From assembly GCA_945860955.1 (NCBI GenBank), contig CAMATH010000062.1, positions 1 to 46,328 on the forward strand: a stretch of 46,328 nt of DNA. Direction: 5' to 3'. The translations under genes and the position numbers were made by a program. The DNA is from Planctomicrobium piriforme. GTDB lineage: Bacteria > Planctomycetota > Planctomycetia > Planctomycetales > Planctomycetaceae. This document shows positions 1 to 46,328 of this stretch, piece by piece (position 1 is the first letter of the stretch; each line of letters opens with the position of its first letter). The notes under the pieces are model-generated. The model had not been told where the DNA came from and made no database searches. It saw only the letters and a program-made list of their open reading frames with translations.

Positions 1-621
1 AACCGCTTCGATTAACACATAACCCAGGGCTGGTCCAAAGATCAGCAGAAACCCGAGGATATAGGTCGCGAGGAACGCGCCCACAGTCGTTCGAAACCAG
101 GCTGAACAAGTTACCGCCAGCGTCCCCACCTGCACCGCGGTGATGAACAGCATCCAGATTCCCGACCAGAAGAACCCGGGGGTGATTCCCCCCAGGCTGT
201 ACGCCAGCGCGAGCAAGGGGAGCGACATGGCCAGGAAGCAGGTCATGGGAACAAGCCGACTGAGCAGTTTCTCGACCACGATCGTCCAGGGATCGAGTCG
301 GGTGAGCAGCAGCAGCATCAGGCTGTCCCGCTCTTTTTCCTGTGTCAGCACGCCACACGTGATGGCCGGCATGAAAAGGTAGATGCCGAAGAACTGTAAG
401 CCCAGCAGGCGTTCGTAAAGTTCCCGCCCTTTTCCCATCAGTGACCAGACATTACCGGTCGAGGTAAAGAGAATCTCTGAGAACAGCGCGTACGCGCCGG
501 CGAACAGCAACAGCGCATACGCGACGCGGATGATATAGGTCCGTCGCCGGGCCGCCTGCTCGAGCAGCTCTTTGGCGAGTAGCGGCAGACTGAACCGAAA
601 CGCGGAGATTCGGGCGTTCAT
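1..621 (-). CDS. ABC-2 type transporter permease (partial, C-terminus outside window)
   Basis: An open frame of 207 codons starts at ATG 621-619 and runs off the left edge without a stop. The protein begins MNARISAFRFSLPLLAKELL and has several hydrophobic segments. It contains the stretch GVLTQEKERDSLMLLLLTRL, which matches the cytoplasmic coupling region of ABC-2 permeases (Glu/Arg-rich, then a hydrophobic helix). It is clearly a paralogue of the next gene, whose N-terminal half has nearly the same layout (LPLLAKELIEQAARKRTYF, then EKERDSLMLLFLTKLGPW). The start overlaps the stop of that gene as ATGA, so translation is probably coupled. Inferred role: the membrane half of an ABC exporter sharing the ATPase encoded at 2660-3592. 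The substrate is unknown. Only the first part is visible, so it may be a double-module permease like its neighbour. Confidence 0.85.
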   Translation of the reverse strand, partial: MNARISAFRFSLPLLAKELLEQAARRRTYIIRVAYALLLFAGAYALFSEILFTSTGNVWSLMGKGRELYERLLGLQFFGIYLFMPAITCGVLTQEKERDSLMLLLLTRLDPWTIVVEKLLSRLVPMTCFLAMSLPLLALAYSLGGITPGFFWSGIWMLFITAVQVGTLAVTCSAWFRTTVGAFLATYILGFLLIFGPALGYVLIEAV

Positions 622-2663
622 GTGGGGGGGATGTCCACAAAAGTCGTGATTTCGGTCGCCAACGGAGGGCCTTCGGAACTCAACGCCTCAGGTGTCTGAA
701 CAGGGGGAGGGGCGGTGGTGTGCGAGTCCATCGCCCGTTCCTCGATTCGCTGCGACCAGCCTCGATTGGGGCGATTCCCGTGTTCGTTTGAAACCGTGTC
801 CATCCGACCCAGAAAGCGGTCGGCATTCTCAAGACAAATCCGCCGCAGAAAGAACCACCACCCGCCGTACCAGACGAAGTTGCATGTGGACAAAAACATC
901 AGTCGGACGAAGATCTCAACCGAATTGGGTTGTGCCACCCCGTTATAGAGTCGCGATCGAAAACTTCCTCCCCACAACTCCAGAACTTCGTTGGCCTCGT
1001 TCATCACCGGTAGGGTGACCGGGCTGAGTAACGGTACCCACGAAAGCGGCAGATCATTGATCGCGCTGCGACTGAGTAGTTCCAGGGGCAAGAGAATCAC
1101 CAGGAATGGCAGGGCACACCACCCAATGATGGCGGCGAGCGACGTGATGATCGCCCGTCCCTGATTCCGCACAAGCATTCCGATCAGCACGCACATCCAG
1201 GCGATCATCGGAAGGTAAACGATCGCCGAGAGTGCCGCCGTGAACAGGTAGGGAATCACCTGGGGTGGCCAACGCCCCCCCGGCCAGAAGGAACTCGGGA
1301 GCCAACCCGCCCGGAAGATCGCACTCACCGTCATCAACAGCGCGAGAGGCACCCAGATGACGTAGATCAACCGCGAAATTCCCTTGAATTTTTGCAACAG
1401 GATCTCTTTGCCGGTGATCGGAAGCGTGCTGAGGATATCGAGCGTCTGGTGCGAGCGCTCGCCGGCGATCAGACTCACCGATCGGACCGCGACCGTCACC
1501 AGTCCCCCGAACCAGACGACCGGAGTCAACAGCATCGCGATTCCAAAACACCATTCGTGATCCCGAATTAAACCCAGCCAGAGCAACCCCAGCATCGGGA
1601 GGACAATCAGCAGGATGACAAACGGAATGTGTCGCGTGCGGCCGATTGAGCGTTTCTCGGTCTCGCGCCAGGCGATCGGATCCTCCACCGGGAGATTCGT
1701 CGATTCCCGTCGCCCGATGAGCGTGGGCGACCTGGTCGCCTGATTGACGCGGTCGAGTCCCGACTCAATCCCACGAAACGCCTCGACGAGCGGGTTGAAC
1801 GGAGCGGCGAAGGCGCGTTTCACCAGAAACATCCGTGCGGCGACCAGAAAAACCACGCAGGTCATCATGGACGGAATGCTGACGATGACAATTCGACCCA
1901 GTGACCCGGAAAGTCCCCGCGTCGCAGTGGCGAAAAACTGGATCGCGCCAAAGAACGGAAACAGCAATTGCTCTTCCGATTGAACGATTCCCAGCGATTT
2001 CATGGAATTGAAAAACGGCTGCAGCGGAAAGCCCCCTCGGAAGTCATTGAATAACAGGGCGACGATCATGATCATCGCGAACGGCCCAAACAGCATCAGG
2101 AAGCCAACGCAGTACGAGCTGATAAACGCCGCCGAAGTGGTCCGAAACCAGCACGAGCAGGCGAGCGCCAACGTGGCGGTCTGCACCATGACCACCAGCA
2201 GCATCCACAGCGAACCCCACAGCATGGTGGGGGAGACCCCTCCCAGACTGTACGCCAGCGCCTGGAGCGGCAGGCAGAGCAGCAGCAGCGTTCCCATCGG
2301 AATCAACCGACTGAGCAGCTTTTCGATCAAGATTGTCCAGGGGCCGAGCTTTGTCAGAAACAGCAGCATCAGGCTGTCTCGTTCTTTCTCAGACGTGATC
2401 ACGCCGCACACGAGCGCTGGCATGAAGAAGTAGACGCCCGCGAACTGCAGCGCCGTCATGAACGTGAACAAATCCCGGCCCTGTCCCAGCATTCCCCAGG
2501 CGTTGCTGCTGTTCGAAAACCTTTCCGCGAACATCAGCAGTCCGAAAAACTGCAACAGAACCGCATAAAAAACCCGCACGAAGTACGTGCGTTTCCGCGC
2601 CGCCTGTTCAATGAGTTCCTTGGCCAGCAGCGGGAGCGAAATTCGCGGGGGACGGGGAATCAC
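618..2663 (-). CDS. ABC-2 type transporter permease, two fused modules
   Basis: A 681-residue integral membrane protein with about twelve hydrophobic segments. It consists of two similar halves. The first half has VITSEKERDSLMLLFLTKLG (about residues 86-105). The second has SLIAGERSHQTLDILSTLPI followed by LLQK (about residue 400). Both are the coupling motif of ABC-2 permeases, so this looks like an internal duplication giving both membrane domains in one chain. The start is GTG at 2663-2661, overlapping the TGA of the ATPase gene by 4 nt (GTGA). The 3' end overlaps the next permease in the same way. The residues after about 630 are hydrophilic and probably cytoplasmic. Inferred: works with the ATPase at 2660-3592 as an ABC exporter or gliding/Nos-type complex. 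No substrate can be read from the sequence. Confidence 0.9.
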   Translation of the reverse strand: MIPRPPRISLPLLAKELIEQAARKRTYFVRVFYAVLLQFFGLLMFAERFSNSSNAWGMLGQGRDLFTFMTALQFAGVYFFMPALVCGVITSEKERDSLMLLFLTKLGPWTILIEKLLSRLIPMGTLLLLCLPLQALAYSLGGVSPTMLWGSLWMLLVVMVQTATLALACSCWFRTTSAAFISSYCVGFLMLFGPFAMIMIVALLFNDFRGGFPLQPFFNSMKSLGIVQSEEQLLFPFFGAIQFFATATRGLSGSLGRIVIVSIPSMMTCVVFLVAARMFLVKRAFAAPFNPLVEAFRGIESGLDRVNQATRSPTLIGRRESTNLPVEDPIAWRETEKRSIGRTRHIPFVILLIVLPMLGLLWLGLIRDHEWCFGIAMLLTPVVWFGGLVTVAVRSVSLIAGERSHQTLDILSTLPITGKEILLQKFKGISRLIYVIWVPLALLMTVSAIFRAGWLPSSFWPGGRWPPQVIPYLFTAALSAIVYLPMIAWMCVLIGMLVRNQGRAIITSLAAIIGWCALPFLVILLPLELLSRSAINDLPLSWVPLLSPVTLPVMNEANEVLELWGGSFRSRLYNGVAQPNSVEIFVRLMFLSTCNFVWYGGWWFFLRRICLENADRFLGRMDTVSNEHGNRPNRGWSQRIEERAMDSHTTAPPPVQTPEALSSEGPPLATEITTFVDIPPT

Positions 2664-3592
2664 GCTGTCTTGCCCTCGGTGAGCTTCATAAAGGCGGTTT
2701 CCATGTCCATCGCCTCGGGCTGGAACATTCGGATCCGAGCACCGAATTTCACCAGATGATCGTGCAGATCTTCAATCGAAGTCTGGTCTTCATGCAGGCG
2801 GATCGCCAGCCGGTCGACCTGCTCTTCCGCCGATTCGATACCGGGAATCTGGCGGAGCTTGTCGGCGAGTCCCTCCAGCGAGTTGGCGACCTGCACATGC
2901 ACGATCCGCAGCACGCCCAGTTGCTGGTAGATTTCATTCACCGATCCCTGCGCGACCATCTGCCCCGCCTCGATGATGCCGATGCGGGTACACAATTGCG
3001 CCAGTTCGTGCAGGATGTGGCTGGAAATCAGAATCGTCTTGCCCATCTCCTTGAGCGCCTTGAGCAACTCGCGCATTTCGATGCGGGCTCGCGGGTCCAG
3101 GCCGCTCGCCGGTTCATCGAGCAACAGCAGATCGGGGTCATGCAGCAGCACCCGCGCCAGTGACAGACGCTGTTTCATCCCGCGCGACAGCCCGTCGACT
3201 GGCGAATCGAGTTTGTGTGACAGGTCGGTGAGTGACAGCACGTCGCCGATAATCGTCTTTCGCTGCGAACGCTCGATACGATAGGCGGCGGCGAAGAAGT
3301 GCAGGTATTCCTCGACCGTGAGGTCTTCATACACGCCGAAGAAGTCGGGGACGTACCCGATCTTCTCCCGCACGAGTTGCGGGTTGCGCAATACGTCGAT
3401 GCCGTTGACTTTGACCCGGCCCACAAACTCCCGCAGCAGCGTCGCCAGGACTTTGATGGTCGACGATTTCCCCGCCCCGTTGGGACCGATGAACCCGAAG
3501 ACCTCCCCTTTGGGGATCTGCAGGTTGATTCCCCGCACCGCGACCAGTTTGCCGTAACGAACCCACAGGTTCTGAACGTCGACCACCAGCAT
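2660..3592 (-). CDS. ABC transporter ATP-binding protein
   Basis: A 310-residue ABC ATPase. Walker A is GPNGAGKS (residues 36-43), the signature is LSRGM (135-139), Walker B is LLLLDE (155-160), followed by the D-loop SGLDP and the switch histidine in ISSH (His192). The usual Q-loop glutamine after GYVP is replaced by aspartate (PDFFGVYEDLTVEEYL, Asp83). The C-terminal 90 residues are the accessory domain common in CcmA/NatA-like exporter ATPases. The ATG follows the TAA of the upstream gene by one base, with GGGAGA as a ribosome site inside the end of that gene. The stop overlaps the first permease gene. Inferred: it energises the two paralogous ABC-2 permeases downstream. The family is certain; the substrate is unknown. 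Confidence 0.95.
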   Translation of the reverse strand: MLVVDVQNLWVRYGKLVAVRGINLQIPKGEVFGFIGPNGAGKSSTIKVLATLLREFVGRVKVNGIDVLRNPQLVREKIGYVPDFFGVYEDLTVEEYLHFFAAAYRIERSQRKTIIGDVLSLTDLSHKLDSPVDGLSRGMKQRLSLARVLLHDPDLLLLDEPASGLDPRARIEMRELLKALKEMGKTILISSHILHELAQLCTRIGIIEAGQMVAQGSVNEIYQQLGVLRIVHVQVANSLEGLADKLRQIPGIESAEEQVDRLAIRLHEDQTSIEDLHDHLVKFGARIRMFQPEAMDMETAFMKLTEGKTA

Positions 3593-3593
3593 C

Positions 3594-5810
3594 TTATTTC
3601 TCTCCCGTGTAGAGCTTGCGCCACACGATCAGTTCGTCGCCGCGCTCGATGCACAGCACCAGCATCCACTCTTTGTCACTGCTCGAATCGAGCAGCGGCA
3701 TGTCTTCGAAATCCCCCCCGCCGTGCGGTGCCAGGTGCGAGAGTAAATCGTACAACCCTCCCTGGGAGTTCAAACAAATGTCCCACAGAAACGAGTCGTC
3801 ACCCGTGATCAAGGAATTGGGGGGATAGTACATGGCCCGTTGCTGATTCACTCCGTCCAGGGTTTTGAACGCGGCGGCCCGGCGCGTCCCCAAGGCGTGG
3901 TGCGCCTTTCCAACCAGCACGACCGCCTCTTTGAGATCGGGAATCGCATCGACGGCTTTGTCCAACGGCGCTCGCCCCTCCGCTAGGGCGAGGGTCGTGG
4001 GATTGAACTGGGTGGAGTCGTTGAATTGTTCCCAGTCGAACACCAGTTGGAGCGCCGGATCACCGCCGGGGGACTTCTTCGACGTCTCTTCGGTTTCTTT
4101 TCCGTCCGCCGCAGGCGATTCCGCCACGGCATGTCTGGGAATGCGGAACACCCGATTCAGCCGGGGAGACCACTGCGGCAGAAACTGCTTCACGACATAG
4201 TGCGAAGGCATTCGTCCCGAGAGCATGGGCGCCCCCGATCCGGTGTTGTCGCGGTCGGGCTGGGGATTGGTGAATTGCGAGTACCAGCCATTGGCACCGA
4301 ATCGGCGGAAGTCTACGGGCGTGAACAGACCGCTAACCACCTCGGTTTCAAAAACCCGTTCCGTACCCGAGACCCGCATCCGGAATTCACTGGTGCGGGC
4401 GATCTGGCCGTCACGCCCCAAGTCGGCCACCACGACCCGCTTGTTCGTGTCGGTGTTCCCCATGTACCAGTGTGATAAACGGACGGTCGCCAGCGTGACC
4501 CCCAGCGTGACCACGGGAAACAAGGCCCAAGTCCATTTTCTTTGTTTGAGGAAGCCCAGTCCCAAGTAATCGACCGGTCCAATCAAGAGCACGTAGCCCG
4601 CCAGCAGGATTCCCACGAGCCACAGGGGTAGCAACCGCATCGTTTGCGGAATCAGCCGTCCCAGCAACTGGTCTCCCGATTGCAATGGCTCGGGGGCCAA
4701 CTGATTCAAGGGAGGGCGAACGGACCGAAAATAATTCCGGTCGTACGGCAAATTGTTGAGATTCTGCGCATCGGCGAGTGGATCTTTCGGACGGTCCCAG
4801 GTTCCGGTCGCCAGGAATCCGTCGAGGTGTTCCGCGCGAAGATTCCAGAGTAACGCCAGCGCGCCTCTCAGGTCGGCGGGATCCTTCACGGGACTCTCCC
4901 GCGTCCCCCAAAACAGGGCGACCCGACCCAGTCCGTACCGCGCCAGTCGCGGTTTGGCGTTCTCATCCCGAATCAGTCGGCCACCCGGGTCGACCAGTAA
5001 AGCCTCCTGCCCGACTCCCGAGCCGGCCAGCGTGTCGAGAAATCGCAGGTGGTGTTTGTCGATCGCTGGCGCGTCGGGGACCAGGCAGACCGACCCACCC
5101 GCGTGGACCCAATCGATGATCGCGTCGAGTTGATCCTCCCGGAGATCAGTCAATCCCTCGCGCATCAGGATTAGTAGATTGAACGCGCAGTAGCCCAACG
5201 GTTCGTTGGGAAGATCGCGCGGACGAAAATGGCTCGGGACCGTCGACAGGGTGTTCTCAGTCGCAGTCGCGCCAGCGGCTCCGTTGTAGTGCGTTTCAAA
5301 GCGCATCGACTGGATGAACTTCAACGTCGCATCGGGCATTGTCGACTGCCAGGGATCGCAGACGGCAATCGAGAGACCTCGCTCCCATTGCGAGGGGACG
5401 CGGAGTTTGAATTCTCCCAAGTTCCCGCGGAAGTCGGGACCAATGAAGCGGAGGATGATCTTCAAGTCCGGATTCGCGTTCCCGCCGTGTTTGGGGTCAA
5501 TCGACGGCAGCATCATCCGAACCGACTGCCCGCCCGTTGAGAGCGCCATGTCATCGGTCGTCAACTGCCCGAGGACGTCGATTCCATCCACAATGGTCGC
5601 TTGCAGATTTCCGCGCAGAATTCCTGTATGCTGCGACTCCAGCCGCCAGACCACCACCACCGGCCCCTGGGTGCGGAACGTTTGCGACGTGGATTCCAAA
5701 CCCGCAGTTAGAAGTTTCGACTGCGCGAGGCAAGGGGAGCCGGCCCCGCAGAAAAGAGCCAGCAGCGCGATGGATCGGAAAATCCAGAAACGTCCGACAG
5801 TGTGATTCAT
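3594..5810 (-). CDS. Secreted/membrane protein with class I amidotransferase-like domain in MoxR cluster
   Basis: A 738-residue protein starting MNHTVGRFWIF with a Sec signal peptide ending near CLAQS. The N-terminal 250 residues look like an extracytoplasmic beta-rich region followed by a flavodoxin/amidotransferase-like segment (FNLLILMREGLTDLREDQLD, then GGSVCLVPDAP). Two hydrophobic helices follow (LLPLWLVGILLAGYVLLIG and WALFPVVTLGVTLATV), then a C-terminal domain of about 280 residues. An ATG further upstream at 5861 would add 17 residues and destroy the clean signal peptide, so 5810 is preferred; GGTGA sits just before it. Proteins of this shape occur beside BatA-like and DUF58 genes in planctomycetes. 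No catalytic cysteine/histidine arrangement was identified, so enzymatic activity is not claimed. Confidence 0.8.
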   Translation of the reverse strand: MNHTVGRFWIFRSIALLALFCGAGSPCLAQSKLLTAGLESTSQTFRTQGPVVVVWRLESQHTGILRGNLQATIVDGIDVLGQLTTDDMALSTGGQSVRMMLPSIDPKHGGNANPDLKIILRFIGPDFRGNLGEFKLRVPSQWERGLSIAVCDPWQSTMPDATLKFIQSMRFETHYNGAAGATATENTLSTVPSHFRPRDLPNEPLGYCAFNLLILMREGLTDLREDQLDAIIDWVHAGGSVCLVPDAPAIDKHHLRFLDTLAGSGVGQEALLVDPGGRLIRDENAKPRLARYGLGRVALFWGTRESPVKDPADLRGALALLWNLRAEHLDGFLATGTWDRPKDPLADAQNLNNLPYDRNYFRSVRPPLNQLAPEPLQSGDQLLGRLIPQTMRLLPLWLVGILLAGYVLLIGPVDYLGLGFLKQRKWTWALFPVVTLGVTLATVRLSHWYMGNTDTNKRVVVADLGRDGQIARTSEFRMRVSGTERVFETEVVSGLFTPVDFRRFGANGWYSQFTNPQPDRDNTGSGAPMLSGRMPSHYVVKQFLPQWSPRLNRVFRIPRHAVAESPAADGKETEETSKKSPGGDPALQLVFDWEQFNDSTQFNPTTLALAEGRAPLDKAVDAIPDLKEAVVLVGKAHHALGTRRAAAFKTLDGVNQQRAMYYPPNSLITGDDSFLWDICLNSQGGLYDLLSHLAPHGGGDFEDMPLLDSSSDKEWMLVLCIERGDELIVWRKLYTGEK

Positions 5811-5865
5811 CGGTTCACCAGACACGCCGCTTGAGGGGCAACACCAGAGTGGACGCTGCATAGGT

Positions 5866-7743
5866 TCAGCCGGGCATTCCCGCGGGACGTTTTTGAAAGT
5901 ACCACCACTCGATTAACAGCAACGCGAAACCGGCCAAAGCGAACCAGGGCCAAAGCGGGCGATCGGTCTTCAGGGTGACCTGCGAAGCACCCACGCGGGT
6001 CTCCTTCATCTGCAGGGCATCGACCGTTGAGAGTTCCGTCTCGGGGGTCGATTGGAGACTGACGCCGGCACTTGCGACCTCTTTCCCTTCGGTGCGGATC
6101 GAATACCGTCCGATTTGGGGAGCGGGAACACCTGAGAGTAACCCGTCGACGGTGGTCTTCACATGGGCTTCGACCCCGTCCGGTGCGACCACGTTGTAAT
6201 CGGTCTCGGGAGTCATGATGCGCCCCGCCAAGAGGCCGGTTGGCTGACTCTTCGCTTCCGAAAGACCGGCCAACTTTCGCGCTTCGTCCAGGGTGTTCTT
6301 CACCAGCACGGGAAATCCGACGCGGTAAACCAGAGTCGAGCGTTCGGGGTGAAACAGAATCGAATACAGATCCTTCCCCCCCGCCGCTTTTTGCAGAACC
6401 AGGGGACCAGACCGACCCTGCGCCAGAATCTCATAGCCCCGTTCTTCGAACGCCCTGTCTTCGGTCCCTGGCCGCCGTTTGGGTTCGTCACCAAACATCA
6501 GATCCTTGAGTGACACGTACTGCAACAGAGGAGCGCTCCGTTGCCAGTCGACCACCTCGGCCACATCGGTCGTGATTTCGATCAGATCTTTCAGATCGGT
6601 GGGAACGAAACCCACCAGCACCATCATCCGCGCCTCAAAGTCGGCATGCGACGGCTGATCGGAGATCAAGAGATCGTAGAAGGCGGCGGTTCCCCCACCG
6701 TCATCATTCGGGTACAGCAAGACGCCCGGCGTCCCTTGCAGTGCCTGCCGATAGGTCATCAGGCTCAAGGGGCAATACACCACCACGTCGCGTGACGAGG
6801 GAAGATCGAGAAATGCCTGGTTGTCGAGAGTCAGCGAGTCGAACGCGTCGGGCTTGATCCGCACTTCCAGCGAGGCGGCGCTGAGGTCAGTGATTGGAAA
6901 CACCACGCGCTGCGACTTCCCCCCTTCGACGGTCAACAGCTCGGATCCCTCGATCTTGCCGTCACGCCACAACTCCACCGTCGTGGTCATTTGCGAGTTT
7001 TCGGTCGCGTCGAGTCGGACAAACACATCCCAGCGTTCCCTTGTCCGCTGCGCGTTCACCGCCGTGATTCCCACGTTGGCCCCGGGGGCCTCGATCTTCT
7101 GAAAGTTCAACTGGAACGGTAGGTCGAAATTGACCAGCGGGGGGACGTTGCCATCGGTGAACAGCATTACGGTTTCGATCGGGACGGTCAGCGACAGCGC
7201 CTGCGCCATCCGCAGGCCGTCTTCCAGTCGGCTCGACGTATGCTGTACCTGCAACTTGTCAAGCGCGTCGTGCAGCACCCGCTTGTTGTCGGTGAATTCG
7301 CAGAGACTGCGAGCGCTGTTGGAAACGCCAATGAGCGATAGCCTCTGCCCGGGCAGCAGGTTGTCGATCAGCTTGGTGACCTCTTCCTTGGCGACCGCCA
7401 ATCGCGACTCGCCTCCCGCCTTATCGAGCGCCGCCATGCTCGCCGAGCAGTCGATCAGAACGGGAAGGTACTGCGCCCGGTCGGCCCCGCTGGGGAGAAA
7501 CGGACGCATCGCCGCCAGCACCAGCGAACACAGCAGCAGAATCTGCAACAGCAGCAACAGACTGCGTTTGAATCGCTGAAACGGGGAATTGACCCGCTGG
7601 TCATTGATCACCGACCGCCACAAGGCCAGCGACGACACATCAAGCTGCGGACGCTTGAGTTTCAGGAAATAGAAGATGATCAGCGGGATCAGCAGCAGAA
7701 ACAGCCACGCCGACCACGGTTCCAGAATCCCCGGCCAACTCAT
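5866..7743 (-). CDS. BatA-like membrane protein with VWA domain
   Basis: A 625-residue protein. The N-terminal region has two hydrophobic helices (residues 13-27 and 61-78) separated by LKLKRPQLDVSSLALWRS, the hallmark of the aerotolerance/BatA N-terminal family. A von Willebrand A domain follows with an intact MIDAS DCSAS (Asp98, Ser100, Ser102) and a later FTDG. The C-terminus has a final membrane helix (WPWFALAGFALLLIEWWYF). The start chosen is ATG 7743-7741, which overlaps the TGA of the DUF58 gene as ATGA; a start three codons upstream is possible. In the MoxR/DUF58/VWA gene set such proteins are thought to act in metal-dependent assembly or stress functions at the membrane. The specific partner here is not known. 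Confidence 0.88.
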   Translation of the reverse strand: MSWPGILEPWSAWLFLLLIPLIIFYFLKLKRPQLDVSSLALWRSVINDQRVNSPFQRFKRSLLLLLQILLLCSLVLAAMRPFLPSGADRAQYLPVLIDCSASMAALDKAGGESRLAVAKEEVTKLIDNLLPGQRLSLIGVSNSARSLCEFTDNKRVLHDALDKLQVQHTSSRLEDGLRMAQALSLTVPIETVMLFTDGNVPPLVNFDLPFQLNFQKIEAPGANVGITAVNAQRTRERWDVFVRLDATENSQMTTTVELWRDGKIEGSELLTVEGGKSQRVVFPITDLSAASLEVRIKPDAFDSLTLDNQAFLDLPSSRDVVVYCPLSLMTYRQALQGTPGVLLYPNDDGGGTAAFYDLLISDQPSHADFEARMMVLVGFVPTDLKDLIEITTDVAEVVDWQRSAPLLQYVSLKDLMFGDEPKRRPGTEDRAFEERGYEILAQGRSGPLVLQKAAGGKDLYSILFHPERSTLVYRVGFPVLVKNTLDEARKLAGLSEAKSQPTGLLAGRIMTPETDYNVVAPDGVEAHVKTTVDGLLSGVPAPQIGRYSIRTEGKEVASAGVSLQSTPETELSTVDALQMKETRVGASQVTLKTDRPLWPWFALAGFALLLIEWWYFQKRPAGMPG

Positions 7744-8645
7744 CGCACCCACCCCTTTCGGCGAAAGAGGTCGAACAGGACCGATTCAATCGTGTCGGCC
7801 GACGAGATCGAAACGAACCGACCCGATCGCTGTCGGCAGATCGTCTCCAGCTCTTCCTCCAGCGCGAGCCGATGGTCCTGGTAGATTCCCAGCAGGTCAC
7901 CCGCATTCGAGACATCGAGCGCGTAGCCCGATTCGCTGTCGACGAAACGCACATCCCCCGTGACATCGGGATTGATCTCGGTCGGCCCCAGGATCTGGAC
8001 GGCGAACACCTCCAGTCCCGCGCTGAACAGCATGTTGAACGGTTTTTGCAGGTCGCCAAACGTCAGAAAGTCGGACACGAGCAACACCACCCCCCTTCCA
8101 CGGTGTCGGGTGAGCATTGAGTCGATGGCGCTCTCGATCGGATAGTCGCCCCCCGCCGGCAGCGTCTCGAGAAACTCAAACATCCGCTTCCGGCTGACCC
8201 GTCCGGTGCAGGGGGGCATGAACAGCGGCTCTTTCCCCGGGGTGTTGCAACTGTACATGCTCACCCGCTCGACGTTCATCAGCCCCATGATCCCAAAGGC
8301 GGCGGCGAGCTGCTTGGCCCGCTCGAATTTCCCCTCGAACTGCATCGAGGCCGAGGCGTCGACCAGGGCGACGACGTGCAGATCTTCTTCGTGGCGGTAG
8401 AGTTTGACGAACGGGCGTTCAAGTCGGGCGAAAATGTTCCAGTCGACGTTTTTCACGTCGTCACCCGCGACGTAATCGCGATAGTCGGCGAACTCGGTGC
8501 TGGTTCCCCCTTTGCCCGACTGATGCTCCCCCCGGGTGCGATTCGTCTTGCGCCGCATCGGGTTGATACGCATCCGCTCCAGCCGGGCGAGTACGGCGTT
8601 GTCGAGCAACGAGGAGAATCGGGCATTCCCGGCGGATGGGTTCAT
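7740..8645 (-). CDS. DUF58 domain protein
   Basis: A 301-residue soluble protein of the DUF58 family. The diagnostic motif YRDYVAGDDVKNVDW lies at residues 55-69, followed by FVKLYRHEEDLHVVALVDAS. A degenerate VWA-like fold is visible with DASAS (Asp96, Ser98, Ser100) and later LLVSDFL. The length is usual for the family. The ATG is 64 bases after the MoxR stop, and its own stop overlaps the BatA-like gene by 4 nt. DUF58 proteins are regularly encoded next to MoxR AAA+ ATPases and VWA proteins, as here, and are presumed to be MoxR substrates or adaptors. The function is inferred from context only. Confidence 0.93.
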   Translation of the reverse strand: MNPSAGNARFSSLLDNAVLARLERMRINPMRRKTNRTRGEHQSGKGGTSTEFADYRDYVAGDDVKNVDWNIFARLERPFVKLYRHEEDLHVVALVDASASMQFEGKFERAKQLAAAFGIMGLMNVERVSMYSCNTPGKEPLFMPPCTGRVSRKRMFEFLETLPAGGDYPIESAIDSMLTRHRGRGVVLLVSDFLTFGDLQKPFNMLFSAGLEVFAVQILGPTEINPDVTGDVRFVDSESGYALDVSNAGDLLGIYQDHRLALEEELETICRQRSGRFVSISSADTIESVLFDLFRRKGWVR

Positions 8646-8709
8646 GTCGCGTCAGGCAGGGGGGATGGAAGTGATTCGCAGGACGGAAACAAATCTTGAC
8701 GACTCTCCC

Positions 8710-9729
8710 CTAGGTCGGCGTTTCCGGCAGACTTTTCAGACACTCCTGAATCAGGTCGGCGACACGGATATTCTCTGCCTGGCCGTCGTAGTTCAGCAAC
8801 ACGCGGTGTTGTAGAACTTCGGGGGAAAAGTGCCGAATGTCTTCGAAGGCGACGTGGGCGCGTCCCTCCGCAAGTGCCCGCACTCGTGCCGCGCGAATCA
8901 GCGCTTGGGCCGCACGCGGGCTGGCCCCCCAGCGGACAAAGTTCTTGATTCGCTCGCTGGCATATTCGGATGTGGGATGCGTCGCCAGAACGAGCCTGCA
9001 GGCATAATCGCGAAGCGGGTCCGCGACCACCACTTTGTCGAGCGTGCTGCGCAATTCGAGAATTCGCGGTCCCGACAACAATTTGTGCAGGTCGATCTGT
9101 TTCCGGAGAATCGTGCGGCTGACCACTTCGTTCATTTCCGCCCGGGATAGAAACGGCACTTCGACTTTGAACATGAACCGGTCGAGCTGCGCCTCGGGGA
9201 GGGGATAGGTCCCTTCCTGTTCAATCGGATTCTGCGTCGCCAGAACGAAGAACGGCTGCGTCAGTGTGTAACTGGTTCCCCCCGTGGTCACCGACCCTTC
9301 CTGCATGGTCTCCAGCAGAGCCGACTGAGTTTTGGGTGACGCGCGGTTGATTTCGTCGGCCAGCAGCAACTGCGTGAAGATCGGGCCGCGACGGAATTCA
9401 AAGTGATACCGCCCCGAATCGTCGCTGGTCATGATGTTCGTGCCGATGATGTCGGCGGGCATCAGGTCGGGGGTGAACTGAATGCGGCGGAATTCGAGAT
9501 CCAGCACCCGCGACAGCGCTTTGACGAGTTCCGTCTTGCCGAGGCCGGGGACACCCTCCAACAGCACGTTGCCTCCACAGAAGATCGCGGTGAGGGCCGC
9601 CTCGACCACACGTTGCTGCCCGACGATCACGCGACCAATCGCTTCGCGGGCGTTGGCGAATTCCTGCTTGAATTGAGCCGCTTCGGCTTGCAGGGCGGCG
9701 GGATCGGTCGAGATGGGAATCGTACTCAT
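8710..9729 (-). CDS. MoxR family AAA+ ATPase
   Basis: A 339-residue AAA+ ATPase. Walker A is GVPGLGKT (residues 59-66), Walker B LLLADE (121-126) is followed by INRASPKTQSALLE, sensor 1 is ATQNP (164-168), and the MoxR hallmark PLPEAQLDRF is at about 177-185. The C-terminal lid contains GASPRAAQALIRAA. MoxR proteins are chaperone-like ATPases that remodel VWA-domain partners, and DUF58 and VWA genes sit on both sides here. It is separated by 81 bp from the double VWA gene upstream and by 64 bp from DUF58 downstream, with no obvious terminator, so co-transcription is likely. Confidence 0.96.
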   Translation of the reverse strand: MSTIPISTDPAALQAEAAQFKQEFANAREAIGRVIVGQQRVVEAALTAIFCGGNVLLEGVPGLGKTELVKALSRVLDLEFRRIQFTPDLMPADIIGTNIMTSDDSGRYHFEFRRGPIFTQLLLADEINRASPKTQSALLETMQEGSVTTGGTSYTLTQPFFVLATQNPIEQEGTYPLPEAQLDRFMFKVEVPFLSRAEMNEVVSRTILRKQIDLHKLLSGPRILELRSTLDKVVVADPLRDYACRLVLATHPTSEYASERIKNFVRWGASPRAAQALIRAARVRALAEGRAHVAFEDIRHFSPEVLQHRVLLNYDGQAENIRVADLIQECLKSLPETPT

Positions 9730-9810
9730 GAGGCGGTACCGGTTGTCGAAAGAGTGGGAGTGTGCCGGGTTGGAAGCGGGCCGTTGTCGAAAGAGATCGC
9801 GGAGGAGGCG

Positions 9811-12800
9811 TTATTTGTCCTGTTGCCGTTTGCGTTTCAGTTCCAACAGCCGGCCAGTGGTCGAATTCGCGTCGCGACTCGGCGCGGAAGTCGGTTGAGC
9901 GGGGGAGGTCGCGGGGGTTTGCGTACCCGGAGTGGGTTTGCGTGTCGGCTTTTTCGAGTCGCCACTGGCCATAGACGAGGGAAGCGTCGATTCTCCCCGG
10001 CGAGCCGCCAACTGGCTGCCGACCTGCTGTTTGCGTTCCAGCAGAGCGCCCATGGTTTGCGTCGTCACTCCTCGCTTCTTCGTCAGACCGAGCCAGCTTA
10101 GGATCGCGCCGAAGTCGATTTGAATCCGCCGCATGCCGACGTCCAGGGGAACGAGACACGCCAGCGCGATCAGGAACCAGTGATCGATCGGTTGCGAACT
10201 CCGCTTGGACTCGCGTTCTTTCGGGAAAACGTCGTCGACGGTCATGTCCTTTTCGAGAATCCGCCCCCCGGTCCGCTCGGCGACTTCCTTCAAGTTGAGC
10301 GGGTTGGAACGAAATCGCAGATACTCGGGCGAATAGGGGATGATGAACCCGCCAAACGCCCGGTCGTCTTTTCGTTCGACACCAGCCGGCGAGGCGGCGA
10401 TGTGATAGCGCCCCTTGCCCCACAGGGGGATCGTCGCCTGATACCGCCGCGGGCCGACCTGTTTCAGGGCAATGGTCTGCGTGCGGTCTTGCGGGCCGGC
10501 GATCGTCGCACCGATTTCCAGGAACGACTCGTTTTCAGCGAAGTCCTCGACACCAATCACCCCTTCGTTGCCATTCACGTAGGTCCACATCCGCAAATGG
10601 CCGGTCTTTTGCACCCGCGAGACTTCGGTCACCATCTGCTGAATGAACGGGTCAAAATGGTCCCAGGATGTCCAGCTCGACGACCAGTTGTTCGACAGGT
10701 CGGACGTAAAGGCCGCGGTCTTCCCCAATCCGTACTGCCAGACCGACAGCAGCGGATCGTATTCTGGTCCCTCACCCTCCGAGCCTTCGTCTCCCATCAC
10801 TTGCAGCACGGTCATCGCCGGGCTCGGCTTGGGGGTGGTGATTACGTACCCGTCGACCGTCGGCATCGCTTCGATCCCCTTGAGGATCTGGTGCGGCATC
10901 GCCACCTCGGGCATGACAGTCTTCCGCTGAATCATGCTCCGCTTCAGCGTCTTCGCCTCTTTGATGAAAATCCGGGGCAACTCGTTCGGATCGGAGGGAT
11001 AGTAGTACCGCCCCCCCGTGGTCATCGCGACCTGCCGTAACAGCCCGATTTCCATCCCCCCATGGGGAAACACCGCCACAGTGGAAACGGAAATCTGGTT
11101 GTCGACAAATTTCTGCAGGACGGCCGGTGCAGGGGGCTGGGGATCGCCATCCGAAATGATGATCACGTGCTTGGTCGCGGCATTGCTCTTTTGCAGTTCG
11201 GCCAGCGACATTTCCATCGTCCGCGCGAACGACGGCATATCCCCCGGCTGCGCCTGTTCGATCAATCGCGACAGTTTCTGATATTCGGACGCCGGGGTCA
11301 GCTTGAAGATCCATTTTTCACCCGCCTCGTAGTCGATCGCCGCGACTTCGTCCTGGCCTCCCAGAACCTTGATCGCTTCCCGCGTGATGCGCTTGGCCCA
11401 AGTGTTTCCCTCGGCGAATTCGCAGGTGTGCAGCACCAACACCAGCGCCCCTTTGGGAAGCACTTTCTTCTGCGAGATGTCCATCGTCACCGGGAGGGCG
11501 TCTTCGATCACCGTGCGGTGGTAACCGCCGGGACCGAAGCTGTTGTTCCCCCCCACCATGATGAACCCCAGCCCGTAATTGAAGACCGCGTCGCGAGTCG
11601 CCTGCATTTGAACCGGGTCGAACGCGTCGGCCGGCACGTTGCAGTAGATGATGCAGTCGTAGGTCAACAATCCCATCGGGTCTCGGGCGAATTCATACGC
11701 CGACTGCTGCTCGACAATGTGTTTGCCGTCGTCGAGAGCCCGTGTCAATTCCACTCGGTCGCGCGGCTCTCCCTTGGGGTCATACACAATCAGAATCCGC
11801 CCTTCGCCCTCCAGAAAGACCGAGTTGACGACCCGATTGTTCTGCTTGAGGTTGTCTTTTCCCTGCGGAACCTCGATCGTTGCGGAATACTCGTAGTAGC
11901 CTGCGGACCGCAGGTGGATCGGGAATGCGAACCGGTTCTTGCCCGCCTGAAAATCGACTTCTTTTTCCGCGATCTGCTTGCCGTTCTCCTCCAGCCGCAG
12001 AGTGCCTTTTCCAGCGGTCAATGACGACAGAAGAATCCCCGCTTCATACGTTTCTCCTTGCCGGACGAATTGCGGCAGCTCCAGCCGTTCCAGCCACACT
12101 TCGTCGTTGAAATCGTATTGAATGGGGAGAACATCGACCGAAATGCCCCGTGCTTTCAGATCGTCGAGGACACGATTGAGATTTCCTTCGGTCTGGATCC
12201 CGTCGCTGAACATCACGATCCGTCCCAGTTTGTCGTCGGGAAGCATCGCGGCGGCCAGCGACAACCCCTGTTCGACGTTGGTGGCGTCCCGGTCGATGAG
12301 GGAATTCAGCGTGATCGCCTCATCCATCGGCAACGACTTCCGGGCGGGAAATTCCACCGCCGCGTTCTTGCCAAACGTCACCAGCCCAACCGAGTCCTGC
12401 TTCGGCTTCTTGCGCGCCGTATTCGCGATGATCTCCAGCGAGTCGCGCATCATCTTGTTGCCGATCGAGTCGGAAACATCGACCAGGTACATCACCGCCA
12501 GTTCTTCACTGCTTTTGACCGAACGCGGCTCGGCAAGCAACATCGCGAACAGTCCGGCCAGTACCAGCCGCACAAACAATGAGGAGGCCGCCCGCCCGCG
12601 CACGAGGCCCGAATAGCCGCAGACCGACATCCACCAGATCCACGGTGTGACCAGCAGCAGCAAGAACGCTTTTGGATTCGCGAACAGGACGATGTGCTTC
12701 AGTTCCAGCGTCACGACCACGGCGGCGAACAGCGCGAGGAACAGCACGAGCGGAATGGAGTCGGTCCACGAGAGCCCCTTTTTGGGACGTGGGATGACCG

Positions 12801-12870
12801 ACTGGTAGGCCCCTTTGAGGCGGTTCCAGATCTTGTCAGCCAGCGACAGTCGCGTGATCGGGCGGTTCAC
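9811..12870 (-). CDS. Large membrane protein with two VWA-like domains and amidotransferase-like region
   Basis: A 1019-residue protein. Three hydrophobic segments lie in residues 40-112, followed by a VWA domain with intact MIDAS DVSDS (Asp131, Ser133, Ser135). A middle region (YDCIIYCNVPAD, then GFIMVGGNNSFGPGG) resembles the class I amidotransferase-like module found in planctomycete VWA proteins. A second VWA-like domain starts near residue 470, but its MIDAS position reads LVLHTCEF, so metal binding is probably lost, although IIISDGDP is kept. A late membrane helix (FLIALACLVPLDVGM) precedes a Lys/Pro/Thr-rich tail ending in RKRQQDK. The start is GTG at 12870-12868 with GAGGA upstream, only 10 bp after the ABC-NHL gene. 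It probably partners MoxR. The tail is low complexity and likely disordered. Confidence 0.87.
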   Translation of the reverse strand: MNRPITRLSLADKIWNRLKGAYQSVIPRPKKGLSWTDSIPLVLFLALFAAVVVTLELKHIVLFANPKAFLLLLVTPWIWWMSVCGYSGLVRGRAASSLFVRLVLAGLFAMLLAEPRSVKSSEELAVMYLVDVSDSIGNKMMRDSLEIIANTARKKPKQDSVGLVTFGKNAAVEFPARKSLPMDEAITLNSLIDRDATNVEQGLSLAAAMLPDDKLGRIVMFSDGIQTEGNLNRVLDDLKARGISVDVLPIQYDFNDEVWLERLELPQFVRQGETYEAGILLSSLTAGKGTLRLEENGKQIAEKEVDFQAGKNRFAFPIHLRSAGYYEYSATIEVPQGKDNLKQNNRVVNSVFLEGEGRILIVYDPKGEPRDRVELTRALDDGKHIVEQQSAYEFARDPMGLLTYDCIIYCNVPADAFDPVQMQATRDAVFNYGLGFIMVGGNNSFGPGGYHRTVIEDALPVTMDISQKKVLPKGALVLVLHTCEFAEGNTWAKRITREAIKVLGGQDEVAAIDYEAGEKWIFKLTPASEYQKLSRLIEQAQPGDMPSFARTMEMSLAELQKSNAATKHVIIISDGDPQPPAPAVLQKFVDNQISVSTVAVFPHGGMEIGLLRQVAMTTGGRYYYPSDPNELPRIFIKEAKTLKRSMIQRKTVMPEVAMPHQILKGIEAMPTVDGYVITTPKPSPAMTVLQVMGDEGSEGEGPEYDPLLSVWQYGLGKTAAFTSDLSNNWSSSWTSWDHFDPFIQQMVTEVSRVQKTGHLRMWTYVNGNEGVIGVEDFAENESFLEIGATIAGPQDRTQTIALKQVGPRRYQATIPLWGKGRYHIAASPAGVERKDDRAFGGFIIPYSPEYLRFRSNPLNLKEVAERTGGRILEKDMTVDDVFPKERESKRSSQPIDHWFLIALACLVPLDVGMRRIQIDFGAILSWLGLTKKRGVTTQTMGALLERKQQVGSQLAARRGESTLPSSMASGDSKKPTRKPTPGTQTPATSPAQPTSAPSRDANSTTGRLLELKRKRQQDK

Positions 12871-12880
12871 CGTGTGATCC

Positions 12881-14716
12881 TCACAATTTCAATTGCACGA
12901 GCCGACGATTTCCGGTGTCGGCGACGAAGACGCGCGCGTGCTTGTCGACAGCGAGTCCCCAGGGGGTCTTGAATTGCCCGTCTCCACTGCCGTTGGCTCC
13001 GAAGCGCCCCAGCAGCCGGCCCTTGAGGTCCAATCGCGACACCCGCCCCGCACCATACTCGACGACGAACAACTCGTCGGCGGGACTGAGGGCGATGTCG
13101 TAGGGGTAATTGAGTTCGGGCGACGCGGCCCCCAGGTCGGCTCCCAGAATCTCCACAAACGCGCCGTCGGTGGAAAAGACCTGGATCCGATTGTTGAACG
13201 CGTCGACCACATACAACCGGTCGCCACGACAGACCATGCCGCTGGGACGCTGGAACTGTCCCGGTTCTGTGCCATACCCACCGATCGACAACAGAAAGCG
13301 ATCGTCGGGAGAGAATTTTTGGATGCGGTCATTGCCGCCATACTCGCAGACGTAGAGGTTTCCCGCGTCGTCGCACGCCGTCGCGACCGGAAAAATGAAC
13401 TGACCGGCGTCCTTGCCGAACCCGCCCAACCGTCCCACCTCGGTCCCTTCCTGATCAAACAGGATGACTCGGTGGTAATGCGTGTCGGCGACCGCCAGCC
13501 GGCCATCCGGCAGGAGACAGATCTTCTCGGGACGGCCGACCGAGTATTCCGGCATCCACCACTGTTTCTTCAACTCACCTTCACCATCGTAAACCAACAC
13601 CCGGCCGACGTTGTCGAGAATGTACAGATCATCCCCTGCGGCATGGACGGCACGGGGGGCGGGAATGCGGATACCCTCGGACGGGAGCATCCAGTATCCC
13701 ACCTCGGTAAGAGTTTGATCTGACCCGGCCGTGGCCCCGCCGCAGCCCGATAGCGCGAAACAGAGCGCCAGCAGCAGTCCCAGCACCGAGAACCGGACCC
13801 GAACGCCAGCCTGCAACTCCTGCGCGAGGCGACTGATGTAAAATCGGCGGCGTTCCCCTGTCGGTTCGTGCCGGGCATCAAGTTCGTTCAGTCCGCGAGA
13901 CCGGCGAACCGCGTCGATCACCACGGGACCGTCGCTCACCGCGTCGGCCTGCAGGTCGTGAGGACGGACACAGCGATCGTGTGTCGAGGAGCGCGCGAGC
14001 CAGAACGCCGATTCCCGGGCGGGAATCCAGTTCGCTGCCCCCAGGTACCAGGCGAGCGCCTCGGACGGGGGATCGCGTTCCAATTGCTCGGCAGACCCGC
14101 TGAACACCACGTTTCCTTCCGCCAGGCCAATGACATGCTGCGCCGAGCGCAACACCAGTTCCGGTTCATGCGTCGAAAACACGAGGGAACCGCCCGCCGG
14201 ACGCTCGGCGTGCAGCACGTCCCAATAGGGTAGCAAACGTGCCGGCTCGACGTGTACCAACGGCTCGTCGAGAACCAGCACCCGCGCCTGGCTCGCCAGC
14301 GCTCGCGCCAGCGACAGACGGGAGCATTCCCCCTGCGACAGAAGATCTGGTCGCACGTCCGATTTGTCTTTCAGGCCAAAGAGTTCCAGCAATCGCTCGG
14401 CTTCCCCGGGCGGAGTTCCCGACGGCGTGACCCGCCGCAAATGTGCCACCACCGTTTCAGAAGGCCACAGACCATCCCCCGGCGGTCCCCAGAAGAGTGG
14501 CAATTCCCCGGGGGAGACGGCCAGGTGAGAAACGACAGTTCCCGCCGCTGGGCGTTCAAACCCCGCCAGCAGGTTGAGCAACGTAGTCTTCCCCGCCCCC
14601 GACGGCCCCAAGATCGCGATCACGCCGGCTGGAATGTCCAGGCATGTCACGTCGAGTCGAGGCTGTCCCCTGCCGGCGACCCGGACCTTATCGAGTTTCC
14701 AGAGGATTTTCTTCAT
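12881..14716 (-). CDS. ABC importer ATPase fused to a lipobox/transmembrane segment and NHL beta-propeller
   Basis: A 611-residue fusion. Residues 1-220 are an ABC ATPase: Walker A GPSGAGKT (37-44), signature LSQGE (126-130), Walker B VLVLDE (146-151), His183 in the H-loop. Residues 230-300 contain CVRPHDLQA, reminiscent of a TOBE-like regulatory domain of importer ATPases. A hydrophobic stretch follows, LLLALCFALSGC, a perfect lipobox with Cys325. Residues 330-611 are six NHL repeats (units such as LYVVDAFNNRIQVFSTDG), predicting a six-bladed propeller outside the membrane. ATG 14716-14714 overlaps the permease stop as ATGA and fixes the start; longer in-frame starts would lie inside the permease gene. 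No good ribosome site for a separate propeller gene was seen (a TTG at 13816 has GGAG directly adjacent). The importer role comes from the permease and binding protein upstream. Confidence 0.85.
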   Translation of the reverse strand: MKKILWKLDKVRVAGRGQPRLDVTCLDIPAGVIAILGPSGAGKTTLLNLLAGFERPAAGTVVSHLAVSPGELPLFWGPPGDGLWPSETVVAHLRRVTPSGTPPGEAERLLELFGLKDKSDVRPDLLSQGECSRLSLARALASQARVLVLDEPLVHVEPARLLPYWDVLHAERPAGGSLVFSTHEPELVLRSAQHVIGLAEGNVVFSGSAEQLERDPPSEALAWYLGAANWIPARESAFWLARSSTHDRCVRPHDLQADAVSDGPVVIDAVRRSRGLNELDARHEPTGERRRFYISRLAQELQAGVRVRFSVLGLLLALCFALSGCGGATAGSDQTLTEVGYWMLPSEGIRIPAPRAVHAAGDDLYILDNVGRVLVYDGEGELKKQWWMPEYSVGRPEKICLLPDGRLAVADTHYHRVILFDQEGTEVGRLGGFGKDAGQFIFPVATACDDAGNLYVCEYGGNDRIQKFSPDDRFLLSIGGYGTEPGQFQRPSGMVCRGDRLYVVDAFNNRIQVFSTDGAFVEILGADLGAASPELNYPYDIALSPADELFVVEYGAGRVSRLDLKGRLLGRFGANGSGDGQFKTPWGLAVDKHARVFVADTGNRRLVQLKL

Positions 14717-16584
14717 CGGCTTCCCCATCGTGCCAGAAATGGACGGATCAACAGAAATCCCGACGCCAGCAGGACCGGAACCAGCACCGTCACAATCGTC
14801 ATCGCCGACAAGACCGCATTGCGGCCGTAGTGCATCTGAATATAGAGCGTGACGGGAGCCGAGGAAATGCCGGGCGGAGCCAGCAGTTGACCGGTCGCCA
14901 GATCCAGATACGCGCTGTACCACAGCAGCCAGACGGCGGCGAATTGTTTCACTCCGGCCATCCGCCAGATCAAATTCCGCCCCGCCGCTCGGCGAGACGC
15001 GTCGGTTCCCTGTGTCAGCAGTCTGGCCGCGTGACAGGCCGACGGATCAATCGACTCCCGAACCAAAATCGCCAGACACCCGGCCCGCGGCAACAACAAG
15101 AGCGCCTGTGCCAACAGCCAGGGGATCACCGTTCGCGTCGCGAGACCGAATCCCAGGAAGCGGAATGCCACCAGGAGCCAAAGGCTCAGGAGCAACGCGC
15201 CGGCGAGTCCGGGGATCATGCTGAGAAACCAGGCGAATCGTTTGATTCCGTATTGCCGAGTGGGAGAACCTTCACACCGGCCCATTCCGCGAAGCACGTC
15301 GCACGACGACCGATCAGCAGGACCAACGTCACGGGAGGGCGAGGCTCCTGCCGAGCCGCCACTGGACTCCCGCAGTTCATTATGACGTCCATCGGGCAGC
15401 CCTCGACTCTCGCCCGATGCATCAGGATCCGACGGGAATTCCAATGTCCCGGATGATGGCTGACTCAACGACGGCTTCTCTTTACCGTCAGTCGATGGCT
15501 GCCCCTTGCACGCGTATTGACTCACGAACCCACATTGGCGGCTCAGCAGGAGCTTCGCCCTCCCGTTGGGCGGTTCCTCGCTAATGCACGTCGCGCTCCC
15601 AATCGACTCTCGGGCGTTCGCCGATCGCCGCGAACTCCACCGCACCACCCCAATCACCGCCGCTGTCGCCAAACCCGAAACCAACAATCCGACCGTAATC
15701 TCCCGCGCGAGATTCATTCGGGTCGCCGGCTGATTCCACAGCGACTTCACCCCGATGGCAAAATCGGCTCCCACCAGGACCGACGGCGCGACGCAGACGA
15801 TCCCCAACGCTCCGACCAAAAACAGGCCAAATCCCAATCGTCGCGAGACGGACAACTTTACCGGGATCGGACTGTGCGCCGAATGTCGAATACCAGTTCG
15901 CATCGCCAACGCTGCTGGCACCAAAATGAGCAATTGCAACAGGGCCGGGACGATCGCGAGGATCGCCGACCGCTCGAGACTGACCCCGGTCGCCTGGGCA
16001 TCAATCAGCCAGACCGTCCATGACGGGCGGGCCAGTCGGGCGACGAGTTCGAATTCCTGAAATGCCAGCAAAAACATTACCCCCAGTGCCGGGGCGGCCG
16101 CCTGCCCGTTCACTCGAATCCACAAGCGGAATTCGCCGAATGCCCGGCGGAACCATGACGGTTCGCGTGCCAGAGTCAGCCGCCACGCATAAGCCGCGGC
16201 TGGCGAAAGCGTTGGTCCCGGTCCAAAACAGGCGACCGCGACTCCCACCGGAACGACGCGCGCCACCAGCAGCAGAAACAGCAGCGCTTCGTTCCAGATC
16301 CAGTACTGGGTCGTCAGGTGTGTTCGTATGAAGTCGACGTGATTCCAGGGAGAAATTCGCCAGAAGTCGGCCGCCGACAGGAACAGTGTCCAACCGTTAT
16401 ATGCGTATCCGACAAACATCCCCGGCATCACGAAAGGCAACCACAATAACCCCCACAACGCGGTACTTCGCCAGCCTCGCGCCGTTTGGATGACCGCTCC
16501 TCCCATGCGGGCAAACCCCCAGGCGACCAGCGCGACAAAAATCGCCCGGAGCAGCGCCACGCCGCACGCCGCTTCGAAGCTCAC
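14713..16584 (-). CDS. Iron(III)-type ABC importer permease, double module, with in-frame insertion
   Basis: A 623-residue integral membrane protein of the FbpB/AfuB type, in which two binding-protein-dependent permease modules are fused. Multiple helices are visible, e.g. TALWGLLWLPFVMPGMFVG early and SMIPGLAGALLLSLWLLVAF late. The start is GTG 16584-16582, overlapping the TGA of the binding-protein gene (GTGA) with GGGGGGAG eight bases upstream; an ATG at 16668 would lie 85 bases inside that gene. About 100 residues between VRWSSRRSANARES and GIKRFAWFLSM are hydrophilic, unlike the family, and translate two inverted copies of a 29-nt repeat (GGSAGASPSR from one copy). This looks like an insertion in a cytoplasmic loop that kept the frame. 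Substrate: probably a metal, by family. Confidence 0.85.
   Translation of the reverse strand: MSFEAACGVALLRAIFVALVAWGFARMGGAVIQTARGWRSTALWGLLWLPFVMPGMFVGYAYNGWTLFLSAADFWRISPWNHVDFIRTHLTTQYWIWNEALLFLLLVARVVPVGVAVACFGPGPTLSPAAAYAWRLTLAREPSWFRRAFGEFRLWIRVNGQAAAPALGVMFLLAFQEFELVARLARPSWTVWLIDAQATGVSLERSAILAIVPALLQLLILVPAALAMRTGIRHSAHSPIPVKLSVSRRLGFGLFLVGALGIVCVAPSVLVGADFAIGVKSLWNQPATRMNLAREITVGLLVSGLATAAVIGVVRWSSRRSANARESIGSATCISEEPPNGRAKLLLSRQCGFVSQYACKGQPSTDGKEKPSLSQPSSGTLEFPSDPDASGESRGLPDGRHNELRESSGGSAGASPSRDVGPADRSSCDVLRGMGRCEGSPTRQYGIKRFAWFLSMIPGLAGALLLSLWLLVAFRFLGFGLATRTVIPWLLAQALLLLPRAGCLAILVRESIDPSACHAARLLTQGTDASRRAAGRNLIWRMAGVKQFAAVWLLWYSAYLDLATGQLLAPPGISSAPVTLYIQMHYGRNAVLSAMTIVTVLVPVLLASGFLLIRPFLARWGSR
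15332..15360 (-). repeat. 29-nt repeat, copy A (inside permease gene)
   Basis: Read on the minus strand it begins GGCGGCTCGGCAGGAGCC and ends CTCGCCCTCCCG. It is identical over 29 nt to the copy at 26248-26276 and matches the copy at 15537-15565 at 27 of 29 positions. In the permease frame it encodes GGSAGASPSR. It is in inverted orientation to the 15537 copy, the two ends starting GGCGGCT facing each other across a 176-nt spacer. Confidence 0.85.
15537..15565 (+). repeat. 29-nt repeat, copy B (inside permease gene, inverted to copy A)
   Basis: Plus-strand copy beginning GGCGGCTCAGCAGGAGCTT. It differs from copies A and C at two positions (G to A at position 9, C to T at position 18). With copy A it bounds a 234-bp block (15332-15565) that is a whole number of codons, so its presence does not shift the permease frame. 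Its permease translation, read from the other strand, is NGRAKLLLS. Confidence 0.85.
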
Positions 16585-17723
16585 GGAACGTACTCCCCCC
16601 GCAACCAGTTCAACACGTCGTTTCTGATGGAGATGAGCGGCCGCAAGTCGGCACTTTCGCTTGCCCATGTTCGCAACGGACGCACCTCAGCGGGGAGCTG
16701 TGCCTCGTCAACATCACCCAGCGGAATCTGTCGGGAGGCGGAACGGGCGAGCGCGATTTCGGTTTCCGCCGACAACAGGAAGTCGATCAGCGATTGGGCC
16801 GCCTCGGTGTGAGCCGAACCTTTTATCATCGCGACCGTGTTGGGAATGCAGATGGTTTTTCCCTCGACGCGTACCGGAAGTCCAGCGACCGGTCGGCCGG
16901 CGTCGAGCGCCCCGAAATAGTCGTCTGTATCGGTGAAGCCCAGATCGCACGCCCCTCCCGCGACCAGGTTTTTGGTCATCGCATTTCCGTCCGCGAGTTT
17001 CAGTCCGCGGCGCTGCCACTCACGCTGTCGGCTGATCGTCTCTTCCCCGCCCCAAACCGACCACCACAGACAGTACTGCGTCAAAGTGGTGCCGAACATC
17101 GGTTTTGCGATCGTCACCCGCGAGAGGTCGGCAGAGTCCAACCGCTCGCGAATCGCCGACTCGTCAGCGGCGAGCGCCTGCGGGTTGACGATATACATCC
17201 GCAGCCGGGCGGCGAAGCCTGTCCACAACCCCTCTTCGTCGCGGTATTGCGGGGGAATCCGTCGATGCCCGGTCCCGATGTACGGCTCCAGTAATCCCTC
17301 CCGGGCCAGTTCCAGCGTCCCCAGCAGTTCATTGTTCCAAAAAACATCGCACTGCGGCTGGTCCCGCTCGGAAACGATGCGGTTGACCAAACCGAGCGAT
17401 TTGTTCGCTTCGGTGTCGTAGCGAATGGCCAACGTGATTCCGGTCTCGCGTTCGAAGTCGCGCAAAATCGGCTCAGCGAATTCCGCGTCGTGCGCACAAT
17501 ATACCACCAGAGTCTGCGCATCCATTCGCGGCGAGAGCCACCACAGAACGGCTACCGCCAACACCACCATCGCGATGCCAGCGACCGCCGTGCGAACGGC
17601 GGACGTTGATTTCGCCTTTGTCGGGGAATCGTCGGCCAGATCGATCGCGCCCCCCGCGTCCGGCGAATCGCTTCGTGGGGCCGCGTCGGTCGGATCAGGT
17701 ATGGGGACGGCGACGTCGGGCAT
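16581..17723 (-). CDS. Extracellular solute-binding protein (iron(III)-type), membrane-anchored
   Basis: A 380-residue family 1 (FutA/FbpA-like) binding protein, starting MPDVAVPIPDPTDAA. A hydrophilic leader of about 40 residues is followed by one membrane helix (VAGIAMVVLAVAVLWWL, residues 45-63), then the mature domain TLVVYCAHDAEFAEPILRDF, which is the typical N-terminal strand of the family. Further family features are CDVFWNNELLGTLEL, GFTDTDDYF and the C-terminal INFL-type helix region (SLIDFLLSAETEIALA). There is no lipobox, so it is probably held by an uncleaved N-terminal anchor. A GTG start at 17792 would add 23 residues; neither start has a clear ribosome site. First gene of the eleven-gene run. 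Supplies substrate to the permease immediately downstream. The metal specificity is inferred from family only. Confidence 0.88.
   Translation of the reverse strand: MPDVAVPIPDPTDAAPRSDSPDAGGAIDLADDSPTKAKSTSAVRTAVAGIAMVVLAVAVLWWLSPRMDAQTLVVYCAHDAEFAEPILRDFERETGITLAIRYDTEANKSLGLVNRIVSERDQPQCDVFWNNELLGTLELAREGLLEPYIGTGHRRIPPQYRDEEGLWTGFAARLRMYIVNPQALAADESAIRERLDSADLSRVTIAKPMFGTTLTQYCLWWSVWGGEETISRQREWQRRGLKLADGNAMTKNLVAGGACDLGFTDTDDYFGALDAGRPVAGLPVRVEGKTICIPNTVAMIKGSAHTEAAQSLIDFLLSAETEIALARSASRQIPLGDVDEAQLPAEVRPLRTWASESADLRPLISIRNDVLNWLRGEYVP
16593..16600 (-). promoter_or_regulatory. Ribosome binding site deciding the GTG start of the importer permease
   Basis: On the minus strand GGGGGGAG ends eight bases before GTG at 16584-16582. 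Together with the GTGA overlap this supports the GTG over the upstream ATG at 16668. Confidence 0.6.
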
Positions 17724-18247
17724 GCCAGGGAGAGGTCGTGTGCGGTGGTGTTGAAAGAGCCGATGATACTTTTGGCGGTGGACGTTGGACACTGCCGACG
17801 TCGGTTGGGTTACGGGGAATAGAGAGTCGCCGAGAGGTCGATTTCGTCTATTTTAAAGTCTGTCGCATCGTAGCCGTCTTTCTCTGAAAGACTGGCCCGA
17901 TGTGCTTCCGCCGTCCAAACAACGCACTGGGGGCCGCCCCAAGACTCACAAAGAGATCGAAGAGAGTCCCGGCGAAGAGGCGAAGCCCCGACGGAGGGAA
18001 ATTTACTTTTTGACGGACGGCTCGCTTGGGATGTTGCGCCAGCCCAGAGTGCGCCGAGTGACGGAGAACGCACAGCGGGCCGCGCACTCGGGGAGTGCGG
18101 GCTACATTTCCGCGGAACTTATCGACGAGACGTCGCGTCTGACACTACGGATTCCCGTTCGGGACTGGTATCATCCACACTCCGGATGGTTCAACTGACG
18201 CTTGCACCCCGCCGTTCGAAGCCATTTCGCGGAAGGAGCTGCTTTCC
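17724..18247. other. Divergent intergenic region between the long minus-strand operon and the macroglobulin gene
   Basis: About 520 bp lie between the two divergent genes, so promoters for both should be here. Short minus frames at 17810-18087 have no recognisable product. A palindrome TCCCGTTCGGGA lies at 18153-18164 and a -10-like TATCAT at 18170, but I found no convincing -35 box at normal spacing. A short inverted repeat (CCGAGTG near 18052 with CACTCGG near 18083) is also present. The ribosome site GGAAGGAG lies nine bases before the ATG at 18248. Confidence 0.5.
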
Positions 18248-21200
18248 ATGAGTTCGAAGTCCTGGTTCTTGTGTGTTTCGGCACTGGCCTGTCTGGGGAT
18301 CGCCGCGATGGAGATGTCTGCCGCCGAGAAGCCCGCGTCCGAGCTTCGGCAGAAGGCGCTGCAGGAGCTGCAGGCGGGAAACTTCCGCGATGCGTGGGGC
18401 CATTATCAGGAACTGGTGCTGGGGACCGAGGTTGATCCGCAGCGCATCGATCAGGATGTCGCGGAAGCGGTGCAGTCGGCCCAGAGTCTGGGTGAAGTGG
18501 GCAAAGTGGATGAATTCCTCGAGAATGGAATCGCTAAACACGGGGGCAACTGGCGGTTTCTGCGGGCAGTTGCGCGGGTGTATCTCAATTTCGATCACAG
18601 CGGGTTTGAAGTCGCGGGCAAATTCCAGCGTGGTCAGAGTCGAGTCCGTGGCAAATGGATGAACGCGACCCGACGCGACCATGGTCGCGCTTTGCAATTG
18701 TTGAATCAGGGGTTGCCGCTGGCGCTTCAAGACAACGACAAGCCAGCGGTCGCCGAGTTTCAGTTCCTGTTCGCGCAGATCCTACTGGCGGGGCAGGGGG
18801 GGAGCGACGCGTGGCGTTTGCAATTGAAGACCGATTTCGCGTCGATTCCCGACTACGAGCCGGGCTTTTACAACTACGGCGAAGGATCGCGAGGCGCGCC
18901 GGTGGATGTCGACGGGAACCCAGTGTTTCACAAATTGCCGGCGAACTGGGATGCCGCCGCGACAGATGGCGAGCGCTGGCGCTATCTGTTGTCGCAAGTC
19001 ATTGAATCCGACCCGGCAAGGCGGGATGAGGTGGAAGCGACGTTCGCCGACTTCTGTCGCAGCCAGTTCGGTGTTCAGACCATGGCCCAGTTTGGGTTTG
19101 GCCCGACCGACGACCACGAAGATGATGCGGATGGCAACGCGGCGGAAAGCGGCCCGTTCGCGCTGAGTTCCCTCACCGACGAGGAGACGATCGCGCGGCT
19201 GGCGACGGGAGTGAAGCGGTTTCAGCTTCCGGACGAGTTCAACTACGTCAAACTCTACCGAAACATCGCCGAGCGTGCGAAAGCGAGCCGGTCGACCTGG
19301 ACTGAGACCGCCCGGGGTCAACGTTGCCAGGAGTATGAAGACCGGCGTCAGTACGATCGCGCCGCGGAGGAATGGAAACTGGCGATCACTGAATATGGGC
19401 CCGGTGTGGGGGACCACCGCAAGCAGCGGTTGGAGCAGGTCGTGGGAAACTGGGGGCGGTTCGAAAACGGAGTGGTGCAGCCAGCGGGAAGTGGGGCGAC
19501 ACTCGATTACCGATTCCGCAATGGGACCGAAGTGGTCTTCGAGGCGCGGGAAATCAAGGTGGGCGAACTGCTGGCGGCCGTGAAGAGTTACCTCAAGACC
19601 AGTCCGAAGCAGGTCGACTGGCAGAAGACCAATATCCAGGACATCGGGTATCGCCTGGTTGAGCAGAATGAAGCGGCCTTTCTGGGAAAGTCGGTCGCGA
19701 GCTGGACGCTGGAACTGAAACCGCGCGCCGGGCACGTCGATGATCGCGTGACGGTCACGACGCCGCTGCAAAAGGCCGGTGCCTACCTGGTCACGGCGAA
19801 GATGGCGGGAGGCAACCTCAGTCGGATCATCGTGTGGGTCGCCGACACGGTCATTGCCAAAAAGCAACTGGACGGAAAGAGCTGGTATTACATCGCCGAC
19901 GCGGTGACCGGACTGCCGATCGAAAAGGCAAATGTCGAGTTTTTCGGCTGGAAACAGGTGCAGGTGGTGCCCAACCGCAATGACTTCAAAGTCGTTGTGG
20001 AAAACAAGGCGTTCTTCAGCGACGCGAACGGCCAGATCATTCTGGACCAGAAGAACCTGTCGCCGGAATTTCAATGGCTGGTGATCGCGACGAACCCACA
20101 GGGTCGGCTGGCGTACCTGGGCTTCACGAACGTCTGGTACGGGAACACTTACGATCCCGAATACAACGCCAAGAAGGCGCTGTTGATCACCGACCGTCCG
20201 GTTTACCGACCCGCGCAATCGGTGAAATTCAAGTTCTGGATTCAGCAGACAAAATACGATCAGCCGACGACCTCGGCGTTCGCCGGCCAGACATTCCGGG
20301 TCCACATCAACGATCCCAAAGGGCAGTTGGTCTCGGAGAAGAACTACAAGGCGGACGAATTCGGCGGTTTGTCCGACGAGTATGAGCTTCCCAAAGGGGC
20401 GATGTTGGGGACTTATGGAATCTCCGCATTCCTCGGTCAGGAGATGATCGGTGGCGGAAATTTCCGGGTCGAGGAATACAAGAAGCCGGAGTTCGAGGTG
20501 ACCGTCGACTCTCCGAAAGAGCCGGTGAAATTGGGCGAAAAAGTGTCCGCGACAATCCGGGCGAAGTACTACTTTGGATCGCCGGTGACCAAGGCCAAAG
20601 TGAAGTACAAAGTGCTGCGGACCGTCGCTGAGACGCACTGGCATCCCCCGGCTCCGTGGGACTGGTTCTACGGACGCGGCTACTGGTGGTTCACTCCCGA
20701 TTACAATTGGTACCCGGGTTGGAATTCGTGGGGCTGTATGCGGCCGGCACCGATCTGGTTCCCGAGAGGGGGGACACCGCCTGAAGTTGTGGCCGACGTG
20801 GAGGCCGAGATCGGTCCCGATGGAACTCTCGCGGTGGAAATTGACACGCTGCCCGCGAAAGAACTGCACGGGAACCAGGATCATCAATACACAATCACCG
20901 CCGAAGTGGTCGACGAATCGCGACGAACGATTGTCGGGACTGGAAACGTACTGGTCGCACGCAAACCATTCCAGGTGTTTGTCTGGCTGGGGCAGGGCTA
21001 CTTCCAGGTGGGCGACACCATTGACGCGTTCGCGCATGCCCACACACTCGATCGAAAGCCGGTGAGCGGGAAGGGAGAGCTGACGCTCTACAAAGTCACC
21101 TATGACAACAAACAGAATCCGGTGGAAACCGCGATTCGCACCTGGGAAGTCGATACCGACGACCAGGGGGATGCGCGGCAAAAGATCGCTGCGACGGAAG

Positions 21201-24200
21201 CAGGCCAGTATCGACTGTCGTACAGGCTGACCGATTCCAAAGGGAACAAACAGGAGGGAGCCTCGGTTTTCGTGATCCGGGGTCAGAAATTCGATGGCCG
21301 GGAGTTCCGATTCAATGATCTGGAACTGGTCACCGACAAACGCGAGTACGCGCCGGGTGAGAAGGTCAACGTCCTGATCAACACGAATCGCGCCGGGGGC
21401 GCGGTGCTGCTGTTCCTGCGTCCCACCAATGGCATCTACCTCCCTCCGAAACTGATTCGGCTGCAAGGGAAGAGCGTGGTGGAAGCGGTGGCGGTCGTGC
21501 AGAAAGACATGCCGAACTTCTTCATCGAAGCGGTGACCGTTGCGAATGGCAAGCTGCATTCCGAAACCCGCGAAGTGGCCGTTCCGCCGGAAAAACGGGT
21601 TTTGAATGTGGAGGTTGTTCCCTCGAGTTCGGAGTACCTGCCGGGCGCGGCAGCCAAGGTGAAAGTGAAACTCACCGATCTGGCGGGAAAACCGTTCGTG
21701 GGATCGACCGTGGTGTCGGTCTACGACAAGAGCCTGGAGTATATCTCAGGCGGCGGAAACGTCCCCGAAATCCGCGAGTTCTTCTGGAAGTTCCGGCGGA
21801 ACCACTATCCGCAGACGGAATCGACATTGCAGCGATCGTTCGGCAACATGCTGAAAAGCGGTGAGATCGGAATGTCGAATCTCGGCGCGTTCGGTGATTT
21901 GATCGTCGAACAGATGGAAGGCTTGGGGGGGCCTCCCGGCGGGCCTGGTGGTTTCGGCGGCGGGCGAGCGAGAGGGATGATGATGCGTGGGATGCGTGGT
22001 GGTGGGAGCGGACTTGGAGGAGGCGGGGGTGGTCTCATGGAACCGATGGCGGCGGCGATGGAAATGGACGCGGCCCCAGCGTCTGATCGCGCGGGGATGA
22101 CCGGGCTGGGGGCTGAGGGGGGGCCACCCGCCGACGTCGCGCCGACGGTCCGTTCGGAGTTCGCCGACCTCGCGTTTTGGGCGGCTGCCGTCACGACGGC
22201 GGCTGACGGAACCGCCGAGGTCGATTTCAAAATGCCCGAAAATCTCACCGGCTGGAAAGTGAAGGTTTGGGGACTCTCGCACGGTGCCCGGGTGGGGCAG
22301 GGGGAGGCGGAAGTTGTCACGCGGAAAAACGTGATCGTCCGCTTGCAGGCACCGCGATTCTTCGTCGAGAAGGACGAAGTCGTGCTGTCGGCGAATGTCC
22401 GCAATGAGTTGAAGTCGGCGAAGTCCGTAAAGGTCTCGCTCGATCTGGCCGGCGGGACGCTCGAACCACTGTCTCCTCTCACCGCGACCATCGACATCGC
22501 CGCTGGTACCGAGAAACGGGTGGACTGGCGGGTCAAAGTGACGCACGAAGGGGAAGCGGTCGTACGGATGTCGGCGATCACCGACGAGGAATCCGACGCG
22601 ATGGAGATGAAATTCCCAGTCTACGTTCACGGCATGCTCAAGATGGAGTCGTACAGCGGCGTCGTTCGCCCGACGGACGAGTCGGGCAAGGTGTCTCTGC
22701 GCATTCCAGCAGAACGCCGCATCAGCGACACCCGCATTGAGTTTCGGTTCACTCCCACACTCGCGGGGGCGATGGTCGATGCCCTGCCGTATTTGGTGGA
22801 ATACCCGTACGGTTGCACCGAACAAACGCTAAACCGGTTTGTTCCAACCGTGATCACGCAGCGGATCCTGCAACAAATGCAGCTCAACCTCAAAGAGATT
22901 CAGGAGAAGCGGACGAATCTCAACGCGCAGGAGTTGGGAGACGATCGCGAACGGGCTGCGGGATGGAAGCGGTTTGACCGCAATCCGGTCTTCGACGAAG
23001 CCGAAGTGACCGCGATGGTGCAGTCGGGAGTGCAGGCACTCACCGAAATGCAGCTTTCGGACGGCGGCTGGGGCTGGTTCAGCGGGTTTGGCGAACACAG
23101 TTGGCCACACACGACGGCTGTCGTCGTGCATGGTCTGCAGGTCGCGAAACAGAACGATGTCGCGCTGGTTCCCGGGATTATGGAACGGGGTGTCGAGTGG
23201 CTGAATCGCCACCAGGCGCGGCAGGTCGAATTGCTGAAGGAATTCGCCGTCAAGGACTCCAAGAATCCGAAGAAGGAACACGCCGACGATCTCGACGCGC
23301 TCGTCTTCATGGTGCTTTCCGATGCCGACGTCGCCGACGCCGACATGCGGGAGTTTCTGTATCGAGATCGGGTCAGACTCTCGGCGTATGGCAAGGCGGT
23401 TTACGGACTGGCGCTGCACCAGCAGCAACAGAACGACAAGCTGGCGATGATTCTTCAAAACCTCGATCAGTTCCTGGTCCAGGATGAAGAGAATCAGACG
23501 AGTTACCTGAAGCTCCCTGCGGGGACCGCCTGGTGGTACTGGTACGGCAGCGAGGTCGAGGCGAACACCTGGTACCTGAAACTGCTCGCCCGAACCGCAC
23601 CTCAGGATCCCAAGACCTCGGGACTGGTGAAATACCTGCTCAACAATCGCAAGCACGCCACCTACTGGAGCAGCACCCGCGACACGGCTTACGCGATCGA
23701 GGCGCTCGCCGAGTATTGGAAAACGTCGGGTGAAAATCAGCCCGATCAAACGATCGAAGTGTGGTACGACGGCCAAAAGGCGAAGGAAGTCCACGTCGAC
23801 AAGTCGAATCTGTTCACCTTCGACAATAAGTTCGTGCTGTTTGGCGACGCCGTTGAGACGGGTGCGCGGACCGTGGAATTGCGCAGGAAGGGAAAAGGTC
23901 CGGTCTACTACAACGCGTACGTCACCAACTTCACGCTGGAGGATCAGATCACCCGCGCCGGCCTGGAGGTGAAGGTGAACCGCAAGTACTACAAGTTGAC
24001 GAAGTCGGACAAGCAAGTGGCGGTCGCTGGCTCCCGCGGTCAGGCGGCTTTGCAGAAGGTCGAGAAGTACGACCGGACAGAACTCGAAAACCTGGCGACA
24101 TTGAAATCGGGGGATCTGGTTGAGATTGAACTCGAGATCGACAGCAAGAACGACTACGAATATCTGCTGTTCGAAGACATGAAGGCTTCGGGTTTCGAAC

Positions 24201-24436
24201 CGGTCGCGGTCCGCTCGGGTTACGGCGGAAACGAGATGGGAGCGTACATGGAATTGCGTGACGAACGGGTGGCGTTTTTCGTCCGCTCGTTGCCCCGTGG
24301 CAAGCACAGCGTTTCATACAGGATGCGAGCCGAGATCCCCGGCAAGTTCAGCGCTCTCCCCACACGGGCGAGCGCGATGTACGCTCCCGAGCTCAAGGGG
24401 AATTCGGATGAGATCAAGTTGCAGATCGAAGACTGA
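18248..24436 (+). CDS. Alpha-2-macroglobulin-like protein with thioester motif
   Basis: A 2062-residue secreted protein. The signal peptide (about residues 1-26, ending MSAAEKP) has no lipobox. Residues 30-400 include a helical, repeat-like region, followed by macroglobulin MG domains (for example FRVEEYKKPEFEVTVDSP near residue 740). Residues 798-837 hold nine tryptophans. A Gly/Met/Arg-rich stretch at about 1225-1298 sits at the bait-region position, directly before the MG7-like FADLAFWAAAVTTAADGTAE. The thioester motif is YPYGCTEQT with Cys1523 and Gln1526, followed by a thioester-domain helix (DGGWGWFSGFGEHSWPHTTA) and the receptor-like C-terminus. Family role: trapping proteases by bait cleavage and covalent capture. 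The usual bacterial partner, a penicillin-binding protein 1C gene, is not adjacent. A good ribosome site GGAAGGAG precedes the ATG. Confidence 0.92.
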   Translation: MSSKSWFLCVSALACLGIAAMEMSAAEKPASELRQKALQELQAGNFRDAWGHYQELVLGTEVDPQRIDQDVAEAVQSAQSLGEVGKVDEFLENGIAKHGGNWRFLRAVARVYLNFDHSGFEVAGKFQRGQSRVRGKWMNATRRDHGRALQLLNQGLPLALQDNDKPAVAEFQFLFAQILLAGQGGSDAWRLQLKTDFASIPDYEPGFYNYGEGSRGAPVDVDGNPVFHKLPANWDAAATDGERWRYLLSQVIESDPARRDEVEATFADFCRSQFGVQTMAQFGFGPTDDHEDDADGNAAESGPFALSSLTDEETIARLATGVKRFQLPDEFNYVKLYRNIAERAKASRSTWTETARGQRCQEYEDRRQYDRAAEEWKLAITEYGPGVGDHRKQRLEQVVGNWGRFENGVVQPAGSGATLDYRFRNGTEVVFEAREIKVGELLAAVKSYLKTSPKQVDWQKTNIQDIGYRLVEQNEAAFLGKSVASWTLELKPRAGHVDDRVTVTTPLQKAGAYLVTAKMAGGNLSRIIVWVADTVIAKKQLDGKSWYYIADAVTGLPIEKANVEFFGWKQVQVVPNRNDFKVVVENKAFFSDANGQIILDQKNLSPEFQWLVIATNPQGRLAYLGFTNVWYGNTYDPEYNAKKALLITDRPVYRPAQSVKFKFWIQQTKYDQPTTSAFAGQTFRVHINDPKGQLVSEKNYKADEFGGLSDEYELPKGAMLGTYGISAFLGQEMIGGGNFRVEEYKKPEFEVTVDSPKEPVKLGEKVSATIRAKYYFGSPVTKAKVKYKVLRTVAETHWHPPAPWDWFYGRGYWWFTPDYNWYPGWNSWGCMRPAPIWFPRGGTPPEVVADVEAEIGPDGTLAVEIDTLPAKELHGNQDHQYTITAEVVDESRRTIVGTGNVLVARKPFQVFVWLGQGYFQVGDTIDAFAHAHTLDRKPVSGKGELTLYKVTYDNKQNPVETAIRTWEVDTDDQGDARQKIAATEAGQYRLSYRLTDSKGNKQEGASVFVIRGQKFDGREFRFNDLELVTDKREYAPGEKVNVLINTNRAGGAVLLFLRPTNGIYLPPKLIRLQGKSVVEAVAVVQKDMPNFFIEAVTVANGKLHSETREVAVPPEKRVLNVEVVPSSSEYLPGAAAKVKVKLTDLAGKPFVGSTVVSVYDKSLEYISGGGNVPEIREFFWKFRRNHYPQTESTLQRSFGNMLKSGEIGMSNLGAFGDLIVEQMEGLGGPPGGPGGFGGGRARGMMMRGMRGGGSGLGGGGGGLMEPMAAAMEMDAAPASDRAGMTGLGAEGGPPADVAPTVRSEFADLAFWAAAVTTAADGTAEVDFKMPENLTGWKVKVWGLSHGARVGQGEAEVVTRKNVIVRLQAPRFFVEKDEVVLSANVRNELKSAKSVKVSLDLAGGTLEPLSPLTATIDIAAGTEKRVDWRVKVTHEGEAVVRMSAITDEESDAMEMKFPVYVHGMLKMESYSGVVRPTDESGKVSLRIPAERRISDTRIEFRFTPTLAGAMVDALPYLVEYPYGCTEQTLNRFVPTVITQRILQQMQLNLKEIQEKRTNLNAQELGDDRERAAGWKRFDRNPVFDEAEVTAMVQSGVQALTEMQLSDGGWGWFSGFGEHSWPHTTAVVVHGLQVAKQNDVALVPGIMERGVEWLNRHQARQVELLKEFAVKDSKNPKKEHADDLDALVFMVLSDADVADADMREFLYRDRVRLSAYGKAVYGLALHQQQQNDKLAMILQNLDQFLVQDEENQTSYLKLPAGTAWWYWYGSEVEANTWYLKLLARTAPQDPKTSGLVKYLLNNRKHATYWSSTRDTAYAIEALAEYWKTSGENQPDQTIEVWYDGQKAKEVHVDKSNLFTFDNKFVLFGDAVETGARTVELRRKGKGPVYYNAYVTNFTLEDQITRAGLEVKVNRKYYKLTKSDKQVAVAGSRGQAALQKVEKYDRTELENLATLKSGDLVEIELEIDSKNDYEYLLFEDMKASGFEPVAVRSGYGGNEMGAYMELRDERVAFFVRSLPRGKHSVSYRMRAEIPGKFSALPTRASAMYAPELKGNSDEIKLQIED

Positions 24437-24630
24437 ACCAATAGCGAGCGGCGCGGCGTCAGCCTTCTGAACCGTCGCCAAAGCCCGCGCGGTTGCATAA
24501 ACTCAAAGTGTCGCATCGTCCGCAACCCGTGGTGGTCGAATGCGGTCTGTGCTGTGTGAACAACCGGCCGGCTGACGCCGGGCCGTTCGCCCGATTCGGC
24601 GGCATCACCCCGAAGGTTCAATCATTCGAC

Positions 24631-26073
24631 ATGTTCAACCTCCCCGCCGAATTCCTCGATCGTCGTCAGTTCCTCTCGTTCAGCGGTCATGGTCTTGGTG
24701 GGGTGGCCCTGTTGTCGCTGCTGGCCCGCGACGGCCTGCTGGCGGGGGGAGTTCCCAGTGAATCAGGCGATCCCCCGCCACATCACAAGCCGCGGGCTCG
24801 CCGGGCGATTCACATTTACGCCTGCGGCGGTGTGAGCCAAGTCGACACCTTTGACTACAAACCGGAGCTGCTGCGTCTCCACGGAAAATCGCTGAATGCC
24901 GACGAACGGCCGGACGTGTTTTTCGGACAGGTTGGATTACTGCGAAAGCCCGATTGGGAATTCCAGCAGCACGGCGAATGCGGCAAGTGGGTCTCGTCGC
25001 TGTTTCCGCATCTGGCCGGGGAAGTCGACAGAATGGCGTTCATCCATTCGATGTTCGCCGAGACCTCGAATCACACGCCGGGGACTTTTCAGGCGAACAC
25101 CGGCTTTCGCCTGAACGGATTTCCAACCATGGGCGCTTGGCTGTCCTACGGATTGGGAAATGAAACGGAGGATTTACCGACCTATGTGGTGATTCCCGAC
25201 AATCGCGGACTCCCCGCGGGAGGATCGATCAACTGGTCCAATGGATTTCTGCCGGCGCGGCATCAGGGGGTGGTGGTGAAGAGTCGCGGAACCGCGATCG
25301 CCGACCTGAACCCGGCAAAACCGTTGTCGGCGGAAACCGAGCTGGCGAGCCGCAAGTTGCTGGCGGAAGTGAATCGCAAGCACTTCGACGATCGCGGGCA
25401 CGACGACTTGGCCGCCCGGATTCGCGCCTATGAACTGGCGGCGCGAATGCAATTGGCAGTTCCTGAGGTCGCGGCTCTCGACAAAGAGACGGAGGCGACA
25501 CAAGAAGCGTACGGTCTCGATCAACCGAAAACTGTCGATTTTGGGAGGAGCTGCCTGATGGCGCGGCGGCTGCTGGAGCGCGGAGTGCGCTTCGTCCAGT
25601 TATTCGCCGGCGGGGCGTTCGGTTCCCCGCGGATCAACTGGGACGGTCATGAGAACATGCGGGAGAATCATGGCCAGGAAGCGGGACGCTGCGACCAGCC
25701 GTTGGCGGCGCTGTTGAGCGATCTCAACCAACGGGGCATGCTCGACGATACCCTGGTGTTGTTCACGAGTGAGTTCGGTCGAACACCGTTCGCCCAGTCC
25801 GCCGATGGCGTTCTGGGAAGCGGACGCGATCACAATCAGGCGGGGTTCACCACCTGGATGTCAGGGGGAGGGGTAAAAGGCGGAGTGTCCTACGGTGCCA
25901 CGGACGACGTCGGTTACCGCGCGGTCGACAAGCGGACAAGCTGGTACGACTTCCACGCGACGGTGCTGCATCTGTTGGGAATCAACCACGAACGGCTGAC
26001 GTACTATCACAACGGAATCCGGCGGCGTTTGACGAACGTACATGGCGAGATTCTGCAAGAGATTTTGGTGTAG
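24631..26073 (+). CDS. DUF1501 family protein, Tat-exported
   Basis: A 480-residue protein beginning MFNLPAEFLDRRQFLSFSGH, a twin-arginine leader (Arg11-Arg12) followed by a hydrophobic stretch. The body has DUF1501 landmarks: AIHIYACGGVSQVDTFDYKP, GKWVSSLFPHLAGEVDRMA, QPLAALLSDLNQRGMLDDTL, FTSEFGRTPFAQ and the metal-site-like GRDHNQAGFTTWMSGGG. The family belongs to the alkaline phosphatase/sulfatase-like fold and is abundant in planctomycetes, but its reaction is not established. A TTG upstream at 24493 would add 46 residues and spoil the Tat leader, so the ATG at 24631 is used. It lacks an adjacent DUF1549/DUF1553 gene, the usual partner. The macroglobulin gene ends 194 bp upstream on the same strand. 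Confidence 0.92.
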   Translation: MFNLPAEFLDRRQFLSFSGHGLGGVALLSLLARDGLLAGGVPSESGDPPPHHKPRARRAIHIYACGGVSQVDTFDYKPELLRLHGKSLNADERPDVFFGQVGLLRKPDWEFQQHGECGKWVSSLFPHLAGEVDRMAFIHSMFAETSNHTPGTFQANTGFRLNGFPTMGAWLSYGLGNETEDLPTYVVIPDNRGLPAGGSINWSNGFLPARHQGVVVKSRGTAIADLNPAKPLSAETELASRKLLAEVNRKHFDDRGHDDLAARIRAYELAARMQLAVPEVAALDKETEATQEAYGLDQPKTVDFGRSCLMARRLLERGVRFVQLFAGGAFGSPRINWDGHENMRENHGQEAGRCDQPLAALLSDLNQRGMLDDTLVLFTSEFGRTPFAQSADGVLGSGRDHNQAGFTTWMSGGGVKGGVSYGATDDVGYRAVDKRTSWYDFHATVLHLLGINHERLTYYHNGIRRRLTNVHGEILQEILV

Positions 26074-26423
26074 AACAGAGAAACCGATCCACGGGAGGGT
26101 GAACGGCCTCGTGAGCCACCAGTGTGCGACCGCCGGCCGGACACCGTTCGCGGGGCAGGGCTCGGCCGCCAACCGAATTGGAACGGACGAATGGAAATTG
26201 ACATCGTCGGCCCCCCAGACACGCGTTTTTGCCGACGGAAGCACAACGGCGGCTCGGCAGGAGCCTCGCCCTCCCGTCACGGTTCGTGCCGCCCGGACAC
26301 GTCATTATTCGTGCGGTGCCACAGCGGTTTTGTTTCTGACGACGACATCATTTCCCTCCCCTCGCGCCCCTTGGCATGTTATCCTGACCATCAACGATTT
26401 TTGATTCTCCGTTGAGCCGAACC
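26074..26423. other. Intergenic region between two DUF1501 genes
   Basis: 350 bp with no credible gene. It contains repeat copy C at 26248-26276. The last 60 bases before the next gene are pyrimidine-rich, with no clear promoter boxes. No terminator-like hairpin with a T run was seen after the upstream gene. Confidence 0.5.
26248..26276 (+). repeat. 29-nt repeat, copy C (intergenic)
   Basis: Plus-strand copy, 29 of 29 identical to the reverse complement of copy A, lying between the two DUF1501 genes. The flanks of the three copies differ beyond one or two bases, so the conserved unit is about 29-30 nt. No transposase gene is nearby. Confidence 0.85.
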
Positions 26424-27884
26424 ATGTCCCTTCGCGAACAGCACGCCCTCGCTCTCACCCGCCGGCATTTCCTACAGACTTCGCAGGCTGGGCTGGGGGC
26501 GGTGTCTTTGGCCACGTTGCTTGGTCGAACCGCGTCGGCCGATCGCCTCCCGGTCGGGGCCGAGAATCCCCTGTCCCCCAAGAAACCGCCCCTGCCGGCC
26601 AAGGCGAAGCGGGTCATCTACATCGAACTCGCCGGTGCCCCCCCACAGCAGGAAATGTTCGACTACAAGCCCACGCTTGTGAAGTTGAACATGCAGCCGT
26701 GCCCCGACGAACTGGTGAAAAATCAGCGGTTCGCCTTCATCAAAGGGCATCCGAAACTGCTGGGGACGCCGTATAAGTTCGCTCAGCATGGGCAGGGGGG
26801 CACCTGGGTCAGTGAACTGCTCCCCAACATCGCCAGCATCGCAGACGAAATGACCGTCATCCGGTCGATGCACACGGATCAATTCAATCACGCCCCCGCC
26901 GATCTGTTCATGTTCACCGGCAACCCCCGGTTCGGCAACGCCTCGATGGGGTCGTGGATCACCTACGGTCTCGGCTCCGAGAGCGCCGACTTGCCAGGCT
27001 TCGTCGTGTTGATCAGCGGCGGTTCGGATCCCACCGGGGGCAAAAGCTGCTGGGGCAGCGGGTTTCTTCCCTCGGTCTTCCAGGGGGTGCAGTGTCGCAG
27101 CTCGGGGGAGCCGATTCTGTATGTCAACGACCCCAAGGGGATGAGTCGCGATTCGAGACGCCGCAGTCTCGACGCACTCCAGAAACTGAATCAGCAGGAA
27201 TTCGAACAGTTCGGCGATCCGGAGACCGCGACCCGTATCAGCCAGTACGAACTCGCGTACCGGATGCAGATTGCCGTCCCCGAGGTGATGGACATCTCCC
27301 GCGAGCCAAAGCACGTTCTTGAGGCCTATGGTGCCACCCCGGGGCAGGGGGCGTTCGCGAACAATTGCCTATTGGCCCGTCGACTGGTGGAGCAGGGGGT
27401 GCGTTACGTGCAGCTCTTCGACTGGGGGTGGGACATCCACGGGACCGGTCCAGGGGATGACATCATGAATGCGCTCCCCAAGAAAACGAAAGACGTCGAC
27501 CAGCCGATCGCCGCCCTGGTGAAAGACCTCAAACAGCGCGGATTGCTTGACGAAACGTTGATCATCTGTGGTGGTGAGTTTGGTCGAACCAGTATGAACG
27601 AAGCCCGGGGCGGCTCGACGTTCCTGGGACGCGACCATCATCCGCACTGTTTCACGTTGTGGATGGCCGGTGGTGGCGTCAAGGGGGGCTTCAACTATGG
27701 ACAAACCGACGAGTTCGGCTATCAGGTCGCCGAGAACAAGGTCGGCGTCCACGACATCCAGCACACGATTCTGCACCTGCTGGGTCTCGATGCGAAGCGA
27801 TTCTCTTTCGCATACCAGGGTCTGCAGCAGCGGTTGATTGGCCCGACTGATGAGTCGCGAGTGCTGACCGATATTCTGGCCTGA
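26424..27884 (+). CDS. DUF1501 family protein, Tat-exported (second copy)
   Basis: A 486-residue protein starting MSLREQHALALTRRHFLQTS with a twin-arginine motif (Arg13-Arg14) and the hydrophobic stretch AGLGAVSLATLLG. The DUF1501 core is visible: KRVIYIELAGAPPQQEMFDY, GTWVSELLPNIASIADEMT, FVVLISGGSDPTGGKSCWGS, QPIAALVKDLKQRGLLDETL, CGGEFGRTSMNEARGGSTF and GRDHHPHCFTLWMAGGGVKG. It is a different subgroup from the neighbour (two extra Gly-rich loops and a longer FGRT loop), so this is not a recent tandem duplication. A TTG at 26412 is a possible but less likely start. It ends 12 bases before the convergent CpaE-like gene. Confidence 0.92.
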   Translation: MSLREQHALALTRRHFLQTSQAGLGAVSLATLLGRTASADRLPVGAENPLSPKKPPLPAKAKRVIYIELAGAPPQQEMFDYKPTLVKLNMQPCPDELVKNQRFAFIKGHPKLLGTPYKFAQHGQGGTWVSELLPNIASIADEMTVIRSMHTDQFNHAPADLFMFTGNPRFGNASMGSWITYGLGSESADLPGFVVLISGGSDPTGGKSCWGSGFLPSVFQGVQCRSSGEPILYVNDPKGMSRDSRRRSLDALQKLNQQEFEQFGDPETATRISQYELAYRMQIAVPEVMDISREPKHVLEAYGATPGQGAFANNCLLARRLVEQGVRYVQLFDWGWDIHGTGPGDDIMNALPKKTKDVDQPIAALVKDLKQRGLLDETLIICGGEFGRTSMNEARGGSTFLGRDHHPHCFTLWMAGGGVKGGFNYGQTDEFGYQVAENKVGVHDIQHTILHLLGLDAKRFSFAYQGLQQRLIGPTDESRVLTDILA

Positions 27885-27896
27885 ACCGCCGGGAGT

Positions 27897-29075
27897 TCAG
27901 GACCCTGGCTTGGCCGCCTCGCTGCGGATTTTTGTCGCGACTTCAACGAACTTCTTCGCGGCTTTCGAAGACGCGGCATTCAGCACCACTGGCTCGCCAT
28001 TGTTGGTGGCGCGCATCATCAGTTTCGGATCTTCAGGGATCTGAAAGGGGATTTTCTTGGACAGGGCCGCCTCGGCCTCGGCCAATGGAATCTCTCCCGG
28101 AGTTCCGTAGCGGGTCGCAACCAGTTGAATCCGATCGCGACTGATGCCGCCACTCGCCATGAATTCCAGCATCAACTTCGTGCGACGAACCGACAGAAAA
28201 TCGAGCCGCAGGGCGCAGAGCAGATGATCGGCCGACTGGGCAGCGGCAAATGACTCTTGTCCCAAGCAGCGGTCGAGGTCGGCGACCAGAAAATCGAAAT
28301 GATGCCGCAAGAGCGCGACTGCGCGCGCGACCCCCTGGGGACGGACTTCGCCGAACGTGGGAAAACGCGTGGGAGACGCCATCAACTGCAAACCGGACGG
28401 ATGGGGTGTCAGGCAGCCGCGCAGTACGGTGTAATCCATGCCATCTGTATTCCGGCTGATATCGACCAGCGAATAATTCGGTTTCACATCGAGCAGAGAG
28501 GCGAGATCCCCCCCCTCGATTTTCAAATCGACCAGCGCGCAGGTGTTTGGCTTTTGGCCCAGCGCACACGCCAAATTCACCACCAGGGTACTGCAACCCG
28601 AACCGCCAGTGGCTGACCAGACGCCAATGAATCGTCCGCGTCCTGTTTGCTCTTCGATCCGGTCCAGGGCATGAGTCACTTCGGAATCGAGTTCGGCCAG
28701 ATCCAGATACTCGTTGGCTCCTTCGCGAATCGCCCGGAGTACCAGTTTGGTATCGAGCAACGGACCGACAGCCAGGATCCGCTGTGTTGTCAGCGAGCGG
28801 ACTTGGTGAATCGCTTCCAGTCCGCGCTCCAGAGCTTCGCTCAACAGGACCACGACCACGGTACTGTCCAACCGATCGGATTCCGGCGAACTGACCGGCG
28901 CACCCAGCGACCTCGGTTCATCGCGCGCGGCAGGTTGTCGAACGAGTTGCGCCACCGAAACGGCTCCAGCCAACCCCACCTGTTGTGCAGCGGGACATTC
29001 AAATCCCCGGTCGAGCAGGATGGCGCGAATTCGCCCACCGATGTCGTCGTCGTCGCAGACCACGAAAAACCGCAT
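27897..29075 (-). CDS. CpaE/TadZ-like P-loop protein with receiver-like N-terminus
   Basis: A 392-residue protein. Residues 1-145 form a receiver-like domain (MRFFVVCDDDDIGGRIRAIL, then STVVVVLLSEALERGL and VLRAIREGANEYLDLAEL) as in CpaE of type IVc (Tad) pilus systems. Residues 148-390 are a MinD/ParA-type ATPase fold. The P-loop reads ATGGSGCST: both lysines of the standard KGGxGKT motif are replaced (Thr156 and Cys161), which is known for TadZ/CpaE proteins. The strand LVDLKIEGGDLASLLDVKP follows. The start is ATG 29075-29073 with GAGGAACGA just upstream; the frame opens earlier but without a site. Inferred role: polar localisation of a Tad pilus or secretion apparatus. No other tad genes are in the window. 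Confidence 0.88.
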   Translation of the reverse strand: MRFFVVCDDDDIGGRIRAILLDRGFECPAAQQVGLAGAVSVAQLVRQPAARDEPRSLGAPVSSPESDRLDSTVVVVLLSEALERGLEAIHQVRSLTTQRILAVGPLLDTKLVLRAIREGANEYLDLAELDSEVTHALDRIEEQTGRGRFIGVWSATGGSGCSTLVVNLACALGQKPNTCALVDLKIEGGDLASLLDVKPNYSLVDISRNTDGMDYTVLRGCLTPHPSGLQLMASPTRFPTFGEVRPQGVARAVALLRHHFDFLVADLDRCLGQESFAAAQSADHLLCALRLDFLSVRRTKLMLEFMASGGISRDRIQLVATRYGTPGEIPLAEAEAALSKKIPFQIPEDPKLMMRATNNGEPVVLNAASSKAAKKFVEVATKIRSEAAKPGS

Positions 29076-29364
29076 TCGTTCCTCAGGAAAAGGGTGACAC
29101 TTCTGGCTGTCGCCAGGGGGGCCGAAGGTGGTCCTTCCTGTTGACCGCACCAATTCAAGTACAGATGAGAACTACGACTCTGATTCGAGTTTTCGCGGAA
29201 CCAAAATTGTAGCGAACCGTTTGGAAAACAGACATTCGCCTTGAAATCGTCGCGTCGGGCCGATTTCCGTCGCATTGCGAAGCCGAAAAAACCAAAGTAC
29301 ACTATCTCCTGCGGTGAGTCACCGCAACAGTCCGGAAACAACTTTTGTGGAATCCTACGAATCC
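29076..29364. promoter_or_regulatory. Shared divergent control region (CpaE-like / AAA+ ATPase)
   Basis: 289 bp between divergent starts. On the plus strand TTGCGA (29276-29281) and TACACT (29299-29304) are separated by exactly 17 bp and lie about 60 bp before the ATPase start, a plausible sigma70-type promoter. On the minus strand TACAAT (29211-29206) is a -10-like box about 130 bp before the CpaE-like start, without a clear -35. Confidence 0.4.
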
Positions 29365-30705
29365 ATGTCGACTGACTCGCCACCGTCACCCGGAATCCCC
29401 GATCCCCCCAACCTCCCGCCGTTAATTTGGGCGGGCGATGTCCCCGCCCCCGAAGCCCCTGCCAGCGTTCGAGCGACCGGGGTTGATCGGGCGTTTTTGT
29501 CGGACATGGCGCTGAAAGTCGGCTATACCACCTCTCAATTCACCACCGAAGGGACCGCTCAAAAGCTGCATCTGCCGGTTCCGATCGTGTCGGACCTGCT
29601 CGAAGAGCTTCGCAAAGAACAGCAGATCGAGGCGCTCGGTTCTTCGGGGGCGTACGGTTACCGCTACTCGATTTCACAACGCGGACGGGAACGAGCGGCC
29701 CGATTGTTTGAAATCTCCGGATACCTGGGACCGGCACCGGTCTCGCTCGAGGCCTACACCGCGATGGTGGAATGGCAAAGCAATCGCAGGCCGCATGTTT
29801 CTCCCGAAGCGGTCACCAAAGCGCTCTCGGAACTCCAGCTCACCCCCGAGTCGGTGACCATGGCCGGTCTCGCCGCCGCCGGCGAACGCAGCCTGTTCGT
29901 TTATGGTCCTGCGGGGAACGGCAAGACCGCAATTTGCCGGATGCTGCAAAACGTGATGAGCTGGGATATCTGGATTCCCCACTGTTTTGTTGTTGACAAT
30001 AGCGTGGTCCGGGTTTTCGATCTGGCGAGTCACCCGGTCGCCGATTTCGAAACCGCGCAACCGTGGGCGATTGACCAGCGCTGGATTCGTGTCCGCCCCC
30101 CCCTGATTGTCGTCGGCGGGGAATTGACGATCAAAGATCTCGATTTGTCCTATAGCCCGTCGTTGCGCTTCTACGAGGCACCGGTGCATATCAAGTCCAA
30201 CGGTGGAATCCTGCTGATCGACGACTTCGGCCGACAGCGCGTCGATCCCGTCGATCTGCTGAACCGGTGGATCATTCCCATGGAATACCGGATCGACTAC
30301 CTGACGCTCAACACGGGGCAGAAGATCTGTGTGCCATTTCGGCAACTGCTGTTGTTCGCCACAAACCTGAATCCATCCGACGTGACCGATCCGGCGTTTC
30401 TACGCCGAATGGGCTATCGCCTGCACATGCAGCCCCCGACCCCCACTCGATACTCCGAGATCTTCAATCGGTATATGCAGAAACTCGGGCTGGTGCCTCG
30501 TGAGAAATTGATCACCTGGGTACTCGCCCGGTATCGGGACGAGAATCGGGAGTTGCGCTGCTGCGAACCGCGTGACCTGTTGGACCGCGTGCGCGATGTC
30601 TGCCGATTCCGCGCAATTCCGATGGAGGTGACTGAGGAATTACTGGATGTCGCCTGGACGGGATATTTCGGGCATCAAGCGGTGGCGCGCGCGAACGATG
30701 TCTGA
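29365..30705 (+). CDS. AAA+ ATPase with winged-helix-like N-terminus
   Basis: A 446-residue protein. A Pro-rich N-terminus (residues 1-38) is followed by a small helical region (TEGTAQKLHLPVPIVSDLLE, then QQIEALGSSGAYGYRYSISQ) that looks like a winged helix-turn-helix, then a AAA+ core with Walker A GPAGNGKT (181-188), Walker B ILLIDD (282-287) and a sensor-like LLLFATNLNPSD. A C-terminal helical lid follows (CCEPRDLLDRVRDVCRFRAI). The start MSTDSPPSPG was chosen because the upstream codons read out of the promoter region; the ribosome site is weak. It is encoded head-to-head with the CpaE-like gene. In planctomycetes such ATPases recur near pilus-assembly genes, so a link to Tad function is possible but inferred. 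I could not assign a finer family. Confidence 0.82.
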   Translation: MSTDSPPSPGIPDPPNLPPLIWAGDVPAPEAPASVRATGVDRAFLSDMALKVGYTTSQFTTEGTAQKLHLPVPIVSDLLEELRKEQQIEALGSSGAYGYRYSISQRGRERAARLFEISGYLGPAPVSLEAYTAMVEWQSNRRPHVSPEAVTKALSELQLTPESVTMAGLAAAGERSLFVYGPAGNGKTAICRMLQNVMSWDIWIPHCFVVDNSVVRVFDLASHPVADFETAQPWAIDQRWIRVRPPLIVVGGELTIKDLDLSYSPSLRFYEAPVHIKSNGGILLIDDFGRQRVDPVDLLNRWIIPMEYRIDYLTLNTGQKICVPFRQLLLFATNLNPSDVTDPAFLRRMGYRLHMQPPTPTRYSEIFNRYMQKLGLVPREKLITWVLARYRDENRELRCCEPRDLLDRVRDVCRFRAIPMEVTEELLDVAWTGYFGHQAVARANDV

Positions 30706-30817
30706 GAGTCGACTTCAGGCCGTCGCGATTGAGACTACGATGTTTCGCCTGGTCTTGTCGTGTTCAGTCGACCGTCTTGTCCATGGATCGCACGCGATTC
30801 CGAATGCAACGTCCGCG

Positions 30818-31897
30818 TCACGCCGCCTCGCGTTGGCGGGCGGCGACAGTTTCCCTCAGTTGCGAAAGTCGGCCGAGTTGAAAGCCGGCCCTCACGATTG
30901 CAATCGCCAATTCAGGAGACGCCAGCATCGCCAGTTCGCGTGGACGCCCCGACGCGAGGGGATCGGTCCATCCGTCCACAATCGACGAATTCGACGCGAG
31001 ACCGTCTGGATTTGCGATTTGAATTCCGGACACCCCCCGGCCGGGATGCAATCCCACCTCGACGAATTCCCCCGTGGCTTCACGCAGATATCCGCAAAGG
31101 ACGTCCAACGACACCTCGCCAGCGTGCGCGGTTCCAAAATAACAATCGGGAGTCGCCAACTGGTTTCGACGCGCCTGGCCCCGCCAGCGAATCGCGAACA
31201 GTCGTTTGATCAACGCCAACACACAACCCAGCGGCCGTCCTTCACGGAGCAACGTTCCCGTCAATCCCGGTTCATTCGCGACACGGACCGCGCGGAGTGT
31301 GTAGCGTTCGGCCAAATGGGGCACGATCCGTGAGACCAATGGCAGACATTCGATGTACTGATGGCCGTTCAGGTGTCCCAAGGGAGCGCCGTGATCGAGT
31401 AACAACTCAATTTGCGATTCCAGCTCTGCCTCAACCGCCGCGACCAGACTCCGCCGCACTGGCAGCATCGATCGAAAAAACAGCCGAAACACTCCCGGAA
31501 AGCGCCCTTCGGAATCGAGCAGTTCGGTCGGGTATCCGGCCGTCAGTGGCCGGCCCTGCGTGAGATTGAGATGCGCTCCCAGATCAAACGGGAGCCAGGG
31601 ATCGCGCAGCGAACGGCGTAGTGCGTCGCTGGCGAGTACGCGATGTCTGCGGCGCAGATCGAGTTCGTTCCATTGCGCGAGCGCCATGGTGACGGCCGGC
31701 GCATTGGCCAGTACCGAGGTGCTGGTCAGCAACCCGTTTTGAAACCCGTCGACAATGCCCCGATTGACTTCAGGGCTCATTCCAAAGTCGTCGGCGTGCA
31801 AAACCAGTGATCGGGGCCGCATGGGAAGGACCACGGGTGACGCGTCACGCGAAACGTGTGTTCCCTTGCGATCGGGAAAGGAATTCGACGGGCTCAC
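30818..31897 (-). CDS. ChbG/HpnK (YdjC) family carbohydrate deacetylase
   Basis: A 359-residue protein of the YdjC/ChbG/HpnK family. Family landmarks: LVLHADDFGMSPEVNRGIVD (residues 31-50, with metal-binding His34 and Asp36-Asp37), FDLGAHLNLTQGRPL (second metal histidine), LGHLNGHQYIECLP and VEVGLHPGRG. Members deacetylate acetylated sugars or, for HpnK, act in hopanoid biosynthesis. The start is GTG 31897-31895, overlapping the glycosyltransferase stop as GTGA; ATG at 31822 (MRPRSLVLHADD) is the alternative. Coupling to a family 2 glycosyltransferase suggests they act on the same glycan or glycolipid, as in HpnI/HpnK pairs. Hopanoid involvement cannot be confirmed here since no hpn gene was recognised nearby. 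Confidence 0.9.
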   Translation of the reverse strand: MSPSNSFPDRKGTHVSRDASPVVLPMRPRSLVLHADDFGMSPEVNRGIVDGFQNGLLTSTSVLANAPAVTMALAQWNELDLRRRHRVLASDALRRSLRDPWLPFDLGAHLNLTQGRPLTAGYPTELLDSEGRFPGVFRLFFRSMLPVRRSLVAAVEAELESQIELLLDHGAPLGHLNGHQYIECLPLVSRIVPHLAERYTLRAVRVANEPGLTGTLLREGRPLGCVLALIKRLFAIRWRGQARRNQLATPDCYFGTAHAGEVSLDVLCGYLREATGEFVEVGLHPGRGVSGIQIANPDGLASNSSIVDGWTDPLASGRPRELAMLASPELAIAIVRAGFQLGRLSQLRETVAARQREAA

Positions 31898-32838
31898 GCC
31901 GCCGGCCTCCGTCGCTGCGCCACCGGAGCCGCCACGGGAGTGGCGACTGGTTCGACAATCGCGGGGGCTGCGGGGATGACGATCTGGTAACCCCCAGTCA
32001 ACGCTCGCCAGCGCATTTTTAGCACGTCCAGCAGCATCGGCAGCGCGTGCCGGGAGAGCGAAATCGTCGAGGCGTACTCGTTCACCAGGACGACCGGTTG
32101 TCGCGAAAAATCCAAGTCGAGCGCGTGAGTCAAATAGACCACTTCGGCGTCAAACGCGAAACCATTGATGACGCCGCGAGAGAAGATCTCTTGCGCCGCC
32201 CGCTGGCTGAACACCTTGAGTCCACACTGCGTGTCACCCACCCGTCGCGAGACCAGCACGCGCATGCACTGCCGGAACACCTCGTGCGCCACGCTCCGCA
32301 GGAATTTTCGTGGGGCCAGCGCGGTCGATTCTTTGAGATCGCGCGCCCCGAAGACGACGTCGACACCCCGATCGCGAATCTCCTGATAGCCGGCACGAAG
32401 GGAGTCGAGATGGTAGGGGAGATCGGCGTCGGTGAACGCGACCACACGCCCGGTCGCTTGGAGCATCCCGTTGCGGACGGCCGACCCTTTCCCACCGTTT
32501 TCCTGGCGGATCGCGGAAAAGCGATTTCCGCGACCGTCGACCAGGTCGGCGGTCCCGTCGCGACTTCCGTCATCGACGACCAGTACTCTGTAATCGACCC
32601 CCCAATCTGACAAATACTCCGCGAGCCCATCGAGCGTGCGTGGCAGACGCTGAGATTCGTTGTAGGCCGGGACAACCACCGTAAGGTCATGGTCAACCGG
32701 CGCGGGACGGCGCGCGGCTGGCGTCATCGGCAATACCGCGGGTTCGTCGTCGGGGGGGGAATGAATCGCCAGGAACTGGCGGGACTCTGGTGGGCGGGAA
32801 CCGGAGGAACGGTCCGCATCATGCGGGAATCGCGCCAT
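31894..32838 (-). CDS. Family 2 glycosyltransferase (dolichyl/polyprenyl-phosphate type)
   Basis: A 314-residue GT-A fold glycosyltransferase. The donor site reads LTVVVPAYNESQRLPRTLDG (from residue 52), VLVVDDGSRDGTADLV (85-100), GKGSAVRNGM, and the metal-binding DAD at Asp137-Asp139. The acceptor region has GDTQCGLKVFS and a late AFDAEVVYL, the pattern of dolichyl-phosphate mannosyltransferase-like enzymes (DPM1/GtrB-like). No strong C-terminal membrane helix pair is visible; the tail is Pro/Ala/Val-rich. The ATG at 32838 has GAGG nine bases upstream. A later ATG (32727) lacks one. Inferred: transfers a sugar to a polyprenyl phosphate or lipid, working with the coupled deacetylase downstream. 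Confidence 0.9.
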   Translation of the reverse strand: MARFPHDADRSSGSRPPESRQFLAIHSPPDDEPAVLPMTPAARRPAPVDHDLTVVVPAYNESQRLPRTLDGLAEYLSDWGVDYRVLVVDDGSRDGTADLVDGRGNRFSAIRQENGGKGSAVRNGMLQATGRVVAFTDADLPYHLDSLRAGYQEIRDRGVDVVFGARDLKESTALAPRKFLRSVAHEVFRQCMRVLVSRRVGDTQCGLKVFSQRAAQEIFSRGVINGFAFDAEVVYLTHALDLDFSRQPVVLVNEYASTISLSRHALPMLLDVLKMRWRALTGGYQIVIPAAPAIVEPVATPVAAPVAQRRRPAA

Positions 32839-32963
32839 CGTGGCTGGCCTCGGCGAGGGGGAAAGGAAGGGACCGAGTACGTGGCGCGGAAGCTAATTCA
32901 ATCGGCCGAAATGGTCAACGCCGACTTTTCAAAACGGAAAAAATCGCTTTCCCCCTAGGGGGG

Positions 32964-34355
32964 CTACTCCGCGGGGGTCAATTCGCGAGAATTCGCTTGG
33001 CAAACGCGGAGTACATTCTCACCCAAAATCTGGCGGATCTCTTCCTCGCGATAGCCGCGCTGCACAAGCCCGACCGTCAACAGTGGCCAGTTGGTCCATG
33101 CGAGACTCGCCGCACGGGGCCAGACGCCCCCCAGAGCCCCTTCGGGCCAGAGCGCTTCATATCGCGTCCGGGTTCGGCCGCGACTGGGAATCCCCTTGGC
33201 CGACTCGGCGGCGTGTTGAGACGTGTGTGCGACGTCGGTTCCGATCGCGACATGTTCGACACCAAAGTGTTTGACCGCGAAGTCAATATGGTCGAGAACG
33301 GCGGCCAGGTCACCCGTCCCTCCAAGGAACGGAGCGATCCAGCAGATGCCGATCAACCCGCCGGTGTCGCAGATCGCCCGGATGACTTCGTCGGGTTTCG
33401 CGCGGATGTGGTCTCTCAGTCCGGCGCAGACTGTGTGGCTGGCGACCATCGGTTTGGTCGAGGCCCGCGCCGCCTCAAAGCAGGTCCTCCATCCACTATG
33501 TGCCACATCGACAATCACCCCGACTCGATTCATCTCGGCGATCGCGGCGCGCCCGAAATCACTGAGTCCGCCGTTCGCTTTTTCCGCACAACCATCCCCC
33601 AATACGTTGCGTCGATTGTACGTCACGTGCATCATGCGGATGCCAAGCTGGTAAAACAATCGCACATACGAGAGTTCTTCCTCGACACTCACCCAGGTCT
33701 GGGGCAACGGAACCCCATTGCCGGTGAGATACAGACAGTGTCTGCCCGCCTTGTGGGCTGCGACCACGTCCTCGGGATGTGTCGCGCGGACCAACGTGCC
33801 GCGCAGTCGGTCGGCAAGATAGGTGAATCGCGCGAGACGCTTCATCAACCTGAGTGGATCCTGACCTTCCTCACCGGCATTTTGAAAGATCGCGGTGACC
33901 CCCGCGCAGCGCATCGCTTCTGCGAACTCGTCACGTTCCACCCGAGAGTCGGCGGCCCGCGTCATACTGAGTTCCTCTTGCAGATCCTGCACCTCGGCAT
34001 CCGACGCTCCAGCCTCGATCAGTTTCGTGACGCGCGCCGCGTCAAGAGCGGCCCGTGGGGCGAATCCGTAGCCGTCGAAGACCAGTGCCTCCCGATGGAT
34101 TGCGAATCCACGGTCCAGGTCGGCGCGCGTCGGCTTGAGGACATCCAGCCCCGCGTCACGTGCTCGCGCGATGACCGGGTTGTCCGTGAAGAGCAGGGGG
34201 GGACGACCGCCCAGCGACTCCGGATCGGCGGCGTTCGCGTGCGAAGCTCCCGAAACCGCCGTCACCGCGGCAGCCATTGCGAGAAAGTCGCGGCGGGAGA
34301 CGGAGGCCACTGTTGGGACTTGGAGAGGCCTGATGGCGGGATACAGTCGAGTCAT
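32964..34355 (-). CDS. Membrane dipeptidase (peptidase M19 family), Tat-exported
   Basis: A 463-residue protein starting MTRLYPAIRPLQ with a twin-arginine leader SRRDFLAMAAAVTAVSGASH. The M19 renal-dipeptidase-like body includes DGYGF (first metal-site region), MMHVTYNRRNVLGDGC, VGVIVDVAHSG and VASHTVCAGLRDHI, then VAIGTDVAH and the C-terminal TNWPLLTVGLVQRGYREEEI helix (where the family usually has a P-G-x-G-like turn). Members hydrolyse dipeptides using a binuclear zinc site. The frame extends 81 codons upstream, but the Tat leader begins only at the ATG 34355. Immediately downstream is a CCCCCTAGGGGG palindrome. It stands alone rather than in an operon with the SGNH hydrolase upstream (116 bp apart). 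Confidence 0.92.
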   Translation of the reverse strand: MTRLYPAIRPLQVPTVASVSRRDFLAMAAAVTAVSGASHANAADPESLGGRPPLLFTDNPVIARARDAGLDVLKPTRADLDRGFAIHREALVFDGYGFAPRAALDAARVTKLIEAGASDAEVQDLQEELSMTRAADSRVERDEFAEAMRCAGVTAIFQNAGEEGQDPLRLMKRLARFTYLADRLRGTLVRATHPEDVVAAHKAGRHCLYLTGNGVPLPQTWVSVEEELSYVRLFYQLGIRMMHVTYNRRNVLGDGCAEKANGGLSDFGRAAIAEMNRVGVIVDVAHSGWRTCFEAARASTKPMVASHTVCAGLRDHIRAKPDEVIRAICDTGGLIGICWIAPFLGGTGDLAAVLDHIDFAVKHFGVEHVAIGTDVAHTSQHAAESAKGIPSRGRTRTRYEALWPEGALGGVWPRAASLAWTNWPLLTVGLVQRGYREEEIRQILGENVLRVCQANSRELTPAE

Positions 34356-34471
34356 GGAAGGGTTGTGATCGTGAAAAGGCTCGCTCCGAGGTACCGCGTG
34401 GCTTTGAGCGTTCTCAATCGCCAGCGGCCGGACTTTCGATGTTGGAAGATTGAGAACGCAGTATTCACCTT

Positions 34472-35338
34472 TTACCGCTGTGACGCAGGTCGGACAATTC
34501 CCCAGACGGTGTCCGCCATCCGCCGGTGCCCCGCGGCCGAAAGGTGGATCGAGTCGAGTGTGGATTCTTCTCCTGCGAGGATGCTGAGAAAAACCCATTT
34601 GGGGATGAGCAGCACCTGATGTTTCCGGGCGACTTCGCGCTGTGCCCGCCCGTATTCATGGTAAAATGGCGGTAATGGTAGTTCAAGCATCACAACCTGC
34701 CGGGATGGACCGGCGACCTGCGACAAGAGCGCGTCCAGATCGTGTGCGAATTGCGCAGCGGAGGTTGACCCCAACAGGTCGTTGCCTCCGATCTCCAGCA
34801 GCACCAGGTCCGGAGAGTCAAGCGGGGTCTCTTGCAGGCGTTTCAGTGCCGAACCCGCCGTCTCCCCGACGTGTGATCGATCTTGAATTGCGATCTGATG
34901 GTCACGTGCCAGAAGTTTGGGCCAAGTCTCTGAGGTGTCCTCGCCTCCCATTCCGGCGGTCACCGAGTCTCCGATAACCGCGAGTGTCTTGAGGCCTCCC
35001 GGAACCGGTTCCAGTTTGGGTGGCACATGATGGGGAAACTCGACCGCCAGGGCGAGTAACCAACTGGACAATACAGCGATCAGGGACACACTCCGCCAGT
35101 GGGGGAGCCATCGAGCGGTCAGCCACACCACAGTGGTGGTACCACAAAGTGCGTAGATCCAGCGGGGGATCGCCGTCGATGAGACAGCGACCGCGATCCA
35201 ACCCAAGAGAATCATGACCGTCGACAGCCGTCGCAGGAGGCCTTTCGGACGCCGGGTGGTCAGCGTTCCCGTCACGACGAGAAGAATCCCCGTGAAAAAA
35301 GCCTGCCCGCTGACAATGTGGTAGACGAGCCAATTCAT
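34472..35338 (-). CDS. Membrane-anchored SGNH/GDSL hydrolase
   Basis: A 288-residue protein. Four hydrophobic segments in residues 1-100 (MNWLVYHIVSGQAFFTGILL onwards) are followed by an SGNH hydrolase domain: block I VIGDSVTAGMGGEDTSETWP with the nucleophile Ser125, block III LEIGGNDLLG, and block V DSIHLSAAGHRRMAD with the catalytic Asp and His. The frame is open 134 codons upstream, but the ATG at 35338 has GGGAGG eight bases before it and begins the membrane part. Such anchored hydrolases act as lipases or acyl-ester hydrolases, for example on polysaccharides or lipoproteins. The natural substrate is unknown. It lies 73 bp downstream of the FAD-dependent oxidoreductase gene and may share its transcript. 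Confidence 0.87.
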   Translation of the reverse strand: MNWLVYHIVSGQAFFTGILLVVTGTLTTRRPKGLLRRLSTVMILLGWIAVAVSSTAIPRWIYALCGTTTVVWLTARWLPHWRSVSLIAVLSSWLLALAVEFPHHVPPKLEPVPGGLKTLAVIGDSVTAGMGGEDTSETWPKLLARDHQIAIQDRSHVGETAGSALKRLQETPLDSPDLVLLEIGGNDLLGSTSAAQFAHDLDALLSQVAGPSRQVVMLELPLPPFYHEYGRAQREVARKHQVLLIPKWVFLSILAGEESTLDSIHLSAAGHRRMADTVWGIVRPASQR

Positions 35339-35411
35339 GACGGCAACCTCCCGGGTTTGAAATCCGAATCCGCCGCGCTTCGCGTCACGGGACTGGGTTG
35401 CACGCGTCCTG

Positions 35412-37049
35412 TCAGCGCGTGTCCCGTTCCAGAATCTGCCGGTCACGCAACAGTCGGTCCTGCAGATCCGCGTACGGGACTCGCTGAATCGGAAGGTCGC
35501 CGTCGATGGCCAGTGCGGCCGCCGTCGCCGACGATTGACCCAGCACCATGAAAACCGGCTCCATCCGAATCGAGCCGTACGCGATGTGCGACGCCGCGAG
35601 ACAGACCGGCACGAGCAGATTGTCGCACTCCGCCTCCCGTGGCACGATCGCCCGGAAAGAGATGGGGTAGGGAGGAAATCCCCCCACCTGCACATCCCCC
35701 TCGTTGTAGACCCGGCCGTCTTTCGCGTAGCGTTGCACATTGTGCGAATCCATGGTGTAGGCGGCCATTCCCACCGGGTCTTCGACCACCTCGCGCCCCT
35801 GGCAGTGATGTTGCGTCATCACCGCGTCGGTCACCATCCGCCGGGCTTCCCGCATGTAGATCTGATGGGGCCACCCACCTGTTTCAGTGAATTCGTCCTT
35901 GCACAAGCCCCAGGTGCCGACTTCCAGGCGGATTTTCTCGGGAACACGCGAGTCATTCGCGAGAAAGTACATTAGCCCCTGTTGATACTCGACATGCTCC
36001 CGAACCAAAGCCTCCCTGTGGGTGTGGTCGGCTTCCGGGTAGTCGTAACTGCCGCCGATGAAGTCGGTCGAGAACGCGCCGCAGTTGTTGCAGTCCGACT
36101 TGCGGTTCGGCATGGGGATATTCGAACAGAACGCGTCCCACACCCCCACCTGAATATACCGCAGCAGCAACTCGTAGCGTGCCGGTTCGTATTGAGCCGG
36201 TCGGGGGAACGGAATGCGGTTTTCCGGGGCGTCGGTCAGGCACATCCGAAAATTATACGCCTGAACCCGCCGGTCTCCTTCCCCCTCGCGGCCGGGAGTC
36301 CCCGCGTGGATTCCCGGAAGCAACCCGCTCGTGGGATCGCCCGGTATTCGATACGGATCAATCGGTTTGTTGAATTGGTGTTTGACCGCATTCGCGGTCT
36401 GAACGCCGTTGAGTGTCTCGCCGTAGGTCGAGTTCGCTTCGCGACCCACGTGGTAGCTCACACCGGCCTTAGCCATCAGGTCTCCCTCGTAGGTCGCGTC
36501 AATGAACATCCTTCCGGCGAAGACCCGCCCCGACTCCATCACAATCTCGGTGATTCGCGCTCCGTGTTTGCGCACGCCCCGGGTGAGATCCAGCCGCTCC
36601 TCCTGAACGATCTCCGCGCTCGTTTCCGCCAGCATCCTCCGCAATTCCTGCTCGGCGACCCCCGGCTCAAACGTCCACATCTCCGGTTCACCCGACTGCT
36701 GCCGGTAACTTTTGTACTGCTCGCGTTTTTGAAACACCCATGCCTTCGGGTCGGCGTAGTGCTTTCCGAGCCGACCATAGAATTCGCGAGAGATTCCACC
36801 AATCACGGCCTTGTTGCCGATATCAGTCGCACCCAGCCCGCCGGAGGTCATCCCTCCCAGGTGTTTTGTCGGCTCAATCAGGACAACCCGTTTTCCCAGT
36901 CGCGCCCCCTGCACAGCGGCCACCACCCCGCCCGCCGTTCCGCCGTAAACCACCAGATCGTAGCTGGGATCGGCCGCCGCAAGTGGCGTTTGGATAAGCG
37001 TCGAACAAACAAGGAGCGTGGTACGCATTCGGCAGAGAAATTGGCGCAT
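35412..37049 (-). CDS. Secreted FAD-dependent oxidoreductase
   Basis: A 545-residue protein with a signal peptide (TTLLVCSTLIQTPLAAADP). Near the N-terminus is the dinucleotide-binding pattern DLVVYGGTAGGVVAAVQGAR (residues 31-50), ending in VVLIEPTKHLGGMTSGGLGA, typical of the FAD_oxidored family (pfam12831). The C-terminal region has GSIRMEPVFMVLGQSSATAA, the second FAD-contacting stretch of the family. Members are widespread in planctomycetes and often sit near sulfatases or polysaccharide enzymes; their reactions are mostly unknown. ATG at 37049 was chosen, with ATG at 37028 possible. The 184-bp region upstream is divergent from the cytochrome gene at 37234. Confidence 0.9.
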   Translation of the reverse strand: MRQFLCRMRTTLLVCSTLIQTPLAAADPSYDLVVYGGTAGGVVAAVQGARLGKRVVLIEPTKHLGGMTSGGLGATDIGNKAVIGGISREFYGRLGKHYADPKAWVFQKREQYKSYRQQSGEPEMWTFEPGVAEQELRRMLAETSAEIVQEERLDLTRGVRKHGARITEIVMESGRVFAGRMFIDATYEGDLMAKAGVSYHVGREANSTYGETLNGVQTANAVKHQFNKPIDPYRIPGDPTSGLLPGIHAGTPGREGEGDRRVQAYNFRMCLTDAPENRIPFPRPAQYEPARYELLLRYIQVGVWDAFCSNIPMPNRKSDCNNCGAFSTDFIGGSYDYPEADHTHREALVREHVEYQQGLMYFLANDSRVPEKIRLEVGTWGLCKDEFTETGGWPHQIYMREARRMVTDAVMTQHHCQGREVVEDPVGMAAYTMDSHNVQRYAKDGRVYNEGDVQVGGFPPYPISFRAIVPREAECDNLLVPVCLAASHIAYGSIRMEPVFMVLGQSSATAAALAIDGDLPIQRVPYADLQDRLLRDRQILERDTR

Positions 37050-37233
37050 GCGAACAGACCCTTAAGCATGGTGGATTGTCTTGACAACTCCAGGAACGGA
37101 GCGGGATAATTCCCGAACCTTCGTACACTACCACAATCGGGTCGCGATGATCGAGTCGACGCCCGGAATGGTGAGACGTTTCGGAGTGATGACTAATTGC
37201 GTTTTGGCGTTGTGAGGAACCGGGAGCGTGCGG

Positions 37234-39951
37234 ATGTTGGACGCGATTTGGAACCACAGAAGTCCGCGTGCGTTGGACGGGCGCTCGGGTCTGGTCCGCG
37301 CCGATGAGGGGGGCGTTTCTGGAAAAACTTTCGGCCTCCGAATTCGACGGACGGCGCTGATTTTCTCATGTTTCTGGCTGCTTTTGCTAGCCGCTGCGTC
37401 TCCGCTCTGCGCGCAAACAGATTCCACAACCGAGGGTTCCACTGATGATTCCCCCGCGTTGACGTTTTTTGAAAGCAAAGTTCGGCCACTGCTGATCGAT
37501 CGCTGCTTCACGTGTCACTCGGCAGAGACAAACTCGCACGGCGGATTGCGAGTGGATGACCGCAACGGATTGCTCACGGGGGGCGGTCGCGGGCCAGCGG
37601 TGGTACCGGGTAAACCGGACGACAGCTTGCTGATGAAAGTCGTCGAACACGTCGACGGCAATCCGAAAATGCCTTCCGCGCAGCCGAAGCTGTCGGACGA
37701 GGAAATCTCGGTTTTTCGCCAATGGATCGCCGACGGAGCCGTTTGGACCCGGGTGCGTATTCCGGAATCGATTGGACAGCGGAACGAAGAGTACGAGACG
37801 CTGAAGAAACAGCATTGGGCGTGGCAGCCGTTGTCAAATCCCGCGGTTCCGCCCGTTGGGCTGGCTGACTGGCCCCGGGGTGACATTGACCGCTTTGTTC
37901 TGGCGAAGCTCGAACAGCAGGGGCTGGCCCCCGTGGGGGATGCTGACAAACGGACTCTGTTGCGACGGGTGACGTTTGACTTGACGGGGCTCCCTCCCAC
38001 ACAGTCCGCTTACGACGCGTTCCTGGCAGATGGTGCGAACGACGCCTTGGAAAAGGTGGTGGATGGGTTGCTGGCCTCGCCGCAGTACGCCGAGCGGTGG
38101 GGCCGGCACTGGCTCGATGTCGCCCGTTATGGCGAGTCGACCGGGTCGGCGCGGAACCTTCCGTATCCCCATGCCTGGCGGTATCGCGATTATGTGATCA
38201 GCGCAGTCGAGCAGGACAAACCGTTCGACCAGTTTGTGCGTGAGCAAATCGCGGGGGACTTGCTGCCGGCGAGTTCGCCCACCGAAAAAGTGGAACAACT
38301 GATCGCGACGGGGTTTCTGGCGGTCGGTGTGAAGGATGTGAACCAGCGGTTCAAGGTCCGATACCTCATGGACAATGTCGACGAACAGATCGACACGGTC
38401 TCGCGGGCGATTCTGGGGCTGACCGCGAGTTGCGCCCGTTGCCATGATCATAAATTCGATCCGATTCCGATCACCGACTACTACGCGCTGGCCGGGATCT
38501 TCCGCAGCACGGAGATGGCGGCCGGATTACGAAACAAGATGGGAGGGGGCGGCCTCGACTACTACGACACGAACATGTTGTTGTCGATTGGATTGGAAGG
38601 TCGCCCCGCCGCCCGCCAGGAAGAACTCGCGGCCGCCCGGAAAGAACTTCAGGAAGCGCAGGCGACGTTGCGAGACGTCAACAAGTCGGGTATGGCCGAC
38701 GAAAAAACGGAAGATGGTCGGACTCGCAGGCAAGTGGCCCGTCAGCGGGTCGACAGCATGCAACAGAAGCTGCTCGATCTAAGCGACCCGGCTCAACACG
38801 GACCGATCGCTCTCGGGGTGCGAGAGGCGAAGGTGGTCTCGGACACCGAAATCCGCATTCGCGGTGAGGCCGAAAAGCTCGGTCCGGCCGTTCCGCGAGG
38901 TTTTCTGGGGGTCGTCCCGGTCCCCGATCCACCGAAAGTCAATCCCCGCCAGAGCGGCCGGCTGGAACTGGCCGACTGGCTTACGAGTCCGCAAAATCCG
39001 CTGACTTCGCGGGTCTTCGTCAACCGCGTCTGGCTGCACCTGTTTGGCCGGGGGATCGTGAAAACCCCCGACAATTTCGGCACCACGGGAGATACCCCTT
39101 CGCATCCCGAATTGCTCGACCATTTGGCGAATCAGTTCGTCCGAAATGGATGGTCGACGAAAAAATTGATTCGTCAGATCGTGTTGAGCCGGGCGTACCA
39201 ACTGGCGGCGACCGCTCCCAGTCAGCATCTGACGGTTGACCCGGACAACGCGCTAGTCTGGCGGCATGCGCCCCGCCGGCTGGATGCCGAAGAGATCCGG
39301 GATGCGACGCTGGCCGCTTCGGGGGAATTGAACCTCGCTCGGCCCGAGGGGTCGCCGGCACAGAATCTCAGGGTGATCGAAATCGGCAACAATGGGGCCG
39401 AGGCGAAAAAGCTGGCGGAATTCGCTCGTGCCAGCCGGCATCGCAGCGTTTATCTGCCACTGGTCCGCACGCAAATTCCGGTTTCGCTCGCCATCTGGGA
39501 CTTCGCCGAGCAGGGGATGGTGACCGGCAGCCGCGACGCGACGACTGTCGCCCCGCAGGCGCTGTACCAGTTGAATAACGGCTTTGTCCTTGAGCGGGCG
39601 AAGCAGTTCGCGCAGCGGGTGAATTCCACGTCGGAGTTAGACGACCGGGGAAGATTGAGCTTGGCGTGGCGGCTGGCGTTCGGTCGGCTGGCGACGGATG
39701 GCGAACTCGACTTGGGGCTGAAGTTTCTGGCCGACAGTGTCGCGGCGGGGCTGGCGTTGTTGCCCCCGCCACCGGAACGCCCCGATCCGCCGGAACTTCC
39801 GCAGGATGCTGGCAATCCGGAGGCGACGGCCGCTGGGGGGGAGAACCGGGTTATCGGAGCGGACAACTCCGAAGCAGACTTGCGCCGCGCGGCGTGGGTC
39901 AGTTTGTGTCAGGCGCTGCTGAGCGCGGCGGAATTCCGTTACGTTCAGTAA
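37234..39951 (+). CDS. PSCyt1/DUF1549/DUF1553 c-type cytochrome protein
   Basis: A 905-residue exported protein. The hydrophobic signal (LIFSCFWLLLLAAASPLCAQ, about residues 43-61) is followed by a PSCyt1 domain with heme-binding CFTCH (Cys91, Cys94, His95) and the characteristic GGLRVDDRNGLLTGG and PGKPDDSLL. DUF1549 (WGRHWLDVARYGESTG, LGLTASCARCHDHKFDP) follows, then a charged, coiled-coil-like insert (AARKELQEAQATLRDVNKSG). DUF1553 (LADWLTSPQNPLTSRVFVNR, GDTPSHPELLDHLA) completes it. ATG at 37234 is preceded by GGGAG; a GTG two codons upstream is an alternative. It forms the classic planctomycete pair with the DUF1501 gene directly downstream (51 bp). The function is unknown; the heme suggests electron transfer. 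Confidence 0.95.
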   Translation: MLDAIWNHRSPRALDGRSGLVRADEGGVSGKTFGLRIRRTALIFSCFWLLLLAAASPLCAQTDSTTEGSTDDSPALTFFESKVRPLLIDRCFTCHSAETNSHGGLRVDDRNGLLTGGGRGPAVVPGKPDDSLLMKVVEHVDGNPKMPSAQPKLSDEEISVFRQWIADGAVWTRVRIPESIGQRNEEYETLKKQHWAWQPLSNPAVPPVGLADWPRGDIDRFVLAKLEQQGLAPVGDADKRTLLRRVTFDLTGLPPTQSAYDAFLADGANDALEKVVDGLLASPQYAERWGRHWLDVARYGESTGSARNLPYPHAWRYRDYVISAVEQDKPFDQFVREQIAGDLLPASSPTEKVEQLIATGFLAVGVKDVNQRFKVRYLMDNVDEQIDTVSRAILGLTASCARCHDHKFDPIPITDYYALAGIFRSTEMAAGLRNKMGGGGLDYYDTNMLLSIGLEGRPAARQEELAAARKELQEAQATLRDVNKSGMADEKTEDGRTRRQVARQRVDSMQQKLLDLSDPAQHGPIALGVREAKVVSDTEIRIRGEAEKLGPAVPRGFLGVVPVPDPPKVNPRQSGRLELADWLTSPQNPLTSRVFVNRVWLHLFGRGIVKTPDNFGTTGDTPSHPELLDHLANQFVRNGWSTKKLIRQIVLSRAYQLAATAPSQHLTVDPDNALVWRHAPRRLDAEEIRDATLAASGELNLARPEGSPAQNLRVIEIGNNGAEAKKLAEFARASRHRSVYLPLVRTQIPVSLAIWDFAEQGMVTGSRDATTVAPQALYQLNNGFVLERAKQFAQRVNSTSELDDRGRLSLAWRLAFGRLATDGELDLGLKFLADSVAAGLALLPPPPERPDPPELPQDAGNPEATAAGGENRVIGADNSEADLRRAAWVSLCQALLSAAEFRYVQ

Positions 39952-40002
39952 GTCGGTTGCGCGACGAGTTTGTAATTGATCGTGGACTGTGGTGGTGAAG
40001 CG

Positions 40003-41403
40003 ATGGTGCCCGAGCGTTCGAATCTTGGTTGGTTGCCTCGGCGTACGGTCCTGAAGGGGGCCGGCGCGGGGTTTGGGTATCTGTCGTTGCAGGCATTGCT
40101 GCGGCTCGACGCCCGGCGCGCGGCTCGAGGGGGAGAGCCGGGCGTGAAATCCGCACCCGGCGGGCCGCTGGCGGCGCGTCCCCCGCATGTGCCAACCCGG
40201 GCAAAGCGAATCATCTTTCTGTTCATGGAAGGGGCGATGTCGCAGATGGATACCTGGGAATACAAACCGAGGCTCCAGGAGAGCGATGGCAAACCCGGAC
40301 CCGGGGGGGGAAAGCTCGTCGCCTCGAAGTTCAAGTTCCAACAGCATGGCCAGACGGGAACCTGGGTTTCGGAACTGTTTCCCCATGTGGCGAAGCATGT
40401 TGACAAATTCTGTTTTCTCCGGGGGTTGCACACCGATACGCCGGCGCATCCGCAGGCGGTCATTCAACTCCATACCGGCGCGTCCATCGCCTCACTGACG
40501 CGGCCGTCGATGGGAGCGTGGTTGTTGTATGGGCTGGGGACCGAGAACGACGATCTCCCCGGCTACATCACCATCAATCCACCGGCGAACTTTGGGGGGA
40601 CCATCAACTACGGCAGCGCGTTTCTCCCGGCACATTATCAGGGGACACGCATCGACGACACGGGGAATATGCCCGACTTGAAATCGGTCGCTGAACGCCG
40701 GCAACAGCGGCGGCAGATCGACTTGATTCAGTCGTTGAATCGGAATTATCAGGTCACCCCGGGTGCCCCCGCGCAGCTCGACGCGGTCATCGAGAACTAT
40801 GAGCTCGCATTTCGCATGCAGGGAAAGGTTCCCGAACTACTCGACATTTCCCGGGAGTCCTTGGCGGTTCGTGACGCCTATGGCGTAAAGCCGGGGGGGG
40901 AGGGGAGCTTTGCCCGGCAATGTCTAATGGCGCGTCGATTGAGTGAAGCCGGTGTTCGGTTCGTCGAGATCTGCCAAGGGGGCTGGGACCATCACAGCAA
41001 TCTGCACAAGGGATTGACTCGCAACAGCGCAATGACCGATCAGCCGATTGCGGCGTTGTTGACCGACCTGGAACAACGCGGGCTGCTGGACGAAACGCTG
41101 GTGCTGTTCGGGAGCGAATTCGGGCGGCAGCCGAGCGCTCAGGGGGAAGATGGTCGCGACCACAACATCACCGGCTACCCGATGATGCTGGCTGGCGCGG
41201 GCGTGAAGGCGGGGTTCAACTACGGTGCCACCGATGAATTCGGGATCCGGGCGATCGATGGCCGAATGCATACGAACGACCTGCACGCGACGCTGCTCGC
41301 GCTGATGGGGCTGGAGCATACGCAGCTCACCTACCGGTATGCGGGACGCGATTTTCGGCTCACTGACGTGGCGGGCAACGTGGTGAAAGAGATCTTCGCG
41401 TGA
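40003..41403 (+). CDS. DUF1501 family protein, Tat-exported (paired with DUF1553 gene)
   Basis: A 466-residue protein starting MVPERSNLGWLPRRTVLKGA with a twin-arginine leader (Arg13-Arg14). Core features: KRIIFLFMEGAMSQMDTWEY, GTWVSELFPHVAKHVDKFCF, QPIAALLTDLEQRGLLDETL, FGSEFGRQPSAQGEDGRDHN and the C-terminal ALMGLEHTQLTYRYAGRDF. It is in tandem with the cytochrome gene upstream, the usual arrangement, and probably forms a functional pair with it. A TTG nine codons upstream is less likely. Its stop overlaps GTG 41400 (GTGA), but the next gene more probably starts at 41550. Confidence 0.94.
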   Translation: MVPERSNLGWLPRRTVLKGAGAGFGYLSLQALLRLDARRAARGGEPGVKSAPGGPLAARPPHVPTRAKRIIFLFMEGAMSQMDTWEYKPRLQESDGKPGPGGGKLVASKFKFQQHGQTGTWVSELFPHVAKHVDKFCFLRGLHTDTPAHPQAVIQLHTGASIASLTRPSMGAWLLYGLGTENDDLPGYITINPPANFGGTINYGSAFLPAHYQGTRIDDTGNMPDLKSVAERRQQRRQIDLIQSLNRNYQVTPGAPAQLDAVIENYELAFRMQGKVPELLDISRESLAVRDAYGVKPGGEGSFARQCLMARRLSEAGVRFVEICQGGWDHHSNLHKGLTRNSAMTDQPIAALLTDLEQRGLLDETLVLFGSEFGRQPSAQGEDGRDHNITGYPMMLAGAGVKAGFNYGATDEFGIRAIDGRMHTNDLHATLLALMGLEHTQLTYRYAGRDFRLTDVAGNVVKEIFA

Positions 41404-41549
41404 CCGGCATCACTTCCCCCTTCGGAGGGGCGCGGGTAACGTCTTGTGCGACAACCCCGGCTGGCGCACTCGCCGGTCGGGGGCCATCTTGGGTTGGCCA
41501 AGCAACGGAAGCAACTTCTTCAAGTTCAAAACAGACACTGGACTGCGTG

Positions 41550-42854
41550 ATGATGCGCGCGTTTGACCGACTGTACCGACAACTCGCTTGGTTGCTGATT
41601 CTGGGAGGCGTTGTCGGCGTTTCCCGCACGACGTCTCTCCAGGCCGCGGACTGGCCCACGTTTCGTGGTGCCGACCGTAGCGGCGTATCGCCCGATAAGG
41701 GGCTGTTGCAGGAATGGCCGGCGGAGGGGCCGAAGCTGCTGTGGCAGACTGCGGGCGCAGGCCGGGGCTATTCCAGCCTGGCGATTGCCGGCGGGAAAAT
41801 CTACACCCTGGGTGACAAGCCCTCGACTGCTGACGACGCCGACGAATACTTGGTGGCGTTCGACGTGGCGACTGGAAAGCAACTGTGGAAGTCAAAAACC
41901 GGCCCCGCCTGGAATTCCGGACAGCCGGCGTGGCAGAGTTCGCGGGGCACCCCAACGGTTGATGGCGACCGAGTCTACGCGGTGACACCCCAGGGGTTGC
42001 TGGTCTGCATTGCCACTGCAGACGGCAAACAGGTCTGGAAAAAGAGCCTGAGTTCCGAACTGCAAGGGAAAAAAGCGGATGGCTGGGGCTATAGCGAATC
42101 GGTGTTGATCGACGGTGACCGCCTGATCTGCACCCCGGGGGGCGACAAGGCGACGGTGGTCGCGCTCAACAAGTTGACCGGCGAGGTTCTCTGGACGACG
42201 GTTCGCGATGGGGATCGTGGCGCGGGACACAGTTCGATTGTGATCACCCAGGTGGGAGAGACCAAAGTCTACGTGCAGTCGACCGGTAGCGGTCCTTTGG
42301 GAATCCGCGCCAGTGATGGAAAGCTGTTGTGGGCGGAAGAGATCGAACGCACGACCGCCGTGATTCCGACGCCCGTTGTGCGGGGGGATCTGGTCTACTT
42401 CGTGGCTGGCTACGGACGCGGCGCGATGCTGCTCAAGCAGATTCCCGGCGCGAATGGCGAGGTGAAAGTCGAGAAGCAGTACCCCCTGAAGCCCGCTCTG
42501 GGAAATAAGCACGGCGGTGTGGTGCTGATTGGTGACTACATCTACGGCGATTCGGACGACAAGGGAATTCCCCATTGCGCCGACCTGCTGACCGGCGAAG
42601 TGAAGTGGAATTCCCGCGGTTCGGGCAAAGGCTCTGCCGCCGTCACAGCGGCCGATGGTCGGCTCTACGTGCATTTCGCCGACGGCACGATGGCATTGGT
42701 GAAGGCCGATCCCGCAGCCTACACCGAGGTCGGTTCGTTCAAAGTACCCGGGAGCGGCGACCGCCCCAGTTGGACTCAACCCGTGATTCTTGACGGTAAG
42801 CTCTACATTCGTGAGCAGGACAGTCTGCTGTGTTATGACGTGAAGGCTCGGTAG
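41550..42854 (+). CDS. PQQ-like beta-propeller repeat protein, secreted
   Basis: A 434-residue protein with a signal peptide (LAWLLILGGVVGVSRTTSLQ, ending QAADWP). The mature part starts WPTFRGADRSGVSPDKGLLQ, a hallmark of planctomycete PQQ-like quinoprotein propellers, and continues with repeats of the type GGKIYTLGD, DRVYAVTPQGLLVCI and DRLICTPGGDKATVVALNKL, and DGKLYIREQDSLLCYDVK at the end. No PQQ dehydrogenase active-site motif was identified, so it may be a non-enzymatic propeller. The frame opens at GTG 41400 overlapping the previous stop, but the 50 extra residues are not a signal peptide, whereas the ATG at 41550 is. Confidence 0.9.
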   Translation: MMRAFDRLYRQLAWLLILGGVVGVSRTTSLQAADWPTFRGADRSGVSPDKGLLQEWPAEGPKLLWQTAGAGRGYSSLAIAGGKIYTLGDKPSTADDADEYLVAFDVATGKQLWKSKTGPAWNSGQPAWQSSRGTPTVDGDRVYAVTPQGLLVCIATADGKQVWKKSLSSELQGKKADGWGYSESVLIDGDRLICTPGGDKATVVALNKLTGEVLWTTVRDGDRGAGHSSIVITQVGETKVYVQSTGSGPLGIRASDGKLLWAEEIERTTAVIPTPVVRGDLVYFVAGYGRGAMLLKQIPGANGEVKVEKQYPLKPALGNKHGGVVLIGDYIYGDSDDKGIPHCADLLTGEVKWNSRGSGKGSAAVTAADGRLYVHFADGTMALVKADPAAYTEVGSFKVPGSGDRPSWTQPVILDGKLYIREQDSLLCYDVKAR

Positions 42855-42954
42855 ACGCGAATCGAGCCGCGATCTGGGTGGCGAAAGTGAGAGTCGTCTG
42901 TAGCGTGGAACTTATTCCGAGTGCAGCACCAATTGAGACATTTTGCACTTGAGA

Positions 42955-42979
42955 CCTCTGCCCCCTTGAGGGGCAGGGG
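42955..42979 (+). terminator. GC-rich hairpin, possible terminator for the propeller gene
   Basis: Stem CCTCTGCCCC pairs with GGGGCAGGGG around loop CTTGA (ten pairs, one G-U). It lies about 100 bp after the stop. There is no T run, so classical intrinsic termination is uncertain. Confidence 0.3.
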
Positions 42980-43242
42980 CCTCAGATCTGCGCTCAGGTG
43001 CGTGTCGATGGCGTTGGTGCGCATCACTGACATTCGAGTCGATAATCGTTTGGGTGCGTTCAGCCGGTTGCACCATCCGAGTCATTCGCGGTACCAGAGT
43101 GGTGTCAGATTCACCGTCCACAGGGCGTGGCACGGTTCTGTGTCGCAATCGAGACGTCGCAGATTCGCCACCGATCTCCTTCACCTGCTGCGCGACATTC
43201 GCACCGCTACGAAAACAGACCGCTCAAAGCCTGTCCAACTCA

Positions 43243-43263
43243 TCCCGCCCGCTTGCGGCGGGA
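43243..43263. terminator. GC-rich hairpin between convergent genes
   Basis: Stem TCCCGCC pairs with GGCGGGA around a seven-base loop. It is 86 bp beyond the stop of the minus-strand gene at 43349. No T run follows on either strand, so this is a weak terminator candidate. Confidence 0.25.
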
Positions 43264-43348
43264 GTGGCTGATCGTCAAGCCTCGCGGGCGGCTAAGATTC
43301 TGCGCGGAGATCCGGTTGCGCCCGACGGATTTGTTCTTGGACGGACAC

Positions 43349-44335
43349 TCAGCGGGCGAAGTCGATCACAATGGGGCGGTGATCGGATCCAATATCCCGT
43401 CCCAACTGCCGATTCACGACACCAACGTCTTCCGACACGAGCGCGTGATCAATGGCGATCCCAACAGGACTCAGTGGGGATCGCCACGTCGGTTGGTTGC
43501 CGAAACCCGCGCGAGAGTCCGTGAGGCCCGTTTCGTCGACGAAGTCGATGAAGGCCGGTGACCAGGATGTCGTGTTCAAGTCTCCCGCCACGATGATGGG
43601 GCCGTTGAGTTGCTTCACGTGGCCAGCGAGTTGGGCAAGCTGGAAATTGCGACTGTTTGACATTTTCGCAGACATTGGTGGAAACGGGTGCGCGCCAACG
43701 ACTGTGACCTCGACACCGTCGGACAATTGGAGGCGGGAGAAGATCGCGGGATTGTGGTCGCTCAGCCATTCCACGCGGGCGTCGCGTAGCGGAAATCGAC
43801 TGATAATCGCGATTCCAAAGTTTCCCGTTTGCGGCTGGAGTTTCTGATAGGGGTAAACGTCAGACAGACTCACCAGGACATCAGCCCATCGCTCGTTGAT
43901 CTCCAGTCCGACGACGACATCAGGCTGGGTCTCTTGAATGAAATTCAAGAATTCCGCGTAGTTTTGGTTGTCGGCATGCACATTGACCGAAACGAGTCGC
44001 CAATTCGATTCGGACGTGATCGGCACCGCCCAATAAAGGGGAAGCAGTGTCGAACCAATCGCCAATCCGGTGAAGAGGGCCAACATGCCACGTCGCCGGG
44101 CGCGGCAGGCCAGGAGAACGACACTGATGAACACGAGGCTTGCGGAATCGTGCGCCCGGAAATGAGTCAATAATTCGCAGATCCAGTGAAATCTCGCGGC
44201 AAAACCGGCGAGAAATGCAAGTCCGACTCCCCCTGCCGCCAGCGTGCCGAGAGTCGCGATAACCCCGCGCCAACCGGTTCGAGCGGTCGGCTCGGAAACG
44301 GTGGCAGAAAACTCTGAGTCGACGGGGGGCGGCAT
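43349..44335 (-). CDS. Membrane-anchored endonuclease/exonuclease/phosphatase-fold protein
   Basis: A 328-residue protein. Three or so hydrophobic segments (VIATLGTLAAGGVGLAFLAG, SLVFISVVLLACRAR, LALFTGLAIGSTLLPLYWAV) precede an EEP-superfamily domain: WRLVSVNVHADN, PDVVVGLEINERW (metal-binding Glu), VTVVGAHPFPP, IIVAGDLNTTSWSPAF (Asp/Asn pair), and IDHALVS with the final GSDHRPIVIDF (catalytic His). The TM-EEP arrangement matches family members of unknown substrate, which may be phosphatases or phosphodiesterases acting outside the membrane. ATG 44335 was preferred; a TTG at 44395 would add 20 residues. Confidence 0.9.
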   Translation of the reverse strand: MPPPVDSEFSATVSEPTARTGWRGVIATLGTLAAGGVGLAFLAGFAARFHWICELLTHFRAHDSASLVFISVVLLACRARRRGMLALFTGLAIGSTLLPLYWAVPITSESNWRLVSVNVHADNQNYAEFLNFIQETQPDVVVGLEINERWADVLVSLSDVYPYQKLQPQTGNFGIAIISRFPLRDARVEWLSDHNPAIFSRLQLSDGVEVTVVGAHPFPPMSAKMSNSRNFQLAQLAGHVKQLNGPIIVAGDLNTTSWSPAFIDFVDETGLTDSRAGFGNQPTWRSPLSPVGIAIDHALVSEDVGVVNRQLGRDIGSDHRPIVIDFAR

Positions 44336-44518
44336 TCGACATCCAGTTGGGGGAACGCGGTGTGGTTTGCGATGGGCTCGGATCGCCCCAAACAACCGCC
44401 CGCTTCAAACTCAGCCGGGTGCAACGGCCAGCTACCAACCGGAGTCGGCCGTGCGAGCGTAATGGGACATCGATGCTGGGACGGTCGCCAATTCTGGCAC
44501 TCGGTCGGGCAGTTGTAA

Positions 44519-44565
44519 TAAAAAACTCCCACAGGCCATTCGAGTCACGAACAGCCTGAGGGAGT
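44519..44565 (-). terminator. Intrinsic terminator downstream of ahcY
   Basis: On the minus strand ACTCCCTCAGGC and GCCTGTGGGAGT (44565-44554 and 44536-44525) form a 12-bp stem with one mismatch and a 17-nt loop, directly followed by TTTTTTATT. It lies 45 bp after the ahcY stop and matches a Rho-independent terminator well. Confidence 0.85.
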
Positions 44566-44609
44566 CAACAGAAAAATCCACCGGAAACTGGCACCGGAAA
44601 AACGAAGCG

Positions 44610-45926
44610 CTAGTACCGGTAGTGGTCCGGCTTGTACGGCCCTGCGACGGGGACGCCGAGGTAATCCGATTGCTTCTTCGTGAGCTTGGTGAGCTTCACG
44701 CCGAGCTTGTCGAGATGCAGCCGGGCGACTTCTTCGTCGAGGTGCTTGGGCAGCACGTGGACGCCCAACGCGAAATCAGCCTTTTCGTCCCACAGCGCGA
44801 TTTGGGCCAGCACCTGATTCGTGAAGCTGTTCGACATCACGAACGACGGGTGTCCGGAGGCACAACCAAGGTTTACCAGCCGACCTTCGGCGAGGATGAT
44901 GATCGCCTTGCCATTCGGGTAGACGAACTTGTCGACCTGGGGCTTGATGTTGACCTTGGTTACATCCTTGCGGCTCTTCAGATACGCCATGTCGATTTCG
45001 ATATCGAAGTGGCCGATGTTGCAGACGATCACCTCGTTTTTCATCGCGTCGAGATGCTCGGGGCGAATGATGTCGCAGCAGCCGGTCGTGGTGACGAAGA
45101 TGTCGGCGGTGGCGGCGACGTCGTCGAGCGTGGTGACCTGGTAACCTTCCATCGCGGCCTGCAAGGCATTGATGGGATCGATTTCGGTGACGATGACGCG
45201 GGCACCAAAGTTCCGCAGGGCCGCGGCGCAACCCTTGCCCACGTCGCCATAACCACAAACGACAGCGACCTTACCCGCGACCATCACGTCGGTGGCGCGT
45301 TTGATTCCGTCGATCAGCGATTCCCGACAGCCATACAGGTTGTCGAACTTGCTTTTGGTGACCGAATCATTGACGTTGATCGCGGGGACAGCGAGTTTGC
45401 CTTCGCGGTGCATCTGATACAGACGGTGGACCCCGGTGGTTGTCTCTTCCGAGATTCCACGAATCCCCGCGAGCAATTCCGGAAACTTGTTGTGGACCAT
45501 GACGGTGAGGTCACCGCCGTCGTCCAGAATCATGTTCAGCGGCTCCCCATCGGGCCAAAACAGAGTCTGCTCGATACACCAGTCGAATTCCTGCTCGCTC
45601 ATCGCCTTCCAGGCGAAGACGGCGATATTCTTGGCGGCGATGGCTGCGGCGGCGTGATCCTGCGTTGAAAAAATATTGCAGCTCGACCAGCGGACGGTGG
45701 CCCCCAGTTCGATCAGCGTTTCAATCAGAACCGCCGTCTGAATGGTCATGTGCAGGCAGCCGGCGATCCGCGCGCCAGCCAGCGGCTTCAGCGGACCGTA
45801 CTTTTTACGCAATGACATCAGGCCGGGCATTTCCGTTTCGGCCAGCTCGATCTCTTTGCGGCCCCATTCCGCCAGCGAAAGATCCTTCACTTTGTAGGGG
45901 AGAGTCGAGACTTCAGCGGTGGCCAT
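44610..45926 (-). CDS. ahcY: Adenosylhomocysteinase
   Basis: A 438-residue S-adenosylhomocysteine hydrolase, of normal bacterial length. It cleaves S-adenosylhomocysteine to adenosine and homocysteine with bound NAD, clearing the product inhibitor of methyltransferases. Landmarks: [57 protein letters not shown], the NAD-binding GYGDVGKG (about residues 224-231), [51 protein letters not shown], and the family C-terminus [10 protein letters not shown]. The gene is alone: the upstream leader has a small hairpin, and the transcript ends at a strong terminator. No S-adenosylhomocysteine riboswitch pattern was recognised in its leader. Cytoplasmic. Confidence 0.98.
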
Positions 45927-46328
45927 CGTGGTTGAACCTTGTAGAGAGGAAAGCGGGATGTTGGGCTTCGTGATTCGCCGACACGGCGATTGGAAAACTC
46001 ATCCCAGTCGAAATCAGATCCCAGCCCGAATTGCGGCCGGACCGGTGGGCGATTAGAAGCCGGAGATTGTAGTCTCCGCGGCACAAATTGCACGTCTGAA
46101 TTCACAAGCTACGTTGTGCGCTGTGCGATGGGATGCGTTGACACAACCCGACAACCGCAATCACTGATCACAGTTTCACTGCACTGTTTCTCGGCAGCGG
46201 TGCGACAGACATCGGCAGGTGCTGTCGGGAGAGCTTAGCCCGAGTTCCCCAACTGTCGACGTAAGTCCTTAATTTCCAACGGGAGCCCCCCCGTTTTTTC
46301 CACTACATTCAAAATTGGATTATTTTTT
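45927..46328. other. ahcY leader and right end of window
   Basis: 402 bp with no credible gene. Nearest ahcY, a 6-bp hairpin TCGCCG-ACA-CGGCGA lies at 45975-45989, about 50 bases before the start. A second small hairpin CGGAGA-TTGTAG-TCTCCG is at 46061-46078. No ribosome site better than AAGG 10 bases before ATG. No riboswitch signature was recognised. Confidence 0.5.
46278..46299 (+). terminator. Possible plus-strand intrinsic terminator
   Basis: AACGGG and CCCGTT around a six-base loop are followed directly by TTTT. No plus-strand gene was recognised upstream within the window, so it may be fortuitous. Confidence 0.3.

Follow-up and report, generated by a model that had tools for sequence, protein, structure and literature searches.

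The window analysed is a stretch of 46,328 nucleotides, and the gene of interest lies on its minus strand, running from 14716 to 12881 with an ATG at 14716 and a stop codon at 12883-12881. An earlier note on this DNA had described positions 12881-14716 as a single continuous frame, which was borne out, and the encoded protein has 611 amino acids. The order of parts given there, namely ABC ATPase, TOBE, a lipobox LSG-Cys325 and NHL repeats, was likewise recovered by Pfam, AlphaFold2 and Foldseek, and the cysteine was found in 74/74 fused orthologues.

The ABC importer ATPase domain, which is FbpC/CysA-like, occupies residues 1-232 (14021-14716, minus strand). The Pfam family ABC_tran matched residues 32-153 of the 611-residue chain, and the PDB profile and fold matches of this half were 9j4r and 3fvq (both FbpC) and 1z47 (CysA). 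The motifs GPSGAGKT, LSQGE, VLDEP and STH were taken by us as Walker A, signature, Walker B and H-loop, respectively; with these, an ABC_tran domain and a TOBE region, the protein has the make-up of an FbpC/CysA-type ATPase. It shares with the FbpC-type Fe3+ importers (9j4r, 3fvq) the succession of ATPase and TOBE and the gene order of solute-binding protein, permease and ATPase. Unlike FbpC, the ATPase of the fused family continues into a lipoprotein, and a conserved W-x-P...GLW stands where the FbpC Q-loop is expected (residues 73-86, about 14459-14500), the consensus and place of the Q-loop being assumed to be as in FbpC-type ATPases. At this position W76, G82, L83 and W84 were invariant and P78 near-invariant in alignment A2, and no Gln occurred among the conserved columns listed.

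The TOBE-like domain covers about residues 244-311 (13784-13987, minus strand) and was assigned from PDB profile matches and from AlphaFold2 strands between 248 and 311, the block pLDDT being 86-94 for residues 241-310. Next comes a putative lipoprotein signal with its lipobox inside the chain, at residues 305-325 (VRVRFSVLGLLLALCFALSG-C; 13742-13804, minus strand). It was assigned by conservation in the fused orthologues; in the protein of the window a 16-residue uncharged stretch ends in LSG-Cys325 (Cys codon 13744-13742). The FbpC-type ATPase profile matches in the PDB extend to residue 311-313, and the last TOBE strand, 306-311 in the AlphaFold2 model, shares residues with the n-region of this signal. 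The NHL beta-propeller makes up the last 276 residues, 336-611 (12884-13711, minus strand). Pfam places NHL repeats in this C-terminal half and Foldseek aligned it with the NHL domain 6d69 at a TM-score by target of 0.84, so both the repeats and the fold of an NHL-repeat propeller are present. The AlphaFold2 model of the full chain (mean pLDDT 91, pTM 0.54) consists of the ATPase domain, the TOBE region, a break at 318-334, where pLDDT is below 50, and an all-beta domain that starts at 338; the block confidence is 94 as far as residue 310, falls to 54 and 36 and recovers in the propeller.

The importer and cassette genes next to it are also on the minus strand. The ATPase gene overlaps by 4 bp with a gene at 14713-16668 that was named importer permease from context, i.e. 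from its position and conserved synteny; the product has 8 hydrophobic 19-residue windows, and the Pfam and PDB searches returned no family match and no solved relative for it. The gene at 16581-17792 encodes the solute-binding protein of the importer, of Fe3+ type by its Pfam SBP match and by its nearest solved structures, the ferric-binding proteins 3wae, 4elo and HitA. Its best NCBIfam matches were 2-aminoethylphosphonate-binding proteins, and these were weak and far below the cut-off. By eye the same protein has an apparent N-terminal hydrophobic anchor without a lipobox. An open reading frame of 2062 amino acids at 18248-24436 contains GCTEQ, which presumably resembles the thioester motif of alpha-2-macroglobulin.

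Downstream of the fused gene is a gene for a membrane protein with VWA and glutamine-amidotransferase-like parts (9811-12870; Pfam VWA_2 and GATase1_like, synteny), the gene that usually follows that of the NHL lipoprotein. The same cassette comprises a MoxR AAA+ ATPase (8710-9729; Pfam AAA_3, synteny), which passes the Pfam cut-off for bpMoxR while matching AAA_3 far better, a DUF58 protein (7740-8645; Pfam DUF58, synteny) and a BatA-type VWA protein (5866-7752; Pfam BatA and VWA_2, synteny). These four genes (5866-12870) were often seen beside the NHL lipoprotein across the phylum. A neighbourhood holding MoxR, vWA and a propeller is also found in the beta-propeller MoxR-vWA ternary systems, in which, according to PMC7159879, propeller and vWA parts are fused in one protein. 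In the window the propeller gene is separate from the vWA gene, and on this ground the assignment as such a conflict system was rejected.

Distribution of the fused and split genes

The earlier note had proposed that the full-length architecture be sought in other planctomycetes, and it was found there. The 111 loci that were sorted, a fetched subset in which split loci among the family matches were sampled in part, comprised 74 fused genes, 31 pairs of genes on one stretch and 6 loci with an NHL gene and no ATPase gene on the stretch. One of these six, L127, is a fused gene cut by a contig end and was kept as NHL-only in the lipobox and start-codon counts; L031, whose contig ends before the NHL part, was excluded from the 111. 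Counted by genus, fused genes occurred in 26 and split or lone genes in 17, with g29 and, through L127, g71 in both. Fused and split states thus both exist, and the possibility that the orthologues are always two genes, which would have spoken against the note, did not hold.

A search of 59 genomes, including that of the source organism, gave full-length fused matches in many genera, and 127 of 170 genomes of the source organism's family were matched at E up to 1e-40. Several of the fused copies come from single-contig assemblies, and one fused locus, L203, belongs to the cultured aquatic Thalassoglobus neptunius KOR42. Among 392 genomes drawn from the phylum, 97 were matched, with fused copies outside the source family in G215, G328, G387 and G516. 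The best 80 of 475 relatives, together with a follow-up, also included fused copies from contigs whose titles name Lentisphaerae, Verrucomicrobia and Phycisphaerales. The fused copies titled Verrucomicrobiota or Lentisphaerota (L185, L202, L209, L230) may reflect horizontal transfer or mis-binned contigs.

The selection on the fused gene was estimated from 14 close pairs. The dN/dS ratio was below 1 in the ATPase, TOBE, signal and NHL segments of all of them, the highest value being 0.84 for the 19 codons of the signal segment of L025/L129. Judged from these comparisons, translation runs through the junction in this frame. The NHL part had a lower dN than the other half in 13 of the 14 pairs, so the two halves behave as if they were separate proteins. 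An assembly or frame error merging two genes could be suggested by the frame breaks seen in two copies, in the propeller of L006 and in the ATPase part of L017, both of which lie away from the junction and were counted as fused there. It was rejected, and its probability is taken as negligible, because 74 fused loci, several in single-contig assemblies, keep the Cys and the preceding Arg or Lys and purifying selection acts on every segment tested, across the junction included. The frame break of L006, the closest relative (G002), falls at about residue 431-442 in a fragmented assembly.

The fused and split states were interleaved on a tree of the NHL domain (118 rows), built by a quick search with at most a few rows per large genus and with L127 recoded from split. 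At least 14 changes of state were counted, a count which does not separate fusion from fission, and 4 of them are forced by well-supported branches; genus g29 contains both kinds of copy. In the 31 split pairs the median distance from the ATPase stop to the Cys codon downstream is 119 nt, with one pair at 1.7 kb, and the ATPase is in another frame than the lipoprotein in 30 of the 31. With close pairs, a short gap and a different frame, one small indel could switch a locus between split and fused. Since lineages pass from one state to the other with the lipobox kept, the join itself seems dispensable and the products of both states are probably equivalent.

The surroundings of the NHL gene differ between families. 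In the family of the source organism the importer genes are usually upstream of it, fused in many genera and split on the same stretch in others, while in G009, G022 and G034 the importer genes and the NHL gene are on different contigs. Other families of the class were represented by 15 stretches, of which 13 carry the NHL gene together with a VWA gene, and no importer gene was found on these; the stretch of L044 ends beside the NHL gene, with the upstream side outside the data, and the NHL-VWA gap is about 3 kb in L035 and L036. No cassette gene was matched in L038 and L046 of these families, and the VWA neighbour was not found in L051, L062, L209 and L230. The NHL-propeller lipoproteins of the other families have a homologous propeller, a Gly-Cys lipobox and similar downstream genes, but they are encoded alone and with an N-terminal signal peptide, unlike the fused gene. 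On this comparison of genes, the propeller is a separate lipoprotein, of which other families carry a homologue beside VWA-MoxR genes with no importer found.

The internal lipobox and its predicted processing

A Cys closes the hydrophobic stretch in every one of the 74 fused orthologues, with Gly at position -1 in 72 and Ser in 2; position -3 is variable (Leu in 29/74, Gln in 5/74). The uncharged run before the Cys has 12-18 residues (median 13) and is opened by Arg (59) or Lys (15) in every fused copy. The lipobox Cys was chosen by a score favouring a hydrophobic context, and five positions initially assigned to an earlier Cys were shifted to the following GC; alignments A1 and A2 agree with the choice independently of the score. 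Cys325 is the sole Cys among the invariant columns of alignment A2 (42 rows), and a Gly-Cys box is also present in all 37 split or NHL-only loci. The segment thus has the charged n-region, the short uncharged h-region and the lipobox ending in [GAS]C of a Sec/SPII lipoprotein.

A strict scan for internal lipoboxes was run on 754 ORFs from 126 sequences longer than 6 kb, window included, a set that is partly redundant and enriched for this neighbourhood. It matched 32 of the 48 fused ORFs and 10 of the 706 others. Of these ten, 4 are truncated copies of the fused gene, 3 are permease-NHL fusions and the remaining 3 are polytopic proteins. The internal lipobox pattern exceeds chance. Lipoprotein signal peptides are taken to act at the start of the chain, and here the signal lies about 300 residues into it. 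Because of this position, and because 26 of the 74 fused genes have no start codon near it, the protein was not classed as an ordinary bacterial lipoprotein but only as working like one.

The mechanism that we consider probable is that the fused gene encodes a natural two-protein precursor, an Fe3+-type importer ATPase followed by an NHL lipoprotein, which would be lipidated by Lgt at Cys325 and cut by LspA. The ATPase gene of an FbpABC-like importer would have been joined in frame to the downstream NHL-lipoprotein gene, which placed the signal peptide in mid-chain. Sec, probably with the help of SRP, would take up the hydrophobic segment, and the ATPase would stay in the cytoplasm; Lgt would then lipidate Cys325 and LspA would cut before it. 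The propeller would end up as an ordinary lipoprotein, anchored in the membrane on its periplasmic side. The freed ATPase would keep a short C-terminal remnant of the signal, which may be trimmed. By this route the products of fused and split genes would be equivalent. Two homologues each of LspA and Lgt are encoded in the source genome. The retention of the fusion through much divergence counts against cleavage, as the fusion could be useful as such, and so does the variable position -3.

The earlier note had offered two readings of the segment, a transmembrane tether or cleavage by signal peptidase II. The second is favoured by the evidence, and the first appears less likely in view of the short stretch, the invariant Cys and the split orthologues. 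In an uncut tether, a transmembrane anchor would hold the ATPase and the extracytoplasmic propeller in one chain and so couple binding or sensing to import. The single open frame retained in 26 genera is consistent with this, and so is the segment itself, which is somewhat more hydrophobic in fused than in split genera (2.75 vs 2.34, p=0.005; 26 vs 17 genera, which are not independent, with the genus of L127 among the split); this higher value fits an anchor as well as a need for SRP. Nevertheless, a run of 12-18 uncharged residues has the size of a signal-peptide h-region and is short for a lasting transmembrane helix, and a plain tether can do without a Cys and as a rule requires a longer helix, which argues for cleavage by SPII. 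The segment also begins where TOBE ends. In the model the TOBE strand reaches 311 and the confidence then collapses, which suggests that no linker to the membrane would be left while the ATPase is docked. In importers of this type TOBE is positioned away from the membrane, which would make it hard for an uncut chain to dock on its permease. With the join seemingly dispensable in split orthologues and the propeller occurring away from importer genes in other families, the tether was judged unlikely. The same two points leave unsupported the suggestion of the earlier note that import energy is coupled to an extracytoplasmic sensor.

Lipidation by Lgt with no cut by LspA would give a type II membrane protein lipidated at an internal Cys. 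As the lipobox is recognised by Lgt too, this variant would preserve the same letters and would otherwise agree with the same data as the cleavage model; the LspA homologues in the genome and the Gly or Ser at -1, which suits a cut site, make it very improbable.

Free lipoprotein could also arise if ribosomes restart near codon 301-311, the full-length fusion being a by-product. Counted from the Cys, the window has two in-frame candidates, TTG at -24 and GTG at -14, with AGGAG abutting the TTG, and ATG, GTG or TTG occurs at -30 to -16 in 48 of the 74 fused genes. Against this, neither the TTG nor the GTG of the window has an SD-like motif 5-16 nt upstream, 11 of the 74 fused genes lack a candidate codon even at -40 to -13, and an ATG at -40 to -13 was present in only 14/74 fused genes as against 19/31 split genes. 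This explanation was considered quite unlikely, and as a general route it was ruled out by the 26 of 74 genes that lack any start codon at -30 to -16. In some species an internal start may serve as an extra source of product.

Known systems and a second fusion

The nearest mechanism known to us is that of the cytochrome b/c1 polyprotein FbcH of Bradyrhizobium, which is made from one gene and gives two proteins on cutting by signal peptidase I. The planctomycete gene resembles it in that one bacterial gene holds a second protein whose internal signal is cut after export, this cleavage being predicted here. It differs in that FbcH involves signal peptidase I and cytochromes, whereas the present gene has a lipobox of SPII type that is preceded by a soluble ATPase and followed by a lipoprotein. 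An internal signal peptide is likewise present at the HCV core-E1 junction, where, according to PMC5402940, it is cut by signal peptidase and the upstream remnant is then trimmed; that system is viral, uses an enzyme of the eukaryotic ER and involves no lipid. Among the literature matches listed, which were mainly open-access, no description of an ATPase-lipoprotein fusion was found, and these matches also included no paper on a long cytoplasmic domain ahead of a lipoprotein signal. As far as these matches go, an SPII version in which an ABC ATPase or permease precedes the signal is new.

A second fusion was present in seven loci (L256 and L258-L263), where the NHL lipoprotein is joined through a lipobox to the C-terminus of a long protein in which 8 to 12 hydrophobic windows were counted. 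In 5 of the 7, a gene for a binding protein was identified alongside. The upstream half gave no Pfam or PDB match; a profile built from these halves identified importer-permease ORFs in relatives (e.g. L273, L214, L167, L266) and gave no match to the permease of the window. The upstream half is taken to be a permease. The seven permease-NHL loci form one clade, and together with L257 they come from the families f92, f99 and f10 of the phylum.

We lean somewhat towards the wider proposal that SPII is a processing enzyme of natural bacterial polyproteins, a PVC lipoprotein having been joined at least twice, once to an importer ATPase and once to an importer permease, with a working lipobox each time and with fixed product amounts on both sides of the membrane. 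If true, Lgt and LspA would accept a folded cytoplasmic domain of about 300 residues ahead of the signal, and bacteria could split polyproteins by signal peptidase II. Lipoprotein predictors that consider only the N-terminus would overlook such proteins in annotation. The two different partners, ATPase and permease, make the idea directly testable. The same permease-NHL layout was also observed in L257, a locus outside the tree.
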